Shown piece by piece: positions 1 to 64,000 of a stretch of DNA of 64,000 nucleotides. The notes beneath the pieces were generated by a model that did not search any database, was not told where the DNA came from, and saw only the letters and a program-made list of their open reading frames with translations. Origin of the DNA: Aminobacter anthyllidis (GTDB lineage: Bacteria > Pseudomonadota > Alphaproteobacteria > Rhizobiales > Rhizobiaceae); contig NZ_JAFLWW010000003.1 in assembly GCF_018555685.1 (NCBI RefSeq), positions 124,001 through 188,000 of the forward strand, given 5' to 3'. Both the position numbers and the translations under genes were made by a program. Numbering within the stretch: position 1 is the first letter of the stretch; every line of letters starts with the position of its first letter.

Positions 1-608
1 AAGGCCGACAACAGCTCCGCCGCCAGCGGTGCGACCTCGACCTTGCCGATACGATCCAGCATGCGGCGCGTCGCAAACTCGCGCAGGCCCGAGCCTTCGA
101 TCGCCTGCAGCATCTGCGGCACCAGCCGGCCGACAAACAGCGACAGCCCCTCCGCCCTGCTGCGGTCCGAAAGCCAGTCGGCGACGAGTGCTGCGAAATC
201 CACCTCCTTGAGCTTCTGCCGCACCGGCTCGGGCGCCAGGAAGTTGGCTTCGATGAAACGGCCGAGATTGTCGGCGATCCTGCTCTGATTGGACGGAATG
301 ATTGCCGTGTGCGGGATCGGCAGGCCAAGCGGCCGCTTGAACAGGGCAACCACGGCATACCAGTCAGCCAAGCCGCCGATCGTCGCGGCCTCGGCGAAGG
401 CGGCGACGAAGCCCAGCCATGGCCAGTTGCCCTGCAGCGACTTGGCGACGGCAAAGATCGCGACACAAACGACCAGCGCGCCGGTGGCCACGAACTTGGT
501 CCGGCGCAGCGCGGCCAGTTTGGCGGCCTCGTCGGAACTCAACGCGCGCAAGGCCGTGGGCATGGCGTCGCCGTCTGCCGCAGCCATTCCGGGTCCATTC
601 TTGCTCAT
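1..608 (-). CDS. DUF445 family membrane protein, 3' end cut by the window edge
   Basis: The reverse strand reads open from an ATG at 608 to base 1 with no stop, so about 202 codons are present and the C-terminus lies outside the window. The protein starts MSKNGPGMAA, has a hydrophobic segment at about residues 38-55 (FVATGALVVCVAIFAVA), then a second apolar stretch with GGLADWYAVVALFKRPLG. That motif followed by IPHTAIIP is typical of the DUF445 (YjiN-like) family of inner-membrane proteins. The family usually exceeds 400 residues, so roughly half is visible. The biochemical role of the family is not known to me. It runs in the same direction as the GNAT gene but about 210 bases separate them. 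Confidence 0.8.
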   Translation of the reverse strand, partial: MSKNGPGMAAADGDAMPTALRALSSDEAAKLAALRRTKFVATGALVVCVAIFAVAKSLQGNWPWLGFVAAFAEAATIGGLADWYAVVALFKRPLGLPIPHTAIIPSNQSRIADNLGRFIEANFLAPEPVRQKLKEVDFAALVADWLSDRSRAEGLSLFVGRLVPQMLQAIEGSGLREFATRRMLDRIGKVEVAPLAAELLSA

Positions 609-819
609 TTTCCACCCTCGCCTGCGGCTGCCTGGTCGACGCGACAAACATGCCTCATGCCGGTCAGATATCGAGACGGCGCAGCCGATTACAACCCTTC
701 AGGCAAATCAGGCCTGCTCGTCTTGAAAAGCTTATGCCAGGAGCGAGCAGACCCAGACGACCGAGATCGCGGATCTGTGACGCATCCATGGGCGCTACCG
801 CGCACCATCAAGACATGCA

Positions 820-1386
820 TCAGGCCGCAATGGCCTTACCGGTAGCGCGCCTGCCCAGATCGGTGGGCGCTCGCCGATCGGCATCGAGGTCTGTCTCGCC
901 GTTGAGTTCGATGATGCCGTTGGTTTCGCCCTGCTGGAAGCTGAGCTTGGCATTGAAACGTCGGGCCAGGGCCTTCATGGCGCTGTTGTTGGAATGGGTT
1001 GTCACCTGCAGCCGGAGGTAACCGAGCCCCCTCGCCTGCGCCACGAGCCGCTGGAACAGACGCCCGCCGATACCCCGGTGCTGGATCTCGCGCTCGACGC
1101 TGAAAGCGATTTCGGCTGTCGGCTCGCTCGCTTCGGCGCGTTCGTGCAGTTCGGCGGCGGCAAGCACCTTGTCGCCCTCGACGTAGCCGATGACGGTTGC
1201 ACCTTCGTGGAAGCTGCGTTCGGCATAGGCTTGGAGAAAGCCGTCATGCGTGAGGCCGTTGAAGCGGTCGCGCCGGCTCTGATCGTCAAGTCGCAGGAGA
1301 TGTTCGGCAAAGCGAGGCAGATCGGACGGCCTCAACTGACGGATCACGCCCGTCAATGGCCTTTGTGTACGTATGATCTGTTCCAT
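820..1386 (-). CDS. GNAT family N-acetyltransferase
   Basis: A 188-residue protein starting MEQIIRTQRP. An upstream in-frame ATG exists at 1527, but AAGAGGA lies at the right distance before 1386 and the fold begins there (RQLRPSDLPRFAEHLLRL), so 1386 is the better start. The GNAT core is visible: a beta strand with GEAEIAFSV-like sequence (TAEIAFSVEREIQHRGIG) and the acetyl-CoA loop QHRGIGGRLFQRL, matching the Q/RxxGxG/A signature, followed by LRLQVTTHSNNSAMKAL. The substrate cannot be told from sequence; enzymes of this type acetylate amines on small molecules or proteins. It is divergent from rirA and its 5' region shares the 233-base intergenic region carrying an iron-type operator, so iron control is possible but unproven. 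Confidence 0.8.
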   Translation of the reverse strand: MEQIIRTQRPLTGVIRQLRPSDLPRFAEHLLRLDDQSRRDRFNGLTHDGFLQAYAERSFHEGATVIGYVEGDKVLAAAELHERAEASEPTAEIAFSVEREIQHRGIGGRLFQRLVAQARGLGYLRLQVTTHSNNSAMKALARRFNAKLSFQQGETNGIIELNGETDLDADRRAPTDLGRRATGKAIAA

Positions 1387-1511
1387 GTCGCAGTCCTCTT
1401 GGGTTCCTCCCCAGAGTCTCCGACTCCCGACGCAGCACATATTGTGCAACGCAGCATCAAAATCAACCGTTTGACCTTTACGTAAACGCAAGGCTGCTAT
1501 GCGCCAAAATA

Positions 1512-1526
1512 TGACTGATGATGTCA
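1512..1526. promoter_or_regulatory. Iron-responsive operator (IRO)-like site upstream of rirA
   Basis: The sequence TGA-N9-TCA is present exactly, and extends to five-base arms: ATGAC, seven bases, GTCAT. TGA-N9-TCA is the published core of the RirA operator in Rhizobium. It lies 94 bases before the rirA start and 126 bases before the divergent GNAT start. The core has only six fixed bases, so a chance hit in a region this size is not negligible; the longer arms and location raise the odds. Autoregulation of rirA is inferred. Confidence 0.55.
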
Positions 1527-1619
1527 TATATTTTTCGAAACCCTGTCTGGAATTGTTCTAAGGTATGGGCCATATTAAGAAGCACTCGCGGACTCACAAC
1601 GCAGAGCAAGGAAATCGCA

Positions 1620-2081
1620 ATGCGCCTCACACGCCAGACCAACTACGCCATGCGCATCCTGATGTATTGCGCGGCCAATGACGGACGGCTGAGCCGCGTC
1701 CCTGAAATTGCCGCCGCCTACACGGTGTCGGAACTGTTCCTGTTCAAGATCCTGCAGCCGCTGGTCGAAGCCAAGCTGGTCGAGACGGTGCGTGGACGCA
1801 ATGGCGGCGTACGCCTTGCCAAGCCGGCTGACCAGATTTCGCTGTTCGACGTGGTGCGCGTCACCGAAGAGAGCTTCGCCATGGCCGAATGCTTTGAAAA
1901 CGACGCAGCTGAATGCCCGCTGGTCGATAGCTGCGGCCTGAACTCTGCGCTGCGTGAAGCGCTGAACGCGTTCTTTGAAGTGCTCGGACGTTACTCGATC
2001 GCCGATCTGGTCGCCGCGCGCCCCAACATGCGTGATCTGCTCGGCATCCATTTCCCCGAACAGCATGCCCTGGCCGGCTAG
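1620..2081 (+). CDS. rirA: Rrf2-family iron-responsive regulator RirA
   Basis: RirA is the main repressor of iron-uptake genes under iron sufficiency in Rhizobiales; it binds DNA when it holds an Fe-S cluster. The 153-residue protein starts MRLTRQTNYA, with AAGGAA placed before the ATG at 1620; an in-frame upstream ATG at 1518 would add 34 non-homologous residues. It has the winged helix-turn-helix at about residues 20-65 (AAAYTVSELFLFKILQPLVE, VRGRNGGVRL). Cysteines fall at 91, 99 and 105 (ECF, ECPL, DSCG), the three-cysteine pattern described for the RirA cluster. It converges with hmuV, with six bases between stops, and no terminator is visible between them. Length and motif spacing match the family closely. 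Confidence 0.95.
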   Translation: MRLTRQTNYAMRILMYCAANDGRLSRVPEIAAAYTVSELFLFKILQPLVEAKLVETVRGRNGGVRLAKPADQISLFDVVRVTEESFAMAECFENDAAECPLVDSCGLNSALREALNAFFEVLGRYSIADLVAARPNMRDLLGIHFPEQHALAG

Positions 2082-2087
2082 AGCCGG

Positions 2088-2879
2088 CTAGGCAACTGCC
2101 GACTGTGGCAGTACGAACGGCACATTTGCTGCCGGAATGGCACCGACGCGCAAGCGGCAGCCGAACACCTTTTCGATCAGATCGTCAGTGAGTACGGCTT
2201 GTGGCGCACCTGCAGCCGCCAGCTTGCCACGATGCATGACGCAGATCTGATCCGCATACATCGCAGTCAGGTTGAGGTCGTGCAGGATCGCGACGACACC
2301 ACCGCCGCGCCGCGCGAAATCACGGGCGATGTTCATGATGATCAGCTGGTGCTTGATGTCGAGGCTGGACACCGGCTCGTCGAGGAACAGGTAGCGCGGC
2401 TGCCCGTCCAGCACTGGCGCCCACACCTGGCACAGCACCCGGGCAAGCTGCACGCGCTGCTGCTCGCCGCCCGAAAGCTCCTGATAGAAGCGCCCGGCAA
2501 AGCCTTCGAGATCGACTCGGGCCAGCGCGCGCTCCGGCAGCCGGTCGCCCTCCCCGGCCAATACGCCGGAGCGGCCGCCCGTCATGCCAAGCTTGACGAT
2601 CTCACGAACCGTGAAGGGAAACGACAGGGCCGTCGACTGCGGCAGCACGGCCCGGATGCTCGCAGCTTCCCACGGCTTGAGCTTCGCGGCGTCGCGGCCA
2701 TTGAGCGATACCTGGCCCGAATAGGCGAGTTCGCCCGTCAGCGCCCTCAGGAAGGTCGTCTTGCCGGACCCGTTGGGTCCGACGATCGCGGCAAGTTCGC
2801 CCGGGCGCACGATGAAATCCACATCGCTGACGATGCGCGTGCTGCCGATCGACACGGAGACTTGGCGTGCTTCGATCAT
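2088..2879 (-). CDS. hmuV: Haemin ABC transporter ATP-binding protein HmuV
   Basis: The cytoplasmic ATPase of the haem importer HmuTUV, 263 residues, starting MIEARQVSVS. Walker A is GPNGSGKTT (about residues 35-43), the ABC signature is LSGGEQQR, Walker B is YLFLDEP, followed by a D-loop SSLDIKHQ and switch histidine in AILHDLNL. The signature plus the LDIKHQ region is typical of the FecE/BtuD-like iron-chelate class. It is the last gene of the leftward hmuP-S-T-U-V operon, 21 bases after hmuU, and converges with rirA. A long open frame on the other strand (2199-3443) is an antisense shadow. Confidence 0.93.
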   Translation of the reverse strand: MIEARQVSVSIGSTRIVSDVDFIVRPGELAAIVGPNGSGKTTFLRALTGELAYSGQVSLNGRDAAKLKPWEAASIRAVLPQSTALSFPFTVREIVKLGMTGGRSGVLAGEGDRLPERALARVDLEGFAGRFYQELSGGEQQRVQLARVLCQVWAPVLDGQPRYLFLDEPVSSLDIKHQLIIMNIARDFARRGGGVVAILHDLNLTAMYADQICVMHRGKLAAAGAPQAVLTDDLIEKVFGCRLRVGAIPAANVPFVLPQSAVA

Positions 2880-2900
2880 TTTTTAACCCTCACAGCCGCA

Positions 2901-4043
2901 TCAAAGATCGACGACGCCGCGCTTGCGCAGCAATATCCACAGGAAGAATGGGCCGCCGACGGCAGCGGTGACGATGCCGATCGGCAGTTCAGCCGGCGCA
3001 ACGATGGTGCGGCTGACCGCATCCGCCAGAAGCAGCAGGCATGCGCCCAGCAGCGCCGACGCCGGCAGCAGGTAGCGGTTGTCGGGTCCGATCGCCAGGC
3101 GCAGCAGATGCGGCACCACGATACCGACAAAGCCGATGCCGCCGCTGACCGCCACCGAAGCGCCGATTGCCGCCGAAACCGCGACAATCGCCACATATTT
3201 CAGCCGCTGGACCGGAACGCCCAGATGGCTTGCCGTCGCCTCGCCCAGCGCCAGCGCGTTCAGGCCCTTGGCCATGAATGGCGTCGTTGCCAGCGCAAGG
3301 ATGATGATCGGCCCGGCACCGGCAATCTTCAGCCAGGTGGCGCCAGCGAGCGAGCCAAGTTGCCAGAACGTCAGATCGCGCAATTGCCGGTCGTCAGCGA
3401 TGTAGACCAGCACTCCGGTAAGGGCCATGGCCATCGCCCCTAGCGCAATACCGGCAAGCAACATGGTGGCAATCGATGTCCGCCCCTGCCGGGTCGCGAC
3501 GTTGTAGAGGATGATGGTGGTGAGCAGGCCGCCGCCAAACGCGGCGAACGGCAGCGCATAGCTGCCGAGCAAAGCCGTGAGCGGCGCAAGCACCGTTGCC
3601 CCCAGCACGATCACCGAGACCGCGCCGAGGCCTGCACCAGCGGACACGCCGACCAGTCCGGGATCCGCGAGCGGATTGCGAAACAGGCCCTGCATGACCG
3701 CACCCGACACGGCAAGTGCCGCGCCGACGAGCATGCCCATCACGATACGCGGCAAGCGTATGTCGTAGACAATGACGCTGTCTCTCATGGAGAGCGCTTC
3801 GTTGCCCGGTGTCGCTCCGAACAGCCAGCTGCGAACGAGCCCGAGCGCCGAAGCGTCTGACGCACCCCAGGTCAGGCTGAACAGCGCTGTGATAGCCAAA
3901 ACCACCGCGAGCACGGCGATAGCCAGCAAAGCACGACCGGAGCGGTCGCCACTTACCGGGCGGCCACTCTCTTGCACGCCGGCAGCGCCGGCGATCGTTT
4001 CATCCACCACTGTCTTGGCCTTATTTCTTGACCGCGTCGCCAT
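2901..4043 (-). CDS. hmuU: Haemin ABC transporter permease HmuU (FecCD family)
   Basis: Inner-membrane permease of the haem importer. From the ATG at 4043 (MATRSRNKAK) it has 380 residues; the frame is open to an ATG at 4112, and a GTG near 4010 is also possible, since neither ATG has a strong ribosome site. The first membrane helix begins at about residue 40 (ALLAIAVLAVVLAITALF) and roughly ten apolar helices follow. FecCD hallmarks are visible: RLPRIVMGMLVGAALAVSGA, QGLFRNPLADPGLVGVSAGAG, GGIGFVGIVVPH. With the 4043 start it overlaps the end of hmuT by 23 bases, which suggests translational coupling. It ends KRGVVDL just before hmuV. Confidence 0.9.
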   Translation of the reverse strand: MATRSRNKAKTVVDETIAGAAGVQESGRPVSGDRSGRALLAIAVLAVVLAITALFSLTWGASDASALGLVRSWLFGATPGNEALSMRDSVIVYDIRLPRIVMGMLVGAALAVSGAVMQGLFRNPLADPGLVGVSAGAGLGAVSVIVLGATVLAPLTALLGSYALPFAAFGGGLLTTIILYNVATRQGRTSIATMLLAGIALGAMAMALTGVLVYIADDRQLRDLTFWQLGSLAGATWLKIAGAGPIIILALATTPFMAKGLNALALGEATASHLGVPVQRLKYVAIVAVSAAIGASVAVSGGIGFVGIVVPHLLRLAIGPDNRYLLPASALLGACLLLLADAVSRTIVAPAELPIGIVTAAVGGPFFLWILLRKRGVVDL

Positions 4044-4920
4044 AGAACGCAACGGCGAGATCCTTGATCGCCGCTGCCGTCCGTGGGCCGAATCTGAGCA
4101 GATAGGCGCCATCCATGCGGATCACCCGCTTGGCCTGGCCGGCGGGCGTCGACGCGATGGCCGGATGGGCAAACAGTTCGGCATCGGGAACCGCGGTGCC
4201 GCCGCCGCGATCCATCATCAGGATCACATCAGGTTTTGCGGTGATCGCCGCCTCGTCGGTCAGCTGCTTGTAGCCGGGATAGCCTTCGACCGCGTTGACA
4301 CCACCGGCCAGCGCGATGATGCCATCGGCAGCCGTATGGTTGCCGGAAGCCAGTATCTTGCCGCCCTGCATGCTCAGGACGAACAGCACGCGCTTGCGCT
4401 CGCCCTGCGGAATGTCCTTGGTCAGCGCCTCCGCGTCGGACAGCTGCTTGCCGACATCGGCGGCAAGTGCCTCCGCCTTGGCATCGGCGCCGAGCGCCTT
4501 GCCGACGATGCGGATCTTCTGGAGGATGCCGTCATGGCTGAAGCCTTCCGGCACCTGGATGTAGGGTACGCTGGCCTTCTTCAGGACGTCGATGGCTTCC
4601 TTCGGCCCGCTGCCTTCAAGCGCCAGGATGCCAGTCGGATTGACCGATAGCACACCCTCGGGCGACAGCGCCCGCATGTAGCCCACATCGGGAAGCTTGA
4701 AGACGGCTTCCGGATAGACGCTGGTCGAATCGCGGGCAACGAGTGCCCGCTCTTCGCCGAGCGCATAGACGATTTCGGTGATCGAGCCGCCGACGGAGGC
4801 GACGCGCGTGCGGTCAGGCAGAACCGAGGCTCCCTCGACCGCCAGGCTGGCTGTGCCAGATGCAAGTAGAACCGACAGGCCTAGTGCGGCTGAGCGAAGC
4901 AGCCGTTGGGTAGTCGACAT
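4021..4920 (-). CDS. hmuT: Periplasmic haemin-binding protein HmuT
   Basis: The haem-binding protein that hands haem to HmuUV. 299 residues from MSTTQRLLRS; AAGGAG ends six bases before this ATG, whereas an ATG two codons earlier abuts it. A Sec signal peptide is clear (LLRSAALGLSVLLASGTASLAV). The rest is a class III binding-protein fold: RVASVGGSITEIVYALG, a YPEAVFKLPDVGYMRALSPEGV stretch and the C-terminal lobe DVILMMDRGG ... LRFGPRT. The GG and Tyr in GYMRALSPE are typical of haem-binding family members. It lies 10 bases after hmuS and overlaps hmuU. Confidence 0.92.
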   Translation of the reverse strand: MSTTQRLLRSAALGLSVLLASGTASLAVEGASVLPDRTRVASVGGSITEIVYALGEERALVARDSTSVYPEAVFKLPDVGYMRALSPEGVLSVNPTGILALEGSGPKEAIDVLKKASVPYIQVPEGFSHDGILQKIRIVGKALGADAKAEALAADVGKQLSDAEALTKDIPQGERKRVLFVLSMQGGKILASGNHTAADGIIALAGGVNAVEGYPGYKQLTDEAAITAKPDVILMMDRGGGTAVPDAELFAHPAIASTPAGQAKRVIRMDGAYLLRFGPRTAAAIKDLAVAFYGDAVKK

Positions 4921-4930
4921 GATCATCTCC

Positions 4931-5983
4931 TTACGCCGCGTCCTGCTGGACAACCGGCAGCGCCTCGACCAGGCCGCGCCAATCCGCGCGCTCGTCGTGA
5001 CCTTCCTTGCGCTTGCCGAAGAACTGAATGATCATCTCTCCATTGGCGTCATAGGCCTCGACCGACGTCACATGGCCATCCTTGGTCGGCTTGCGAACAG
5101 CCCAGAGCTCCTGGACGTGATCGGTTCGGAGATGGAGGTGGAACGTCTCGTCCATCACATTGAGCCACGGGCCCATCGGCTTGATGTTCTTGACTGAACC
5201 GGAATGGATCTGGATGCAGCCATGATTGCCGACGAAGCACATGATTAGCTGGCCGCTTTCGGCCGCCCGGTCGAACACGGCCGGAAGCGCGTCCTTTTCG
5301 AGCCTCCAGGCATAGTCCTCGCCGACCATGCGCATGGCCTGCTGGCGGCCGAGCTTGAGCGACTTCAGCATGCCGAAGAACTCATGCGTGTCGGTCAGCT
5401 TGCTCCAGCGCTCACGCAACTCCTCGACGCCGGTCGACGTTTCCTCGACCGGCGACTTCAAGACAGAAGGAACCGTCACAATGGAAGGATCCTGATTGTC
5501 GCTGATCAGCTGCTCCACCAGCTTCTGATAGGCATAGAGATTGGACGCGGGCCGCAGATGGATCTTGTGCACCGCCATGCCGGCAGCGTCGAAGAACTGC
5601 AGGCTGCGGCGGATGTCGTCGCCGTCGCGCTTTTCGACGGCAAAGCCGTGGACCCAGGCCCTCGGAAAAATCCGGAGGTCGATCTGTTCGCCGAGCACCA
5701 TTGCGGCTTGCGCGCCGGGCACGACCTTGTCGTAGACGCCGATCTTTTCGTGGACCGCGCTTTCGTTGCGGGTCAGGGCCATGACCTCGCCGACGGCCTC
5801 GATGCCGGCGAGCAGGTCATTGACGCGCGGTTCGATGCGAACGACACCGTCACCGCAATGCGCGGCCACCAGTTCAGCCTCGGAAATGCCGAGCTGGCTG
5901 GCGAGATCGCGCTCGCGCATCTTGGGGTTGTCGGTTCGCGCCCGCCTGATTTCGTGTGGGTTGGGCCTTACGCGCTGATCCAT
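4931..5983 (-). CDS. hmuS: Haemin transport/degradation protein HmuS
   Basis: Cytoplasmic haem-handling protein of the HmuS/ChuS/HemS family, which binds imported haem and in several bacteria helps degrade it. 350 residues, the usual family length, made of two repeats of the same fold: the first around residues 25-170 (GDGVVRIEP, NESAVHEKIGVYDKV), the second around 190-340 (THEFFGMLKSLKLGRQQA, GNHGCIQIHSGSVKNIKPMG, NVMDETFHLHLR). The axial-ligand His and Arg region in the second repeat is recognisable. Second gene of the hmu operon, 10 bases after hmuP. Confidence 0.93.
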   Translation of the reverse strand: MDQRVRPNPHEIRRARTDNPKMRERDLASQLGISEAELVAAHCGDGVVRIEPRVNDLLAGIEAVGEVMALTRNESAVHEKIGVYDKVVPGAQAAMVLGEQIDLRIFPRAWVHGFAVEKRDGDDIRRSLQFFDAAGMAVHKIHLRPASNLYAYQKLVEQLISDNQDPSIVTVPSVLKSPVEETSTGVEELRERWSKLTDTHEFFGMLKSLKLGRQQAMRMVGEDYAWRLEKDALPAVFDRAAESGQLIMCFVGNHGCIQIHSGSVKNIKPMGPWLNVMDETFHLHLRTDHVQELWAVRKPTKDGHVTSVEAYDANGEMIIQFFGKRKEGHDERADWRGLVEALPVVQQDAA

Positions 5984-5993
5984 TTGAAAACAC

Positions 5994-6215
5994 CTACTTG
6001 TTGAGAATGAGTTTGCCCTGACGGGTAATCTTGAGGCGGTACATCGCGCCGCCGTGGTCGATGCCGATCTCGAAATCGCCGAGAAACAGCGACTCGCTGG
6101 TCAGTGTCCTGGCAGTCGATCCACCGATCGGACGCGGCGCCACCTGGCCTTCCGGCCGGCGATATCCAGCCCGAAACTGACCAGAACGGAATTGGTTCGG
6201 ATTGTGTGAATTCAT
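5994..6215 (-). CDS. hmuP: Haemin uptake protein HemP/HmuP
   Basis: A 73-residue HemP-family protein; in Bradyrhizobium HmuP acts as a co-activator of haem-uptake gene expression. The family core is at the C-terminus: LTSESLFLGDFEIGIDHGGAMYRLKITRQGKLILNK (read in segments), with the conserved SE/SLF and YRL.TRQGKLIL blocks. Start chosen at 6215 (MNSHNPNQFR) because AAGGAG stands nine bases before it; open frame continues to ATGs at 6233 and 6272. First gene of the leftward hmu operon and divergent from hmuR, so well placed to regulate both. Confidence 0.88.
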   Translation of the reverse strand: MNSHNPNQFRSGQFRAGYRRPEGQVAPRPIGGSTARTLTSESLFLGDFEIGIDHGGAMYRLKITRQGKLILNK

Positions 6216-6288
6216 CTCATTCCACTCCTTCATCCGTCCGCCGCGCCGGATAAGCCCGGTCGAGGCGCTCATGACTGAATCTATTAGT

Positions 6289-6303
6289 TGACTCGAACAT
6301 TCA
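6289..6303. promoter_or_regulatory. IRO-like site between hmuP and hmuR
   Basis: TGA-N9-TCA occurs exactly, in the 204-base divergent region between the hmuP start (6215) and the hmuR start (6420). It overlaps a TTGACT hexamer at 6288-6293 that could be the -35 box of hmuR. By the published RirA core this would let RirA repress both directions when iron is plentiful. No clear Irr-type ICE box is visible here. Inferred; the core is short. Confidence 0.5.
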
Positions 6304-6419
6304 TGTTTACTAGTCAGTGCAATACCGGAGTGATCAAGTCAAGATTTAAGACGTAGCCGGCGAGCGAAAAATTGCTAGCGAGCGGAAAGCAAGCCAGCAC
6401 GGGACATTTGGAGTGGGAC

Positions 6420-8566
6420 ATGGGGCTAGTTGGTCGGAATAAGGCTGCTCTGCTGGGCGGAGCGGCGATGGCGGTTCTCGTGGGCGCGCATGCTGCCTAC
6501 GCGCAGGAAGTAAAAACCACAGAACAGGACAAGAAGCCGCGCGTCACGGTCCTGCAGCGCCTCGTCGTCAGCGCCGGCGTCGCCAAGGTCGCAATCGACA
6601 CGCCGCAGGCGGTGACTGTCGTTGAGCAGGAAGATATTGACCGCCTTCAGCCCGAGACGATTGGCGAGATCATTCGCGCGACACCCGGCGTCAACGTTAC
6701 TGGCTCCGACAGATTGCTTGGCCAGAGCTTCAACATCCGTGGCATCGGCGCTCCCGAAAACACCGGCGACGGTGGCCGCATCATCGTCAATGTCGATGGC
6801 GCGCAGAAATTCTACGAGCAGTACCGCCTCGGTTCGTTCTTCTCGGAGCCAGAACTCTACAAGCGCGTCGAGGTGCTTCGCGGACCAGCCTCCTCCACGC
6901 TCTACGGTTCAGGCGCTCTCGGTGGTGTCATCAACTTCGAGACCAAGGATGCCTCCGATTTCATCGCGGAAGGACAAACCGGCGCCCTGCGCCTGAAGAG
7001 CTCCTGGAACAGCAACGGCAATGGCTACTTGCTGAATTCCGTGCTTGCCCAGCGGCTCGGCGAGAACGCCGAGTTCCTGTTGACAGGCAACTACCGCGCT
7101 TCCGACCCTTATGAATCCGGCAACGGAAAAGAAGTCATCGGTACCAATTTCAACGCCTGGTCGGGCCTAGCCAAGGGCACGTTCAACGTCGGCGACGAGG
7201 GCAAGCTGCGCCTTTCCTACCAACAGTGGGATTCCGATCTCGAGCGTCAGCAGCTGTCGCAGACGAGCGGCGACGCGGCTTTGGTCTCGTCGACCGACAC
7301 ATCATCGATCGGACAGCTGCCGTATCCTACGAGAATCCGTTTGCCGACAACGACATGCTGGATGTGAAGGTATCGGCGTCCTACTCCAATACGTATAACG
7401 AACAGCGCGCTGCCACCTTGCGGTCAAACTGCAGCAGCGGCACTTTCGCCGTGGTTTGCGACTCGAACTACGGCTACGAAACCTGGCAGTTCAATGCCCA
7501 GAACACGATGCAGTGGACGGGTGACAACTGGGTCAACCATCTGACCGTCGGTTCCCAGTCGAGCTACCAGACCCGCAAGGCGGAAGCCTTCTTCAACAAC
7601 GGCGCACAGTTTCCGGTTCAGTTCCATCCTGAGGGCACGGACCTGAAAACCGGTGCCTTCGTGCAAAACGAGTTCGTCTGGGACGAACGGCTGACGATCA
7701 CCCCCGGAATGCGCCTGGATTGGCACCAGCTGACACCCGGCGATGCGTTGAACGCGCCGTCCAGCGACGACACAGCTTTTTCACCGAAGATCGCGGCTCA
7801 CTACAAGTTCAACGACACCGTCGCGGTTTTCGGCTCGATCGCCCACACCGAACGCTTCCCGACCATTGACGAGGTTTTCTCGACCCGAAGCTCCTCCTCG
7901 GTATTCCTGCCAAGTCTCGACCTGAAAAAGGAGCAGTCGAACAACTTCGAAGCTGGCTTTGCCTTGTCCGGATACGACCTGGTTCAGGACGGCGACGCAG
8001 CTCAGCTGAAGTTCACCGGTTTCTACAACGACGTGAAGGACCTCATAGCCCTCAAGCAGGTTCTGCTTCCCACGCAGCCCGGCTACCAGAACATCGACAA
8101 TGCGAACATCTATGGCTTTGAAATCGAAACTGCCTATGATTCCGACTACGTCTTCGCCAATGCGTCCTATTCGTACGTGGTTGGCAAAGACAAGGCGACC
8201 AAGGCATATCTGACGACCATAGCGCCGCACGAGTTGGCACTGACTCTGGGCGGAAAAGTTCCGGACTACGACCTTACCTTCGGCTGGAAAGCTCGCTTCG
8301 TTGCCGATCCGCAGGATGCCCGCCGCCAGGCTTCGGCTCCTGTGATCATCGCACCGAGCACGCGACCATCGTCGCGCTATGCGCAGGCGTTCGACGTCCA
8401 TGACATCTTCGTCACCTGGAAGCCGCAGGACGGTCAGCTTGCCGGATGGGAAGCCAATTTCGGCGTCGATAACATCTTCAACAAGCAGTACAAGGAGTTC
8501 CTGATGAACGACGATGCCAAGGGCCGGACGTTCAAGGTCTCCCTGTCCAAGCAGTTCGGATGGTGA
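6420..8566 (+). pseudogene. hmuR: TonB-dependent haem receptor HmuR, interrupted by an apparent one-base frameshift
   Basis: Outer-membrane haem receptor. The start at 6420 (MGLVGRNKAA) follows GGAG and gives a signal peptide ending AAYAQ. The first frame runs to a stop at 7367 and contains the plug (TPQAVTVVEQEDIDR, NIRGIGAPENTGDGGR, RVEVLRGPASSTLYGSGALGG). Homology then moves to a second frame that ends at 8566, from about FGLVDRHIIDRTAAVSYENP to KVSLSKQFGW, the usual aromatic C-terminus of a barrel. The switch lies at about 7270-7282; adding one base there gives 716 codons, a normal receptor length, with no other stop. So a single-base deletion, or a sequencing or assembly error, best explains it. 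If real, haem uptake through this receptor is lost although hmuPSTUV are intact. Confidence 0.88.
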
Positions 8567-9009
8567 TCGTGAGGCTCAGCGTGAAATCGTTGTCGCCTCT
8601 GGCCGCGGCAGCATTCCTCACGGCCACAGGCATGGCGGGCGCGCAAAGCGCCCCGCCGGCCCCTGCCCTGGTGCTGGAACTCAACGCCGCGCAACCCTCG
8701 GACAAGGGCTGCCGCTTCACTTTCGTCGTCACCAACAATCTCGGCGCCGAGCTTTCCAAGGCGGCGTTCGAAATTGCGCTGTTCAACGAGGCGGGCGTTG
8801 TCGACAGGCTGACGGTGCTCGATTTCAAGGAGCTGCCGGCCGGCAAGACCAAGGTCACGCGCTTCGACCTCTCGGGCACCGACTGCACGAAGGTCAGCCG
8901 TGTCCTGATCAACCAGGCAACTGATTGCGCTGGCGCCGGCATAGACGCGGCGGCCTGTCTCAAGGCGCTGCGAACCGAATCCAAATCCGGCATCGCCTTC
9001 GGCATCTGA
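8560..9009 (+). CDS. Exported protein of unknown function in the hmuR operon
   Basis: A 149-residue protein starting MVIVRLSVKS; the ATG overlaps the hmuR stop by seven bases, so translation is probably coupled. The N-terminus is a good Sec signal peptide (LSPLAAAAFLTATGMAGAQS). The mature part is about 120 residues with four cysteines (GCRF, DCTK, DCAG, ACLK), enough for two disulfides in the periplasm, and a beta-rich pattern (LVLELNAAQPSDKGCRFTF, AAFEIALFNEAG). I do not recognise a named domain. Its position between the haem receptor and a haem monooxygenase suggests a role tied to haem uptake, by context only. Confidence 0.78.
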   Translation: MVIVRLSVKSLSPLAAAAFLTATGMAGAQSAPPAPALVLELNAAQPSDKGCRFTFVVTNNLGAELSKAAFEIALFNEAGVVDRLTVLDFKELPAGKTKVTRFDLSGTDCTKVSRVLINQATDCAGAGIDAAACLKALRTESKSGIAFGI

Positions 9010-9068
9010 GACCAGCCTTGCCCAGACTCCTCTCCCCTGGCGCCAGGCGCATCGAAAGGCATAAGCGC

Positions 9069-9323
9069 GTGTTCGGACTGAACAAATTCGATCAGTTGGT
9101 GAAGCGCCAAGGCGACGGGCTGCTGCCCGAGATGCGCGAGCTGTTCGATCGCCTGGCAGCGATCAAGGCAAGCGAAAACGTCACCGAGCTCGCAAGCTAC
9201 CGTGCTCAGTCCCCGGCCCAGGCTGGGCCAAACCCGAGAATTGCCGGCGACTGCCCCGGCGCCAATGTTGTGTCGCTACGCAGCGCTCAAAGGACTACAA
9301 CAGCGCAACGCAAGGCCCGTTGA
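9069..9323 (+). CDS. Small protein of unknown function, GTG start
   Basis: An 84-residue frame starting at GTG 9069 (read MFGLNKFDQL), with AAAGG about nine bases before it. No ATG in frame lies between the previous stop (9009) and this point. The first 50 residues look like a real charged helical protein (KRQGDGLLPEMRELFDRLAAIKAS); the C-terminus is rich in Arg, Gln and Ser and less convincing. It ends ten bases before the haem monooxygenase start, so gene spacing supports an operon member. No family recognised; a non-coding spacer remains possible. Confidence 0.5.
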   Translation: MFGLNKFDQLVKRQGDGLLPEMRELFDRLAAIKASENVTELASYRAQSPAQAGPNPRIAGDCPGANVVSLRSAQRTTTAQRKAR

Positions 9324-9333
9324 AAGGAAGACC

Positions 9334-9648
9334 ATGTACATCGCAATGAACCGCTTCAAGGTGCAGAACGGCTCTGAGACCGCCTTTGAAGACGTCTGGA
9401 AGAACCGCGACTCCTCGCTCAACGAGATGAAGGGTTTTCGCGAATTCCACCTTCTGCGCGGCCCGGCAAACGAAGCCGAAGGCTACACGCTTTACGCCTC
9501 GCACACGATCTGGGCGAGCCAGGACGACTTCGTCGCCTGGACGAAATCGGAAAACTTCCGCAACGCCCACAAGAATGCCGGCTCGTCCAAGGCATCCTAT
9601 GTCGGCCATCCGCAGTTCGAGGGTTTTTCCGTCGTCGAAGGCGCCTGA
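9334..9648 (+). CDS. hmuQ: IsdG-type haem-degrading monooxygenase (HmuQ/HmuD-like)
   Basis: Opens the porphyrin ring of haem to release iron; HmuQ and HmuD of Bradyrhizobium are the characterised rhizobial relatives. 104 residues from MYIAMNRFKV with AAAGGAAG well placed before the ATG. The antibiotic-biosynthesis-monooxygenase ferredoxin-like fold is seen: an opening strand YIAMNRFKVQNGSE, FEDVWKNRDSSL, GFREFHLLRG, YTLYASHTIWASQDDF and W.KSENFRNAHKNA. The conserved His in FRNAHKNAG (about residue 75) is the expected haem ligand, and Trp and Asn residues of the IsdG type are present. Fourth in the hmuR transcription unit. Confidence 0.85.
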   Translation: MYIAMNRFKVQNGSETAFEDVWKNRDSSLNEMKGFREFHLLRGPANEAEGYTLYASHTIWASQDDFVAWTKSENFRNAHKNAGSSKASYVGHPQFEGFSVVEGA

Positions 9649-9651
9649 CGA

Positions 9652-10011
9652 TTGACCGACCTCGCCCGTAGCATTCCGGTGATGCCCTCGCCTGACATCG
9701 GCGAGAGCCGCGATTTCTATCGCGACAGGCTTGGTTTCGACGTCATAGGTCCCGAGATGGACGACTATCTGATCGTGCGACGCGGCGAGATCGAGATCCA
9801 TTTCTGGAAGACGGACGACCGCAAGCTGCCAGAGGTGACGTCCTGCTACATCAGGGGCGGCGAGGTTCCTGCCCTTCACGCCGAGTTTTCGGCGCGCGGC
9901 GTGGAACGGCTAAGCTCATTCACCGCACGGCCTTGGAACATGAAGGAATTCTACATCCACGACCCACACGGCAACCTGCTGCGCTTCGGTTGCGCGCCGG
10001 AAGAAACATAA
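9652..10011 (+). CDS. VOC (glyoxalase/bleomycin-resistance) family protein
   Basis: 119 residues, using a TTG start at 9652 three bases after the hmuQ stop; the first beta strand (ARSIPVMPSPDIGESRDFYRDRLGF, read in parts) needs this start, and the next ATG would remove it. The sequence shows one VOC module: DFYRDRLGFDVIG, EIEIHFWKT, and the closing EFYIHDPHGNLLRFG. The IHF and FYIHDPHGN segments hold likely metal or ligand residues. The substrate is unknown. It ends the hmuR unit and is followed by a strong terminator. Confidence 0.82.
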   Translation: MTDLARSIPVMPSPDIGESRDFYRDRLGFDVIGPEMDDYLIVRRGEIEIHFWKTDDRKLPEVTSCYIRGGEVPALHAEFSARGVERLSSFTARPWNMKEFYIHDPHGNLLRFGCAPEET

Positions 10012-10016
10012 AAAAG

Positions 10017-10046
10017 AGGGGCAGGCCCAGGCCTGCCCCTTTCGTT
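10017..10046 (+). terminator. Bidirectional rho-independent terminator after the hmuR unit
   Basis: A perfect 11-base stem, AGGGGCAGGCC (10017-10027) with GGCCTGCCCCT (10030-10040), is followed by a T-rich run on the + strand and preceded by an A-run, so it can also stop leftward putA transcripts arriving from 10080. Confidence 0.88.
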
Positions 10047-10079
10047 TTGTCCGAGCAAAATCTTGCTCTGGACCATGCC

Positions 10080-13000
10080 TTAGGCCGAGGCCAACAGGCT
10101 GGCGTTGCCGCCGGCCGCCGTCGTGTCGACGCAGACAGCACGCTCATGGGCGTAGGCGGCGGGATAGATCACCTCGCTGATCAGCGGAACGATCGGCCCC
10201 TTGCGCTCGGCGATGACCTTGCGCACGATCCGCGTGCTCTCTTCCGTACCCGAATAAGCCACGACATCGACGGCCAGCGCGCGCGCTTCCACCGGGTCGG
10301 GGCGACCGTCGATCGCGGCGATCGGCAAGTCCTTGCCCATCAGGGCATGGACGGCCGCCGGCGCGCCGGGCGCAACGGCCAGGACCGCATTGCCGGCGGC
10401 CAGCGCCTGGATTGCCTGGGCAAGCAGCGTCTCGGCGTCGGGGCCGAGGCACAACACACGGCCGCGCGGATTGAGCGACAGCGTGTTCGCTTCGCCAGTC
10501 GGTCCAGGAAGGTCGACCTGGCCGAAGTCGATGCTCGCCGCGGCCGCAATGGCCTGGGCACCCTTGCCACGCAGATGCTTGCGCAGGATGGCGATACGGT
10601 CGGGCCGCGTCGCCCATTCGCCGGCATCGACAAGATTGTCGACCAGCTCAGTCGCGGTGACCTTGCGGCCTTCCGGCAACTCCGTTCCCGCTTCGGGCGA
10701 CTTGCGGAAGCGACGGAGATAGTGCGGGCCGCCGGCCTTGGGCCCGGTGCCCGACAGCCCCTCACCGCCGAACGGCTGCGAACCGACGACAGCGCCGATC
10801 TGGTTGCGGTTGACGTAGATGTTGCCGGCGTGGATGCCGTCGACGATGTGCTGGACGCGGCCCTCGATACGGGTGTGCAGGCCGAAGGTCAGGCCGTAGC
10901 CCTTGCGGTTGATCGCCGAAATGATGGCGTCGATCTCGTTCGCCTCGAAAGTCGCGACATGAAGCACGGGGCCAAACACCTCGCGCTCCATCTCCTCGAT
11001 GCCCTTGACGCGGAAGACGTGCGGGGCCACGAAGCGGCCATCCGCAGGCGCATCGAGCTTGGCGATGAGCTTGCCCTTGGCCTCCATCTTTGCACAGTAG
11101 TCACTGATCGAGTTCTGCGCCTCTTCGTCGATGACCGGGCCGACATCGGTCGACAACTGCCACGGATCGCCGATGGTCAAGGCAGCCATCGCGCCCTTTA
11201 GCATCTCGACCATCTTCTTTTCGACATCGGTCTGGACGTAGAGCACGCGCAGGGCTGAGCAGCGCTGGCCGGCGCTCTGGAACGATGAGGCCAGCACGTC
11301 GCGGATCGCCTGCTCGGGCAATGCGGTGGAATCGACGATCATCGCATTCAGGCCGCCGGTCTCTGCGATCAGCATCGCGTCGGGCGCCGCCGTCTCAGCG
11401 AGCTGCTTTTCGATCAGCTTGGCGACCTCAGTCGAGCCTGTGAAGCAGACTCCGGCAATGCGCGGGTCGGCGGTCAGCGGCGCCCCAACGGTCGGGCCGT
11501 CGCCCGGCAGAAGCTGGATCACGTCTTCCGGAACGCCGGCCTCGCGCATCAAGGCAACCGCGCGGGCGGCGATCAGCGGTGTCTGCTCGGCGGGCTTGGC
11601 AATGACCGAATTGCCGGTGACGAGCGCCGCCGCGATCTGGCCGGTAAAGATGGCGAGCGGGAAATTCCATGGCGAAATGCAGACGATTGCACCACGCGCC
11701 TCGGTGCCGGCCTCGGTCTTCTCGGCTTCGGCAGCATAGTAGCGCAGGAAGTCGACCGCCTCGCGCACCTCGGCGACGCCGTCCGACAACGACTTTCCGG
11801 CCTCACGGGTGGCAAGGGCGAAGAACTCGGCGGCATTCGCCTCATAGAGATCGGCCGTGCGGCGCAGGATCGCTGCGCGCTCGCCAACAGGCCTCTTCGC
11901 CCAGGCCGGCTGCGCCTCGATGGCGAAACGCACGGCCGTCGGAACCTGCTTGGCGGCTGCGTCGGTCACCGTGCCGACAATATCGCCCGGCTTTGCCGGG
12001 TTGATCACCTTGCGAGATGCGCCGTAGCCGGCAGCACGGGTGACCGGTTTGGCCGTCCAGCGCTCCGGGCCCTTGAACTCCGCCTTGGCCTTGTTGAGTG
12101 CGGCAAGCGTCACCGGGTCGGTGATGTCCCAGCCCTTGGCGTTGATGCGGCCGGCACCGAAAATCGCGGCCGGTGCCGGGATCGACGGATTGGAGGCCGG
12201 GCCCTGCATTTCCACCGTATCGAGCGGATCGCGGGCGATGTCTTCCGGCGCCACGTCCTCGTCGGTCAGCTGATGCACGAAGGACGAGTTGGCACCGTTC
12301 TCGAGCAGGCGGCGGACCAGATAGGCGAGCAGGTCCGAATGCGCGCCGACCGGCGCATAGATGCGGCAGCGCGTACCCTCTGCCTTGCGCACCGTCTCGT
12401 GCAGCGCCTCGCCCATTCCGTGCAGGCGCTGGAACTCGAACGAGGTGCGGTCCGTGGCCATCGACAGGATGGCAGCGACGGTGTGGGCGTTGTGGGTGGC
12501 GAACTGCGGGTAGATGCGGTCCGTCATCGACAACAGCTTGCGGGCGCAGGCCATGTAGGACACGTCGGTGTTGGCCTTGCGGGTGAACACCGGATAGCCC
12601 GGCAGGCCCATCGTCTGGGCACGCTTGATCTCGGTGTCCCAATAGGCGCCCTTGACCAGCCGCACCATGATGTTGCGGTCGAGCTTGTTGGCGAGCGCAT
12701 AGAGCCAGTCGATGACAAAGGCTGTACGTGGACCATAAGCCTGGACGACGACGCCAAATCCGTTCCAGCCTTCGAGCTGCGGGGCAGCCAGCACACGTTC
12801 GATGACGTCAAGCGAGAGATCAAGGCGATCGGCCTCCTCGGCATCGATGTTGAGGCCCATGCGCGCCTGCTTGGCGGCGAGGCACAGCGACAGCAGGCGC
12901 TCGGTCATGACAGGCAGCATCTCGTCCTTGTGCGAGACCTCGTAGCGCGGATGCAGCGCCGACAGCTTGACCGAAATGCCGTGGTTGTAGCGGATGTCTG

Positions 13001-13685
13001 GGCCGTTGGTGCCATTGTCGAGCGACGAGATCGCCTCGGCATAGGCGCGGTGATAGCGCAGCGCGTCGGTCTCGGTGCGGGCGGCTTCGCCCAGCATGTC
13101 GAAGGAATAGAGATAGCCCTTCTGGATCATCGAGCGACCGCGCTTGACGGCCTCGGTGATGGTGCGGCCAAGAACGAACTGCTCGCCCATTTCACGCATC
13201 GCTGCCGCAACCGCCGTGCGAATGACAGGTTCGCCCAAGCGGCGGACCATCGAGCGCAGGGTGCGTTCGATCGAGCCCTCGCCTTCGTCGAGCACGCGAC
13301 CGGTCAGCATCAGCGCCCAGGTCGACGCATTGACGAAGATCGAACTCGAACCGCCGGAATGCGACGACCAGTCGTGCGGGGCGATCTTGTCCTTGATCAG
13401 GTCGTCCATGGTCTCGGTGTCGGGCACGCGCAGCAGCGCCTCGGCCAGGCACATCAGCGCAACGCCTTCCTTGGTGGACAGGCCGTAGGCCGAGAGGAAA
13501 ACCTCCATCAAGCGCGGATCGGTCGAGCCGCGCACGGCGCGCACGAGATCGGCAGCGCGGGCGGAGATTGCCTTGCGGTCGTCGGCGGAAAGAGCGGCAG
13601 TCGCCGATAGCCGCTTCACGGCCTCAGCTTCATCAGGGAGGTAGTTGGCGCGGATTTCCTGGCGGATTGGGTCGAGCGCTGGCAT
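10080..13685 (-). CDS. putA: Bifunctional proline dehydrogenase / L-glutamate-gamma-semialdehyde dehydrogenase PutA
   Basis: Oxidises proline to glutamate in two steps, feeding electrons to quinone and NAD+. 1201 residues from MPALDPIRQE (AGGAA before the ATG at 13685; the frame also opens at an ATG at 13784). The proline dehydrogenase barrel spans about 130-480 (GISVKLSALHPRYE, RLVKGAYWDTEIK, TNAHTVA-like FATHNAHTVAA). The aldehyde dehydrogenase follows at about 580-1030 with PWNFPLAIFTGQ, AETGGLNAMIVD and the active-site Cys in SAGQRCSALRV. A C-terminal domain of about 170 residues follows. No ribbon-helix-helix region is present at the N-terminus, so it is the non-autoregulating type, consistent with a dedicated putR next door. 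Confidence 0.95.
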   Translation of the reverse strand: MPALDPIRQEIRANYLPDEAEAVKRLSATAALSADDRKAISARAADLVRAVRGSTDPRLMEVFLSAYGLSTKEGVALMCLAEALLRVPDTETMDDLIKDKIAPHDWSSHSGGSSSIFVNASTWALMLTGRVLDEGEGSIERTLRSMVRRLGEPVIRTAVAAAMREMGEQFVLGRTITEAVKRGRSMIQKGYLYSFDMLGEAARTETDALRYHRAYAEAISSLDNGTNGPDIRYNHGISVKLSALHPRYEVSHKDEMLPVMTERLLSLCLAAKQARMGLNIDAEEADRLDLSLDVIERVLAAPQLEGWNGFGVVVQAYGPRTAFVIDWLYALANKLDRNIMVRLVKGAYWDTEIKRAQTMGLPGYPVFTRKANTDVSYMACARKLLSMTDRIYPQFATHNAHTVAAILSMATDRTSFEFQRLHGMGEALHETVRKAEGTRCRIYAPVGAHSDLLAYLVRRLLENGANSSFVHQLTDEDVAPEDIARDPLDTVEMQGPASNPSIPAPAAIFGAGRINAKGWDITDPVTLAALNKAKAEFKGPERWTAKPVTRAAGYGASRKVINPAKPGDIVGTVTDAAAKQVPTAVRFAIEAQPAWAKRPVGERAAILRRTADLYEANAAEFFALATREAGKSLSDGVAEVREAVDFLRYYAAEAEKTEAGTEARGAIVCISPWNFPLAIFTGQIAAALVTGNSVIAKPAEQTPLIAARAVALMREAGVPEDVIQLLPGDGPTVGAPLTADPRIAGVCFTGSTEVAKLIEKQLAETAAPDAMLIAETGGLNAMIVDSTALPEQAIRDVLASSFQSAGQRCSALRVLYVQTDVEKKMVEMLKGAMAALTIGDPWQLSTDVGPVIDEEAQNSISDYCAKMEAKGKLIAKLDAPADGRFVAPHVFRVKGIEEMEREVFGPVLHVATFEANEIDAIISAINRKGYGLTFGLHTRIEGRVQHIVDGIHAGNIYVNRNQIGAVVGSQPFGGEGLSGTGPKAGGPHYLRRFRKSPEAGTELPEGRKVTATELVDNLVDAGEWATRPDRIAILRKHLRGKGAQAIAAAASIDFGQVDLPGPTGEANTLSLNPRGRVLCLGPDAETLLAQAIQALAAGNAVLAVAPGAPAAVHALMGKDLPIAAIDGRPDPVEARALAVDVVAYSGTEESTRIVRKVIAERKGPIVPLISEVIYPAAYAHERAVCVDTTAAGGNASLLASA

Positions 13686-13778
13686 GGCGTTCCTGTCGAG
13701 CAAATTGAGGCTGCGCCCGGCGGGAAACTCGCTGCCGAGCCTTTGTCGAAAGCTAGCACATCGCCCCGAAACTGGCCG

Positions 13779-13807
13779 GTCCAAAGAATTCGACTTTCTA
13801 GTCCAAA
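13779..13807. promoter_or_regulatory. Direct repeat in the putA-putR divergent region
   Basis: GTCCAAA occurs at 13779-13785 and again at 13801-13807, 22 bases apart, about two helical turns. It lies in the 169-base region between the putA and putR starts, 48 bases before putR. Such spacing suits an oligomeric Lrp-type protein such as PutR. Assignment is inferred. Confidence 0.35.
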
Positions 13808-13854
13808 ACGCCTAGGATCGGCACGCCTGCATCGCCAATAGAGCCGCCAAATTC

Positions 13855-14307
13855 ATGCCTGAAGACCAACTGGACCGTATCGACCGCAACATCATGTTCG
13901 CTCTTTCACGCGACGGACGCCTGTCGATGGCAGAGCTTGCCACAAAAGTCGGGCTTTCCAAAACCCCCGTGCAGGCGCGGGTCAAGCGGCTGGAAAAGGA
14001 TGGCTTCATCAAGGGCTATCAGGCGATCATCGACAGCGAACGCATGGGCGAAGGCCACGTCGCCTTTGTCCAGGTCAAGCTGTCGGATACGCGTTCGGCC
14101 GCACTCGACGATTTCAACCGCGCGGTCCATGCGGTGCGCGAGATCGAGCAATGCCACATGATGGCAGCGAGCTTCGACTATCTGCTGAAGGTGCGGACCA
14201 GGGATATCGCAGCCTACAGGCGTGTGCTCGGCGAGCGCATCTCCGCCCTGCCCCATGTCGCCCAGACATCGACATTCGTGGCAATGGAAACGGTGAAGGA
14301 CCGCTGA
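13855..14307 (+). CDS. putR: Lrp/AsnC family regulator PutR
   Basis: Proline-responsive activator of putA in alphaproteobacteria. 150 residues, MPEDQLDRID. The helix-turn-helix is at about residues 10-60 (RNIMFALSRDGRLSMAELA, VGLSKTPVQARVKRLEKDG) and the RAM ligand/oligomerisation domain occupies the second half (VAFVQVKLSD, CHMMAASFDYLLKVRTRD). It is divergent from putA, the standard arrangement. Its stop abuts the stop of the convergent peroxidase gene with no spacing. Confidence 0.9.
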   Translation: MPEDQLDRIDRNIMFALSRDGRLSMAELATKVGLSKTPVQARVKRLEKDGFIKGYQAIIDSERMGEGHVAFVQVKLSDTRSAALDDFNRAVHAVREIEQCHMMAASFDYLLKVRTRDIAAYRRVLGERISALPHVAQTSTFVAMETVKDR

Positions 14308-15516
14308 CTACTCGCTGAGGGTCTTCAGGAACGCCACGAGCGCTGCCCGTTCGCCGTCGGACAGCGCCACCGCATGTATCTCGCTCTCGCCCTCGACTGA
14401 TTTCGGCGCAGTCGCGTAGTGGCTCACGACCTGCTCAAGGGTCGCGAACTGGCCTGCATGCATGTAGGGTGGACGCCCGGCAACGTTGCGCAGCGACGGC
14501 GTCTTGTAGGCGCGGACCAGTTCGGGCGAACTCTTTTGCACGAAGCGCAACTCGCCGCACGCCTCCTCACCGCCATCGCGGAACTTTCCCGCACAATTGA
14601 ACGGATCGGCCAGAACCTCATCGACCACTGCGATGCGTCCACGATCCGCAGGCAATCCGGCGACCGGCGGCACACCGGTGTTGTGGAAGTGGTTGTCGGT
14701 AAAGCGGGGCCCGGTATGGCAGGTCGAGCAATTGGCCTTGCCGATGAAAAGCTTGAGCCCATGCCGCTCCTCGGCCGACAGATCGTCTTCGGCTGATGGA
14801 CTTCGCCCCTGTGCCAACGCGTCGGCGAAACGGTCGAGGCGGGTTTTGCCGTGGACCAGCGAGCGCTCGAAGGCAGCGATCGCCTTGCCGATGTCGGAAA
14901 AGATGCGGTCGACGCCCTTGCGCTCCGCATCGCTCATCCCGGCCCAGGCGGCCTTCTCCGCCGGCGTGCCGAACGGCCCGGCACTGGCCGGCAACATCGA
15001 CAGCTCAGGCAGCGGCTGGAAGATGCGCTCGTAGCGCTCGCCGAAGCGGCGCTTGAGGTAGTGCGCATAGGCCGTGCGCGTGCCGGCATGCTCGAGCACA
15101 TTTTCCAGCGGCACCAGCGCTTGCGACCACAGGCTGTCGCGCCGGCCATCCCAGAAAAAAAACGGATCGCGCGCCACGCCCGCCAGCGGCATGGTGCGCC
15201 GGTTGGTCTCAGCTACACCTATGCCGCGCGGAAGATCGTCCTGGAACTGCCGGTCGATCTTGTGGCACGTGCCGCAGGCGACATTGCCGTCGCGGCTCAT
15301 GCCGGTGTCGAAGAACAGCGTCGCGCCAAGTGCTGCAGCGCCCGGATCGTCGGCGAAGCGGTTGGTCGGATCCGGCGGCAGCGGTGCAAGTGCGGCCAGC
15401 GACATCGACACGATGGTACGCTTCTCCGCATCGCTGAAATCGGCATCGCTACAGCCCGCCAGCGCTGCCGTTATCGTCGCAGCGGCAATCAGCTTGGTGA
15501 GCAGGCCGCGTACCAT
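14308..15516 (-). CDS. Dihaem cytochrome c peroxidase / MauG family lipoprotein
   Basis: 402 residues from the ATG at 15516, four bases after the stop of the upstream gene. The N-terminus is a lipoprotein signal peptide with lipobox LAGC (about residue 20), so it is likely anchored in the periplasm. Two haem c sites are present: CGTCH (about residue 84) and CSTCH (about 240), the arrangement of bacterial CcpA and MauG. Other family marks are FFDTGMSRDGNVACGTCH, FFFWDGRRDSLW, and the C-terminal TPSLRNVAGRPPYMHAGQF. Members either reduce hydrogen peroxide or carry out oxidative protein modification; the sequence does not decide which. Operon with the small membrane-anchored protein upstream. 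Confidence 0.88.
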   Translation of the reverse strand: MVRGLLTKLIAAATITAALAGCSDADFSDAEKRTIVSMSLAALAPLPPDPTNRFADDPGAAALGATLFFDTGMSRDGNVACGTCHKIDRQFQDDLPRGIGVAETNRRTMPLAGVARDPFFFWDGRRDSLWSQALVPLENVLEHAGTRTAYAHYLKRRFGERYERIFQPLPELSMLPASAGPFGTPAEKAAWAGMSDAERKGVDRIFSDIGKAIAAFERSLVHGKTRLDRFADALAQGRSPSAEDDLSAEERHGLKLFIGKANCSTCHTGPRFTDNHFHNTGVPPVAGLPADRGRIAVVDEVLADPFNCAGKFRDGGEEACGELRFVQKSSPELVRAYKTPSLRNVAGRPPYMHAGQFATLEQVVSHYATAPKSVEGESEIHAVALSDGERAALVAFLKTLSE

Positions 15517-15520
15517 CGCC

Positions 15521-15961
15521 TCACAGCACCAGGTTGAATGTGGCTTCGTCGGCGCCGGCAGGTGCGGTGATGCCAAACTTGAGCTGCCACCAGCCGGTCA
15601 TGGAAAACTTCATGCCTTCGATGCGATAGCGGCCGTCGCCGAGATAAGCTGTCGCCTCTGGGCTCGTCGGCAGGCCATGCGCATGCTCGGGCATGCCGCC
15701 ACCTATCGCGATCTCTGCACCTTCTACCGGCGCGCCCTGGCGCGTCTTCACCGTCACCACCCAGGCATGCAGGTCGCCCTGCCTGGGCTCACCGGCCTCG
15801 GGCGCAATGGACAATGCATAGAGACCCTTGGCCGAATTCTTGGAACGCGCGAGGTCGGGTCCCGGAGCCGCAGGAGCCGTCAGGAAAACGACTGACAGAA
15901 AGCCGATGGCCAGCGCCACCAGCCCGAACGCCCCGACAACCATGCGCCACGCTGAAGTCAT
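15521..15961 (-). CDS. Membrane-anchored FixH/YtkA-like periplasmic protein
   Basis: 146 residues from MTSAWRMVVG; GGAGGAA stands before the ATG at 15961. One N-terminal membrane helix (VVGAFGLVALAIGFLSVVFL) is followed by an exported domain of about 110 residues with the YtkA/FixH-like pattern: LYALSIAPEAGEPRQGDLHAW, VEGAEIAIGGGMPEHAHGLP, YRIEGMKFSMTGWWQL. The PEHAHG and GMKFSM segments recall metal-handling YtkA-like domains. It lies four bases before the dihaem peroxidase and is probably co-transcribed with it; a helper role for that enzyme is inferred from position. Confidence 0.75.
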   Translation of the reverse strand: MTSAWRMVVGAFGLVALAIGFLSVVFLTAPAAPGPDLARSKNSAKGLYALSIAPEAGEPRQGDLHAWVVTVKTRQGAPVEGAEIAIGGGMPEHAHGLPTSPEATAYLGDGRYRIEGMKFSMTGWWQLKFGITAPAGADEATFNLVL

Positions 15962-16153
15962 TCCAGTTCCTCCCGCCTGCCGACAACGTTTTGCTGGCAG
16001 CGCGCCTTCCCGGCGCCACCAGATTCGCGGCAACGGCAAGATGGCCCGTTCTCAAGCACTTGGCTATTCGATACGCGACACGATGTCGGGACGGACTGAG
16101 CATAACAGTTACAACAGGTTACGCCGCTTTCCGGATTCTTCCTGTCAAAGTCT

Positions 16154-16188
16154 CAAAAGAAAACGCGCGACCCTAACGGACCGCGCGT
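16154..16188 (-). terminator. Rho-independent terminator of gabD
   Basis: On the reverse strand an 11-base stem (ACGCGCGGTCC with GGGTCGCGCGT, including G-T pairs) and a four-base loop is followed by TTTTCTTTT. It lies 30 bases after the gabD stop. Confidence 0.8.
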
Positions 16189-16217
16189 TCATTCATTCCG
16201 GAGGAATCTGGAGCGCC

Positions 16218-17675
16218 TTAGAGGCCCAGCCCGCCGATGCAGACATATTTGGTGTCAAGATAATCCTCGATGCCCTGATGCCCGCCTTCGCGGCCAAGGC
16301 CGGATTCCTTGACGCCGCCGAACGGCGCTTCCGGCGTGGTGATCAGGCCTTCGTTGACACCAACCATGCCGTATTTCAGCCCCTCCATGACGCGGAAGGC
16401 ACGGCCGAGGTCGCCGGTGTAGAAGTAGCTCGCAAGGCCGAACTCGGTGTCGTTGGCGAGTGCAATCGCCTCCTCTTCCGTCTCGAACTTGAAGACGGGG
16501 GCCACAGGACCAAAAATCTCGTCCTTCATGAACATCATGTCAGGCGTTGCGCCAGAAATGACGGTCGGCTCGAAGAACGAGCCGCCGAGCGCATGGCGCT
16601 TGCCGCCGGCAACCACCTTGCCGCCCTTGGCGGTTGCGTCGGCAATGAATTCCTCGACCTTCTCGACGGCCTTCTCGTCGATCAGCGGCCCCTGCTGCAC
16701 GCCGGCGTCGAGGCCGGACCCGACCTTGAGCTTGTTCGAAGCCTCAGCCAGCTTCGTCACAAACTTGTCGTAGATGCCGGCCTGGGCGAAGAAGCGGTTG
16801 GTGCAGACGCAGGTCTGGCCGGAATTGCGGAACTTCGCGGTGATGGCGCCCTCGACGGCACGGTCGATGTCGGCGTCGTCGAAAACCAGGAACGGCGCGT
16901 TGCCACCGAGTTCCATCGACACCTTCTTCACGGTTGAAGCCGACTTGGCGATCAGCATCTTGCCGACCTCGGTCGAGCCGGTGAAGGTGATTTTCTTGAC
17001 CAGCGGATTGGCGCAGATTTCGTCGCCGATCTCGCCAGCCGAGCCGGTCAAAACGTTGACCACGCCCTTGGGGAAGCCGACTTCCTCGCACAGCGCGCCC
17101 CAGGCAAGGCCCGAATAGGGTGTCTGCGACGCCGGCTTGACCACGGCAGTGCAGCCCGCGGCAAGTGCCGGCCCGAGCTTGCGCGACAACATCGACGACG
17201 GGAAATTCCACGGCGTGATGGCTGCAATGACGCCTACCGGCTCCTTGTTGACGAGGATGCGACGGTCGGCCCAGGGCGACGGCACGACATCACCATAGGT
17301 GCGGCGCGCCTCCTCGGCGAACCACAGCACATAGGCGGCCGACGAGCCGATCTCGCCCTTGGCCTCGGTCAGCGACTTGCCCTGCTCGATGGTCAGGAGT
17401 TCGGCCAGCGCATCCTGGTTGTCCATGATCGCGTCATGCAGCTTGCGCAGCAGCTTGGAGCGCTCGAGCGCCGAGGTCTTGCGATAGGTCTTGAAAGCCT
17501 CGTTGGCGGCCTCGATGGCACGCCGGGTCTCGGCGCCGCCCGAACGCGGCACCGTGCCGATCTTCAGGCCCGTCGCCGGGTTGATGACGTCTATGGTCTT
17601 GCCGGAATCGGCCTGCACCCATTCGCCGTTGATGAGATTGGCCTGCCGCATGAAATGACTTGTTTTCTGAAGCAT
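16218..17675 (-). CDS. gabD: NAD(P)-dependent succinate-semialdehyde dehydrogenase
   Basis: Oxidises succinate semialdehyde to succinate, the last step of GABA use. 485 residues from MLQKTSHFMR, with CAGGAG before the ATG. Aldehyde-dehydrogenase landmarks are in place: ITPWNFPSSMLSRK, FTGSTEVGK, catalytic Glu in SMELGGNAPF and the catalytic Cys in GQTCVCTNRFF, where the second Cys two residues on is typical of GabD-type enzymes. The C-terminus PFGGVKESGLGREGG is also characteristic. Monocistronic, followed by a terminator. About 160 bases upstream lies a motif shared with the mttB region. Confidence 0.9.
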   Translation of the reverse strand: MLQKTSHFMRQANLINGEWVQADSGKTIDVINPATGLKIGTVPRSGGAETRRAIEAANEAFKTYRKTSALERSKLLRKLHDAIMDNQDALAELLTIEQGKSLTEAKGEIGSSAAYVLWFAEEARRTYGDVVPSPWADRRILVNKEPVGVIAAITPWNFPSSMLSRKLGPALAAGCTAVVKPASQTPYSGLAWGALCEEVGFPKGVVNVLTGSAGEIGDEICANPLVKKITFTGSTEVGKMLIAKSASTVKKVSMELGGNAPFLVFDDADIDRAVEGAITAKFRNSGQTCVCTNRFFAQAGIYDKFVTKLAEASNKLKVGSGLDAGVQQGPLIDEKAVEKVEEFIADATAKGGKVVAGGKRHALGGSFFEPTVISGATPDMMFMKDEIFGPVAPVFKFETEEEAIALANDTEFGLASYFYTGDLGRAFRVMEGLKYGMVGVNEGLITTPEAPFGGVKESGLGREGGHQGIEDYLDTKYVCIGGLGL

Positions 17676-17831
17676 GGCTTCATCTCCTGAAATGGCGCCG
17701 GTTGCGACGCAGGCTTAATCTGAAAATCTTCGAAAAGCGCCTGTTCGGGACGGATTGTCGCCCGATGCGCCCGGCAATTTAGTAGCGTGCCGCCGGGCCA
17801 GCGATCAACCGCATTATGGCATAGATGCGTT

Positions 17832-17865
17832 GGTCCAGCCTAACTGAATACCGCGCCTAACCAGG
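17832..17865 (-). promoter_or_regulatory. Putative regulatory motif upstream of gabD, shared with the 50.6 kb region
   Basis: The + strand reads GGTCCAGCCTAACTG at 17832-17846 followed by CCTAACC at 17856-17862. On the gabD strand this is two GTTAGG units, the second joined to CTGGACC. A nearly identical arrangement occurs at 50571-50620. Direct repeats with a CTGGAC element resemble operators of MocR-type regulators as I remember them. It is 157-190 bases before the gabD start. Confidence 0.4.
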
Positions 17866-17873
17866 CACCCGGC

Positions 17874-18824
17874 CTACCCAAACACCATTGTCGCAACGGT
17901 CAGCCAGAACGCGGTAGTGACCACGGCGCAGGCCGTGGCGATCGTCATCTGGTTGGAGGCAAGCGCTTGGCCGGTGCCGAACTGCGTGGCGATGAGATAG
18001 GAATTGACGCCCGACGGCAGGCTCGCCGCTGCCACCGCGACTTTCGCCGACAAGGGCGGCAGGCCGAACAGCCAGGCAAACAGCAGCGCCACGGCCGGCA
18101 TCAGCATCAGTTTGAGAACCGACAGTACCAATGCCGGCTTGATATTGCCCGAAATGCCGAACTTTCTGAGCCCGAGGCCCATGGCAAACAGCGCGACCGG
18201 GCCGGCAATGTTGGCAAGCGCATCGACGAAGCGCGTGGCAAGGCCTGGCATAGGCACGCCGGTCGCCCGCCAGGCGAGCCCGGCCAGGATGCCGACGATC
18301 AGCGGATTGGTCAGGATCTTGCGCAGGAAATCACGAATGATGACAAGCGGATGCATGGGTTCGCTACGCCGTGGCCCGAACATCTCGAACAGAATGATCG
18401 AAGCCATCATCATGGTCGGCAAGTGCACCGAAACGATCAATGACAGTAGCTCAAAACCTTCCTGGCCGAAGACGCCGAGCATGAAAGGGATGCCGAGCAG
18501 CACGAGATTGGAAAAGGCCGAGGAAACACCACCGACCACGCCTGCCTGCCCGTCGCGACCAAAAACGCGCGTCGTGACCAGATGCCCTGCTGTCCAGGCA
18601 ACCGCAACGGCGATGAAATAGGTCGCCCACAGCGCCCATGGCGCCGATCCGTTGAAATCGGCGCCTATCATCGTGCGAAACAACAGCAGCGGCAGCGCGA
18701 CCCCAATGGCGAATTCGGAAAGTGCATCGCCGGTTTCGGTGCGCAGATAGCCGGTCGCGCCTGAGAGATAGCCGAGAGCCACAAGGCCGAAGACGAAGAG
18801 CACGGTTTCAACGAGTGGTGACAT
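17874..18824 (-). CDS. AEC family (auxin efflux carrier-like) transporter
   Basis: Inner-membrane carrier of 316 residues from MSPLVETVLF; the frame opens earlier at 18887 but the first helix begins here. About ten membrane segments, with a polar centre. Family marks include the early VLFVFGLVALGYLSG, NLVLLGIPFMLGVFG, the central hinge, and the repeat PVALFAMGLGLRKFG ... LPSGVNSYLIATQF. AEC carriers export small carboxylates or amino acids; the substrate is not predictable. The ribosome site is weak. Confidence 0.85.
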   Translation of the reverse strand: MSPLVETVLFVFGLVALGYLSGATGYLRTETGDALSEFAIGVALPLLLFRTMIGADFNGSAPWALWATYFIAVAVAWTAGHLVTTRVFGRDGQAGVVGGVSSAFSNLVLLGIPFMLGVFGQEGFELLSLIVSVHLPTMMMASIILFEMFGPRRSEPMHPLVIIRDFLRKILTNPLIVGILAGLAWRATGVPMPGLATRFVDALANIAGPVALFAMGLGLRKFGISGNIKPALVLSVLKLMLMPAVALLFAWLFGLPPLSAKVAVAAASLPSGVNSYLIATQFGTGQALASNQMTIATACAVVTTAFWLTVATMVFG

Positions 18825-18993
18825 CGGCGCTCTGGGAAGTCGAGAATCAGTTTTCAGAAGCATTGCGCCCTGCTCGACCTCGATCAAGCTCGGACGCGAT
18901 CAGATCAGATGCCGGCCGACATCATTTGGCGTCGCCTTGCCTTTCAATCAGCTTTGGCCTCCCTATATCCGCATCGCCTGTTCGGGATCATTC

Positions 18994-19539
18994 ATGCTCA
19001 GAATTGCCATTGCGATCATGCTGTTGTTCGGCGCGCTGCCCGCCCAGGCCACGGAAGCCGGTTGGGCGTTGCTGCGCAATGGCGGACATGTCGTGCTGCT
19101 GCGCAACGCCATGACCACCGGCACGGTCGAGCCACCCAACTTCGACCTCGAAAAATGCGCGACCCAGCTCAACTTGTCCGACCGCGGCCGCCAGCAGGCA
19201 CGCAAGATCGGCGCGCTGTTCGCCGCCCGCGCCGCTCCCGTCGAGCGCATCCTGGCAAGCCGCTACTGCCGGACCCTGGAAACCGCTCGCCTCGCCTTCG
19301 ATGACCAAAAGGTCGAGCCGATGGCCGCGCTCGACAAGCCGACGGAAGCCACCGCTGAAGCCGATATCGCCGCAGTCATGGACATCATCCGCAACTATTC
19401 CGGCTCTGATAACATCGTGCTCGTCACCCATCTCGAGAACATCCAGGCACTGACCGGCGCAGCGGCGCGCGAAGGCGAAGCGCTGATCGTCGGCCTGCAA
19501 GGAGAAAAGCTGCATGTGCTTGGCCGCATCGTATTCTAG
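18994..19539 (+). CDS. Exported histidine-phosphatase-fold protein with altered catalytic motif
   Basis: 181 residues from MLRIAIAIML with a Sec signal peptide ending AQAT. The fold of the phosphoglycerate mutase-like branch is clear: GHVVLLRNAMTTG near residues 31-43, RYCRTLETARLAF with the conserved Arg, and VLVTHLENIQALTG with the second His. The catalytic RHG motif is changed to R37-N38-A39, so the His that normally carries the phosphate is absent. The protein may therefore bind phosphate or another ligand rather than hydrolyse it. The frame opens further up at 18937, but the signal peptide favours 18994. Monocistronic, 160 bases before acpXL. Confidence 0.8.
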   Translation: MLRIAIAIMLLFGALPAQATEAGWALLRNGGHVVLLRNAMTTGTVEPPNFDLEKCATQLNLSDRGRQQARKIGALFAARAAPVERILASRYCRTLETARLAFDDQKVEPMAALDKPTEATAEADIAAVMDIIRNYSGSDNIVLVTHLENIQALTGAAAREGEALIVGLQGEKLHVLGRIVF

Positions 19540-19702
19540 TGCATCAAGAGGCTTGCCTTCCGCAACGTGCGGGGCCGGGCACTGCAACGCAGGCGCAGGA
19601 TTTGGCCTTTTCCTGTCCGGAAAAACCGATTAGACAGCCCCTCAAAACTATGCGCGCAGAATCTGTCCCGGGTTCATGACCGCCCTCACCAAAGGAAAAA
19701 CC

Positions 19703-19984
19703 GTGTCCACGACCTTCGAGAAAGTCGCCAAGATCATTGCCGAGACCAGCGAGATCGACATCGACACCATCACGCCCGAAAGCCACACCATCGACGATCT
19801 GGGCATCGACAGCCTCGACTTCCTCGACATCGTCTTTGCCGTTGACAAGGAATTCGGCATCAAGGTGCCGCTCGAGAAGTGGACGCAGGAAGTCAATGAC
19901 GGCAAGGCTTCGACTGACGAGTACTTCGTCATGAAGAACCTCTGCGCCAAGATCGACGCGCTCGTCGCGGCGAAGAACGCCTGA
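19703..19984 (+). CDS. acpXL: Acyl carrier protein AcpXL for very-long-chain lipid A fatty acid
   Basis: Carries the growing C26-C28 hydroxylated acyl chain that LpxXL later puts on lipid A. 93 residues using GTG at 19703, with AAAGGA at good spacing; an ATG at 19676 would add nine residues. The phosphopantetheine serine is in [10 protein letters not shown]. The sequence [18 protein letters not shown] and the C-terminal [15 protein letters not shown] distinguish AcpXL from the housekeeping AcpP. First gene of a rightward cluster with fabF2XL, fabF1XL, adhXL and lpxXL. Confidence 0.92.
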
Positions 19985-20001
19985 GCACGCTGAAGCCGCC
20001 C

Positions 20002-21189
20002 ATGGCCAATCGCGACGTCGTCATCACCGGCATCGGCCTCGTCTCCTCCCTTGGAGAAGGCGGCGCTGCCCATTGGGAAAAGCTGACAACAGCGGGCACA
20101 GCCCCGGTGATCGACGCCGAACGCTTCCAGCCCTATGCCATCCACCCCCTGCCCGAGATCGACTGGGGCCTGCAGATCGCCAAGCGTGGCGACCAGCGCC
20201 AGATGGAAACCTGGCAGCGGCTTGGTACCTATACGGCGGGTATGGCGCTGGACGATGCCGGCATCAAGGGCAATGACGAACTCAGCGCGACCATGGACAT
20301 GGTCGTGGCGGCAGGCGGTGGCGAGCGCGACGAGTCGGTGGACGCCGGCGTGTTGGCGGCATCCGAAAACCGCACCGACCTCGACGTGCTGATCAACGAA
20401 AAGCTGACCACCGAACTTCGACCGACGCTGTTCCTCGCCCAGCTTTCCAACCTGCTCGCCGGCAACATCTCGATCGTCCACAAGGTTACCGGCTCCTCGC
20501 GCACCTTCATGGGTGAAGAAGGTGCCGGCGTTTCGGCCATCGAGACGGCAGCAGCCCGCATCCGTTCTGGCCAGTCGACGCATGTGCTGGTCGGCGGCGC
20601 GTTCCAGACCGAACACTCCGACATGCTGCTCGGCTACGAGCTCGCCGGCTATCTGCATCGCGGGCCGTGGAAACCCGTCTGGCAGCGTCAGGGCTCGGAA
20701 GGCGGCGGCGTCGTCACCGGCTCCGGCGGCGCGTTCCTGGTGCTTGAATCGCGCGATCACGCCGAAGCGCGTGGGCAGAAGATCTATGCCGAACTTGGCC
20801 CGGTCCTTTCTGGCCGCACCAAGCGCCGCAATGGCGGGCTCGAAGCAGCCATTGGCGCGCTGCTTGCCAAGGCCGAGATTCCGGAAGGCGAACTGCTGGC
20901 AATCTCGGGCTCTTCTGGCGCCCATGCTGCAACGGCCGCTGAAAAGGCCGCCCTCGACTCCAATCCCGCAATCGCCGCGCGTGCCCTTTCGTCACTAACC
21001 GGGCACATGAAGGAAGCACAATTTCCGTTCGCGGTTGCTCTGGCCGCCCTCGCTGTCGAGCGCGGCGCCGGCTATCCGGCATTTGAAGCAGGCGAAAGAG
21101 AATTTGCGGGCAAGCCACGCAATGTTCTCGCAACGGCGATCGGCTATCACCAATTCGAAGGCATGGCGCTCGTCTCCGCGCCGCGCTGA
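20002..21189 (+). CDS. fabF2XL: Beta-ketoacyl-ACP synthase homologue FabF2XL, catalytic Cys absent
   Basis: 395 residues from MANRDVVITG, 17 bases after acpXL. The thiolase fold is clear (VITGIGLVSSLGEGG, VLVGGAFQTEHSDMLLGYELAG, SLTGHMKEAQFPF). At the nucleophile position, where FabF1XL next door has TACASG, this protein reads SSRTFMGEEGAG; by eye alignment the Cys is a Glu. The first active-site His (NAHGTST in FabF1XL) is also lost (GSSGAHAAT), while the second (TGHMKEA) is kept. This is the pattern of a chain-length-factor-like partner rather than an independent condensing enzyme, so I infer a heterodimer with FabF1XL for very-long-chain synthesis. Confidence 0.85.
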   Translation: MANRDVVITGIGLVSSLGEGGAAHWEKLTTAGTAPVIDAERFQPYAIHPLPEIDWGLQIAKRGDQRQMETWQRLGTYTAGMALDDAGIKGNDELSATMDMVVAAGGGERDESVDAGVLAASENRTDLDVLINEKLTTELRPTLFLAQLSNLLAGNISIVHKVTGSSRTFMGEEGAGVSAIETAAARIRSGQSTHVLVGGAFQTEHSDMLLGYELAGYLHRGPWKPVWQRQGSEGGGVVTGSGGAFLVLESRDHAEARGQKIYAELGPVLSGRTKRRNGGLEAAIGALLAKAEIPEGELLAISGSSGAHAATAAEKAALDSNPAIAARALSSLTGHMKEAQFPFAVALAALAVERGAGYPAFEAGEREFAGKPRNVLATAIGYHQFEGMALVSAPR

Positions 21190-21207
21190 AGGGTGTCAGG
21201 ACAAAAC

Positions 21208-22479
21208 ATGGCCAATCTGAAGGATCATCTCGGCAGACCCGTCGTTGCCGTCACCGGCATCGGCGTCGTCACCTCACTTGGTGTCGGCAAGGCCGACAAC
21301 TGGGCCGCACTGACGTCAGGCAAGTCGGGCATTCATCCGATCACCCGCTTCCCCACCGATCTGCTCAACACCCGCATCTCCGGCATGGTCGATTTCCTGC
21401 CGTCGAGCGCCAAGGGCGCCAGCGCGCTGACTTACGAACTGGCCGAAACGGCAGCACTCGAAGCCGTCGAGGAGGCAGGTTTTGCCTCCGACGACTTCGA
21501 CGGGCCGCTGTTCCTCGCCTCGCCGCCGGTCGAGCTCGACTGGCGCGACCGCTTCACGCTCTATGCCGGCGACGACGAAGGCTCGGCCTCCGAGCGCCTG
21601 CTGAAGGTCGCGCGCAGCCAGAACTCGCTCGACATGTTCGACACCTCGCAGTTCGGCTCGATCGCCGATCGCCTCGCTGACCGGTTCGGCACGCGCGGCC
21701 TGCCGATCACCACCTCGACCGCCTGCGCATCGGGCGCCACCGCCATCCAACTCGGGGTTGAAGCCATTCGTCGCGGCGAATGCGACCGCGCGCTGTCGGT
21801 TGGTGCCGATGGCTCGGCGACGGCAGAAGCGCTGATCCGCTTTTCGCTGCTCTCGGCGCTTTCGACCAACAACGACGTGCCGGAAAAGGCCTCCAAGCCG
21901 TTCTCAAAGGACCGGGACGGCTTCGTGCTGGCCGAAGGTTCGGCCGCGCTCGTGCTCGAATCGCTCGAAAGCGCGCTCGCCCGTGGTGCCGAGGTGCTCG
22001 GCATCCTCCGAGGCTGCGGCGAAAAGGCCGACGACTTCCACCGGACCCGCTCCAAGCCCGACGGCTCGCCGGCGATCGCCGCGGTCAAGGCAGCCCTTGC
22101 CGATGCTGGTCTCGCCGAAGACGAAATCGACTACGTCAATGCGCACGGCACCTCGACGCCCGAGAACGACAAGATGGAGCATCTGTCGCTGTCGACGGTG
22201 TTCGGCGAGCGCATCCGCAAGATTCCGGTGTCGTCGAACAAGTCTATGATCGGTCACACGCTCTCGGCAGCCGGCGCCATTGAGGCCGCTTTCTCGCTGA
22301 TGACCATGCGTGAAGGCGTCATTCCCCCGACCATCAACTACGACAATCCCGATCCTTCGATCGAGCTCGACGTGGTGCCGAACGTGAAGCGGAAGGCCGA
22401 GGTTCGCACCGTGCTTTCCAACTCCTTCGGCTTCGGCGGCCAGAACACCTGCCTTGTCATGGCGCGGGAACCGGTCTAA
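21208..22479 (+). CDS. fabF1XL: Beta-ketoacyl-ACP synthase FabF1XL
   Basis: Condensing enzyme for elongation of the AcpXL-bound chain. 423 residues from MANLKDHLGR; AGGAC lies eight bases before this ATG, and a GTG at 21193 is the alternative. The full catalytic triad is visible: Cys in TSTACASGATAI, His in NAHGTSTPEN, His in NKSMIGHTLSAAG. The final GFGGQNTCLV is the usual KAS II ending. It follows fabF2XL by 18 bases. Confidence 0.9.
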   Translation: MANLKDHLGRPVVAVTGIGVVTSLGVGKADNWAALTSGKSGIHPITRFPTDLLNTRISGMVDFLPSSAKGASALTYELAETAALEAVEEAGFASDDFDGPLFLASPPVELDWRDRFTLYAGDDEGSASERLLKVARSQNSLDMFDTSQFGSIADRLADRFGTRGLPITTSTACASGATAIQLGVEAIRRGECDRALSVGADGSATAEALIRFSLLSALSTNNDVPEKASKPFSKDRDGFVLAEGSAALVLESLESALARGAEVLGILRGCGEKADDFHRTRSKPDGSPAIAAVKAALADAGLAEDEIDYVNAHGTSTPENDKMEHLSLSTVFGERIRKIPVSSNKSMIGHTLSAAGAIEAAFSLMTMREGVIPPTINYDNPDPSIELDVVPNVKRKAEVRTVLSNSFGFGGQNTCLVMAREPV

Positions 22480-22521
22480 GCGACCGCCTATACGTCCCAG
22501 AGACAAGGATTTAGCGACATC

Positions 22522-23550
22522 ATGCGCGCATTGCAGCTCGTCGAGGACCGCCGGCTCGAGCAGGTGGACATTGCACCACCTCCCCCTCCAGGCCTTGGCG
22601 AAGTCACGTTGCGCATCAAGGCCGTGGCGCTCAACCACATCGATGTCTGGGGCTGGCGCGGCATGGCATTCGCCAAGCGCAAGCTGCCGCTGGTCATCGG
22701 CGCCGAAGCCTCCGGCGAGGTCGACGAAGTTGGCCCCGGCGTCACCGGCCTAGCACCCGGCCAGCTCGTTTCGATCTACGGCGCCCGAACCTGTGGCCTG
22801 TGCCGCCCGTGCCGCGAAGGCCGCGACAATCTCTGCGAACACGTCTCGGGCGTACACGGCTTCCACCTCGACGGCTTTGCCCAGGAAAAGATCAACCTGC
22901 CGGCGCGCCTCTTGGTGCCAGCCCCTCCCGGCGTCGACGCCATCGGTGCTGCGGTAGCTCCCGTCACCTTCGGCACCGTCGAGCACATGCTGTTCGACAA
23001 CGCCAAGCTTGAGCCTGGCGAGACGATCCTGGTTCACGCCGGCGGTTCGGGCATCGGCTCTGCCGCGATTCAGCTCGCCAAGAAGATGGGCTGCACCGTC
23101 ATCACCACCGTCGGCTCCAACGACAAGATCGAGAAGGCCAAGGCACTCGGCGCCGATCATGTCATCAACTATCGCGAAGACCGCTTCGAAGGCGTCGTGC
23201 GCAAGCTGACGAAGAAAAAGGGCGTCGACGTCGTGTTCGAGCACGTCGGCAAGGACACCTGGGCCGGTTCAATGTTCAGCCTGAAGCGCGGCGGCCGCCT
23301 CGTCACCTGCGGCTCGACGTCAGGCGTGTCGACCGAAATCAACCTGATGATGCTGTTCCAGCAGCAGCTCAAGCTGCTCGGCTCCTTTGGCTGCCGCATG
23401 GAAAACATGGCCGACGCCATGCAGAAGATGGCCGCCGGCCTGGTCAAGCCGATCATCGACACCGAAGTCGATTTCACCTCCATCGACACCGCGCTGAAGC
23501 GGATGGAGGGTCGCGACGTGTTCGGCAAGATCATCCTCCGCATCGACTGA
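22522..23550 (+). CDS. adhXL: Zinc-binding dehydrogenase of the acpXL cluster
   Basis: Medium-chain dehydrogenase/reductase of 342 residues, MRALQLVEDR. The structural zinc lobe has four cysteines (RTCGLCRPCREGRDNLCE). The catalytic-zinc ligands are not conserved: the usual early Cys is absent (NHIDVWGWRG) and GHE is GAE, so hydride transfer would be zinc-independent, as in quinone-oxidoreductase or enoyl-reductase members. The nucleotide site HAGGSGIGSAAIQLAKKMG is intact. In known rhizobial acpXL clusters a gene of this class lies here; an enoyl- or ketoacyl-reductase step in very-long-chain synthesis is plausible but inferred. Confidence 0.85.
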   Translation: MRALQLVEDRRLEQVDIAPPPPPGLGEVTLRIKAVALNHIDVWGWRGMAFAKRKLPLVIGAEASGEVDEVGPGVTGLAPGQLVSIYGARTCGLCRPCREGRDNLCEHVSGVHGFHLDGFAQEKINLPARLLVPAPPGVDAIGAAVAPVTFGTVEHMLFDNAKLEPGETILVHAGGSGIGSAAIQLAKKMGCTVITTVGSNDKIEKAKALGADHVINYREDRFEGVVRKLTKKKGVDVVFEHVGKDTWAGSMFSLKRGGRLVTCGSTSGVSTEINLMMLFQQQLKLLGSFGCRMENMADAMQKMAAGLVKPIIDTEVDFTSIDTALKRMEGRDVFGKIILRID

Positions 23551-23563
23551 GGATTTTCCCGAA

Positions 23564-24562
23564 TTGCCCCGCAGGAAGGCCAGCAAGATCCCCAGCCCCA
23601 CGATGATGCGCATCATGGGGCGGCTGCGCATGCTGAACTACTGGCTGGTGGCTCAGGTCGCCTTGGTGGCGCTCAAGCTGCTGCGCTTGCTGCCTGTCGA
23701 CAAGGCGCTCAACTTCGCCGATCGCGCCGCCCGCACCGTTGGCCCATGGTTCGGCCGTCACCGCGTGGCGCTGTCCAACCTGCGCGCCGCCTATCCCGAG
23801 AAAAGCGAAGCCGAAATCGAAGCCATTGCCCTCGACATGTGGGGTAACATGGGCCGGCTTGGCGCGGAATATATCTTCCTCGAGCAGATATTCGACCATG
23901 ATCCGGAAGCGAAGACGCCTGGTCGCATCGAAGTGACCGGACGCGACCATTTCCTCAAAATCGCCAGCGAGGACAGGCCGCACATCGTCTTCACCGCCCA
24001 TCTCGGCAATTTCGAGCTGCTGCCGATCGCCGCCGCCACCTTCGGCATGAAGATCACATCGCTGTTCCGCCCGCCGAACAACCCCTATCTGGCGGAATAC
24101 ATCTTCTCGACACGTGCTTCGAACATGGGCGACCTGCTTGCTTCGCAGCGCGGCGCATCCTTCGCGCTTGCCGGCATTCTTGACCGCGGCGGCAATGTCG
24201 GCGTGCTCGTCGACCAGAAATTCAAGCGCGGGCTGAGGACGACATTCTTCGGCCGCGAATGCGAGACCAACCCGGTGCTCGCCATGCTCGCCCGTCACTA
24301 CGACTGCGACGTCTACCCGGCCCATTGCATCCGCCTGCCCGGCGGGCGCTACAGGCTGACGATCGAAGAGAAACTGACACTGCCGCGCCGCGACGATGGC
24401 GCCGTCGATGTCCAGGCGACCACACAGATGCTCAACGACACCGTCGAGCGCTGGATCCGTGAAGATCCGGGCCAGTGGATGTGGTTCCACAAGCGCTGGG
24501 GCCTGACCGAAGGCAAGCGCCGCAAGGTCAACAAGGCGGGGAAGATATCAGCCGATTCCTGA
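23564..24562 (+). CDS. lpxXL: Lipid A very-long-chain acyltransferase LpxXL
   Basis: Transfers the very-long-chain acyl group from AcpXL to lipid A at the inner membrane. 332 residues if the TTG at 23564 is used (GAGG upstream); an ATG at 23603 is the alternative. The HtrB/LpxL family motif H-x4-E is in TAHLGNFELLP (about residue 147). A membrane-associated N-terminus (YWLVAQVALVALKLLRLLP), LVDQKFKRGLRTTFFG and the closing WMWFHKRW are typical. Last gene of the cluster; its stop is four bases from that of the convergent soeC. Confidence 0.9.
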   Translation: MPRRKASKIPSPTMMRIMGRLRMLNYWLVAQVALVALKLLRLLPVDKALNFADRAARTVGPWFGRHRVALSNLRAAYPEKSEAEIEAIALDMWGNMGRLGAEYIFLEQIFDHDPEAKTPGRIEVTGRDHFLKIASEDRPHIVFTAHLGNFELLPIAAATFGMKITSLFRPPNNPYLAEYIFSTRASNMGDLLASQRGASFALAGILDRGGNVGVLVDQKFKRGLRTTFFGRECETNPVLAMLARHYDCDVYPAHCIRLPGGRYRLTIEEKLTLPRRDDGAVDVQATTQMLNDTVERWIREDPGQWMWFHKRWGLTEGKRRKVNKAGKISADS

Positions 24563-24566
24563 CGGT

Positions 24567-25484
24567 CTATCCGCCGTAGTAGTTCATGACCGCGTGCCGG
24601 GCTTCGGCGAAGAACAGCCAGCGTTCGACGACAAGGCCGAGCGCGTAGCAGAGCGCGGCCAGGACAGCTGCCGGCACGGCTGCCGCTCCACCGGCAAAGA
24701 TCGCCATCAGCAGCAGTACGATGGGGGCCACCCCACCGACCAGGATAGCAAGCCTGGACAGCTTGAGCGCATGTTTGCGCGCGACCTTGAAGCCCATTTC
24801 CCGGGTCAGATAGTTGTCGTTGATGTGGGGTCGTTCGAACAGCCTGACATGGCCGATATTGCCGAGCCCGGTGGCGCTCTCGGGCGTCGAGAGCGGTACC
24901 AAAGTGCGCAGCCGGTTCCACCAAGCGTGCTTCGCAATCCACGCAACCGCGACCAAGATCAGCGCCAAAATGGCGCAAACTGTAGCCCCGCTCCCCGAGA
25001 CAAAGGCGCCGACAGTTGCTAGCAGCAGCCCGCCAGCAGCAGCGAACAACAGGTAGCACAGCGGCGTAAGCCCTGTGTTCCAGGCCTGGATCGAGCGCAG
25101 CGAGGCATAGATCATCGCCGTGCAGTAAACGGTGATGCCACACATGACTGACCCGATCAGGCCTACCACTGGAAGGTAGCGCCCCTCGACGACGGCGAAC
25201 CATGTCGAAACCATCAGCGGCAGGAAGGTTGCAATCGCCATCACGCCCTCGCGCGAAAGCCAGCTCGAGCGCCATTGCGACAGCGCCCGCCATGCCCGTT
25301 GCGGATTGCCGAGATGCAGCGTCGACGACAGCAGCCCGCCCGCTATCATCGCCAGCGCGCCTAGATGGGCAAGCTTGACCGACAGGGTCGAGGCGTCGAG
25401 CAGGCCAAGCCCGAGCACCGCCGCCAGGCCGTAGCCGAGCCCGGAAAGCGTGGTGAACAAGATGATGGAGAATGCGGGATGCAT
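24567..25484 (-). CDS. soeC: SoeC-like membrane anchor of sulfite dehydrogenase (DmsC family)
   Basis: Quinone-reducing membrane anchor of 305 residues, MHPAFSIILF, with about eight helices. DmsC/NrfD-like features are seen: an N-terminal MHPAFSIILFTTLSGLGYGL, STLHLGNPQRAWRALSQWRSSWLSREG and a C-terminal ERWLFFAEARHAVMNYYGG. The HLG.P.RAW..L..WR.SWLSREG block is diagnostic for DmsC-type anchors. It follows soeB by three bases. The family name comes from the whole three-gene set. Confidence 0.8.
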   Translation of the reverse strand: MHPAFSIILFTTLSGLGYGLAAVLGLGLLDASTLSVKLAHLGALAMIAGGLLSSTLHLGNPQRAWRALSQWRSSWLSREGVMAIATFLPLMVSTWFAVVEGRYLPVVGLIGSVMCGITVYCTAMIYASLRSIQAWNTGLTPLCYLLFAAAGGLLLATVGAFVSGSGATVCAILALILVAVAWIAKHAWWNRLRTLVPLSTPESATGLGNIGHVRLFERPHINDNYLTREMGFKVARKHALKLSRLAILVGGVAPIVLLLMAIFAGGAAAVPAAVLAALCYALGLVVERWLFFAEARHAVMNYYGG

Positions 25485-25487
25485 GTT

Positions 25488-26255
25488 TCAGATTCGGTCT
25501 AGCATGCCGTCGAGCCAGGCAAAGAAGCCCTTGGCACCGTCAGTGTTTTCAGCGAGCACGGCAGAACCGGCACTTGCGGCCAGCGGCTTGCGCGGCCGTG
25601 GCGGCAGGTACTTGTTGGTCGGGCGTGTGCCCTGCTCCGGCATCAAGTCGTAGCCGCCGCGTTCGGCCACCATGCGCGAGACCTCGGAGCCGGGATCGGC
25701 GAGATCGCCGTAGTGTCGGGCGTTGGCCGGGCATGTGCGCACGCACGAAGGCACGCGGTCGATCTCCTTCAGCGTCTCGTTGTAGACGCGGTCGACACAC
25801 AACGTGCATTTCTTCATCACGCCGGCGGCGAGGTCCATCTCACGCGCGCCATAGGCACAGGACCATGCGCACAGGCCGCAGCCGATGCATTTGCTCTCGT
25901 CGACCAGAACGATGCCATCTTCGGCGCGCTTATAGGAGGCGCCTGTCGGGCACACCGTGACGCACGGCGCGTCCTCGCAATGCAGGCAGGATTTCGGGAA
26001 ATGCACGATACGTGCCTCGCCCGCCTCGCCGATCACCTGCCCGCCTTCGGGCACGACTTCAAACGTGTGAATGCGGTTGAGGAACGTGCCGGATACTTCG
26101 GCGCCATATGGATCCTGGTCGGACAACGCCGCGCCATAACCTCCGGTGTTCCATTCCTTGCAGCTGATGACGCAGGCATGGCAACCGACGCAGACGTCGA
26201 GGTCGATGACCAGCCCGAGCTTTTTCGGTGTCGGCAATGACGGCAGGCTGGTCAT
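25488..26255 (-). CDS. soeB: SoeB-like 4Fe-4S electron-transfer subunit
   Basis: 255 residues, MTSLPSLPTP, with GGGAGGGAC before the ATG. Four cysteine clusters for four 4Fe-4S centres are complete: CVGCHACVISC, CLHCEDAPCVTVC, CIGCGLCAWSC, and CTLC with a distal CVRTC. This is the DmsB/NrfC-type subunit that links the molybdenum subunit with the membrane anchor. No signal peptide is present, in line with a cytoplasmic complex. Confidence 0.87.
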   Translation of the reverse strand: MTSLPSLPTPKKLGLVIDLDVCVGCHACVISCKEWNTGGYGAALSDQDPYGAEVSGTFLNRIHTFEVVPEGGQVIGEAGEARIVHFPKSCLHCEDAPCVTVCPTGASYKRAEDGIVLVDESKCIGCGLCAWSCAYGAREMDLAAGVMKKCTLCVDRVYNETLKEIDRVPSCVRTCPANARHYGDLADPGSEVSRMVAERGGYDLMPEQGTRPTNKYLPPRPRKPLAASAGSAVLAENTDGAKGFFAWLDGMLDRI

Positions 26256-26261
26256 GGTCTG

Positions 26262-26395
26262 TCCCTCCCTTCGCCCCGTTCACGGGGAGAAGGTGGTCTG
26301 AAGGACCGGATGAGGGGCAGCGCAAGCCGATGATGGCGATGCGGCCCCTCACCTGCCTGCCGGCATTCTCTCCCCGTAAACAAGGAGAGGACACG
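26262..26395. repeat. Rhizobial-type intergenic palindromic repeat between soeA and soeB
   Basis: The 163-base gap inside the soe operon is filled with dyads: CCTTC-g-CCCCGT and ACGGGG-a-GAAGG (26268-26293), GAGGGGC with GCCCCTC about 26 bases on (26312-26350), and CTCTCC with GGAGAGG (to 26390). Elements with this composition and ATGAGGGGC core are familiar from intergenic regions of Mesorhizobium and relatives. It would be transcribed within the operon and could affect mRNA stability. Confidence 0.6.
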
Positions 26396-26418
26396 TGTTC
26401 TGGCCGCCGCAGCAATGG

Positions 26419-29268
26419 TCATTTCGCCCACTCCTGGCCGTAGCGGAGTTCGTCCACAGGGGTGCGCGCCTCACCCGGCTGTGCGACAGCGGCAAAATGC
26501 GGCTCGCTAACTTCAGCCGGTTCGGCTTTCTCGATGCGTACGCGCAGATCGTACCAGGCGGCCTGACCGGTGATCGGATCGGAGTTCGACCAGCGCATGC
26601 CATCGCCCTTCGGCGGTAGAAGTTCGTGGATCAAGTGATTCATCAGGAAGCCTTTTTTGGCTTCGGGCGCATCCTTGTCGAGCGCCCAGGCGCCTTCGCG
26701 CTTGCCGATCGCGTTCCATGTCCAGATCGTGCTCGAATTGACCGCCTCCATACGCGCGACCTCGACCTTGATGCGGCCGTGATGCGAGATCACCCAGACC
26801 CAGTCGCCGTCGACGAGCCCGACTTGGTCGCAGATCGGGCCGGGCACGTAGAGCGGGTTCCTGGTGTGGATCTGCCTCAACCAGGCGTTCATCGAGCCCC
26901 AGGAGTGGTACATCGCCGCCGGTCGCTGGGTGATGGCGTGGTAAGGATACTCCTCCCGGCTGACCGCCGCTTCCTCGAACGGCCGGTACCACATCGGCAG
27001 CGGATCGAAGGTGGCGAGGATGCGCTCACGATGCGTCTCGGGCGCCACCGGTTCGCGCAGGCCTTCGGCCGAAAGCCGGAATTTCTGCAGCGTCTCCTGA
27101 TAGAGCTGGAAAATCACCGGCTTCGGCTCGTCGAAGAAGCCCATGCGCACGGCGAAATCCTGGTAGGCCTTGTTGGCGTGCTTGAAGAATTGCGCTTCGA
27201 GCGGGATGTGGGCCGAAAAGAACGAGCCGTTCTCGATATAGCGGTTGAGCTGCTCCGGGTTGATCGCCCCACGCCCGGTACGGTCGCCATTGCTGCCGCG
27301 GAAGCCCGCCAGCGGCCCGATGCCCGGACGCCGTTCATGGCGCACGATGTAGTCGGCATAGTCCTTGTACAGCGCCTTGCCACGGCTATCGACGAATCCG
27401 GGCAGCTTGAGCCGCGCACCAAGGTCGATCAGCACGCTCTGGAAGCCGCGCACGTCGCGATCGGGTTCGACCACCGGCCAGCGGATGGCGTCCTGCACCG
27501 CGTCGGGCTCGGAGATCGGCCGGTCGAGCAGCGAAATACAGTCATGCCGCTCAAGATACGTCGTGTCCGGCAGCACGAGATCGGCATAAGCGACCATCTC
27601 GGAGGAATAGGCGTCGGAATAGATGATCTTCGGGATGCGGTATTCGCCTGTCTCAGGGTCCTTGTCTTCCAGCATCTTGATGACGCCCGCCGTGTTCATC
27701 GACGAGTTCCACGCCATGTTGGCCATGTAGAGGAACATCAGGTCGATTGGATACGGGTCGCCGGCATGCGCGTTGGCGATGACCATGTGCATCAGTCCAT
27801 GGGCCGAGATCGGGGCATCCCAGGAAAACGCCTTGTCGATGCGCATCGGCTTGCCGTCGGCATCGATCAGCAGGTCCTCCGGCCCGCGGGGAAAACCGAG
27901 ATGCGGGCCCGACAGCGGTTTGTTGGAGCCGAAATGCTCGGCCTTGCCGTGCGGCGTCGGATGCGCCTCGATCGGCTTGGGATAAGGCGGCTCGAAACGG
28001 AACGCTCCCGGGCAGTCGACGGCGCCGATCAGCACCTGCAGCATGTGCAAGGCGCGTGCCGTCTGAAAGCCATTGGAATGCGCCGAAAGCCCGCGCATCG
28101 CGTGGAAAGACACCGGCCGTCCGACGAATGCCTCGTGGTGCTCGCCATTCATGTCGGTCCAGGGCTGATCGATTGTGATCGCGTCGTCGAAGGCGACACG
28201 CGCGATCTCGGCGGCGAGGCCCCGGATGACGTCGGCGGCGACGCCGGTTTCCCTGGCGACCGCCTCCGGCGCATATTGCGGGTCGAGATATTTTTCCGCC
28301 AGAAGCTGGAACGACGGCACGGCAAACCGCCCGTCCGGCAATTCTACCCGGCCTGACAAGGCCGCCCTTGCGCCTTTCGTGCCCAGTGGCACGACATGCT
28401 CGGTCACGGATTCAAAGACCTGCGGCTTGCCGCTGTCGTCGCGTACGAAAAGTCCGTGTTCGGCTGTTCCCGGCGCATCGACCACCAGCCAGGTCGCGTT
28501 TGAATAGCGCACGATGTAGTCGACATCGATCTTCCGCGCCTTGAGCAGTTCGTGCACGACGGCAAGGATCAGCAGGCCATCGGTGCCGGGGCGGATACCG
28601 ATCCAGTTGTCGGCAACGGACGAATAGCCTGTACGCACAGGATTCACCGAGACAAAGCGCGCGCCGCGTTTCTTGAGCTTCGAAATGCCGATCTTGAGCG
28701 GGTTGGAATCGTGATCCTCAGCGACGCCGAACATCACAAACAGCTTGGTGCGGTCCCAGTCCGGCGCGCCGAACTCCCAGAACGCCCCGCCGATGGTCAT
28801 GATGCCGGCGGCCGCCATGTTGACAGAGCAGAAGCCGCCATGGGCGGCGTAGTTGGGCGTGCCGAACTGCTGCGCCCAGAAGCCGGTCAGTGACTGCGAC
28901 TGGTCGCGCCCGGTGAAGAAGGCCAGCTTCTTCGGATCGGCCTGCCGCACGCCGTCCAGCCAGCCGGTCGCAAGCGCCAGGGCCTCGTCCCAGGAAATCT
29001 CCTTGAACTGGCCCGACCCGCGCGGTCCGGTCCTGAGCAACGGCGCACGCAACCGTGCCGGCGCATAATGCTGCATGATGCCAGCCGAGCCCTTGGCGCA
29101 CAGGACACCGCGATTGACCGGATGATCACGGTTTCCTTCGATGTAGCGGACCTTGCCGTCCTTGAGATGGACGTCGATGCCACAGCGGCAGGCGCACATG
29201 TAGCAGGTGGTCTTGCGGACCTCGTCGGAGACACGTTCCGAAAGCGCGACATGCGGTTCTGACTTCAT
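26419..29268 (-). CDS. soeA: SoeA-like molybdopterin sulfite dehydrogenase catalytic subunit
   Basis: 949-residue molybdenum enzyme of the complex iron-sulfur molybdoenzyme family, MKSEPHVALS with GGGAG before the ATG. The N-terminal 4Fe-4S site is TTCYMCACRCG with a distal CAKG. The likely molybdenum-ligand Cys is in HGGFCSVNMAAAG. No Tat signal is present, so it acts in the cytoplasm, as described for SoeABC, which oxidises sulfite to sulfate and passes electrons to quinone. Segments such as NMAWNSSMNTAGV, DLVLPDTTYLERHDC, PAAMYHSWGSMNAWLRQIH and WTWNAIGK are ones I associate with SoeA. Another member of the family, such as a polysulfide- or formate-type enzyme, cannot be excluded. Confidence 0.78.
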   Translation of the reverse strand: MKSEPHVALSERVSDEVRKTTCYMCACRCGIDVHLKDGKVRYIEGNRDHPVNRGVLCAKGSAGIMQHYAPARLRAPLLRTGPRGSGQFKEISWDEALALATGWLDGVRQADPKKLAFFTGRDQSQSLTGFWAQQFGTPNYAAHGGFCSVNMAAAGIMTIGGAFWEFGAPDWDRTKLFVMFGVAEDHDSNPLKIGISKLKKRGARFVSVNPVRTGYSSVADNWIGIRPGTDGLLILAVVHELLKARKIDVDYIVRYSNATWLVVDAPGTAEHGLFVRDDSGKPQVFESVTEHVVPLGTKGARAALSGRVELPDGRFAVPSFQLLAEKYLDPQYAPEAVARETGVAADVIRGLAAEIARVAFDDAITIDQPWTDMNGEHHEAFVGRPVSFHAMRGLSAHSNGFQTARALHMLQVLIGAVDCPGAFRFEPPYPKPIEAHPTPHGKAEHFGSNKPLSGPHLGFPRGPEDLLIDADGKPMRIDKAFSWDAPISAHGLMHMVIANAHAGDPYPIDLMFLYMANMAWNSSMNTAGVIKMLEDKDPETGEYRIPKIIYSDAYSSEMVAYADLVLPDTTYLERHDCISLLDRPISEPDAVQDAIRWPVVEPDRDVRGFQSVLIDLGARLKLPGFVDSRGKALYKDYADYIVRHERRPGIGPLAGFRGSNGDRTGRGAINPEQLNRYIENGSFFSAHIPLEAQFFKHANKAYQDFAVRMGFFDEPKPVIFQLYQETLQKFRLSAEGLREPVAPETHRERILATFDPLPMWYRPFEEAAVSREEYPYHAITQRPAAMYHSWGSMNAWLRQIHTRNPLYVPGPICDQVGLVDGDWVWVISHHGRIKVEVARMEAVNSSTIWTWNAIGKREGAWALDKDAPEAKKGFLMNHLIHELLPPKGDGMRWSNSDPITGQAAWYDLRVRIEKAEPAEVSEPHFAAVAQPGEARTPVDELRYGQEWAK

Positions 29269-29614
29269 CCGGCGAACTCCCTGAACATGAGTCCTACCGA
29301 GGCCACGGCTGAAAGGAAATGCCCGAAAAAGGCTCTCTACGGCAAAATTTGTCTATATCCTGAAAGGAACTTAGGTCAGGCGCCTAAAGTAGCGCCAGAA
29401 ATGAAAAGGCCGAGGAGCCCCCACTCCCCGGCCTTTTCGTAGGCACGTCGCCCCGAAACTGAATTGAGGGCACATTAGCACCAACTTTATAGACGGCAAT
29501 TCCCGGACCGTTGATCGACGGATCGTTCAGGGACTTTGGCCGCCGCATGAAGCAATTTTGCAACAGAAATGCCAGTATCCGGGAAAACGATACGTATGTT
29601 TCCGCATCGAACGG
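29269..29614. other. Intergenic region upstream of soeA
   Basis: 346 bases without a convincing gene. It holds the soeA ribosome site and presumed promoter at its left end, a bidirectional terminator-like hairpin at 29404-29437, and AT-rich sequence around 29330-29370. Short open frames on both strands here lack start context and coding character. Confidence 0.6.
29404..29437 (-). terminator. Bidirectional terminator-like hairpin
   Basis: AAAAGGCCGAGGAG pairs with CTCCCCGGCCTTTT (13 of 14 positions), giving a hairpin with T-runs on either strand. It lies 178 bases after the L,D-transpeptidase stop on the minus strand and would shield soeA from read-through. Confidence 0.7.
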
Positions 29615-30040
29615 TCAGTTGGTAACGACGATCCTCGTATTGCTCGCCCCGACTTCCCTGACCAGCGAATAGAACCTTGCGGCATTGGCGGTCTGCAGCC
29701 GCACACAACCATGCGATGCCGGACGGCCCAACTGCCTGACCGCACCCGTGCCATGGATGGCGTAGCCGCCATTGTAGAACACCGAATAGGGCATCGGCGA
29801 ATTGTCGTATTTCTGCGAGTACCACATCCGGTGCAGGCGCTTGGGCCGCCAGCTGCCGCGCGGGGTGACATATCCCCTGCGTGCCGTCGAAACCGGCCAT
29901 TGGTGGATCACCCGCCCGTCAAAGCTGACGGTCATGGTCTGCGTCGCGATACTGACCCTCGCGACAAGAACATCTGCAAGTGCCTGAGTTGGAACGCCAG
30001 CAAAGCCCAGTGCGGCGGCCATGAAGAGAGCCTTGTACAT
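29615..30040 (-). CDS. L,D-transpeptidase (YkuD domain), exported
   Basis: 141 residues from MYKALFMAAA; the frame is open to 30142, but this start gives a clean signal peptide (ALFMAAALGFAGVPTQALA). The YkuD domain fills the rest. The catalytic motif is complete: AIHGTG followed by RPASHGCVRLQ, with Cys as nucleophile and the His and Arg of the SHGCVR signature. Enzymes of this class form 3-3 peptidoglycan crosslinks or attach proteins to peptidoglycan in the periplasm. The single-domain, short form is common in rhizobia. Monocistronic. Confidence 0.9.
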   Translation of the reverse strand: MYKALFMAAALGFAGVPTQALADVLVARVSIATQTMTVSFDGRVIHQWPVSTARRGYVTPRGSWRPKRLHRMWYSQKYDNSPMPYSVFYNGGYAIHGTGAVRQLGRPASHGCVRLQTANAARFYSLVREVGASNTRIVVTN

Positions 30041-30347
30041 TCTTCGCACACTCCCCGAACCGGCAGTATTTTCCCTGCCCGCCAAAGATGGGAGCATGAA
30101 AAGCTGTACGGTTGGTAAATTGAACGCGAAAGATGAACACAACCAACAACACTACCACAGGTAGCGGTCGCGCATTTTTGCCGGCTTTCAGGTGGCCCAA
30201 GTCAGTGCCCCTCGCCGCCCCCTCTGGCCCAGTTGACTCGACCCGGCATGGGCATAGGCTGCCCGTCGCAGCTGGAGCCACGTTCCAAGATGCTCCAGCC
30301 GGATAACGTGCGGCCAACAGCGGACCGTCGCCCGGAGGATCTCAGAA
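30041..30347. other. Intergenic region between L,D-transpeptidase and amine oxidase
   Basis: 307 bases between two divergent genes. It must hold both promoters. GGAGG lies before the amine oxidase start at 30348. I find no convincing operator, terminator or small gene; the open frames are in the wrong codon phase and carry no ribosome site. Confidence 0.55.
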
Positions 30348-31949
30348 ATGCAACAATCCCAATATTTTAGCGGTATGAGCAGGCGAAACCTGCTGTCGTT
30401 GATCGGCCTCACGGCAGGCACGGCGGCGATGTACCAGGCGATGACCAGCCTCGGTCTCGCGGTTGAATCAGGCTACAAGGGACCGGTGAAACTGGAAGGC
30501 GATCCGAAGGGCGCCAGCGTGCTTATCCTCGGTGCCGGCCTCGCCGGCATGACGGCCGCACTGGAACTCCGGCAGGCCGGATACAAGGTCAAGATCCTCG
30601 AATACAACAACAGATCGGGCGGGCGTAACTGGACGCTGCGCGGCGGCGACACCTACACCGAACTCGGCGGCGCGACGCAGAAATGCGAATTCGACGAAGG
30701 CCTCTACATCAATCCCGGGCCGTGGCGCATTCCCTATCACCACAACGGGCTCCTGGCCTATTGCCGGCGTCTTGGCGTCACACTGGAACCGTTCCAGCAG
30801 ATCAACCACAACGCCTTCTTGCATTCGTCCAAGGCGTTCGGCGGCAAGCCGCAGCGCGTCCGCGACATCAAGATCGACTTCCAGGGCCATGTCTCCGAAC
30901 TGCTTGCCAAGGTCGCGCACACCGGCAAGCTCGAAGGCAGCGTCACCAAGGAAGACCAGGAGATGCTGGTCGAGGCACTGCGTTCCTGGGGCGCGCTCGA
31001 CAAGGACTATGCCTATACCAAGAGCGTTGCGAACTCCGAATTCCGTGGTTTCGCCAAGGATCCGGGCGGCGGTCTCGGCGCGGCACCGGTGCCGAGCGAT
31101 CCCATTGCGCTGACTGACATCCTGAGCTCGGGCCTGTGGGGCAGCCTCGCCAATTTCGCGCTCTACGAATTCCAGACGACGATGTTCCAGCCTGTCGGCG
31201 GCGTCGACATGATCGGCAAGGCCTTCACCAAGGAGGTCGGCGACCTCATTACCTACAACGCCAAGGTCTCCAAGATCCACCAGGACGACAAGGGCGTCAC
31301 TGTCACCTACGAGGACGTCCAGAAGCCAGGAACGATGACGGAGGAAAAGGCCGACTGGTGCATCTGCACCATCCCGCTGACCATCCTCAGCCAGATCGAG
31401 ATCAATGTCGGCGCCCCGATGCAGGCGGCGATCGAGGCAGTGCCTTACGCGTCGTCGGTCAAGGTCGGCCTGCAGTTCAAGCGCCGTTTCTGGGAACAGG
31501 ACGAACTCATCTTCGGCGGCGTCAGCTACACCGACCTGCCGATCACCCAGATTTCGTATCCGAGCACCGGCTTCAACACCAACGGCAAGGGTGTTCTGCT
31601 CGGCGCCTACACCTGGAACGGCCCGCACTCATACGAATTCACCTCGATGGCACCGGAGGAGCGCGTCAAGCGCGCCGTCGAATACGGCTCGCAGATCCAC
31701 CCGCAATACAAGGACGAGTTCGAGAACGGCATCTCGATGGCCTGGCACCGCTCGCCCTTCACACTGGGCTGCGCCGGCGACTGGACCGAGGAAGCGCGCA
31801 AGGAGCACTACGACAACCTTTGCCAGATCGATGGCCGCATCGTGCTCGCCGGCGAACATGCCTCTTATATTCCGGCCTGGATGGAAGGGGCGATCCTATC
31901 GTCGCTCGATGCCATCACCAGGCTGCATCAACGCGTCGTGGCGGGATGA
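30348..31949 (+). CDS. Tat-exported flavin amine oxidase/dehydrogenase
   Basis: 533 residues with GGAGG before the ATG. The N-terminus has a twin-arginine signal: SRRNLLSLIG at residues 11-20 followed by an apolar stretch, so the folded flavoprotein is probably sent to the periplasm. FAD-binding sequence: VLILGAGLAGMTAALELRQAG and EYNNRSGGR (about 60-90), and the C-terminal AGEHASYIPAWMEGAILSS. This matches the monoamine oxidase / L-amino-acid oxidase superfamily. Directly downstream are a cytochrome c and an exported RidA, which suggests that cytochrome c, not oxygen, may take the electrons and RidA removes the imine product. The amine substrate is unknown. Confidence 0.85.
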   Translation: MQQSQYFSGMSRRNLLSLIGLTAGTAAMYQAMTSLGLAVESGYKGPVKLEGDPKGASVLILGAGLAGMTAALELRQAGYKVKILEYNNRSGGRNWTLRGGDTYTELGGATQKCEFDEGLYINPGPWRIPYHHNGLLAYCRRLGVTLEPFQQINHNAFLHSSKAFGGKPQRVRDIKIDFQGHVSELLAKVAHTGKLEGSVTKEDQEMLVEALRSWGALDKDYAYTKSVANSEFRGFAKDPGGGLGAAPVPSDPIALTDILSSGLWGSLANFALYEFQTTMFQPVGGVDMIGKAFTKEVGDLITYNAKVSKIHQDDKGVTVTYEDVQKPGTMTEEKADWCICTIPLTILSQIEINVGAPMQAAIEAVPYASSVKVGLQFKRRFWEQDELIFGGVSYTDLPITQISYPSTGFNTNGKGVLLGAYTWNGPHSYEFTSMAPEERVKRAVEYGSQIHPQYKDEFENGISMAWHRSPFTLGCAGDWTEEARKEHYDNLCQIDGRIVLAGEHASYIPAWMEGAILSSLDAITRLHQRVVAG

Positions 31950-31999
31950 CGGCAGTGCCCGTTCGTCCCTCAACCCTCGTTTTCGCAAGGCATGCCATC

Positions 32000-32413
32000 A
32001 TGACCCAGCAATCCAAGCACACTTTTGGCCTTTTGGCCGTAACCGCCGTCTTCACCGTTTTTTCCGCCGCCGGGGCCTTGGCCGACTCGGCGGGCGCAAC
32101 CTTCAGCGACGGTGACAACTTCTCGGAAAAAACCGGCCAGGAGCTTTACGCAAACGTCTGCCAGGCCTGCCACATGGATCAGGGCCAGGGCGCGGTTGGC
32201 GCCGGCAAATATCCGGCGCTCGCCAAGAACGAGAACCTGGAAGCTGGCGGCTACCCCGTCTACGTCATCCTGCACGGCCAAAAAGGCATGCCGCCCGTCG
32301 GCAGCATGATGAGCGACGACCAGGTGGCCGCTGTCGTCAACTATGTCAGGACCAATTTCGGCAACGACTACAAGGACCCGGTAACAGCCGAAGATGTTGC
32401 CGGCGCGCGCTGA
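32000..32413 (+). CDS. Periplasmic c-type cytochrome of the amine oxidase unit
   Basis: 137 residues from MTQQSKHTFG with a signal peptide ending AGALA. One haem site, CQACH at about residue 53, and a distal Met candidate in GMPPVGSMMSDDQ, giving a class I monohaem cytochrome. It lies 50 bases after the amine oxidase. Cytochromes paired with flavin amine dehydrogenases are known as electron acceptors (nicotine oxidoreductase NicA2 with its cytochrome is the example I know), so it is the likely redox partner of the enzyme upstream. Confidence 0.88.
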   Translation: MTQQSKHTFGLLAVTAVFTVFSAAGALADSAGATFSDGDNFSEKTGQELYANVCQACHMDQGQGAVGAGKYPALAKNENLEAGGYPVYVILHGQKGMPPVGSMMSDDQVAAVVNYVRTNFGNDYKDPVTAEDVAGAR

Positions 32414-32540
32414 CACATCAGCGCCAAAGTCGAGCGGCGATCATAGGCGAATCGACAGTTTGGAGCGCTCGCTCCAGCGACCGAAGCAGCCGGTCAATCC
32501 TGCCGGCTTCTTCACTTTCATGCGGCAAAAGGAGAACTAG

Positions 32541-33041
32541 ATGACAACAATGCGGATCGGTGCCGCCACGCTCGTGGTCGGCCTCTTCCTCGCAGGTGGC
32601 GCGATGGCCCAAGACGTCGTGCGCCACAAGAACCCGAACTCGGACTTCCCGATCGCCCAGGCGGTCGAAGTGCCTGCCGGCAAGACCACCGTCTATGTCA
32701 GTGGCGCTGTCCCCTCCGTCGTCGACGAAAAGGCCGAAAAGGGCAGCATCGCCGCCTTTGGCGACACCAAGACCCAGACGGAATCGGTATTGAAATCCAT
32801 CGAAAAGACCCTTGAAGGCCTCGGCCTCAAGATGGGCGATGTGGTCAAGATGCAGGTTTTCCTCGTCGGCGATCCAGACAAGGGCGGCAAGATGGATTTC
32901 GGTGGCTTCATGGAAGGCTACACCAAGTTCTTCGGCACCAAGGAGCAGCCGAACCTGCCGGCCCGCTCGGTCATGCAGGTCGCCGGCCTCGTTGCTCCCG
33001 GCTGGCTGGTCGAGATCGAAGTCACGGCCGTTCGCCCCTGA
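32541..33041 (+). CDS. Exported RidA/YjgF family protein
   Basis: 166 residues, MTTMRIGAAT, with AAAGGAGAA before the ATG. Unlike most RidA proteins it begins with a signal peptide (AATLVVGLFLAGGAMAQ). The RidA fold follows: VYVSGAVPSVVD, QTESVLKSIEKTLEGLGLKMGDVVKMQVFL, PARSVMQVAGLVAPGWLVEIEVTAV. The Arg in LPARSVMQV is the conserved active-site residue of imine deaminases, and the Glu near the end is kept. RidA enzymes hydrolyse enamine/imine products; here it would act in the periplasm on the product of the upstream flavoenzyme. Confidence 0.87.
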   Translation: MTTMRIGAATLVVGLFLAGGAMAQDVVRHKNPNSDFPIAQAVEVPAGKTTVYVSGAVPSVVDEKAEKGSIAAFGDTKTQTESVLKSIEKTLEGLGLKMGDVVKMQVFLVGDPDKGGKMDFGGFMEGYTKFFGTKEQPNLPARSVMQVAGLVAPGWLVEIEVTAVRP

Positions 33042-33058
33042 GTGGAATGGTTTGCGTG

Positions 33059-33081
33059 GGCTGCCCCCGAAACGGGCAGCC
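33059..33081 (+). terminator. Hairpin after the RidA gene, possible weak terminator
   Basis: GGCTGCCC and GGGCAGCC form a perfect eight-base stem with a seven-base loop 17 bases after the stop. There is no T-run, so it may act as an mRNA 3' end stabiliser rather than an intrinsic terminator. Confidence 0.4.
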
Positions 33082-33105
33082 TGCGCGCTCGACAGCGGCT
33101 GACGG

Positions 33106-34449
33106 ATGCGCAAGACTGGCAACGATCCGGGCAAGGTGAAGCCAGACAAAGTGAACAATGTCGACCGCATGTATGACAAGCTTTTCAAGATCATAGACGA
33201 CCGTCGTGAAGAACTGGCGGAACTGACTGCGGAGCTGATCCGTTTTCCCACCATCAACCCGCCCGGCGACGCCTATCGCCCGTGTGCGGAATACCTCGGC
33301 AATCGCCTGGCCAGGCGCGGCTTCGGCGTCGAATACATCAGGGCCGAAGGCACGCCAGGCGACACCGACCGCTATCCGCGCATCAATGTCGTCGCCCGCT
33401 TCGATGGCCGCGTGCCAGGACCTACAGTCCATTTCAATTCCCATATCGACGTCGTAGAGGCCGGCGAAGGTTGGTCGGTCGATCCCTTTGCAGGCGTCAT
33501 CCGCGATGGCCGGGTCTATGGCCGTGGCGCCTGCGACATGAAGGGCGGCCTCGCCGCGTCGATCATTGCCGCCGAAGCGTTCATGGACATCAATCCGGAT
33601 TTCCCTGGCGCCATCGAGATATCGGGCACGGTCGACGAGGAATCGGGCGGGTTCGGCGGCGTCGCCTATCTTGCTGGCAAGGGATACTTCTCCAAGCCCA
33701 GGGTCGACCACGTCATCATTCCGGAGCCACTCAACAAGGATCGCATCTGCCTCGGCCATCGCGGCGTCTGGTGGGCCGAAATCGAGACCAAGGGCGAGAT
33801 CGCCCACGGCTCCATGCCTTTCCTCGGCGACTGCGCCGTCCGCCACATGGGTGCCGTGCTCGAAGCCTTCGAGCAAGAGCTGTTCCCCGCGCTCGACCGC
33901 AAGACGACTCGCATGCCGGTGGTGCCGGAAGGCGCGCGGCGCTCGACCATGAACATCAATTCGATCCATGGCGGCCAGACCGACGACTTTCGCCCAGGCC
34001 TGCCCTCGCCCAACGTGCCTGATTCCTGCCGCCTGACTATCGACCGCCGCTTCCTGCTCGAAGAAAACATCGCCGACGTGAAAGGCGAAGTCACAAGCAT
34101 TCTCGACCGGCTGAAGCGCGAGCGCAAAAAATTCGACTATGAGATCCGAGACATCATGGAGGTCCAGCCGCTGATGACCGAGCGCGACGCGCCGGTGGTA
34201 TCGGCCATAGCCAGGGGAATCCGCGAGATTTTCGACAAGGAACCGGAATATGTCATCTCGCCGGGCACCTACGACCAGAAGCATGTCGCCCGCATCGGCC
34301 ATTTGTACGATTGCATCGCCTATGGCCCCGGTATCCTCGACCTTGCGCACCGGCCGGATGAATGGGTCGGAATCGACGACATGGTCCAGTCGGCGAAGGT
34401 GATGGCAATAGGCCTCGACATCTTGTTGCGCGGCCAGTTCAACGGCTGA
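33106..34449 (+). CDS. M20 family metallopeptidase (ArgE/DapE-like)
   Basis: 447 residues from the ATG at 33106; an ATG at 33169 (MYDKLFKIID) is an equally good start, since neither has a strong ribosome site and the fold begins after it. The di-zinc amidohydrolase motifs are complete: NSHIDVVEAGEGW, GRGACDMKGGLAA, TVDEESGG, IIPEPLN, with the dimerisation domain at about 200-330. Such enzymes remove acyl groups from amino acids or cut small peptides. It precedes a peptide-type ABC transporter in the same direction, which suggests cytoplasmic processing of the imported substrate. Confidence 0.85.
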   Translation: MRKTGNDPGKVKPDKVNNVDRMYDKLFKIIDDRREELAELTAELIRFPTINPPGDAYRPCAEYLGNRLARRGFGVEYIRAEGTPGDTDRYPRINVVARFDGRVPGPTVHFNSHIDVVEAGEGWSVDPFAGVIRDGRVYGRGACDMKGGLAASIIAAEAFMDINPDFPGAIEISGTVDEESGGFGGVAYLAGKGYFSKPRVDHVIIPEPLNKDRICLGHRGVWWAEIETKGEIAHGSMPFLGDCAVRHMGAVLEAFEQELFPALDRKTTRMPVVPEGARRSTMNINSIHGGQTDDFRPGLPSPNVPDSCRLTIDRRFLLEENIADVKGEVTSILDRLKRERKKFDYEIRDIMEVQPLMTERDAPVVSAIARGIREIFDKEPEYVISPGTYDQKHVARIGHLYDCIAYGPGILDLAHRPDEWVGIDDMVQSAKVMAIGLDILLRGQFNG

Positions 34450-34585
34450 GCAGCGAAGCAACGCCTGTTGCGGCGTGAGAAAATCATTTCCGCAGCACTG
34501 CTGCAATTGTAACAAACGCGATTTACTCGGCCGGGAAATCACGCTTCTATCCGGCCCGTCGAAGTCGAAGCGGGGAGATCTGAGC

Positions 34586-36067
34586 ATGAAGCAATGGAAA
34601 ACCATCTTGGCGGCCGCAGCGCTGGCGCTGGCATCCAGCACAGCCGCGATGGCCGCCCGCACCGACCTTGTGCTTGGCATGCCGCTTGAGCCGCCGCATC
34701 TAGACCCGACTGCGGGTGCCGCCGCAGCCATCGACGAGGTTTTCTACGCCAACGTCTTCGAAGGCCTGACCCGCATCGGTTCGCGCGGCGAGGTGCTCCC
34801 CGATCTGGCCGAGAGCTGGACGATTTCCGACGACGGCAAGACCTACACCTTCAAGCTGCGCTCCGGCGTGAAGTTCCACGACGGCAGCGACTTTGACGCC
34901 TCCGACGTCAAGTTCTCGCTCGACCGCGCCCGTGGCGAAAACTCGGTCAATGCGCAGAAGGGCCTCTTCGCGCCGATCGACACCGTCGAGGTCGTCGATC
35001 CGACCACCGTCAAGGTGACGCTGAAGAACCCGCTCGGCTCATTCCTCTACAATCTCGGCTGGGGCGACGCGGTGATCGTTGCGCCGGAGAGCGCCGACAC
35101 CAACAAGGAGAAGCCTGTCGGCACCGGCCCGTTCAAGTTCCAGAACTGGGCCAAGGGCTCGGCCATCACGCTGGTCAAGTCCGACGGCTACTGGGGCGAT
35201 CCAGTGGCGCTCGACAAGGCCGAGTTCCGCATCATCCCCGATGCTGCGGCCGCGATCCCTGCCCTGCTTTCTGGCGACGTGCAGGCCCTGCCGAACTTCG
35301 CGCTCGGCGACGCGCTCGCCCAGGTCAAGGCCGACCCGCGTTTCAAGGTCGTCATTGGCACCACCGAAGGTGAAACGGTGCTGTCGACAAACAACAAGCG
35401 CCCCCCCTTCGACAATCTCAAGGTGCGCCAGGCAATCGCGCATGCGCTCGACCGCAAGGCGCTGATCGATGGTGCCACAGGCGGCCTCGGCACACCGATC
35501 GGCTCGCATTTCGCGCCACACAACCCGGCCTATGTCGACCTGACCGGCACCTATCCGCACGACATCGCCAAGGCCAAGGAACTGCTCAAGGAGGCAGGCC
35601 TCGCCGATGGCTTCAAGGCGACGCTCAAGCTGCCCCCGGTAGGCTATGCCCGCCAGGGCGGCGAGATCGTCGCTTCGCAGCTACGCGAGGTCGGCATTGA
35701 CCTGCAGATCATCCCGGTCGAATGGGCCGACTGGCTCAAGCAGGTGTTCACCGACAAGGACTACGACCTGTCGATCGTCTCGCACACCGAGCCCAACGAC
35801 ATCGATATCTATGCCCGCAAGGACTACTACTTCAATTACGACAACCCGGCCTTCAACAAGGTCATCGACGAACTCAACCTGACCTCCGACGAGGCCAAGC
35901 GCACCGAGCTCTACAAGCAGGCGCAGAAGATTCTCGCCGACGATGCCGTCAACGGCTTCCTGTTTGAGCTGCCCAAGGTCGGCATCTGGGACGCCAAGGT
36001 CGAAGGCCTGTGGGAAAACTCGCCCATCCAGTCCAACGACCTCACCAAGGTGAAATGGGTCGATTGA
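34586..36067 (+). CDS. Peptide/opine-type ABC transporter substrate-binding protein
   Basis: 493 residues from MKQWKTILAA, with GGGGAGA before the ATG. Signal peptide ends STAAMA. Class II family 5 binding protein (SBP_bac_5): LAESWTISDDGKTYTFKLRSGVKFHDG, FSLDRARGE, VGTGPFKFQNW, FDNLKVRQAIAHALDRKALID. It is the periplasmic receptor of the ABC system that follows. The ligand could be a di- or oligopeptide or another amide; the adjacent M20 peptidase favours a peptide-like compound. Confidence 0.9.
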   Translation: MKQWKTILAAAALALASSTAAMAARTDLVLGMPLEPPHLDPTAGAAAAIDEVFYANVFEGLTRIGSRGEVLPDLAESWTISDDGKTYTFKLRSGVKFHDGSDFDASDVKFSLDRARGENSVNAQKGLFAPIDTVEVVDPTTVKVTLKNPLGSFLYNLGWGDAVIVAPESADTNKEKPVGTGPFKFQNWAKGSAITLVKSDGYWGDPVALDKAEFRIIPDAAAAIPALLSGDVQALPNFALGDALAQVKADPRFKVVIGTTEGETVLSTNNKRPPFDNLKVRQAIAHALDRKALIDGATGGLGTPIGSHFAPHNPAYVDLTGTYPHDIAKAKELLKEAGLADGFKATLKLPPVGYARQGGEIVASQLREVGIDLQIIPVEWADWLKQVFTDKDYDLSIVSHTEPNDIDIYARKDYYFNYDNPAFNKVIDELNLTSDEAKRTELYKQAQKILADDAVNGFLFELPKVGIWDAKVEGLWENSPIQSNDLTKVKWVD

Positions 36068-36227
36068 TGGCAAGGTGGCGCGGCCTTCGGGTTGCGCCAC
36101 GCGTCGCCCCAGCGCGGCATGTTTGCCGCCGCTATTTCTGGGGGCATTGGAAGAGTTCTGTGAACTCAGCCGCTCCGCAACCTGCGCGAGCTTTCGGAGC
36201 GGCACTTTCTCGGGCAGTTTGCGCCTG

Positions 36228-37175
36228 ATGACGATCTATTTGCTCAAACGCCTTTTGATCGGAATTGCGACCCTGGTCGTCGCCTCGCTCGTGGTTTTTC
36301 TGATGCTCGAGGTTGTGCCGGGCGACCCTGCGCGGCTGATGCTGGGCATGAATGCCAGCGATGCGCAGGTCGAACTGCTGCGCGAGCAGATGGGGCTCAA
36401 CCAGCCGCTGATCCTGCGCTACCTCGACTGGGCCCGGGGCCTCCTGTCGCTCGATTTCGGCAGATCCTACACCTATTCGGTGCCGGTCATCGATCTGATC
36501 AAGGAACGGCTGGTCGTCTCCTTTCCGCTCGCCGTGATCGCCCTCACACTGTCGACGCTGATCGCCATTCCTGTCGGGCTGTTCGCCGCCGCGCGGCGCG
36601 GCAAGGCTGGGGACACCGCAGCCATGGCCGTGGCACAGGTCGGCGTCGCCATGCCCAACTTCTGGTTCGCGCTGCTGCTTGTCTATGTCTTCGCGGTGTG
36701 GTTGCGGCTGGTGCCCGCCGGCGGCTTTCCTGGCTGGAGCAACGGCGCCTGGCCAGCGCTCAAGGCGCTGATCCTGCCGGCTTTGGCCCTTGCCTTGCCG
36801 CAAGCCGCCATTCTCGCGCGCGTCACGCGTTCCGCCCTCATTGAAGTCCTCAACGAAGACTATATCCGTACCGCTCGCGCCAAGGGCATGCCGATGCGCG
36901 CGGTGCTGTGGCGGCACGCGCTGCGCAATGCCATGATCCCGGTGCTGACCATCATGGGGCTGCAGTTCGCCTTCCTGCTTGCCGGCACGATCATCATCGA
37001 AAACGTCTTCTACCTGCCAGGCCTCGGCCGATTGGTCTTCCAGGCGATCACCCAGCGCGACCTGATCGTCGTCGAAAGCGTGGTCATGCTGCTCGTCGCC
37101 GCCGTAGTCATCGTCAACCTGATCGTCGATCTCTCCTATGCCGTTGTCGACCCGCGCCTGAGGGCACGGCAATGA
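36228..37175 (+). CDS. ABC transporter permease, DppB type
   Basis: 315 residues from MTIYLLKRLL; the open frame begins earlier (36075), but the first membrane helix starts here. Six helices expected. DppB-family features: VVPGDPARLMLGMNASDAQ, the EAA-like loop RVTRSALIEVLNEDYIRTARAKGM, and IENVFYLPGLGRL near the end. Its stop overlaps the next start (ATGA). Confidence 0.92.
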   Translation: MTIYLLKRLLIGIATLVVASLVVFLMLEVVPGDPARLMLGMNASDAQVELLREQMGLNQPLILRYLDWARGLLSLDFGRSYTYSVPVIDLIKERLVVSFPLAVIALTLSTLIAIPVGLFAAARRGKAGDTAAMAVAQVGVAMPNFWFALLLVYVFAVWLRLVPAGGFPGWSNGAWPALKALILPALALALPQAAILARVTRSALIEVLNEDYIRTARAKGMPMRAVLWRHALRNAMIPVLTIMGLQFAFLLAGTIIIENVFYLPGLGRLVFQAITQRDLIVVESVVMLLVAAVVIVNLIVDLSYAVVDPRLRARQ

Positions 37176-38041
37176 CCGAGACCGCACCGCAGAGCGACGG
37201 AACCTTCGGCGATCTTGTCAGCCGGGCTCTTGGAAACCGCTCCTTCGTCATCGGCCTCGTCATCACCCTGGTCGTCGTTGCCATGGCGGCCGTCTCGTTC
37301 TTCTGGACCCCCTTCGACGTCACCAGGCTTGTCGTTGCCGACCGCATGCAGCCGCCCTCCGCCGAGCACTGGTTCGGTACCGACCATTTTGGCCGCGACG
37401 TGCTATCGATGATCATGATCGGTTCGCGCAATTCGATCGCCGTGGCACTTGTCGCCGTCGTCATCGGCATGGGCATCGGCGTGCCGCTCGGATGCTGGGC
37501 CGCGGCGCGCGGTGGCTGGGTCGACGAGGCGCTGATGCGCTTCAACGATCTCGTCTTCGCCTTCCCCGCCCTGTTGTCAGCGATCATGATCACGGCGGTT
37601 TTCGGCCCAAGCGCGATCAACGCCATCATCGCCATTGGCATCTTCAACATTCCGGTCTTTGCCCGCGTCGCGCGTGCCGGCGCACTGTCCATCTGGCCCC
37701 GCGAGTACATTCTTGCCGCGCGGGCCGCCGGCAAGAACAAGGCGCGCATCACCGTCGAGCACATCCTGCCCAACATCGCCAACCTGCTGCTGGTCCAAGG
37801 CACCATCCAGTTCGCGCTCGGCATCCTCGCCGAAGCCGCCCTCTCTTATGTCGGGCTCGGCACGCAGCCGCCGATGCCAAGTTGGGGCCGCATGCTGTTC
37901 GATGCGCAGACGCTGATGATGGTGTCGCCATGGCTGGCTCTGTTTCCCGGCTGCGCCATCCTGCTCACAGTCCTGGGCCTCAACCTGCTTGGCGACGGCA
38001 TATCGGACATTTTCGATCCGCGCGCGAGGCGCCGGATATGA
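37172..38041 (+). CDS. ABC transporter permease, DppC type
   Basis: 289 residues from MTETAPQSDG, overlapping the previous gene by four bases. Typical DppC N-terminal helix, then HWFGTDHFGRDVLSMIMIGSR, a hallmark of this permease class, and the coupling loop REYILAARAAGKNKARI. It ends four bases inside the next gene (ATGA), so all three downstream genes are translationally coupled. Confidence 0.92.
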   Translation: MTETAPQSDGTFGDLVSRALGNRSFVIGLVITLVVVAMAAVSFFWTPFDVTRLVVADRMQPPSAEHWFGTDHFGRDVLSMIMIGSRNSIAVALVAVVIGMGIGVPLGCWAAARGGWVDEALMRFNDLVFAFPALLSAIMITAVFGPSAINAIIAIGIFNIPVFARVARAGALSIWPREYILAARAAGKNKARITVEHILPNIANLLLVQGTIQFALGILAEAALSYVGLGTQPPMPSWGRMLFDAQTLMMVSPWLALFPGCAILLTVLGLNLLGDGISDIFDPRARRRI

Positions 38042-39660
38042 GCCTGCTCGAGATAGAAAAGCTGTCGCTGAAGATCGGCAGCGTGCCTATCCTCAAAGAC
38101 ATCGACCTGTCGATCGCGGCGGGCGAAGTAATGGGGCTTGTCGGTGAGTCCGGCTCAGGCAAGTCGATGACGGCCCTCGCCGTCATGCGGCTCACGCCTG
38201 CCTTGGCCAGGATGGAAGGGCGCATCGCCTTCGAAGGCATCGACATCATTGGCGCGACAGAGTCCCAAATGTGCGCGCTGCGTGGCGACGACATCGGCAT
38301 GGTGTTCCAGGAGCCGATGACCGCGCTGAACCCGGTCAAGACCATCGGCGAACAAGTCGCCGAGGGCATCCGCTGGCACACCCGGGCCAGCCGCGCCGAG
38401 GCTGAAGAGCGCGCCAGGAAGATCCTCGATCGCGTCGGCCTGCCCGAGCAGAAATTCGCGCTGACGCGCTATCCGCACGAACTGTCCGGCGGCCAACGCC
38501 AGCGCGTGGCCATCGCGATCGCCTGCGCGCTCAAGCCCAAGTTGTTGATCGCCGACGAACCGACCACGGCCCTCGACGTGGTGCTGCAGGCCCAGATCCT
38601 TGATCTGCTCAAGGAACTGGTCAGCGAAAACAGGATGAGCCTGCTGTTCATCTCGCACGACCTTGCCGTCGTCACCGCAATGGCGGACCGGATCACCATC
38701 CTGCGCCAGGGCGCGGTTGTGGAGGCCGGCGACACCGCCCGCACGCTGTCGGAAGCGACCCATCCCTACACGCGCCAGCTCGCCCTTGCCTCGATGCACG
38801 TGCCGGCACGTGTGAAACCGCATGGCGAGGAAACGACCGAAAACCTGCTCGAAGTTGCAAACGTCACACGCGATTATCCAGGTCGCCGCAGGTCGCTGTT
38901 CTCCAGGCCAGAACCGGTCCGCGCGGTGGACAATGTCTCGCTCAAGATGAAGCCGGGCGCATCGGTGGCGCTTGTCGGCCGCTCCGGCTGCGGCAAGTCC
39001 ACCCTCGCCCGCATGATCCTGGCACTCGACACGCCGACCTCTGGCGCAATCAGGTTTCGCGGCATTGATGTCACCAGCGGCAGCGAGACCGATCTCAGGC
39101 GCGCGCGCCGCAACATGCAGGTGGTGTTTCAGGATCCCTACGGATCGTTCGACCCCCGCCACACCGTCGAGCGGCTGGTTTCCGAGCCACTTCATCTTCT
39201 CGAGCGCAAGCCCAACCGCAAGGAGCGCCGCGATATGGTCGGCCGCGCCTTGCATGAAGTCGGCCTCAACCGTTCGGACATGGAGAAATACCCACACGAA
39301 TTTTCCGGCGGCCAGCGCCAGCGCCTGTCGATCGCCCGCGCCATCATCACCCGTCCGAAGCTGGTCGTCGCCGACGAGCCGGTTTCGGCGCTCGACGTTT
39401 CGATCCGCGCGCAGATCCTCGACCTGTTCGCCGAGCTCAACCAGAAGCTCGGCGTCGCCTATCTCTTCATCACCCACGACCTGACCGTCGCCCGCGCGAT
39501 CACCGACGACGTTCTGGTCATGCACGAAGGCAGGATTGTCGAGCGCGGCAAGACATCAGAGGTGCTCGACCACCCGCAGACTGAAGCGGCGCAAGCGCTC
39601 GTCTCTGCTGCGCCGGACCTGCACCGGGCAATTGCCCGGCGCCTGCAGGAACAGGGGTAA
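38038..39660 (+). CDS. Fused dual ATP-binding protein of the peptide ABC transporter (DppD-DppF)
   Basis: 540 residues carrying two complete ABC ATPase domains. First domain: Walker A GESGSGKS (about 37-44), signature LSGGQRQR, Walker B LLIADEP. Second domain from about 270: Walker A GRSGCGKST, signature FSGGQRQR, Walker B LVVADEP. Each has an oligopeptide-specific C-terminal extension (THPYTRQL in the first). Fusion of the D and F subunits is common in Rhizobiales. A 456-residue antisense frame here is a shadow. Confidence 0.92.
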   Translation: MSLLEIEKLSLKIGSVPILKDIDLSIAAGEVMGLVGESGSGKSMTALAVMRLTPALARMEGRIAFEGIDIIGATESQMCALRGDDIGMVFQEPMTALNPVKTIGEQVAEGIRWHTRASRAEAEERARKILDRVGLPEQKFALTRYPHELSGGQRQRVAIAIACALKPKLLIADEPTTALDVVLQAQILDLLKELVSENRMSLLFISHDLAVVTAMADRITILRQGAVVEAGDTARTLSEATHPYTRQLALASMHVPARVKPHGEETTENLLEVANVTRDYPGRRRSLFSRPEPVRAVDNVSLKMKPGASVALVGRSGCGKSTLARMILALDTPTSGAIRFRGIDVTSGSETDLRRARRNMQVVFQDPYGSFDPRHTVERLVSEPLHLLERKPNRKERRDMVGRALHEVGLNRSDMEKYPHEFSGGQRQRLSIARAIITRPKLVVADEPVSALDVSIRAQILDLFAELNQKLGVAYLFITHDLTVARAITDDVLVMHEGRIVERGKTSEVLDHPQTEAAQALVSAAPDLHRAIARRLQEQG

Positions 39661-39760
39661 GCGCAGATTCGCGTAGCGAATTCCAGCGGCACGATGAAAG
39701 GCCAGCGAACGCCGGGACGATGCGAAGCATCGGGGACCCGGCCGGAAACGCTAAGAAAAT

Positions 39761-40192
39761 CTATGTCGCCGGCTTGACCACATCGACAGGGCTGATGCCC
39801 AGCAGGTCCAGCGTGCGACGCAAAAGCTTGACCTCGTTTTCCGCAAGATGGGAGTCGGCCTTGGCGATATCGGCCATGTGACGCGCCAACTGCCTGCGCC
39901 GCTCGACGTCGAGATCGCGAAACATCGCTATGGCCTGCGAGCCGTTGGTTTCGTAGCCAAACTCGTTGAGATACTCGACGACGGCATCGATGCTGCCTTC
40001 GGCAATGCCGAAGGCTTCCGTGCAGATCCGGCGGAAGGCGGTCATTTCGCTCTCGCTGGCGACGCCGTCAGCCAGGATCATCCGGAACAGCAACAACAGC
40101 TCGGCCGAAAGCACCGGATCGTCGGCGACCTTGCGAACGCCGGGGTCGCCCTCGAACATGTTACGAATCTGGGCCAGCAATCCTGTCGCCAT
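39761..40192 (-). CDS. TerB-domain protein
   Basis: 143 residues from MATGLLAQIR with GAAGGG before the ATG at 40192. All-helical, with a TerB-like region: DPVLSAELLLLFRMILADGVASESEM, FRRICTEAFG, MADIAKADSHLAENEVKLLRRTLDLLGI. The two acidic LADGVASESE and AKADSHLAENE segments are the repeated acidic motif of TerB-like domains, which in other proteins bind metals. A role in tellurite resistance should not be assumed. The 100 bases between it and the upstream ATPase gene contain two small dyads (ATTCGC/GCGAAT and CGATGC/GCATCG). Confidence 0.75.
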   Translation of the reverse strand: MATGLLAQIRNMFEGDPGVRKVADDPVLSAELLLLFRMILADGVASESEMTAFRRICTEAFGIAEGSIDAVVEYLNEFGYETNGSQAIAMFRDLDVERRRQLARHMADIAKADSHLAENEVKLLRRTLDLLGISPVDVVKPAT

Positions 40193-40351
40193 GCGAATCC
40201 CTTCCATCGAAGCAGCTTCTATTCCGATATAGAGCAATGCGCGACGAAAGACACTTGGCCCAATGGCTAAGCAGCGGCCGATCCGGAGGCCCTATTGCGC
40301 AAGCAGGCTTGCTGTGGTCGAAGGCCTCATCCCTCCCGCGCAACGGCGCCG

Positions 40352-41137
40352 ATGTTCGACATAGCCACAGAAACCCTTCTGATCTTGATTGCAGCGGCGT
40401 TCATCGCCGGCTTCATCGATTCCATCGCCGGCGGTGGCGGACTGATCGCCATTCCGGCGTTGCTCCTTGCCGGCCTGCCGCCGCTTGAGGCGCTCGGCAC
40501 CAACAAGCTGCAATCGTTGTTCGGCTCCGGGTCTGCCACCATCAGCTATGCAGCCAAGGGCCATGTCGACCTGCGCAAGCAATTGCCGTTCGCAGCCATT
40601 TCATTCGTCGGCGCGATGCTTGGCGCCATGCTGGCGACGGTCCTGCCCGGCGACATCCTGCGCATCTTTCTGCCGTTCCTGCTGATCACGATCGCGCTGT
40701 ATTTCGCGTTCAAGCCCAACATGGATGACGTCGATCGCGTCGAACGCCTGCCGCCGCTGCTGTTCGGCCTGGCCGTCGTGCCGCTGATCGGCTTTTATGA
40801 CGGGGTGTTCGGCCCGGGCGCCGGCTCGTTCTTCATGCTCGCCTTCGTCACTTTGGCCGGCTACGGCGTGCTCAAGGCCACAGCCCATACCAAACTGCTC
40901 AACTTCGCCTCCAATGTCGGCAGCTTCCTCGCCTTCGCCTTTGTCGGCGTTGTTGCCTGGAAGATCGGGCTGCTGATGGGCGTCGCCCAGTTTATCGGCG
41001 CCCGGCTCGGCGCCCATATGGCAATGCGCAACGGCGCCCGGCTGATCAAGCCGCTCCTGGTCTGCACCTGCGTGGCGCTCGCCATCCGCCTGCTCATCGA
41101 CCCCACCAACCCGTTGCGGGTGATGATCGGCTTCTGA
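40352..41137 (+). CDS. TSUP (TauE/SafE) family membrane protein
   Basis: 261 residues from MFDIATETLL; about eight helices in two repeats. The repeat motif is visible twice: GFIDSIAGGGGLIAIPALLLAGLPP and GFYDGVFGPGAGSFFMLAFVTLAGY, with TNKLQSLFGSGSATISY and TKLLNFASNVGSFLAFAF. The family moves sulfonates, sulfite or other organosulfur compounds in some bacteria; the substrate here is unknown, and it is not next to the soe genes. Confidence 0.88.
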   Translation: MFDIATETLLILIAAAFIAGFIDSIAGGGGLIAIPALLLAGLPPLEALGTNKLQSLFGSGSATISYAAKGHVDLRKQLPFAAISFVGAMLGAMLATVLPGDILRIFLPFLLITIALYFAFKPNMDDVDRVERLPPLLFGLAVVPLIGFYDGVFGPGAGSFFMLAFVTLAGYGVLKATAHTKLLNFASNVGSFLAFAFVGVVAWKIGLLMGVAQFIGARLGAHMAMRNGARLIKPLLVCTCVALAIRLLIDPTNPLRVMIGF

Positions 41138-41199
41138 CTGCATTTTGACCGTCAATCGCGGCGCTGGTAACGTTCAATTGCCTCAGCGGAGCCAGCACC

Positions 41200-42033
41200 A
41201 TGGCAAGCGGCCACGTAACCACGGAGACATCGGCTGCACCTGTCCAGGCGCAGTTCGAATACGTGCGGCGCGGCCCGTCACCATTGCTCGCCGGAATCGT
41301 CACCGAATTGATCGGCTTTCGCGAGCTTGTCCCTGTTTACGTCAGGCAGACCGAGGTTGCTTCGCTTCATGTCCCGCTGGTCATCAGCTTCGGCGAACCC
41401 TTCGCCATCGGCTTGAGCCGGACGCCTGGGGACAATGACCGCTTCGCAAGTTTTGCCGCAGGCATTCATGCCGGGCCGGTGGTCATCGATTCCTTTGGGC
41501 AGTCTTGCTGCATCCAGGTCAATTTTACCCCTCTTGGCGCCCGCCGCTTCTTCGGCATGCCTATGAGCGAGCTTGCCGACCGCATGGTGCCATTCGACGA
41601 GTTGCTTGGCACCGCCGGCCACCGGCTTCGAGAACGGCTTGGCGATGAAACCGACTGGCACCAGCGCCTCGATCTTGCCGAAAGCTTCATCATCGAACGC
41701 CTGGCGAAAACTGCCCCAGCTTCGAGCGAAATTGGCTGGGCACTAGGAGAAATCATGGCGAGCGGTGGCCGCAGCCGCATGGCGACCCTCGCAAGCGAAA
41801 TCGGCTGGAGCCGCAAACACCTGGCCGCGCGCTTCGCCGACCAGGTCGGTGTCGGGCCAAAGACCATTGCACGCATCGCCAGGTTCAATCGCGCCACCGG
41901 CCTTTCGAAGCAGCCCAACCGAGCAGGCTGGGCCGATCTTGCGGCGGAATGCGGTTATGCCGACCAGGCGCATCTTGTCCGCGAGTTCCGCGACCTTGCC
42001 GGCACGACGCCGACCGGTCTTGGCCACAGTTGA
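41200..42033 (+). CDS. AraC family transcriptional regulator
   Basis: 277 residues, MASGHVTTET, with GGAG before the ATG. The N-terminal ligand domain spans about 1-180 and includes VQVNF.PLGARRFFG-like sequence (IQVNFTPLGARRFFGMPMSEL), seen in AraC proteins of the DUF6597 type. The C-terminal double helix-turn-helix spans about 195-270 (MATLASEIGWSRKHLAARFADQVG, WADLAAECGYADQAHLVREFRDLAGTTP). It lies 80 bases before a VOC protein that shares its direction and may be its target. Confidence 0.87.
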   Translation: MASGHVTTETSAAPVQAQFEYVRRGPSPLLAGIVTELIGFRELVPVYVRQTEVASLHVPLVISFGEPFAIGLSRTPGDNDRFASFAAGIHAGPVVIDSFGQSCCIQVNFTPLGARRFFGMPMSELADRMVPFDELLGTAGHRLRERLGDETDWHQRLDLAESFIIERLAKTAPASSEIGWALGEIMASGGRSRMATLASEIGWSRKHLAARFADQVGVGPKTIARIARFNRATGLSKQPNRAGWADLAAECGYADQAHLVREFRDLAGTTPTGLGHS

Positions 42034-42112
42034 GCCGGTAACATTTGTTCAATACGGCCAGGCAGCATTTGGTCACTGTGGGCCCTCGTTCAACGCCACA
42101 AGGAGGCGCGAG

Positions 42113-42532
42113 ATGCCCATATCAGAAGCTCCACGCATATTCCCGACACTGCGCTACAACAACGCCGCCAGCATGATCGACTGGCTTGGCGAAGCATTCG
42201 GCTTCACCATCCGCGCCAAATACATGGACGGCTCCGAAGTCGGCCATGCCGAACTGGCCCTGGGATCCTCGATGATCATGATCGGGTCATCGCGCGCCGA
42301 TGCCTACGGTGCCATCGTCGGCCAACCCGGCCAGAACGGCGGCAAGTCACTCTACATCGCGGTCGACGACGCCGACGCGGCCTATATCAGCGCCAAAGCT
42401 GCAGGTGCAGTCATCGTCCAGGAACTCACCGATCGAGACTACGGCAGCCGCGAATTCATCTGCCGCGACCCCGAGGGCAATGTCTGGAGTGTCGGCACCT
42501 ATTGGCCAAAGCCCGGCGAGCACGCCGCCTGA
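42113..42532 (+). CDS. VOC family protein (PhnB/glyoxalase-like)
   Basis: 139 residues from MPISEAPRIF with AAGGAGG before the ATG. One VOC domain: IFPTLRYNNAASMIDWLGEAFGF, a substrate strand with MDGSEVGHAELALGSSMIMIGS, LYIAVDDADAAYISAKAAGA, and FICRDPEGNVWSVGTYWP. The D.EGN.WSVGTY ending is the PhnB-type form. Possibly controlled by the AraC regulator upstream. Converges with cobQ with five bases between. Confidence 0.85.
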   Translation: MPISEAPRIFPTLRYNNAASMIDWLGEAFGFTIRAKYMDGSEVGHAELALGSSMIMIGSSRADAYGAIVGQPGQNGGKSLYIAVDDADAAYISAKAAGAVIVQELTDRDYGSREFICRDPEGNVWSVGTYWPKPGEHAA

Positions 42533-42537
42533 CAGGC

Positions 42538-44007
42538 TCAGCGCGCCGCCGCAAAGATCGCGTCGCAGTCGAGATGACGTTCGAGATGGTCGGCGATTTC
42601 ATCAAGGGCCCGTTCGACTTCGGCGCGATAGTCGATGCCGCCGCCCCTGATGCCAAGGCTTTCGAGGAAACGCCCACGAAAGCCGTCGGCGCCGAACAGG
42701 CCATGCAGATAGGTGCCGAAAACCTTGCCGTCGGCCGAAGTCGCGCCGTCGTCGACACCGTTGATGACGGCAGTTGGGCGGGTGCAGTCGGCACCCGTCG
42801 TCTTGCCGAGATGAATTTCATAGCCTGACAGTGCCTCGCCGTAGCGCACAGAGCGCGCCTCGACATTGCGCACGGTCTTTTCCGGCTCCATCACCGTCTC
42901 GACGTCGAGCAGGCCAAGGCCTTCGGCTTCCATGATACTGCCTTCAATTCCATGAGGGTCATGCACCACGCGCCCCAGCATCTGGTAGCCGCCGCAGATG
43001 CCGACGACATGGCCGCCGCGCCGGCGGTGTGCCTCGAGATCGCGGTGCCAGCCATTTTCACGGAACAGCATCAGGTCGCCGATAGTCGATTTAGACCCGG
43101 GGATGACCACCAGACCGGCATCTTCGGGCAGCCGCTGGCCGGGCGGCACGAACACCACCTCGACCTGCGGCTCGGCGCGCAGCGGATCGAGATCGTCGAA
43201 ATTGGCGATGCGGCCGAGCATCGGCACCGCGACCTTGAGCGCCCGCTTCTCACCACCTGCCAGCCGTTCGAGAATCACCGAATCCTCGGACGGCAGGAGT
43301 GCCGCCGCCTTGAGCCAAGGCACGACGCCAAAGCAGTGCCAGCCGGTGAAACGCTCGATCGCGGTAATGCCCTCGTCGAACAGGCTGGCATCGCCGCGGA
43401 ACTTGTTGATGAGATAGCCGACGATCATGCGCCGATCCTCTTCCGGCAGGATCAGGTGCGTGCCGGCAACCGAGGCGATGACCCCGCCGCGATCGATGTC
43501 GCCGACAAGGATCACCGGCACGTCGGCTCGGGTGGCGAAGCCCATATTGGCGATGTCGCGCGGGCGCAGGTTGATCTCGGCCGGCGAGCCAGCACCTTCG
43601 ACGATGATCAGCTCGGCGCCCTCGCCCAGCTTTTCCCAGGAATCGAGCACCGCCCCCATCAGTTTGGGCTTCAGTTCCTGATAGTCGCGGGCCTTGGCGT
43701 GGCCGAAGACCTTGCCCTGCACCACGACCTGGCTGCCGATGTCGCTCTGCGGCTTGAGCAGCACCGGGTTCATGTGGATCGACGGCTTGACCCCGCAGGC
43801 TATCGCCTGCAGCCATTGCGCGCGGCCGATCTCGCCGCCGCCCGCTTCGCCGGGAATGTCGGCCACAGCGGCGTTGTTGGACATGTTCTGCGGCTTGAAT
43901 GGCCGTACTTCCATCCCGCGATTGCGTGCCGCCCGGCACAGCCCGGCCACAAGCACCGTCTTGCCGACATCTGAGCCCGTGCCCTGGAGCATGATCGCTT
44001 TGGCCAT
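42538..44007 (-). CDS. cobQ: Cobyric acid synthase CobQ
   Basis: Glutamine-dependent amidation of four side chains of adenosylcobyrinic acid a,c-diamide in vitamin B12 synthesis. 489 residues, MAKAIMLQGT. P-loop-like GTGSDVGKT at about 9-17, FKPQNMSNNAAV typical of CobQ, and the glutamine amidotransferase domain in the C-terminal half with nucleophile Cys in GICGGYQMLG and the catalytic His in GTYLHGLFG. It stands apart from other cob genes in this window. Confidence 0.95.
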   Translation of the reverse strand: MAKAIMLQGTGSDVGKTVLVAGLCRAARNRGMEVRPFKPQNMSNNAAVADIPGEAGGGEIGRAQWLQAIACGVKPSIHMNPVLLKPQSDIGSQVVVQGKVFGHAKARDYQELKPKLMGAVLDSWEKLGEGAELIIVEGAGSPAEINLRPRDIANMGFATRADVPVILVGDIDRGGVIASVAGTHLILPEEDRRMIVGYLINKFRGDASLFDEGITAIERFTGWHCFGVVPWLKAAALLPSEDSVILERLAGGEKRALKVAVPMLGRIANFDDLDPLRAEPQVEVVFVPPGQRLPEDAGLVVIPGSKSTIGDLMLFRENGWHRDLEAHRRRGGHVVGICGGYQMLGRVVHDPHGIEGSIMEAEGLGLLDVETVMEPEKTVRNVEARSVRYGEALSGYEIHLGKTTGADCTRPTAVINGVDDGATSADGKVFGTYLHGLFGADGFRGRFLESLGIRGGGIDYRAEVERALDEIADHLERHLDCDAIFAAAR

Positions 44008-44189
44008 GGTTCAGGCTCCCTTGGACAGGAGGCTGAAAGTGACGGATGCGCCTCTCAAAAATGTCGCCACAAGTACCCTCGCTATCGAAATACTGCACAG
44101 CCGCTTCGCGGCATTCGTCGGGTTGCGCGGCGGCATCATTGGTCTAGATTGAACTTCGCGCATAGCCAAAAAACGACAGGGAGGCCGAC

Positions 44190-45365
44190 ATGGACGCCGC
44201 AATAGATGCGACTGCCGGTCAATTCGAGCTCAACGAAGATCAGCTGGCCATCCGCGAAATGGCGGGCAGTTTCGCCGCCGAGAAGGTGGCGCCCTTTGCG
44301 CTTGAATGGGACAAGGCCAAGCACTTTCCCGAAGACGTCATCCGCGAGACCGGCCAGCTCGGCTTCGGCGGCCTGTATGTCAAGGAAGATGTCGGCGGAT
44401 CCGCCCTCTCCCGCCTCGACGCAGTGCTGGTTTTTGAGCAGCTCGCGCATGCCTGCCCGGGCTTCTCGTCGTTCATCTCGATCCACAATATGGCCTCGTC
44501 GATGATCGACCGGTTCGGCAACGAGGAGCAACGCCAGCGTTTGCTGCCCAAGCTGACGTCGATGGAATGGCTCGCCAGCTATTGCTTGACCGAGCCGGGC
44601 TCGGGTTCGGACGCCGCAGCACTCAAGACGAAAGCAGTGCGCAGCGGCGGCAACGGCAGCGATTTCGTCGTCAACGGCACCAAGCAGTTCATTTCAGGCG
44701 CCGGCGACAGCGACGTCTATGTCGCCATGGTCCGCACCGGCGCCGACGGTCCGAAGGGCATTTCGACGCTGGTCATCCCCAAGGATGCACCCGGCCTGTC
44801 CTTCGGTGCCAATGAACACAAGATGGGCTGGCACATGCAGTCGACCCGACAGGTCATCTTCGACGACTGCAAAGTGCCGGCCGAAAACCTGCTTTCCAAC
44901 GAAGGCGCGGGTTTCGGCATCGCCATGGCCGGTCTCGATGGCGGGCGGCTCAACATCGCCGCCTGCTCCGTCGGCGGCGCCCAGTCGGCGCTGGACAAGG
45001 CGCTCGCTTACACCGCCGAGCGCAAGGCCTTCGGCCAGACCATCGACCGCTTCCAGGCGCTGCAGTTCCGCCTCGCCGACATGGAAACCGAGCTCCAGGC
45101 TGCGCGCCTGTTCCTGTACGCCGCCGCTTCCAAGCTCGACCGCAAGGCGCATGACGCGTCGAAATGGTCGGCCATGGCCAAGCGTTTCGTCACCGACGCC
45201 GGCTTCGACATCGCCAACGACGCCCTGCAACTGCTCGGCGGCTACGGCTATCTGCACGACTACGGCATCGAGAAGCTGGTGCGTGACCTGCGCGTCCACC
45301 AGATCCTCGAAGGCACCAACGAGATCATGCGCGTCATCATCGCCAGGCATTTGATTGGAAAGTAG
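44190..45365 (+). CDS. Acyl-CoA dehydrogenase, probably isobutyryl-CoA type
   Basis: 391 residues with AGGGAGG before the ATG. FAD flavoenzyme of the acyl-CoA dehydrogenase family: SYCLTEPGSGSDAAALKT, KQFISGAGDSDVYVAM, AFGQTIDRFQALQFRLADM, and the catalytic Glu region QILEGTNEIMRVIIAR. The early QLAIREMAGSFAAEKVAPFA is also typical. The next gene is a 3-hydroxyisobutyrate dehydrogenase, so both probably act in valine degradation, this one on isobutyryl-CoA. Substrate inferred from context. Confidence 0.87.
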   Translation: MDAAIDATAGQFELNEDQLAIREMAGSFAAEKVAPFALEWDKAKHFPEDVIRETGQLGFGGLYVKEDVGGSALSRLDAVLVFEQLAHACPGFSSFISIHNMASSMIDRFGNEEQRQRLLPKLTSMEWLASYCLTEPGSGSDAAALKTKAVRSGGNGSDFVVNGTKQFISGAGDSDVYVAMVRTGADGPKGISTLVIPKDAPGLSFGANEHKMGWHMQSTRQVIFDDCKVPAENLLSNEGAGFGIAMAGLDGGRLNIAACSVGGAQSALDKALAYTAERKAFGQTIDRFQALQFRLADMETELQAARLFLYAAASKLDRKAHDASKWSAMAKRFVTDAGFDIANDALQLLGGYGYLHDYGIEKLVRDLRVHQILEGTNEIMRVIIARHLIGK

Positions 45366-45370
45366 GTCGA

Positions 45371-45448
45371 GGGCAGTAGGGGAGTAAGGCAATGAGGCAG
45401 TAAACCGCATCCTTCACTCACCCTATTTGCCCTACTCCCCTACTGCCC
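45371..45448. repeat. 22-base near-perfect inverted repeat between the valine genes
   Basis: The left arm (45371-45392) begins GGGCAGTAGGGGAGTA and the right arm (45427-45448) ends TACTCCCCTACTGCCC; 21 of 22 positions pair around a 34-base loop. It fills the gap between the acyl-CoA dehydrogenase stop and the mmsB ribosome site. It has no T-run. Its simple GTAGGGGAGTA composition resembles dispersed rhizobial intergenic repeats. Confidence 0.75.
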
Positions 45449-45477
45449 TGTCCCCTTCCCACGGAGGAAACCACCCA

Positions 45478-46362
45478 ATGACCACCATCGCCTTCATCGG
45501 CCTGGGCAACATGGGCAATCCCATGGCCGCCAATCTCGTCAAGGCCGGGCACACGGTCCTCGGCTTCGACCTCATGGCCGAGCATCTTGAGACGGCGCGC
45601 AACAACGGCGTCACGGTCATGGCCGACGCGGCCGCCGCGGCAAAGGACGCCGATGTGGTTATCACCATGCTGCCCGCCGGCAAGCATGTGCTTTCGGTCT
45701 ATGAAGACATTGCGCCGAAGCTGAAGAAAGGCGCGCTGCTCATCGATTCCTCGACCATCGACGTCGATTCGGCGCGAAAGGCCCACGCCATCGCCGCCAA
45801 GCACGGTCTGCTTTCGGTCGACGCGCCTGTGTCGGGTGGAACCGGTGGGGCCGCCGCAGGCACGCTGACCTTCATGGCCGGTGGCGCGCAGGCAGCCTTC
45901 GATGTGGCCGAGCCCTTGTTGCAGCCGATGGCCGGCCGCATTGTCCATTGCGGCGACGCCGGTGCCGGCCAGGCCGCCAAGATCTGCAACAACATGATCC
46001 TCGGCATTTCGATGATCGGCGTTGCCGAAGCCTTCGTGCTCGCCGAAAAGCTCGGCCTGTCGCACCAGGCCCTGTTCGACGTCGCCTCGACCTCTTCGGG
46101 CCAGTGCTGGTCGCTGACGTCCTATTGCCCGGTACCCGGCCCGGTGCCCAATTCGCCGGCCAACCGCGACTACCAGCCAGGCTTTGCCGCAGCCCTGATG
46201 CTGAAGGACCTCAAGCTGTCGCAGGAAGCGGCGCAGCAGGCAGGCGCGGTTACCCCGCTCGGCGCCGAGGCAACCCAGCTCTATGCGCTCTATTCGGCCC
46301 TCGGCAACGGCGGCACGGACTTCTCCGGAATCATCAAGTTCCTGCGCGGCGAGACAGCCTGA
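45478..46362 (+). CDS. mmsB: 3-Hydroxyisobutyrate dehydrogenase
   Basis: Oxidises 3-hydroxyisobutyrate to methylmalonate semialdehyde in valine degradation. 294 residues, MTTIAFIGLG with ACGGAGGAAA before the ATG. The dinucleotide site and family signature are FIGLGNMGNPMAANLVKAGH at the N-terminus; the substrate region has DAPVSGGTGGAAAGTL (about 120-135) and the catalytic Lys in AGQAAKICNNMILG (about 171). The C-terminus has KDLKLSQEAAQQAG. Normal length for the family. Confidence 0.93.
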   Translation: MTTIAFIGLGNMGNPMAANLVKAGHTVLGFDLMAEHLETARNNGVTVMADAAAAAKDADVVITMLPAGKHVLSVYEDIAPKLKKGALLIDSSTIDVDSARKAHAIAAKHGLLSVDAPVSGGTGGAAAGTLTFMAGGAQAAFDVAEPLLQPMAGRIVHCGDAGAGQAAKICNNMILGISMIGVAEAFVLAEKLGLSHQALFDVASTSSGQCWSLTSYCPVPGPVPNSPANRDYQPGFAAALMLKDLKLSQEAAQQAGAVTPLGAEATQLYALYSALGNGGTDFSGIIKFLRGETA

Positions 46363-46437
46363 TTAATCCAAAAAAGTTCAAAATTTAGGTTTGCTTAAGC
46401 TCTCGATAACCGCGCGGTAACGATGTCCAGCTAAAAC

Positions 46438-46582
46438 GGTTTGCAAGGGCGGTCATTCGCAGTCGCCCCGGGCTCCGGATCAGGTCTCGCGTACCGGAGC
46501 TGTAAACCTTCGCTGGTCAAGCGTTGCGAAGGGCCATGCGTTCAAGTGGCAAAGCCGCGTTCCCGTCCGGGACGCGGTTTTT
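46438..46582 (+). ncRNA. Structured RNA candidate ending in an intrinsic terminator
   Basis: About 145 bases fold into a compact plan. A closing stem pairs GGTTTGCA (46438-46445) with TGTAAACC (46501-46508). Inside are two hairpins: GGGCG/CGCCC (46447-46468) and GCTCCGG/CCGGAGC (46472-46500), giving a three-way junction. Then comes CCTTCGC/GCGAAGG (46507-46532), sharing CC with the closing stem so the two may compete, and a terminator CCGCGTTCCCG/CGGGACGCGG with TTTTT (46555-46582). The unit starts 75 bases after mmsB, and no rightward gene follows, which argues for a trans-acting RNA or a stable mmsB 3' end rather than a riboswitch. No known family recognised. Confidence 0.6.
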
Positions 46583-46596
46583 GCGTTACATCCCCC

Positions 46597-46968
46597 TCAC
46601 GACCCGGATTTGGTCGCCAACCGACGAAAGTTGGCTCGCACGCGCTTGCTGGCCGGCCGCATTGCTGCCGCGACCGACTTCTGCGCGGCAACGCCGTTCA
46701 GCACCGAAGGCGTACGCCCCGACAGAACTTCCGGCCAGAACTGCATCGCCGACTGGAAATATGACATCTGTGCCGCCACCATGCCCTCGGCGATGGCAGT
46801 GGTCTTTTCGGTCACCGCCGCCAGGCTTTCGCCGCGCAACGGTCCGCCATTACGCGCTTCGGTCGCCATCATCGGCAACCGCATCGCCATGACCATCGGC
46901 GCCAGCATCAAATTGCCGGCAATGGCGCTGGATTGGCGCGAGGCCCTTGCCAATCGTCTGTTTTTCAT
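46597..46968 (-). CDS. Small protein of unknown function, weakly phasin-like
   Basis: 123 residues from MKNRRLARAS; GGAG lies eight bases before the ATG. The middle (ESLAAVTEKTTAIAEGMVAAQMSYFQSAMQFW) is amphipathic and helical, as in phasins and related granule-surface proteins, and both ends are rich in Arg and Lys. A frame of similar length exists on the other strand, but this one has the better start and codon character. No named domain is certain. Its stop lies 15 bases from the terminator of the RNA candidate that runs toward it. Confidence 0.6.
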   Translation of the reverse strand: MKNRRLARASRQSSAIAGNLMLAPMVMAMRLPMMATEARNGGPLRGESLAAVTEKTTAIAEGMVAAQMSYFQSAMQFWPEVLSGRTPSVLNGVAAQKSVAAAMRPASKRVRANFRRLATKSGS

Positions 46969-47172
46969 GCGGCGCACTCCGGCAACTTGGCCTACCCGCA
47001 TATGCGGGTGAGCTCATTGTGCAGTGCACAATATATGCCTTCGCACTGTCATGAACAACCCGATACGTCTCAGCCTGTCGGCTCGAACTGCACATCGACC
47101 GGCGGGCGCAGGCCGTTGACAAGGCGATTCGTCTCGTTGGCCGGGCAGGAGTGCCCTGCCCGGCGGTTTGCA

Positions 47173-48552
47173 TCAGGCTTTCCTCAGATCGGCTTCGGCA
47201 AGGTCGAGCGCCTTCAGGATGCGGTCGCCTGCCATGTCGATCGTGGCGCGCGTCCAGATCAGCGGCGGCGACAGGATCATCGAGTCGCCCGTCGCCCGCA
47301 TCATCATGCCGTTGGCGATGGCGTGGTCGCGCACAACAACCGCGGCACTGCCTCCCGGCGAGAAGCGCTCCTTGGTCGCCTTGTCCTTGACGATCTCAAT
47401 GGCGCCCATCAGGCCAACCGAACGCACCTCGCCGACCAGGCCATGGCCAGCAATGCGTTCCTTCAGCATCTGGGCGAAATACGGACCGGTGTCGGTCTTC
47501 ACCCGCTCAACCAATCCCTCTCGTTCAATGATCTCGAGGTTCTTGAGCGCCACGGCACAGGCGACCGGGTGACCGGAATAGGTGTAGCCGTGGTAGAATT
47601 CGCCGCCCTTTTCGACGAGCGTCGCAGCGATACGGTCGCCGACCAGAAGAGCGGACAGCGGCTGATAGCCCGATGTCAACGCCTTGGCGGTGGTGATCGT
47701 GTCGGCTTCGATGCCAAAAGTCTGCGCCGCGAACCACTCGCCGGTGCGGCCATAACCGGTGATGACCTCGTCGAGCATCAGCAGCACGTCATACTTGCGG
47801 CAAATGCGCTGGATCTCCGGCCAGTAGCTCGCCGGCGGAATCTTGACGCCGCCCGCCCCCATGATCGGCTCGCCGATAAAGGCCGCGACATTTTCGGCAC
47901 CCGCCTCGAGGATCGCGTCCTCGACGGCCTTGGCGGCGCGCAGGCCGAAATCGTGATCGCTTTCGCCGGGCAGCGCCAGTTCATAGGCGTAGGGCATCAT
48001 CACATGGACGATGTTGGGCACCGCGCCGCCGAGCTGGTGGTGCATGCCATCCATGCCGCCAAGCGAGGTGCCGGCGACGGTCGAGCCGTGATAGGCCATC
48101 TTGCGCGAGATGATGCGGTTCTTCTCGGGCTTGCCCTCGAGCGCCCAGTAGTGGCGCACCAGGCGCAGCGCCGTGTCGTTGGATTCCGAGCCGGAGGAGC
48201 CATAAAACACCTGGTTGATGTTCTTCGGCGCCAGTTCCGCAAGCTTCTTCGACAGCAGCACCGGCGTCGGCGTCGAGCATTTGAAGAAGGAGTTGTAGTA
48301 GGGCATTTCCTTCATCTGGGCATAGGCCGCTTCGGCCAGCTCGTCGCGGCCATAGCCGACATTGACGCACCACAGGCCAGCCATGCCGTCGAGCAGTTCC
48401 GTGCCTTCCGAATCGTAGATGAACGGGCCCTCGGCTCGGGTGATCATGCGCGAGCCGATTTCGCGCAGTTCCTTGTGATCGGTGAACGGGTGGAGATGGT
48501 GCGCGGCATCGATCTGCTGAAGCTGCTTCAGCGAATAGTTCTGATAAGTCAT
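47173..48552 (-). CDS. Class III omega-aminotransferase (beta-alanine/putrescine-pyruvate type)
   Basis: 459 residues, MTYQNYSLKQ, pyridoxal-phosphate enzyme. Class III features: LLDGMAGLWCVNVGYGRDEL near the N-terminus, FYGSSGSESNDTALRL, FIGEPIMGAGGVKIPP, LMLDEVITGYGRTGEWFAAQ, and the Schiff-base Lys in TTAKALTSGYQPLSA. Moves amino groups from omega-amino acids or diamines to pyruvate or similar acceptors. Which amine is used cannot be read from sequence. The complementary strand carries a 546-residue shadow frame. Confidence 0.88.
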   Translation of the reverse strand: MTYQNYSLKQLQQIDAAHHLHPFTDHKELREIGSRMITRAEGPFIYDSEGTELLDGMAGLWCVNVGYGRDELAEAAYAQMKEMPYYNSFFKCSTPTPVLLSKKLAELAPKNINQVFYGSSGSESNDTALRLVRHYWALEGKPEKNRIISRKMAYHGSTVAGTSLGGMDGMHHQLGGAVPNIVHVMMPYAYELALPGESDHDFGLRAAKAVEDAILEAGAENVAAFIGEPIMGAGGVKIPPASYWPEIQRICRKYDVLLMLDEVITGYGRTGEWFAAQTFGIEADTITTAKALTSGYQPLSALLVGDRIAATLVEKGGEFYHGYTYSGHPVACAVALKNLEIIEREGLVERVKTDTGPYFAQMLKERIAGHGLVGEVRSVGLMGAIEIVKDKATKERFSPGGSAAVVVRDHAIANGMMMRATGDSMILSPPLIWTRATIDMAGDRILKALDLAEADLRKA

Positions 48553-48871
48553 TGGCTTGTGCCTTTCTCTTGAATCAATCCGGCAAGCGCCGGGGCGGAT
48601 TCGAGGTCAGGCGGGCGGTGAATAGCCGATGCGCGCGCACAGCCGCAGAAGCTCTGTATGGCGCGTCCGCGGGGACGGCGTCGAAACGGCGCTTGGTAGC
48701 GGGATATGAGCAACAAATGCGCACATGGGGCGCACTCTAACCTGGCGTCTTGCCAATCCACAAGCGCTCGAAATTTCCTCTTTAAGGTAGGCCGCTGGAA
48801 TAGAGGGGCCGCCGAAAGCGTTGGCTGCATGTCTGGCCGAAATTTCTTGGCCAAGCCCAGGAGCGATTATC
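48553..48871. other. Intergenic region upstream of the aminotransferase and a secreted protein
   Basis: 319 bases between two divergent genes. CCAGGAG before 48872 is the ribosome site of the secreted protein and AGAGAAAGG lies before the aminotransferase start. A 101-residue reverse-strand frame (48549-48854) is rich in Arg, Cys and Pro and overlaps the aminotransferase start; I do not regard it as a gene. No operator or hairpin stands out. Confidence 0.55.
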
Positions 48872-49249
48872 ATGAAAACCATTCTGTCCGCATTTGCCAT
48901 CCTGCTCGCAAGCTCAGCCCTTTCCTTCGCCGCGGAACCGGCCAAAGTCATGGAAGGCGCCGGCGGCAAGATGTACACCGACGCTAACGGCATGACGCTC
49001 TACACATTTGACAAGGACGCGGCCGGCAAGTCTGCCTGCAACGGCGACTGCGCAGCCAAGTGGCCACCTCTGATGGCTGCTGCAGATGCCAAGGACGAAG
49101 GCGACTGGACCATAGTCACCCGCGATGACGGCTCCAAGATGTGGGCCTATGAGGGCAAGCCTCTTTACACATATGTCGAGGACAAGAAGGCCGGCGACGT
49201 GACCGGCGAAGGTAAGGGCGGCGTCTGGCACGTAGCCAAGGCCGACTGA
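48872..49249 (+). CDS. Secreted protein of the COG4315 (lipoprotein with secreted repeat) family
   Basis: 125 residues from MKTILSAFAI with a clear signal peptide ending LSFAAE. Two copies of the family repeat are present: MYTDANGMTLYTFDKDAAGKSACNGDC (in parts) with AAKWPPL, and DGSKMWAYEGKPLYTYVEDKKAGD. The two cysteines (ACNGDC) and WPP are conserved features. Function is unknown; proteins of this family are periplasmic and some are stress-induced. Followed by a strong hairpin shared with the convergent MFS gene. Confidence 0.85.
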   Translation: MKTILSAFAILLASSALSFAAEPAKVMEGAGGKMYTDANGMTLYTFDKDAAGKSACNGDCAAKWPPLMAAADAKDEGDWTIVTRDDGSKMWAYEGKPLYTYVEDKKAGDVTGEGKGGVWHVAKAD

Positions 49250-49258
49250 CCTTTTCCC

Positions 49259-49292
49259 CTGCGCGACAGTTCCGTCCGGGCCTGTCGCGCAG
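49259..49292 (+). terminator. Hairpin between convergent genes
   Basis: CTGCGCGACAG (49259-49269) pairs perfectly with CTGTCGCGCAG (49282-49292). The T-rich stretch (ATTTTT) lies about ten bases further on, so termination may be imperfect. It separates the secreted protein gene from the convergent MFS gene. Confidence 0.65.
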
Positions 49293-49306
49293 CTTCCGCC
49301 CGATTT

Positions 49307-50485
49307 TTAGCTGGTACTCCGCCGCCGTGACGCCGCGCGATAGAGGGCAAAGGCGAGCAGCATGATGTTGAGGCTCGCCAGCACGGCTGGCAGCCCGATC
49401 GGTCCGAACGCCTGCATCACCATGCCGGAACTTGGCGGGCCGACGATACCGCCAAAGCCCCACATCAACGCGAACGCTGCGTTACCGGCGACGAGCAGAC
49501 TGCCGTTGAAACGATTGCCAAGCTCGACCAGCGCCATGGTGTAGACACCGTAGCCGACCGCCCCCATTATGACGAGGACCGGCCAGATCAGCGACGTCTC
49601 GATCAGGATCGGCAACAGCACTGCGCAGGTGGCGGTTGCTGCTGCGCAAAACAGGATCATGGTGCGGCCACCCACGCGCTCCGCCATCAGGCCGAGCGGA
49701 ATCTGCAGCAGGATGTTGCCCATCGACAGTGCCGTCAGCATTGCGGCCAGCACCGCCTCAGGCAGGCCATGGCCCGCGCCGAAAACCGGCAGCAGCGAAT
49801 AGGTGCTCTGCTGGTTGGCTGCCGACACCAGAACGGCAAACAACAGCGCCGGCGCAAGTGCTGCAAAGCCCAGAACGCCGCCCTTCGACTGACCGTCATC
49901 CTCGAAGCCGGACAGATCGGACAAGATGCGCAGGACGGTGGCACAGGCGAGGAAGCCGACGATCGCGATGACGAATGGCGTCCAGCCTGCCGTGCCGACG
50001 AAGGTCAGCACCAGCGGCCCGCTGGCATACCCCACCCCCATCAGCGTGTTGAACACGCCCATGACACGGCCGCGTCGCGACGGCGGCGCCATCGACAGCG
50101 CCCACACCTCGCCCAGGATGTAGAGCGGGTTGATGACCACGCCGATCATGAAGCGCACGACAAACCAGGCAAACCAGTCCTGAAGGTAGCCGATAAGCAG
50201 GAAACAGGCTGCTGCAGCGAGCGAGCAGCCGACCGCAAGGTTTCGCGCCCCAACGAGACGCACGGCCGCTGGCACGAAGGCTGCTGACGCGATCAGCCCC
50301 AGCGGCATCATCGCAGCCGACAGGCCGATCATCGCCGGCGACATGCCCTGCTTCTGCATCAGCAGTGAGAACAGCGGGTAGCTCAGCCCCTGCGCTGCGC
50401 CAAACATCGCAAGTGCTGCGGTAACGCCGACAAGAGGAGCCCATCTGAGCGGCGGCTCGTCAGCTACGGAAGCGGAAGAAATCAA
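49307..50485 (-). CDS. MFS transporter
   Basis: 392 residues, MISSASVADE, with about twelve membrane helices. MFS marks include the loop between helices 2 and 3 (LVGARNLAVG) and RGRVMGVFNTLMGVGYASGP in the middle. The gene shares its upstream region, including a repeated motif, with the divergent mttB-like cluster; uptake of that cluster's substrate is a reasonable idea but is inferred only from position. The substrate cannot be predicted from the sequence. Confidence 0.85.
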   Translation of the reverse strand: MISSASVADEPPLRWAPLVGVTAALAMFGAAQGLSYPLFSLLMQKQGMSPAMIGLSAAMMPLGLIASAAFVPAAVRLVGARNLAVGCSLAAAACFLLIGYLQDWFAWFVVRFMIGVVINPLYILGEVWALSMAPPSRRGRVMGVFNTLMGVGYASGPLVLTFVGTAGWTPFVIAIVGFLACATVLRILSDLSGFEDDGQSKGGVLGFAALAPALLFAVLVSAANQQSTYSLLPVFGAGHGLPEAVLAAMLTALSMGNILLQIPLGLMAERVGGRTMILFCAAATATCAVLLPILIETSLIWPVLVIMGAVGYGVYTMALVELGNRFNGSLLVAGNAAFALMWGFGGIVGPPSSGMVMQAFGPIGLPAVLASLNIMLLAFALYRAASRRRSTS

Positions 50486-50570
50486 AGTTGGTCACCACGA
50501 GAATCGAATGACGGCGATCCTACAGACGAAGCGCCACGTGCCGGATGCCTCACCACGACGGAGAACGTCG

Positions 50571-50620
50571 GTCCAGTCCTAACTGCACAGCCCCGGGCCT
50601 AACTGCCCGGGCCTAACTGC
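50571..50620. promoter_or_regulatory. Repeated motif in the MFS/mttB divergent region
   Basis: CCTAACTGC occurs three times (50578-50586, 50598-50606, 50612-50620), the first preceded by GGTCCAGT, the last two separated by CCGGG. On the minus strand it reads as three GCAGTTAGG units ending in ACTGGACC. The same composite motif is found upstream of gabD at 17832-17865. It lies 86-136 bases before the MFS start and 100-150 before the mttB-like start. A MocR-type operator is my best guess. Confidence 0.45.
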
Positions 50621-50719
50621 AATGTCGTTTCCCTCGCGCTACTTGTCGCCGCCTCCGCAATGAGCCGCACCGCCCCGGTCCATTATGCCCGCGACACTGA
50701 AGCTTGCCGTGAGGATTCC

Positions 50720-52297
50720 ATGACCGTGGCCCTGCAAACAGCCGAACAGGCCCCTGCCTCCGATCGCGCTCGCCGCGGCGGCCGTGCCGGCAAGCGCGCC
50801 GGCGGGTCAGCCGCATTTGAGCAACCGCCCTTCCGCCAGCTCAAGATACCTTTCACACCGACCAAGCTGATCTCCGACGACCAGCTGGAATCGATCCACC
50901 TTGCATCGCTGCGGGTACTGAAGGAGATCGGCGTGGACGTGCTGCATGACGAAGCGCGCCGCATCATGAAGGCGCACGGCGCCGACGTGCGTGACGGTTC
51001 GGAACGCGTACGCTTCGATTCAGACATGATCCTGGAATTGATCTCGCATGCACCGGCCGAATTCACGCTGCATGCCCGCAATCCGGACCACAACGTGCGT
51101 TTCGGTGGCAACAACCTCGTCATCTCACAGATGGCGTCGGCACCCAACTGCTCCGATCTCGATCGGGGACGGCGGCCGGGCAACCAGGCCGACTACCGCA
51201 ATTTCCTCAAGCTCGCCCAGATGCACAACATCCTGAACACAACTGGCGGCTATCCGGTCGAGCCGGTGGACATCCACCCTTCGGTGCGCCACCTCGAATG
51301 TATCCGTGACCTCGCGACGCTGACCGACAAGGTGTTTCACATCTATTCGCTCGGCAAGGAGCGCAATGTCGACGGCATCGAGATCGCCCGAATCGCCCGC
51401 GGCATTTCCCGCGAGCAGATGATCGCCGAACCCTCGGTCTATACCATCATCAACACCAATTCGCCGCTCAAGCTCGACGTGCCGATGATGGAAGGCATCA
51501 TTCAGATGTCGTCGATGGGCCAGGTGGTGATCGTCACCCCCTTCACCCTGTCGGGTGCCATGGCCCCCGTCACCATTGCCGGCGCGCTGGTGCAGCAGAA
51601 TGCCGAAGCGCTGTCGGGTCTTGCCTTCACCCAGATGGTCCGCAAGGGAGCACCTGTCGGTTATGGCGGCTTCACCTCCAACGTCGACATGAAATCGGGC
51701 GCCCCGGCCTTCGGCACGCCTGAATATATGAAGGCCCAGCTTGTCGGCGGCCAGCTCGCCCGCCGCTACAACATCCCCTACCGCACCTCCAATGTCTGCG
51801 CCGCCAACGCGGTCGACGCCCAGGCGGCCTATGAAAGCGTCTTCTCCTTGTGGGGCGCGATCCAGGGCGGCGCCAATTTCATTCTCCACGGTGCCGGCTG
51901 GCTCGAAGGTGGTTTGCGCTGCTCGTACGAGAAGATGATCCTCGACATCGACCTTTTGCAGATGGTGGCCGAGTTCCTGACCCCGCTCGACATGTCGGAA
52001 GAGGCGCTCGCCATCGACGCCATCCGCGACGTCGGCCCCGGCGGCCATTTCTTCGGCACCCAGCACACCCAGGATCGCTACAAGAACGCGTTTTACTCGC
52101 CTGTTATCTCCGACTGGCGCAATTTCGAGACCTGGGCCGAGGCCGGCAGCCCAACAGCCGTAGAAAAAGCAAACCGCGTCTGGAAGGAGCGCCTCGCCTC
52201 CTATGAGGAGCCGTGGATGGACCCGGCCATTCGCGAGGAACTCAACGCCTTCGTCGACAAGCGCAAGGCCGAAGGCGGCGCGCCGACCGATTTCTGA
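50720..52297 (+). CDS. Trimethylamine methyltransferase (MttB) family protein, non-pyrrolysine
   Basis: 525 residues from MTVALQTAEQ, with GAGG before the ATG at 50720; the frame opens earlier at 50660. MttB/COG5598 superfamily by MHNILNTTGGYPVEPVDIHPS (in parts), YTIINTNSPLKLDVPMMEGI, VVIVTPFTLSGAMAPVTIAGAL, and GGANFILHGAGWLEGGL. There is no in-frame TAG, so it does not use pyrrolysine; non-pyrrolysine members studied in other bacteria demethylate betaines such as glycine betaine. No corrinoid protein gene is adjacent, so the methyl acceptor is unclear. First of four genes probably transcribed together. Confidence 0.87.
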   Translation: MTVALQTAEQAPASDRARRGGRAGKRAGGSAAFEQPPFRQLKIPFTPTKLISDDQLESIHLASLRVLKEIGVDVLHDEARRIMKAHGADVRDGSERVRFDSDMILELISHAPAEFTLHARNPDHNVRFGGNNLVISQMASAPNCSDLDRGRRPGNQADYRNFLKLAQMHNILNTTGGYPVEPVDIHPSVRHLECIRDLATLTDKVFHIYSLGKERNVDGIEIARIARGISREQMIAEPSVYTIINTNSPLKLDVPMMEGIIQMSSMGQVVIVTPFTLSGAMAPVTIAGALVQQNAEALSGLAFTQMVRKGAPVGYGGFTSNVDMKSGAPAFGTPEYMKAQLVGGQLARRYNIPYRTSNVCAANAVDAQAAYESVFSLWGAIQGGANFILHGAGWLEGGLRCSYEKMILDIDLLQMVAEFLTPLDMSEEALAIDAIRDVGPGGHFFGTQHTQDRYKNAFYSPVISDWRNFETWAEAGSPTAVEKANRVWKERLASYEEPWMDPAIREELNAFVDKRKAEGGAPTDF

Positions 52298-52308
52298 GGA
52301 CGGTTCCC

Positions 52309-52692
52309 ATGCAACGACGAGAGATCAACGCCCAAGACGCTCCGTTACCCGCCGGCGGTTACGCTCAGGCGATCGAAGTGACGAACAATTCGCGCACGCT
52401 TTACATCAGCGGCCAGATTCCGGTCGCCAAGGATGGTTCGGTTCCCGACGATTTCGACAGCCAGTGCTGGCTCGCCTGGCGCAATGTCGAGGCACAGCTG
52501 CATGCCGCCGGCATGACCCTCGACAATCTGGTCAAGGTCACGATCTTCCTTTCCAGCCGCGCATATGCCCTCGACAACCGCCGCATCCGCGCGGAAGTGC
52601 TCGGCGGCAGAAAGATCGCGATGTCGGTGATCATCGCCGGAATTTTCGACGAAGCCTGGCTACTGGAAATCGAAGGCGTGGCGACCGCCTGA
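52309..52692 (+). CDS. Cytosolic RidA/YjgF family protein
   Basis: 127 residues from MQRREINAQD, 11 bases after the mttB-like stop, with GAGGA before the ATG. RidA fold: PLPAGGYAQAIEVTNNSRTLYISGQIP, QCWLAWRNVEAQLHAAGMTLDNLVKVTIFL, and LLEIEGVA at the end. The site of the conserved catalytic Arg in the usual PAR.. segment here reads LGGRKIAMSVI, where the Arg is followed by Lys and may be shifted, so enzymatic imine hydrolysis is less certain than for the exported paralogue at 32.5 kb. Confidence 0.85.
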   Translation: MQRREINAQDAPLPAGGYAQAIEVTNNSRTLYISGQIPVAKDGSVPDDFDSQCWLAWRNVEAQLHAAGMTLDNLVKVTIFLSSRAYALDNRRIRAEVLGGRKIAMSVIIAGIFDEAWLLEIEGVATA

Positions 52693-52738
52693 GCCATCAA
52701 CTCCCAGATTCATTTTACGCACAACTGGACATAACCTG

Positions 52739-55312
52739 ATGAAATCCCATGTGAAAGCAGTTGTCATCGGTGGTGGCGTGGTTGGCTGCTCGGTGCTCTA
52801 TCACCTCGCCCGCGCCGGCTGGACCGACGTCATGCTGATCGAACGCTCGGAGCTGACCTCCGGCTCGTCATGGCACGCCGCCGGCGGCTTCCACACGCTC
52901 AACGGCGATCCGAACGTCGCCAAGCTGCAAGCCTACACCGTCCAGCTCTACAAGGAGCTAGAGGAGATCTCCGGCCAGTCCTGCTCGCTGCACCTGACCG
53001 GTGGCGTCATGCTTGCTGACAGCCCAGAGCGCATGGACTTCCTGCGCCTCGCCCATGCCAAGGGCCGCTATCTCGGCATGGACACCGAACTCATCACGCC
53101 GTCAGAAGCCAAGAAGATGTTCCCGCTGATGGACGAAAAGCATTTCGTCGGCGCCATGTGGGACCCGGTCGAAGGCCATCTCGACCCGTCGGGCACGACC
53201 CATGCCTACGCCAAGGCGGCGAAGAAGCTCGGCGCCGAGATCGTGCTGCGCAACCCCGTGAAGGAGTTGACGCAGGATCCTGACGGCATCTGGAATGTTG
53301 TCACCGAGCAGGGAACCGTCAGGGCCGAGCACGTCGTCAACTGCGGCGGCCTGTGGGCGCGCGAGGTCGGCCGCATGGTCGGCGTCGAGCTGCCGGTGCT
53401 GGCCATGGAGCATATGTATCTGCTCACCGAGCCGATGCCCGAGGTCGAGGCCTTCAACAAGGAAACCGGCCGCGAAATGATCGGCGTTCTCGACTTCAAG
53501 GGCGAGATTTACACACGCCAGGAGCGCAACGGCATCCTGCTCGGCACCTATGAGAAGGCCTGCAAGCCGTGGTCGCCGGTCAACACGCCATGGGACTTCG
53601 GCCACGAACTGCTCGCCCCCGACCTCGACCGCATCGCCCCTTCGCTGGAGATCGGCTTCCAGCATTTCCCCGGCATTGCCAATGCTGGCATCAAGCAGGT
53701 CATCAACGGCCCCTTCACCTTCGCGCCCGACGGTAATCCGCTGGTCGGCCCGGTCCAGGGCCTGACCAATTTCTGGGTCGCGTGCGGCGTCATGGCCGGC
53801 TTCAGCCAGGGTGGCGGTGTCGGCCTTGCGCTGTCCAACTGGATGGTCGATGGCGACCCGGGCTTCGACGTCTGGGGCATGGATGTCGCGCGCTGGGGTG
53901 AATGGGCATCGCTGCGCTACACCAATGCCAAGGTGCGCGAGAATTATTCGCGCCGCTTCTCGATCCGTTTCCCCAATGAAGAGCTCCCCGCCGCCAGGCC
54001 GGCCCAGACCACGCCGCTCTACGACACCATGGTCGCCAACAACGCCGTCATGGGCGACAGCTGGGGCCTGGAAACGCCGCTATGGTTCGCACCTCAAGGC
54101 ACTGAGCCGAAGGACATCGTCTCCTTCCACCGCTCCAACGATTTCGAGCATATCGGCAATGAGGTTCGCGCCACCCGTGAGCGCGTTGGCGTGACCGAGA
54201 TCGCCAACTTCGCCAAATACGAGGTCTCGGGTCCGGCATCGGAGGATTTCCTCAACCGGCTGATGACCAACCGCATGCCGAAGAAGGGCCGCATCGTGCT
54301 GACGCCGATGCTCAACGAGTTCGGCCGGCTGATCGGCGACTTCACGATTGCCAAGACCGGCGACGACAAGTTCATGATCTGGGGCTCGTCGGCAGCGCAG
54401 AAATACCACATGCGCTGGTTCGAAAAGCACCTGCCCAAGGACGGGTCGGTGCGCATCCACCGCTTCGACCAGACGCTCGTCGGCCTGTCCATAGCTGGCC
54501 CGAAGTCGCAGGCGCTGCTGGCCAAGCTTGTCGACGTCGATGTGTCGAGCAAGGCCTTTCGCTTCATGGACTTCCGCGAGATGGCCGTCGGCGGCGCGCC
54601 ATGCATGGTCAACCGCATCACCTATACCGGCGACCTCGGCTACGAGATCTGGATGGCGCCAACCTACCAGCGCCTCGTCTACAAGGCGATCAAGGACGCC
54701 GGCGAGGAGTTCGGCATCGTCGATTTCGGCATGCGCGCGCTGCTTTCGATGCGCCTCGAAAAGAACTTCCCGACCTGGTTCCGCGAGTTGCGACCGATCT
54801 ATGGGCCGTTCGAGGGATCGATGGAACGCTTCATCAAGCTCGAGAAGAACGACTTCATCGGCCGCGAGGCAGCCGCCAAGGAGCACGCCGAGGGGCCGAA
54901 GCTGCGTCGTGTCTCCTTCTATGTCGATGCGCAGGACGCCGACGTGATGGGCGACGAGCCGATCTGGGCCAAGATCGGCGCCAAGGATTTCGGCACAATC
55001 GAAAAGCCGCATGGCTATGGTGCGCCGCGCTTTGACGAAACCGGCAAGGAAGTGCGCGGCTCGGACGCCGCAACTGGCGCCTCCGCCGTGCGCGGCATCG
55101 TCGACGGCGACTGGCGCGTGGTCGGCTGGGTGACGTCGGGCGGCTATGCCCACTATGTCGAGAAATCGATGGCGCAGGGTTACGTGCCGGCAGCGCTCGC
55201 TGAAAACGAGGCGGAAGGCCTGTTCGAGATCGAGATCCTCGGCCACCGCCGCCCCGCCCGCATCAATGTCGAGCCGCCTTTCGATCCGTCAGGCGACAAG
55301 ATGCGGGGGTAA
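52739..55312 (+). CDS. FAD-dependent dimethylglycine/sarcosine dehydrogenase-like protein with GcvT domain
   Basis: 857 residues, MKSHVKAVVI. An FAD-binding oxidoreductase domain fills about 1-400: VVIGGGVVGCSVLYHLARAG and SGSSWHAAGG, where His46 is the residue that carries covalent FAD in dimethylglycine dehydrogenase. The rest is a GcvT/aminomethyltransferase domain with its tetrahydrofolate site (about 430-850; YEVSGPASEDFLNRLMTNRMP, GDLGYEIWM, FGMRALLSMRLEKNFPTW). Such enzymes oxidise N-methyl groups and hand the one-carbon unit to tetrahydrofolate. Substrate may be dimethylglycine, sarcosine or a related methylated amine. The antisense frame is a shadow. Confidence 0.9.
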   Translation: MKSHVKAVVIGGGVVGCSVLYHLARAGWTDVMLIERSELTSGSSWHAAGGFHTLNGDPNVAKLQAYTVQLYKELEEISGQSCSLHLTGGVMLADSPERMDFLRLAHAKGRYLGMDTELITPSEAKKMFPLMDEKHFVGAMWDPVEGHLDPSGTTHAYAKAAKKLGAEIVLRNPVKELTQDPDGIWNVVTEQGTVRAEHVVNCGGLWAREVGRMVGVELPVLAMEHMYLLTEPMPEVEAFNKETGREMIGVLDFKGEIYTRQERNGILLGTYEKACKPWSPVNTPWDFGHELLAPDLDRIAPSLEIGFQHFPGIANAGIKQVINGPFTFAPDGNPLVGPVQGLTNFWVACGVMAGFSQGGGVGLALSNWMVDGDPGFDVWGMDVARWGEWASLRYTNAKVRENYSRRFSIRFPNEELPAARPAQTTPLYDTMVANNAVMGDSWGLETPLWFAPQGTEPKDIVSFHRSNDFEHIGNEVRATRERVGVTEIANFAKYEVSGPASEDFLNRLMTNRMPKKGRIVLTPMLNEFGRLIGDFTIAKTGDDKFMIWGSSAAQKYHMRWFEKHLPKDGSVRIHRFDQTLVGLSIAGPKSQALLAKLVDVDVSSKAFRFMDFREMAVGGAPCMVNRITYTGDLGYEIWMAPTYQRLVYKAIKDAGEEFGIVDFGMRALLSMRLEKNFPTWFRELRPIYGPFEGSMERFIKLEKNDFIGREAAAKEHAEGPKLRRVSFYVDAQDADVMGDEPIWAKIGAKDFGTIEKPHGYGAPRFDETGKEVRGSDAATGASAVRGIVDGDWRVVGWVTSGGYAHYVEKSMAQGYVPAALAENEAEGLFEIEILGHRRPARINVEPPFDPSGDKMRG

Positions 55313-55360
55313 CCTCACGCAGGGATCGGGAACGCAAATGCTCTACGTTGCCCCCCTCTG

Positions 55361-55494
55361 TCCTGCCGGACATCTCCCCCACAAGGGGGGAGATTGGCTG
55401 TCATGCTCGCCTCACCCCTTCTCGACCGCCTCAGGAATCGCGCATAGGTCGCAACTGCTGATCTCCCCCCTTGTGGGGGAGATGTCCGGTAGGA
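55361..55494. repeat. Long inverted repeat between the dehydrogenase and DddP-like genes
   Basis: A 29-base arm at 55366-55394 pairs perfectly with 55461-55489, and the match extends about five more bases outward with one mismatch. Each arm is itself a hairpin (ATCTCCCCC with GGGGGAGAT around ACAA or TTGT). The 66-base loop has no gene. Elements with a CCGGACATCTCCCCC core are common in Mesorhizobium intergenic regions in my memory. It interrupts the four-gene set and could lower or process expression of the last gene. Confidence 0.8.
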
Positions 55495-55531
55495 AGGAAC
55501 GACGCCTTCAACCATCAAAGGGGTGTCGCTG

Positions 55532-56884
55532 ATGGAAACCCCCGCAAAAGGCAATTTCGGCCGCCACCGCAAGATCATGCCGTTCGAGCCTGGCTCGGCG
55601 GAGGACCTGCGCGAGCGAGCCCGCACCAAGGCGGCAGCACTAAACCAGCACGTTCTGGGTTATGGAGCACAGGCCGAAGCCGAATGGGCGGCGGCCGGCA
55701 TCGCGGCACCCGACATGCCGGCCCTGCGCAAGTACCGGCTGGAGCGCATCCGCACCGAGCTCGCGCGGCGCGGTTATGCCGGCGCCCTGCTCTACGATCC
55801 CGTCAACATTCGCTACGCCACCGATTCGACCAACATGCAGCTGTGGGTGGCGCACAACCCGACCCGTCACTGTTTCGTCGCCACCGACGGCCCGGTGGTG
55901 CTGTTCGACTACTTCTCCTGCGAGCACCTGTCCGATCATTCCGGCGTCGTCGACGAGGTTCGCCCGGCAGTGTCGTGGATGTATCTCTACAGCGGCGAAA
56001 TGACGGAGATGAAGGTCGAGCGCTGGGCGCAAGGCATCGCCGATGTCCTTGGCGAGCACGGCGGCGGCGTCAGGCGCATTGCCGTCGACCATCTCGACCA
56101 TAACGGCGTCGACGCGCTGGCACGGCTTGGCATTTCGGTCGGCAATGGCGAGGCGGTGATGGAAAACGCCCGGCTGATCAAGTCGCCTGACGAAATCCTC
56201 TGCATGCGCCGTTCGATCGTCGCCTGCGAGGTGGCGATGAGCGAGATGGAGGCAGCACTCCGGCCGGGCATCTCCGAGAACGAGCTCTGGGCCGAACTGC
56301 ATCGCGGCAACATCGCCCGCGGCGGCGAATGGATCGAAACCCGGCTCCTGGCATCGGGACCGCGCACCAATCCCTGGTTCCAGGAGTGCTCGTCGCGCGT
56401 GGTCGAGGCAGGCGATCTCGTCGCCTTCGACACCGATCTCATCGGGCCCTACGGATTTTGCGCCGACCTGTCGCGGACCTGGCTGTGCGGCGACGGCGAG
56501 CCCAAGAGCGAACAGCGCGACCTCTACAGGATTGCCGCCGAACAGATCGCCCACAATACGGCGCTGCTCAGGCCCGGCCTCGGTTTCCGCGAACTGGTGG
56601 AACGCGCGGCCGCGCCCCCGCCCGACTGCTTCCCGGCGCGTTATGGCGTGCTGTTCCACGGCGTGGGCCTGGCCGACGAATATCCCACCCTGCCCCACGC
56701 CTCCGACTGGACGGCCGATACGCCGGACGGCGTGCTCGAGCCCGGCATGGTGGTCTGCGTCGAGAGCTACATCGGCCGCCTCGGTGGGCATGAGGGCGTC
56801 AAGATCGAGGAGCAGATCCTGATCACTGAAAGCGGCAACGAGCAGCTCTCAAACTATCCGCTCGACAAGCGCCTGCTCGGCTAG
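55532..56884 (+). CDS. dddP: M24-fold enzyme, DddP (DMSP lyase)-like
   Basis: 450 residues from METPAKGNFG (AAAGGGG eight bases before; a GTG at 55523 also fits). The creatinase/aminopeptidase P fold is clear, and long blocks match what I remember of DddP: IRYATDSTNMQLW, HNPTRHCF, RGGEWIETRLLASGPRTNP, FQECSSRVVEAG, FDTDLIGPYGFCADLSRTW. The metal ligands Asp300, Asp302, Asp312, His376, Glu411, Glu426 and candidate catalytic residues Tyr371 and Asp382 sit at a constant offset of five from those I recall for Ruegeria DddP. DddP cleaves DMSP to dimethyl sulfide and acrylate. The family may include enzymes for other substrates, so the symbol is tentative. Last gene of the MttB/RidA/dehydrogenase set. 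Confidence 0.72.
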   Translation: METPAKGNFGRHRKIMPFEPGSAEDLRERARTKAAALNQHVLGYGAQAEAEWAAAGIAAPDMPALRKYRLERIRTELARRGYAGALLYDPVNIRYATDSTNMQLWVAHNPTRHCFVATDGPVVLFDYFSCEHLSDHSGVVDEVRPAVSWMYLYSGEMTEMKVERWAQGIADVLGEHGGGVRRIAVDHLDHNGVDALARLGISVGNGEAVMENARLIKSPDEILCMRRSIVACEVAMSEMEAALRPGISENELWAELHRGNIARGGEWIETRLLASGPRTNPWFQECSSRVVEAGDLVAFDTDLIGPYGFCADLSRTWLCGDGEPKSEQRDLYRIAAEQIAHNTALLRPGLGFRELVERAAAPPPDCFPARYGVLFHGVGLADEYPTLPHASDWTADTPDGVLEPGMVVCVESYIGRLGGHEGVKIEEQILITESGNEQLSNYPLDKRLLG

Positions 56885-57060
56885 GCGCCCAAAGCCCCGG
56901 CTTCCTGTTCGAGATATTCCAGCGACCAAGAACAGTTGATCGGCAGCCGAAATCGCTCGCCGGCGACTTTACTGCGATGGCGCAAGATCACTGGGCTGCC
57001 GGATTTGATGTGGACAGGAGCGGTGGCGAGTGGCTTCCGCGGCAAGCTGCACCGATAGTG

Positions 57061-57088
57061 AAAACGGCGCTGCAACATCGCCGTTTTT
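57061..57088 (+). terminator. Terminator hairpin just before the purine nucleoside permease gene
   Basis: AAAACGGCG (57061-57069), a nine-base loop, then CGCCGTTTTT (57079-57088). It is a good intrinsic terminator, 177 bases after the DddP-like stop and only 17 bases before the next start codon, so it either ends the upstream operon or forms a transcriptional attenuator for the permease gene. Confidence 0.8.
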
Positions 57089-57105
57089 CTCAGATCGGAT
57101 CGCAT

Positions 57106-58134
57106 ATGACGCACATCTATCGGATTGGCCTTTCAGCCCTCGCCCTTGCCGCCGGCTTTGCCTCGAACACATCAATGGCGTCGGCGGAGCCGCTGGCCCC
57201 CAAAGTGCTGGTCATAACGATGTTCGGAGGCGAGGCAAAACCATGGCTCGAGGGCCGCAAGCTGGAGACCAGGCTGACGATTCCGGGCTTCGCCAAGGAG
57301 TATCCGGAACTTGCCTGCGACGCTGCCGGGCTGTGCGTCATGACGACGGCGATGGGTTATGCCAATGCAGCAAGCTCGGTTTCAGCACTCGTCTACAGCG
57401 GTCTTGTCGACCTCAAGCAGAGCTACATCGTGATCGCCGGCATTGCTGGTGTCGATCCGAGCGATGGCACGCTGGGTTCGGCACATTGGGCGCGTTATGC
57501 CGTCGATGCCGGCCTGCGCCACGAAATCGATCCGCGCCAGATTCCCGCCGACTGGCCTGATGGCGTGGTCGGGCTGGGCGCCAAGCGACCCGGCGAAAAG
57601 CCGAGCTGGGGCTCGGCAACCGAGGTCTACCAGCTCAACGAGCAGCTGCTGCAGAAGGCATTTGCCCTGACCAAGAGCGTCGAACTCGCCGACAGCGCCG
57701 AAGCGAAGGCCTATCGCGTGGCCTACAAGACCGCACCCGGCAACGCTGCCCCAAGTGTCAGCATCTGTGACACGCTGTCGACTGACACCTACTGGCATGG
57801 CTCGATGACTGCCAAAAGCATGGGCGATTGGGTATCGTTGCTGACCGAGGGCAAGGGCAATTATTGCACGACCCAGATGGAGGACAACGCCTCGCTGACC
57901 GCGCTGCGGCGCGGCGCGGATGCCGACCTGCTCGATTTCGATCGCATCGCCTTGCTGCGCACGGCGTCGAACTTCGATCGCGAGCCCGCCGGCATGAGCC
58001 CCATCGAATCGCTGAGCGCCAAGTCGGGTGGCTTCGGTCCGGCAGCCATCAACGCCTATCGTGTCGGCGCGGCCTTTGCGGATGCTGTCACCGGCGATTG
58101 GGCGAAGTGGGAAAAGGGCGTGCCGTCAGAATAA
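57106..58134 (+). CDS. Exported purine nucleoside permease family protein
   Basis: 342 residues from MTHIYRIGLS with a signal peptide ending MASAEP. The NUP family (PF06516) is recognised from VLVITMFGGEAKPWLE, LCVMTTAMGYANAASSVSAL, YIVIAGIAGVDPSDGTLGSAHWARYAVDAGL (in parts), SDGLSTDTYWHG-like CDTLSTDTYWHG and NYCTTQMEDNASLTAL. It resembles nucleoside phosphorylases in fold and is probably periplasmic. Known family members take part in purine nucleoside uptake in yeasts; the bacterial role is not established. Confidence 0.87.
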   Translation: MTHIYRIGLSALALAAGFASNTSMASAEPLAPKVLVITMFGGEAKPWLEGRKLETRLTIPGFAKEYPELACDAAGLCVMTTAMGYANAASSVSALVYSGLVDLKQSYIVIAGIAGVDPSDGTLGSAHWARYAVDAGLRHEIDPRQIPADWPDGVVGLGAKRPGEKPSWGSATEVYQLNEQLLQKAFALTKSVELADSAEAKAYRVAYKTAPGNAAPSVSICDTLSTDTYWHGSMTAKSMGDWVSLLTEGKGNYCTTQMEDNASLTALRRGADADLLDFDRIALLRTASNFDREPAGMSPIESLSAKSGGFGPAAINAYRVGAAFADAVTGDWAKWEKGVPSE

Positions 58135-58177
58135 ACCTCGGCCAGGCAGAGCGGGCGGTTCAGGCCGCCCGCTTTCT

Positions 58178-58990
58178 TCAAAGCGCGGCTTGGCTCAGCG
58201 CAAGGTTGAGCAACGTCACCGAAACGGGCGACGTGCTTGGCCCGGTGATGTAAGGCAAGCCCTTGCGTTTTGCTGTCCAACCGATGACCACGACGTCCCG
58301 GGCAGCCGGCTCGAAGCGCTGCGCCAGCGCCCAGCTCCGGCAATCGATGGTTGCCACGTCGGCCCGGCCCTCGGAGATGGCGACGATCGACGCGCGATGG
58401 CCGCCGCTTTCGATGCGTTCGGAAAAAATCCGCAATCCCTCGCCCATGGCGGCAAGATCGCGCGAGATACCGATGAACCCCGACATCGAATCGTGGCTGT
58501 TGAAGGCCAGGCGCTTGTCGCGGATCAGATCGAGCGGGATGAGCGGCGCATCGCCGTCGGGGGCATGCGCATGGTCGGCGGTCACCGTTCCGCGCCGCAC
58601 GACGATGGCGCTGGAATAGAGTTCGCCACGACCGCCTTCGATGCCGTCATAGTTTGGCTGACCGATCACCTTGACCTGAGCCGCAAGGCCCGTGCTTTCC
58701 ATCGGCCCCCAGCAGGTCTGGCCGAACAGCAATTGGGGATGCCGCCACAGCGTCGGCAGGTCGAGTTCTTCGGGCGGCAGCGTAGCCGGGTCGAATGCAA
58801 TCACCACACCCGATGCGTCGCGAATACCACCTGGAACCGCCGGCAGATCGGCGTTGCGCCTGGCAAGGCGTTCCGGCGCGTCCAAACCAAGCTGACGCAA
58901 CGCCGTTCGCAACCTGGCCCATTGCGCATCGACCTCGTCGCGCATCTCGGGCCAGTCATACATGGGCAGTGCGGCGATGAAGTCGCTCAT
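58178..58990 (-). CDS. PhnD-like substrate-binding protein without a signal peptide
   Basis: 270 residues, MSDFIAALPM. A PhnD-type ligand-binding fold is suggested by LLFGQTCWGPMESTG, DKRLAFNSHDSMSGFIGI, GGHRASIVAISEGRADVATIDCRSWAL, and YITGPSTSPVSV near the C-terminus. There is no signal peptide or lipobox, and no permease or ATPase gene is nearby, so it may act in the cytoplasm as a sensor or enzyme rather than in uptake. The ribosome site is weak. It follows the desaturase gene in the same direction with 48 bases between. Confidence 0.78.
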   Translation of the reverse strand: MSDFIAALPMYDWPEMRDEVDAQWARLRTALRQLGLDAPERLARRNADLPAVPGGIRDASGVVIAFDPATLPPEELDLPTLWRHPQLLFGQTCWGPMESTGLAAQVKVIGQPNYDGIEGGRGELYSSAIVVRRGTVTADHAHAPDGDAPLIPLDLIRDKRLAFNSHDSMSGFIGISRDLAAMGEGLRIFSERIESGGHRASIVAISEGRADVATIDCRSWALAQRFEPAARDVVVIGWTAKRKGLPYITGPSTSPVSVTLLNLALSQAAL

Positions 58991-59038
58991 TGCATCATTT
59001 CAGGCTCGAACGCGAGAATTGGCAAGCTCTGGAAGATA

Positions 59039-60049
59039 TCATTCCTTTGGCGGCTCGGCAGGCACCGGCGCGGTTCCAAGCCCGTTGACGCTGCGGGCCC
59101 TGACCCGTGGCACAAACGCCCTGCCCTGTTCGGGAGCGCGACGCAGCGCCGGATGGCAGACCGGCTCCTTGGCGCGGAAGGCATAGGCCCTGACCAGCGC
59201 GAAATAGTTGGGATAGACGTAGCCCTTGTTCATCTTCAGCCATTCCGCGCGGCGGGCGCGAAACAATGCCGGTAATTTGTACCAAGCAACCGTCGGGCTC
59301 TTGTGATGGACGAAATGCAGGTTGTTGTTGAGAAACAGCAGCGACAATGGCGAGCGCTCGACAATGACAGTGCGCCCTTCCGGGTGCTCCGACCACTGAT
59401 GCTCGGCAAAGGTTCGGATCGAAATCAGCGACTGGCCGAGCCATACCGGCACCAGCACATAGAGCCACAAGGGGACACCGAAGCCGAACTGTACCACCGG
59501 CAGCACCACCGCAAGGCCTGCGGCATGCAGTAGCCACGCTTTTCGGATGGCCTTGTCGCCGGCGACAATCTGCTTGGCGTCGTCGATGAAGAAGCCGACG
59601 CAGGCAAGCAGCGGCCCGAGCACGAAGCGCCCCGCCATGGTGTTGTTGATGCTGAGCAGCAACTTCATGCTGGCCGGCAGGTCGTCGTGCTGCCACAGCG
59701 CCCGATAGTAGCTTTCCGGGTCATCGAACGGATCGGTCAGGCGCTCGTCGGCATGATGGCGCAGGTGGATCGTCTTGAAGCGGCGATACGGCCAGACAAC
59801 GCCGATCGGCAAGGACACCAGCGCTTCGTTGATGCGCGCGTTTCGGGTGGGATGGCCGTGCAGCACCTCGTGCACCAGCGACGACTGGAGCGCAACCATA
59901 AGCGCCATCACCGCAAGAGCGGCCACCGGATAGGCCTGCCAGAGCAGCAGGCCGGCAGCAAGCCAGGTTCCGTAGCAGCCCAGGATGAGAAACACCGTCG
60001 GCCATTCGACCCCTGTGGTCGTGCCGCGTCTGTTTCCGTTCTTGGTCAT
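59039..60049 (-). CDS. Membrane fatty acid desaturase family protein
   Basis: 336 residues from MTKNGNRRGT; an ATG at 60142 is also open, but the family starts here and AGG precedes it. Three histidine clusters for the di-iron centre are visible: HEVLHGH (about residue 60), HLRHHADE (about 90) and NLHFVHH (about 247). Several membrane segments (VFLILGCYGTWLAAGLLLW, LVPVWLGQSLISI). It may desaturate or hydroxylate a lipid chain. The first cluster has the form H-x3-H-x-H and fits alkane- or lipid-acting members. Divergent from the XRE gene. Confidence 0.87.
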   Translation of the reverse strand: MTKNGNRRGTTTGVEWPTVFLILGCYGTWLAAGLLLWQAYPVAALAVMALMVALQSSLVHEVLHGHPTRNARINEALVSLPIGVVWPYRRFKTIHLRHHADERLTDPFDDPESYYRALWQHDDLPASMKLLLSINNTMAGRFVLGPLLACVGFFIDDAKQIVAGDKAIRKAWLLHAAGLAVVLPVVQFGFGVPLWLYVLVPVWLGQSLISIRTFAEHQWSEHPEGRTVIVERSPLSLLFLNNNLHFVHHKSPTVAWYKLPALFRARRAEWLKMNKGYVYPNYFALVRAYAFRAKEPVCHPALRRAPEQGRAFVPRVRARSVNGLGTAPVPAEPPKE

Positions 60050-60180
60050 GCGCTGCCTGCTGTCCTTGGATGCCTGGAACTCGATGATTCCTGACATAAT
60101 GCTGTCAGTAGTCATTGATTTCCGCAACGAGACAATGCGCACAGACTGTTTACATTGCGCTGCTCACGCCGCAAATGTTA

Positions 60181-60193
60181 TGTTTAGTAAACA
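60181..60193. promoter_or_regulatory. Perfect 13-base palindrome between desaturase and XRE regulator
   Basis: TGTTTAGTAAACA at 60181-60193 is fully self-complementary around its central G. A TGTTTAC half-site is found 34 bases upstream at 60147. The pair lies in the 217-base divergent region, 74 bases before the XRE start. A likely operator for the XRE protein or another dimeric regulator; the regulator is not known. Confidence 0.45.
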
Positions 60194-60266
60194 CTCCGGA
60201 CGATGAATCTAATTTGGATGGCCATGCGGCGGCGGATTCGCAAAACCATTCCCCAATGGGCAGGTC

Positions 60267-61124
60267 ATGGACAAACGCGATCTATCGGGTGTCTTCAGGG
60301 AGCGGCTCAAGGCGCTGGTGCAGCGCTCCGGCCTCAACCAGTCGGCCTTTGCTACCTCGGTCGGCATTGACCGTTCGGCGCTGTCGCAGCTGCTTTCGGG
60401 TGCCACCGTGCGCCTGCCGCGCGCCGAGACGCTGCTGACAATCGCCACCGCCCACAAGGTTTCGCTCGATTGGCTGCTCGGGCTCAGCCAGGACGAAGGC
60501 GTCACCGGCGAAATCCGCGAAAGCCTTGAAATCGAGGAGGCCTCCGGCGGTTTTGAACGGACGCTGATCGCCAAATGGCATGCCGAGGCAGCGGGCACGA
60601 AGATCCGCTATGTGCCAGCCGGCATCCCCGACCTTCTGCGCACCGAAGCATTGATCGACTACGAGGCCGATATCTCCAACAAGAGCCGCGAGGTCCAGGC
60701 CGGCGAGACACAGTACCGGATCGACTACAACCGCAGGCCCGAGACCGACATGGAGGTCTGCATGCCGCGCCACACGCTTGAGATTTTCGCGCGCGGGCTG
60801 GGCGTCTGGTCGGGCTTTCCCGACAAGGATCGCAAGCAGCAGCTTCGCCACATGGCCGACCTGCTCGACGATCTCTACCCGACCTTCCGCTTGTTTCTCT
60901 ATGACGGGCGCATGCGCTATTCCGTGCCCTACACGATCTTCGGCCATTCCCGCGCGGCGATCTATGTCGGCGACATGTACCTTGTGCTCTACGCCACCGA
61001 TCCGATCCGGACGCTGACCCGCCATTTCGACAATTTGATCCGCGCCGCCGACATCAACGCCCACGAGACCGCCGCCTTCGCGCGACGGCTGGCGGTGGCG
61101 TCTTTCCCGGCCAGTTGGGGCTGA
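60267..61124 (+). CDS. XRE-family regulator with C-terminal ligand-type domain
   Basis: 285 residues, MDKRDLSGVF. The helix-turn-helix of the lambda Cro type occupies about 12-70 (RLKALVQRSGLNQSAFATSVGIDRSALSQLLSG, in parts; TLLTIATAHKVSLDWLLGLS). The rest, about 200 residues, is an uncharacterised domain with MPRHTLEIFARGLG and YPTFRLFLYDGRMRYSVPYTIFGHSRAAIYVGDMYLVL (in parts), which looks like a sensory domain. Divergent from the desaturase and upstream of a DUF1989 gene, so it may control either. Confidence 0.85.
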   Translation: MDKRDLSGVFRERLKALVQRSGLNQSAFATSVGIDRSALSQLLSGATVRLPRAETLLTIATAHKVSLDWLLGLSQDEGVTGEIRESLEIEEASGGFERTLIAKWHAEAAGTKIRYVPAGIPDLLRTEALIDYEADISNKSREVQAGETQYRIDYNRRPETDMEVCMPRHTLEIFARGLGVWSGFPDKDRKQQLRHMADLLDDLYPTFRLFLYDGRMRYSVPYTIFGHSRAAIYVGDMYLVLYATDPIRTLTRHFDNLIRAADINAHETAAFARRLAVASFPASWG

Positions 61125-61190
61125 TTGGCGCTCAGGTTGAATTTGGCGCCGCGATACGGCAGCGTGCGGCGCACATCCCTGAGGAAACCG

Positions 61191-61802
61191 ATGCCAGATC
61201 AGAAAAATGTCGTCGTACCCGCCCAGTCGGGCCGTTCCATCCGCGTGTCCAGCGGAGACCTGGTCCGCATCATCGACATCAAGGGCCAGCAGGTCGCCGA
61301 CCTCTGGGCGTTCACGCCTGACTTGAAGGACTGGCTGAGCACGTCCAACACCCGCGACATCGGCGAGCGGCTGTTTCCCAAAACAGGCGAACATTTCTAC
61401 GGCACGACGGGCGTGCCTTTGCTGACGCTGGTCGAGGACGCTTCGCCGGGCCCGCACGACATGCTCTACCCCGCCTGCAATCATGCGCTCTATGTCCGTG
61501 CCGGCTTCGACGAGCACCCCAGTTGCCAGGACAATCTGCACAAGGCACTTGCCTCGGAAGGGCTCGCCTTGCCCTTCACGCCTGACCCGGTCGACCTGTT
61601 CCAGAACTCGCTGCCGCAGCCCGACGGCAGCATCGACGTCTTTGCCTCGATCAATCCGCCCGGCGGCTACGTAACGCTGCGCGCCGAATGCGACCTGCTG
61701 CTCGTCGTCACCGCGTGTTCGGTCGATCATTATCCGACCAATGGCGGCGTCTGCACCGAGATCGCGGTCGAAGTGACGCCAGCGGCACAGCCAGCCCTGT
61801 AA
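61191..61802 (+). CDS. DUF1989 / urea carboxylase-associated family protein
   Basis: 203 residues from MPDQKNVVVP with GAGGAAA before the ATG. DUF1989 pattern: an N-terminal VPAQSGRSIRVSSGDLVRIIDIKGQQVADLWAF (in parts), then YPACNHALYVRAGFDEHPSCQDNLHKAL and DVFASINPPGGYVTLRAECDLLLVVTACSVDHYPTNGG. Conserved Cys and His residues could bind a metal. Family members are found with urea and guanidine catabolism genes; no such genes are near. Runs 66 bases after the XRE gene in the same direction. Confidence 0.83.
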   Translation: MPDQKNVVVPAQSGRSIRVSSGDLVRIIDIKGQQVADLWAFTPDLKDWLSTSNTRDIGERLFPKTGEHFYGTTGVPLLTLVEDASPGPHDMLYPACNHALYVRAGFDEHPSCQDNLHKALASEGLALPFTPDPVDLFQNSLPQPDGSIDVFASINPPGGYVTLRAECDLLLVVTACSVDHYPTNGGVCTEIAVEVTPAAQPAL

Positions 61803-61807
61803 ACGCG

Positions 61808-61837
61808 TTGACTGGACATAAAGACTTCTTTATATCC
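61808..61837 (+). promoter_or_regulatory. Promoter with embedded palindromic operator for the betaine-homocysteine methyltransferase
   Basis: A near-consensus promoter reads TTGACT (61808-61813), 17 bases, TATATC (61831-61836). The spacer and -10 box carry an inverted repeat ATAAAGA-CT-TCTTTAT (61818-61833), which extends outward to GGA...TCC with one mismatch (61814-61837). A repressor binding here would block RNA polymerase directly. ATAAAG...CTTTAT palindromes resemble the sites I recall for ArsR-type S-adenosylmethionine/S-adenosylhomocysteine regulators of methionine genes in alphaproteobacteria. Confidence 0.75.
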
Positions 61838-61869
61838 TTATCCAATCTCCTGATATGAAAGTCGCTGCG

Positions 61870-62886
61870 ATGACGACCAATCCGATCGATGCCCTGCTGG
61901 CCGAAAAGGGCGTGCTGCTCGCCGATGGCGCGACCGGCACCAACCTGTTTGCCATGGGCCTCGAGGCCGGCGAAGCACCCGAGCTGTGGAACGAAAGCGC
62001 GCCCGAAAAGATCTCGACGCTGCACCGGAAGTTCGTCGAAGCCGGCGCCGACATCATCCTCACCAACTCGTTCGGCGGCACCCGTCACCGGCTCAAGCTG
62101 CATCACGCCCAGGACCGGGTTCACGAACTCAACAAGCGCGCTGCCGAAATCGCCCGCGCCGTTGCCGACAAGGCCGGCCGCAAGGTTGTCGTTGCCGGCT
62201 CCGTCGGCCCGACCGGCGAGCTTCTGGTTCCGCTCGGTGCCATGACTTATGACGAGGCAGTCGATGCCTTCGCCGAACAGATCGAAGGCCTCAAGGCCGG
62301 TGGCGCCGAAGTCGCCTGGATCGAAACGATGTCCGCCCCGGACGAGATCCGCGCCGCTGCCGAGGCAGCCATCCGTGTCGGCCTGCCCTACACCTATACC
62401 GGCTCGTTCGACACCGCCGGCCGCACCATGATGGGTCTGCTGCCCAAGGACATCCACGGCGTTGTCGACGGCCTTGCCGAGACGCCGCTCGGCGTCGGCG
62501 CGAACTGCGGCGTTGGCGCTTCCGACATCCTGGCCTCGCTGCTCGACATGAGCGAAGCCAGGCCGGATGCGACCATCATCATCAAGGGCAATTGCGGCAT
62601 TCCGGAATTCCGCGGCACCGAGATCCACTATTCGGGTACGCCCGAACTGATGTCGGACTATGTCAGGCTCGCTGTCGATGGCGGCGCCAGGATCATCGGC
62701 GGCTGCTGCGGCACCTCGTTCGAGCATCTGGCCGCGATGCGCAAGGCGCTCGACGCCCACAAGAAGGACGTTCGTCCAACCGTCGAGGCGATCATCGAGC
62801 GCATCGGCCCGATGCGTAACAAGCTGGCCGCGCCGAACACCACGGAAACCAGCGAAGGCCGCCGCGAACGCCGCCGCCGCGGCTGA
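61870..62886 (+). CDS. bmt: Betaine-homocysteine S-methyltransferase
   Basis: Transfers a methyl group from glycine betaine to homocysteine, making methionine and dimethylglycine. 338 residues from MTTNPIDALL; an ATG at 61855 is 15 bases upstream but leaves only about a 12-base leader. Zinc-binding cysteines are in GANCGVG (about residue 220) and GGCCGTS (about 283), as in homocysteine methyltransferases. Other marks: LADGATGTNLFAMGLE, NSFGGTRHRLKLH, GSVGPTGELL. Its promoter has a palindromic operator. It converges with a small hypothetical gene. Confidence 0.87.
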   Translation: MTTNPIDALLAEKGVLLADGATGTNLFAMGLEAGEAPELWNESAPEKISTLHRKFVEAGADIILTNSFGGTRHRLKLHHAQDRVHELNKRAAEIARAVADKAGRKVVVAGSVGPTGELLVPLGAMTYDEAVDAFAEQIEGLKAGGAEVAWIETMSAPDEIRAAAEAAIRVGLPYTYTGSFDTAGRTMMGLLPKDIHGVVDGLAETPLGVGANCGVGASDILASLLDMSEARPDATIIIKGNCGIPEFRGTEIHYSGTPELMSDYVRLAVDGGARIIGGCCGTSFEHLAAMRKALDAHKKDVRPTVEAIIERIGPMRNKLAAPNTTETSEGRRERRRRG

Positions 62887-62900
62887 GATATACTAAATCG

Positions 62901-63200
62901 TCAGCTGTTTTCCTCGTAGCGCGCAAGCGCCGATTTGATGTCGGTGCCCCCGCCTTCGACCGGGCGCATCATCATCACTGCGTCCGACGTGCGCACATCA
63001 CCCAACTTCTCCATCGCCAGCCGGAAGCGCTCATTGTTGAGCGCCGACCATGCCGTACGGTGGGCGTCTTCGATATCGCTGATGCGGGAGCGCGACGGAC
63101 CCAGGGCGGCGACTTGCGCCGCCTGCTGAATAGGCTTGGCGGGCACGTAGATGTGGCTGCTGGTGGCAGGCAATGCTGCCTGTATTGCAACGTCCGTCAC
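62901..63200 (-). CDS. Small hypothetical protein
   Basis: From a GTG at 63200 this is 99 residues; the frame stays open up to an ATG at 63326 (141 residues). The C-terminal two thirds look like a real soluble protein: SRSRISDIEDAHRTAWSALNNERFRLAMEKLGDVRTSDAVMMMRP (in parts) with SALARYEENS at the end. The upstream part is rich in Cys, His and Arg and less convincing, so I favour the shorter form. No family recognised. Confidence 0.45.
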   Translation of the reverse strand: MTDVAIQAALPATSSHIYVPAKPIQQAAQVAALGPSRSRISDIEDAHRTAWSALNNERFRLAMEKLGDVRTSDAVMMMRPVEGGGTDIKSALARYEENS

Positions 63201-63439
63201 GGTGTCGCCATTGCGGTGGCAGCTTCTGGCCGAGCCGGCATCGCCAAGGGGTCGCCGGTGCGAACATTCAAAACCGCACCCGACGTCAAACGACCAACCT
63301 GCATTCTCAAACCACCCCTTATTCACCCGCTGCTGTATTAGCCGGGGATCGTTGCGATCGGGTTCCGAGGCAAATCGGCCTTTGAATCAAATTGTTTGAA
63401 ACGGCCCGCAAATCTGGCCTTACGATGGGTTTTACACAG

Positions 63440-63468
63440 AAAAAAGCTCCCGCCCTGCGGCGGGAGCT
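63440..63468 (-). terminator. Rho-independent terminator of the padR gene
   Basis: On the reverse strand a perfect ten-base stem, AGCTCCCGCC paired with GGCGGGAGCT (63445-63468), four-base loop, is followed by TTTTTT. It lies 25 bases after the padR stop. Confidence 0.88.
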
Positions 63469-63492
63469 CCGGCAGTTTGGAGCCTTCGGGAA

Positions 63493-64000
63493 TCACAGGT
63501 CTTCGAGGTCGCGACGCGCCTTCTTCAGGATCTCGCGCGCCTTCTCGGCCTGTGCCGCCGTCAGTGAGCCACTGCGCAAACGGCTGAACACGGCGAAATT
63601 CAGTGCCTTGACCTCGTCGCCGAGCGCGACGCCACTGACCTGCGTCGAGTTTTCGTTGATCTGGCCATTGATCTTGGCCAGTTCGTCGGCGTTTTCATCG
63701 AGATAGGCTTGGCCTGCTTCGGTGATCGAACAGAGCTTCTTGTTGCCATTGGCGACGGAGACGACGAGGTCCGCCTCTTCCAGCATCTGCAGCATCGGAT
63801 AGATCGCGCCGGGGCTCGGGCTATAGGCGCCCTGGAACTTGGCCTCCAGGGCCTTGATGATGTCGTAGCCGTGGCGCGGCTCCTCGGCGATCAGGCCGAG
63901 CACGACCAGACGCAGCGCGCCGGGATCGAACATGCGCGGGCCGCGGCCACCGAAAGGACCGCCGCGATGCCGGCCGAAGGGACCGCCTCGGCCGCCCCGG
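63493..64000 (-). CDS. PadR family regulator, 5' end cut by the window edge
   Basis: Winged-helix regulator of the PadR type. The family core begins MFDPGALRLVVLGLIAEEPRHGYDIIKALE (in parts), but the frame stays open from that ATG (63933) to base 64000 and codes for a Gly-Arg-His-rich segment (RGGRGGPFGRHRGGPFGGRG). Similar leaders occur in PadR proteins I have seen from rhizobia, so the start is probably outside the window. The helix-turn-helix covers GYDIIKALEAKFQGAYSPSPGAIYPMLQMLEEADLV, then a helical dimer region. A phenolic-acid or stress-gene target cannot be named. Confidence 0.85.
   Translation of the reverse strand, partial: RGGRGGPFGRHRGGPFGGRGPRMFDPGALRLVVLGLIAEEPRHGYDIIKALEAKFQGAYSPSPGAIYPMLQMLEEADLVVSVANGNKKLCSITEAGQAYLDENADELAKINGQINENSTQVSGVALGDEVKALNFAVFSRLRSGSLTAAQAEKAREILKKARRDLEDL

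Follow-up and report, generated by a model that had tools for sequence, protein, structure and literature searches.

The MttB-like and DMGDH-like genes are the core of this locus, which belongs to a soil-dwelling relative of Aminobacter, and the four genes of the set to which they belong are not a single conserved system. We think it somewhat probable that the pair is a substrate-specific branch by which betaines enter aerobic, cobalamin-dependent demethylation; it probably strips methyl groups from a betaine, a reaction type that is already known. A sequence-only reading had proposed betaine or sulfonium catabolism for the four genes together: a betaine-type role is supported for the MttB–DMGDH pair by the families of its proteins, by the order of the genes and by the corrinoid machinery encoded close by, but not for the four genes as one set. 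No published description of the four-gene combination was found in the open-licence literature.

Table 1. Features of the locus, with positions given in the window (the whole 64-kb stretch of DNA that was analysed).
Feature	Position	Strand	Evidence or remark
MFS carrier	49307..50485	-	PF07690; presence varies among relatives
MttB-superfamily methyltransferase, core gene	50660..52297	+	PF06253, E 8.6e-203
Rid-superfamily protein, accessory	52309..52692	+	PF01042, 5e-17
DMGDH-like FAD dehydrogenase with folate-binding GcvT half, core gene	52739..55312	+	DAO, FAO_M, GCV_T, GCV_T_C
Inverted-repeat element, between DMGDH-like and DddP-like genes	55361..55500	.	DNA fold z -6.74; 86 matching pieces across the genome
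M24 protein (DddP-like), accessory	55523..56884	+	NF043017, 474.5 bits, cut-off 600
PhnD-like protein, recurring neighbour of DMGDH-like gene	58178..58990	-	PF12974
Desaturase-like protein, recurring neighbour	59039..60142	-	PF00487
HTH regulator, recurring neighbour	60267..61124	+	PF01381
DUF1989 protein	61125..61802	+	PF09347
BHMT-type homocysteine methyltransferase, MtgE-like by family	61855..62886	+	NF005718, 566 bits > 338; PF02574

ORF and profile analysis confirmed the four genes as a real, co-directional set, divergent from the MFS carrier gene as originally read (Table 1). From the MttB-like to the DddP-like gene the intergenic gaps measure 11, 46 and 210 bases; since an inverted-repeat element occupies part of the last gap, the DddP-like gene is not certain to be co-transcribed. 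A promoter and terminator scan gave no signal exceeding chance, and Rfam and tRNA searches of the whole window returned zero matches. The boundaries of the set are drawn too tight: the PhnD-like, desaturase-like, HTH and BHMT genes (58178–62886) accompany the core in many relatives. Among the best 80 loci that a genome scan returned, the PhnD-like, desaturase-like and HTH regulator ORF clusters are present in 47, 43 and 34 respectively; no betaine transport gene is constant across the loci compared.

The match of the MttB-like protein to PF06253 covers positions 1–500 of 500. Its open frame of 545 amino acids (the true start codon may lie up to ∼ 20 codons further downstream) has no in-frame amber codon, and the enzyme is therefore of the non-pyrrolysine type. 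It scores 303 bits against TIGR02369, under the cut-off of 525. The nearest PDB chains are 4yyc (380 bits), then 2qne and 9yce (glycine betaine methyltransferase; 329 bits, ∼ 3e-97). The latter matches, the DMGDH architecture of the partner protein with human DMGDH as its best PDB match, and the BHMT-type and corrinoid genes close by would all suit a redundant glycine betaine route, in which MttB yields dimethylglycine and the DMGDH-like enzyme yields sarcosine, as in the known pathway. We regard this as possible but not likely, since a second MttB, encoded beside the corrinoid gene, outscores the locus copy against the same structures (983 bits to 4yyc, 421–422 bits to 2qne/9yce) and the locus copy forms a separate clade from it in a quick tree (SH-aLRT support only). 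In this tree, which was built without the R. pomeroyi MtgB, the locus protein thus falls outside the corrinoid-linked clade taken to represent MtgB proper. In Mesorhizobium alhagi, an mttB gene is strongly induced by salt, yet its deletion gave no salt phenotype, according to the available part of PMC4302635.

The DMGDH-like protein has the full DAO, FAO_M, GCV_T and GCV_T_C architecture expected of a dimethylglycine dehydrogenase, with 5l46 (human DMGDH) matching at E 2.9e-170. A WHAAG motif, presumably with a covalent-flavin role, is preserved. The host genome encodes five other full-length DMGDH-like proteins at 35–36% identity and one at 28%.

Orthologues of MttB (93–97% identity) and of the DddP-like protein (89–94%) occur in 9/9 same-genus genomes searched. 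The check on gene order that had been suggested gave a divided answer: MttB–DMGDH is conserved, the DddP-like gene partly so and Rid is not. In 48 of the 76 loci with enough flank (among the best 80), the gene immediately upstream of the DMGDH-like gene is MttB; many of the 48 are closely related, and they include Roseibium, Stappia and Phyllobacterium. A DddP-like gene is found within 6 kb in 30/76. At the 28 loci where MttB is not directly upstream, it was undetected in the available flank of 20, some of these flanks being short. Because the 20 include full-flank cases (Hoeflea L205 and L206, HTCC2255 L225, Flavimaribacter L217), the DMGDH-like enzyme can act without MttB.

Such loci, the variable presence of the Rid and DddP-like genes, and the mixed look of the surroundings, where acyl-CoA dehydrogenase, HIBDH-type, aminotransferase, VWA and sigma factor genes are conserved too, could also reflect a conserved block of mixed genes whose members have no common pathway. 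This is improbable, because MttB and DMGDH-like genes stay together outside the block: they are adjacent in Roseibium and Stappia, a few kb apart in Granulosicoccaceae (L229, L231, L240), and also occur together on Sinorhizobium and Parasedimentitalea plasmids. At the plasmid loci (S. meliloti, Parasedimentitalea, Terrarubrum, Mesorhizobium, Shinella) MttB is paired with an FAD oxidoreductase that is 39–49% identical to the DMGDH-like protein over almost its full length.

There is no corrinoid protein gene inside the four-gene set. PF02607 matches at two places in the genome, one free-standing (contig C23, 199786) and one inside a 1270-amino-acid, MetH-like frame that also matches Pterin_bind. 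The free-standing corrinoid protein is the only one found in the genome and lies ∼ 23 kb downstream from MttB, at C23 199720–200436. A Pterin_bind match (205806) and the sole RACo_C_ter match (208334) are on C23 as well, the contig of the four-gene set, and the corrinoid, pterin-binding, RACo/RamA-type, DUF1638 and BHMT-type genes all lie within ∼ 35 kb of where the set begins. At five further loci (L200, L203, L204, L209, L233) a second MttB, a corrinoid gene, DUF1638 and BHMT are located within ∼ 12 kb of the DMGDH-like gene. By family assignment, the genome thus holds the corrinoid, pterin-binding, reactivation and homocysteine components of an MtgBCDE module. MtgBCDE of Ruegeria pomeroyi acts in glycine betaine demethylation and as a split methionine synthase, and its authors note that additional PF06253 genes may act on other methylated compounds (available part of PMC12478193); the genes near our locus fit an extra substrate-specific entry to that route.

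In the pathway that we propose, a quaternary betaine would give up one methyl group, which MttB would transfer to the one free-standing corrinoid protein; the pterin-binding protein would move the methyl group on to tetrahydrofolate, while the RACo/RamA-type and DUF1638 proteins would hold the corrinoid reduced. The DMGDH-like flavoprotein would then oxidize an N-methyl group of the resulting tertiary amine and deliver the carbon to folate within its GcvT half. Serial removal of methyl groups along two routes, the first by corrinoid transfer and the second by flavin oxidation, is plausible. Where present, the DddP-like M24 protein might cleave or trim a related betaine. The pathway builds on observed gene presence, family membership and linkage, from which we infer each enzyme activity, the substrate and this last step. 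If it is correct, the recently shown aerobic corrinoid route extends to betaines other than glycine betaine, both in rhizobia and in marine bacteria such as Roseibium and Stappia. Homarine catabolism was considered as a candidate; N-methylglutamate dehydrogenase is tied to homarine in the available part of PMC13390433.

The Rid protein is not needed for the proposed pathway. Imine hydrolysis by Rid proteins depends on a conserved Arg (PMC4433059, available part), in place of which the locus protein has Met; Met or Leu is found across the 11 distinct Rid genes read. RidA imine chemistry was rejected on the absence of this catalytic residue. The Rid gene occurs at the locus in 6/10 same-genus genomes and is missing there in 4/10, and among the best 80 loci it is nearby in 3/78. 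The imine/enamine role first envisaged for it has therefore been dropped.

DddP is a widespread marine DMSP lyase that makes dimethyl sulfide. By alignment, the DddP-like protein keeps the equivalents of W95, D295, D297, D307, Y366, H371, D377, E406 and E421, which we take to be the iron-ligand and catalytic residues of DddP. It fails the curated cut-off of NF043017 (Table 1), which the Oceanisphaera (626.5 bits) and P. yeei (849.8 bits) proteins pass. In the tree it belongs to its own clade (18 rows, 100/99), which adjoins another of 12 rows (100/100); the locus clade is one of the two closest to DddP proper and lies outside the clade that contains RlDddP. DMSP, named earlier as a possible substrate, is thus not supported by the cut-off or the tree, though the catalytic residues are kept. 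That this is a DMSP locus, with the DddP-like protein as a true DMSP lyase and the remaining genes processing DMSP methyl groups, would agree with the preserved iron ligands and W, Y and D residues, given the roles of these residues and of Fe in the mechanism (available part of PMC5395565), and with the one AcuI/YhdH-type protein of the genome that scores above its cut-off. We nevertheless judge it unlikely in view of the cut-off and the clade, the location of the AcuI-type gene on a different contig (C25), and the N-demethylation genes that accompany several outer DddP-like clades.

MttB or Rieske genes are commoner at DddP-like loci than at control M24 loci (11/32 versus 0/28), in a test that is partly circular because the marker proteins were partly drawn from loci found via DddP-like hits; L111 and L137, a marker locus and the locus it matched, are almost identical in sequence, and the loci are non-independent, with unequal flank lengths. 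The Rieske marker accounts for five matches, two at 25% identity and two at 31–35%. A betaine ABC ATPase marker ran in the opposite direction (17/28 control versus 7/32 DddP-like loci, p 0.003) and was removed from the argument post hoc, 'MttB or Rieske' having been coded in the same script; with it included, 'any marker' gave no separation (18/32 versus 18/28 control). A post hoc, hand-counted grouping (MttB, DMGDH-like, Rieske, BHMT, hydroxyproline epimerase or mandelate racemase-like) gave 16/32 versus 1/28 (p 5e-5). The sample comprised 31 of the 33 full-length DddP-like places at ≥ 39% outside the locus clade, plus G043 from inside that clade; the G096:C81 place and the second G041 place were omitted. 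The latter sits between MttB and DMGDH-like genes. We speculate, with low confidence, that DddP arose from M24 enzymes of nitrogen-betaine catabolism. In this reading the locus clade would act on a nitrogen counterpart of DMSP, for instance beta-alanine betaine or its demethylated form, by cleaving the C–N bond, while MttB and the DMGDH-like enzyme carry out demethylation. Were this true, it would place the origin of DddP in a natural setting. The KM reported for DddP with DMSP, 14–17 mM (available part of PMC5395565), is weak for a natural substrate.

Among known systems, the Rid4–Rid7 subfamilies (available part of PMC4433059) resemble the locus Rid in being PF01042 proteins that lack the imine-hydrolysis arginine, replaced in our case by Met or Leu. 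With the DMSP lyase DddP (RlDddP, 4rzy) the DddP-like protein shares the M24 family, the iron ligands and the proposed W, Y and D residues, but it stays under the equivalog cut-off, in its own clade and among betaine-type gene neighbours. The DMGDH-like protein aligns with dimethylglycine dehydrogenase (human 5l46, rat-type 4p9s) over residues 2–744 and 793–846, WHAAG included; likened to it by sequence, it is a subfamily of its own, set apart from its five full-length paralogues. MtgBCDE of R. pomeroyi (available part of PMC12478193) and our region, compared by family, both have a PF06253 methyltransferase, a free-standing corrinoid protein, and pterin-binding, DUF1638, RamA-type and BHMT-type proteins encoded in a single region of the genome, whereas the locus MttB differs in clade from the corrinoid-adjacent copy, has a DMGDH-like partner and occurs in a genome with a MetH-like frame as well.

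Gene calls and profile matches place four co-directional genes (hereafter the set) divergent from an MFS gene, as the sequence-only reading had described. The gaps of 11 bases (MttB/Rid) and 46 bases (Rid/DMGDH-like) suggest that the first three genes are read together. The 210 bases between the DMGDH-like and DddP-like genes contain an inverted repeat (z -6.7) whose family counts 86 matching pieces across the genome. A NUP-family gene (56977-58134) lies between the DddP-like and a PhnD-like gene; it occupies the same place in two other genomes (G001, G002) and in A. ciceronei (L176), and was not found between these two genes in G009 and G005. Elsewhere in the window, 30348-36067 carries three successive genes, for a flavin amine oxidase, a second Rid-family protein whose N-terminus is hydrophobic, and a solute-binding protein of family 5; the first two possibly form an amine-oxidase/Rid pair.

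Features of the locus and its surroundings. Plain coordinates are window positions; C23:n denotes position n on the genome contig that carries the set.
Feature	Position	Strand	Remark
Aminotransferase class III	47173-48552		NF005682, 717 bits; window block
MttB-like gene	50660-52297	+	member of set
Rid gene	52309-52692	+	member of set
DMGDH-like gene	52739-55312	+	member of set
Inverted-repeat element	55361-55500		between DMGDH-like and DddP-like genes
DddP-like gene	55523-56884	+	member of set
BHMT-type gene	61855-62886
Free-standing corrinoid protein	C23:199720-200436		PF02310 + PF02607
DUF1638 gene			follows corrinoid gene on C23
Pterin-binding protein	C23:205806-206486
RACo_C_ter match	C23:208334-209146		single in genome

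The locus is real and conserved, and its probable chemistry is of a kind already known. Orthologs of MttB (93-97%) and of the DddP-like protein (89-94%) occur in all nine same-genus genomes searched; Rid is at the locus in six of ten, own genome counted. A scan of genome contigs with alignment A1, built from nine DMGDH-like proteins, returned at least 589 relatives, of which the best 80 were kept, many being close kin in Mesorhizobium and allies; the nearest named relative among the matches listed is from Aminobacter ciceronei (98%). Among these best 80 of at least 589, 76 loci extend 1.2 kb or more upstream of the DMGDH-like gene, and 48 of the 76 have an MttB gene that ends on the same strand no more than 2.5 kb before it. 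Downstream, 76 loci extend 2.5 kb or more, and in 30 of the 76 a DddP-like gene begins no more than 6 kb past the end of the DMGDH-like gene. A Rid gene lies near the DMGDH-like gene at 3/78. ORF clustering of the same 80 loci found PhnD-like (47/80) and desaturase-like (43/80) genes to be recurrent. These two genes (58178-60142 in the window) adjoin the DMGDH-like gene across orders and could be part of the pathway. The order HTH-desaturase-PhnD-DMGDH is shared by four Rhodobacteraceae loci (L214, L220, L222, L224); MttB lies past the HTH gene in L214 and L224 and, truncated where the contig ends, in L220, and the L222 contig stops at the HTH gene. From these counts and orders, the proposed four-gene unit keeps its MttB-DMGDH core, holds in part for the DddP-like gene and fails for Rid; MttB-DMGDH, frequently accompanied by PhnD-like, desaturase-like and HTH genes, is a better description of the functional unit. 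Against a tight pair, MttB is not directly upstream in the other 28 of the 76 loci scored for it and was not detected in the available flank of 20 of these, including Hoeflea, Flavimaribacter and HTCC2255. At a Roseibium locus (L232, 6090-8116), MttB comes after a phosphotransferase-family (APH) gene and an ABC transporter ATPase; by sequence the transporter reads as polyamine-type.

Imine or enamine handling by a RidA-type protein, also proposed, is not borne out. We read 20 matches (11 distinct genes) at the position of the 'PARS' arginine, which we take to be the catalytic residue of the Rid family. The window, G007, G008 and G009 have Met there and all other orthologs read have Leu, so that the arginine is replaced in 11/11 distinct genes. 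Subfamilies without this arginine are described as not hydrolysing imines (PMC4433059). Since the residue needed for imine hydrolysis is missing, the Rid step was dropped. The DMGDH-like protein has the DMGDH domain architecture and matches human DMGDH (E 2.9e-170, residues 2-744 and 793-846). It retains the WHAAG motif, presumably for covalent flavin attachment. Five other full-length copies in the genome are 35-36% identical to it and a sixth 28%; on these identities the window protein is a separate subfamily.

The role of the DddP relative at this locus is the most interesting point. The window protein retains W95, D295, D297, D307, Y366, H371, D377, E406 and E421 in the numbering of RlDddP (a DMSP lyase, 4rzy), and so do all 17 remaining members of its clade. 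Chain 4s01 has Asn at D377 in the alignment, as an active-site mutant would show. In DddP, according to a review (PMC5395565), Fe holds the carboxylate, Trp and Tyr sit at the sulfur and Asp is the base. The window protein scores 474.5 bits with the DddP equivalog profile NF043017, below the cut-off of 600, as do five other relatives tested (315-440 bits); Oceanisphaera (626.5) and Paracoccus yeei (849.8) lie above it. A 60-row tree places it in an 18-row clade (100/99). Together with DddP proper (100/100; 12 rows, RlDddP among them) and a third clade of 4 rows (100/99), this clade makes up a 34-row group (97/94); two of the 4 rows adjoin MttB (L117, L118). A second DddP-like gene (45% identical) lies between MttB and DMGDH-like genes in L080 (G041), with Phe and Gly replacing W and the catalytic D.

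Gene context was compared between 32 DddP-like loci (31 outside the window clade and one inside, window locus excluded) and 28 ordinary M24 loci from the same genome set. MttB was near 6/32 versus 0/28 (p 0.026), a DMGDH-like gene near 6/32 versus 0/28, a Rieske gene near 5/32 versus 0/28, and MttB or Rieske near 11/32 versus 0/28 (p 4e-4), figures that are indicative only, since some of the markers were taken from DddP-like loci and relatives among the loci were counted separately. The betaine ABC ATPase marker was reversed (7/32 versus 17/28), since it is not specific among ABC ATPases, and with 'any marker' there was no difference (18/32 DddP-like versus 18/28 control loci). Plasmid loci of Sinorhizobium meliloti, Shinella, Parasedimentitalea and Terrarubrum combine MttB, an M24 gene and a DMGDH-like oxidoreductase (39-49% identity to the window protein). 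In the S. meliloti and Shinella M24 proteins, Tyr and Gly replace W and the catalytic D, which makes it unlikely that they work as DddP does. An M24 gene was absent from the stretch examined beside the MttB/oxidoreductase pair in Mesorhizobium, Paracoccus and two other Rhodobacteraceae plasmids.

The genome has four genes matching PF06253, the MttB-family profile, and one free-standing corrinoid protein; the other PF02607 place in the genome falls in a 1270-aa frame with an additional Pterin_bind match, the pattern expected of MetH. The window MttB scores 380 bits against 4yyc and 329 against 2qne/9yce; the copy beside the corrinoid gene scores 983 and 421-422, respectively. In a quick 56-row tree, the window protein falls in a 37-row clade (SH-aLRT 97) with most MttB genes neighbouring DMGDH-like oxidoreductases or DddP-like genes, and a separate 16-row clade (SH-aLRT 92) holds the corrinoid-linked copies. 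Exceptions within the latter are the DddP-linked MttB of G004 and G006 (L129, L130) and the oxidoreductase-linked MttB of L108 and L110. The separate clades and match scores make it likely that the window MttB and the corrinoid-linked copy differ in substrate. At other loci, the neighbours of MttB or DddP-like genes include glycine betaine-type transporters, mandelate racemase-like enzymes, hydroxyproline epimerase and sarcosine oxidase, which suggest amino-acid betaines as the candidate class. A class III aminotransferase recurs in 27/80 loci (best 80 of at least 589); we speculate that, if it acts on omega-amino acids, it would be in keeping with a beta- or omega-amino-acid betaine.

With the set at C23:174660-180884, the corrinoid, DUF1638, pterin-binding, RACo_C_ter and BHMT-type genes are all found no more than about 35 kb from its start. 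In L200, L203, L204, L209 and L233, no more than about 12 kb separates the DMGDH-like gene from a second MttB and from the corrinoid, DUF1638 and BHMT genes. A candidate betaine would undergo aerobic corrinoid-dependent demethylation, then flavin/folate demethylation. The nearby genes match, by family only, the parts of MtgBCDE, the glycine betaine demethylation system of Ruegeria pomeroyi, whose authors point out that additional PF06253 genes could act on methylated compounds of other kinds (PMC12478193).
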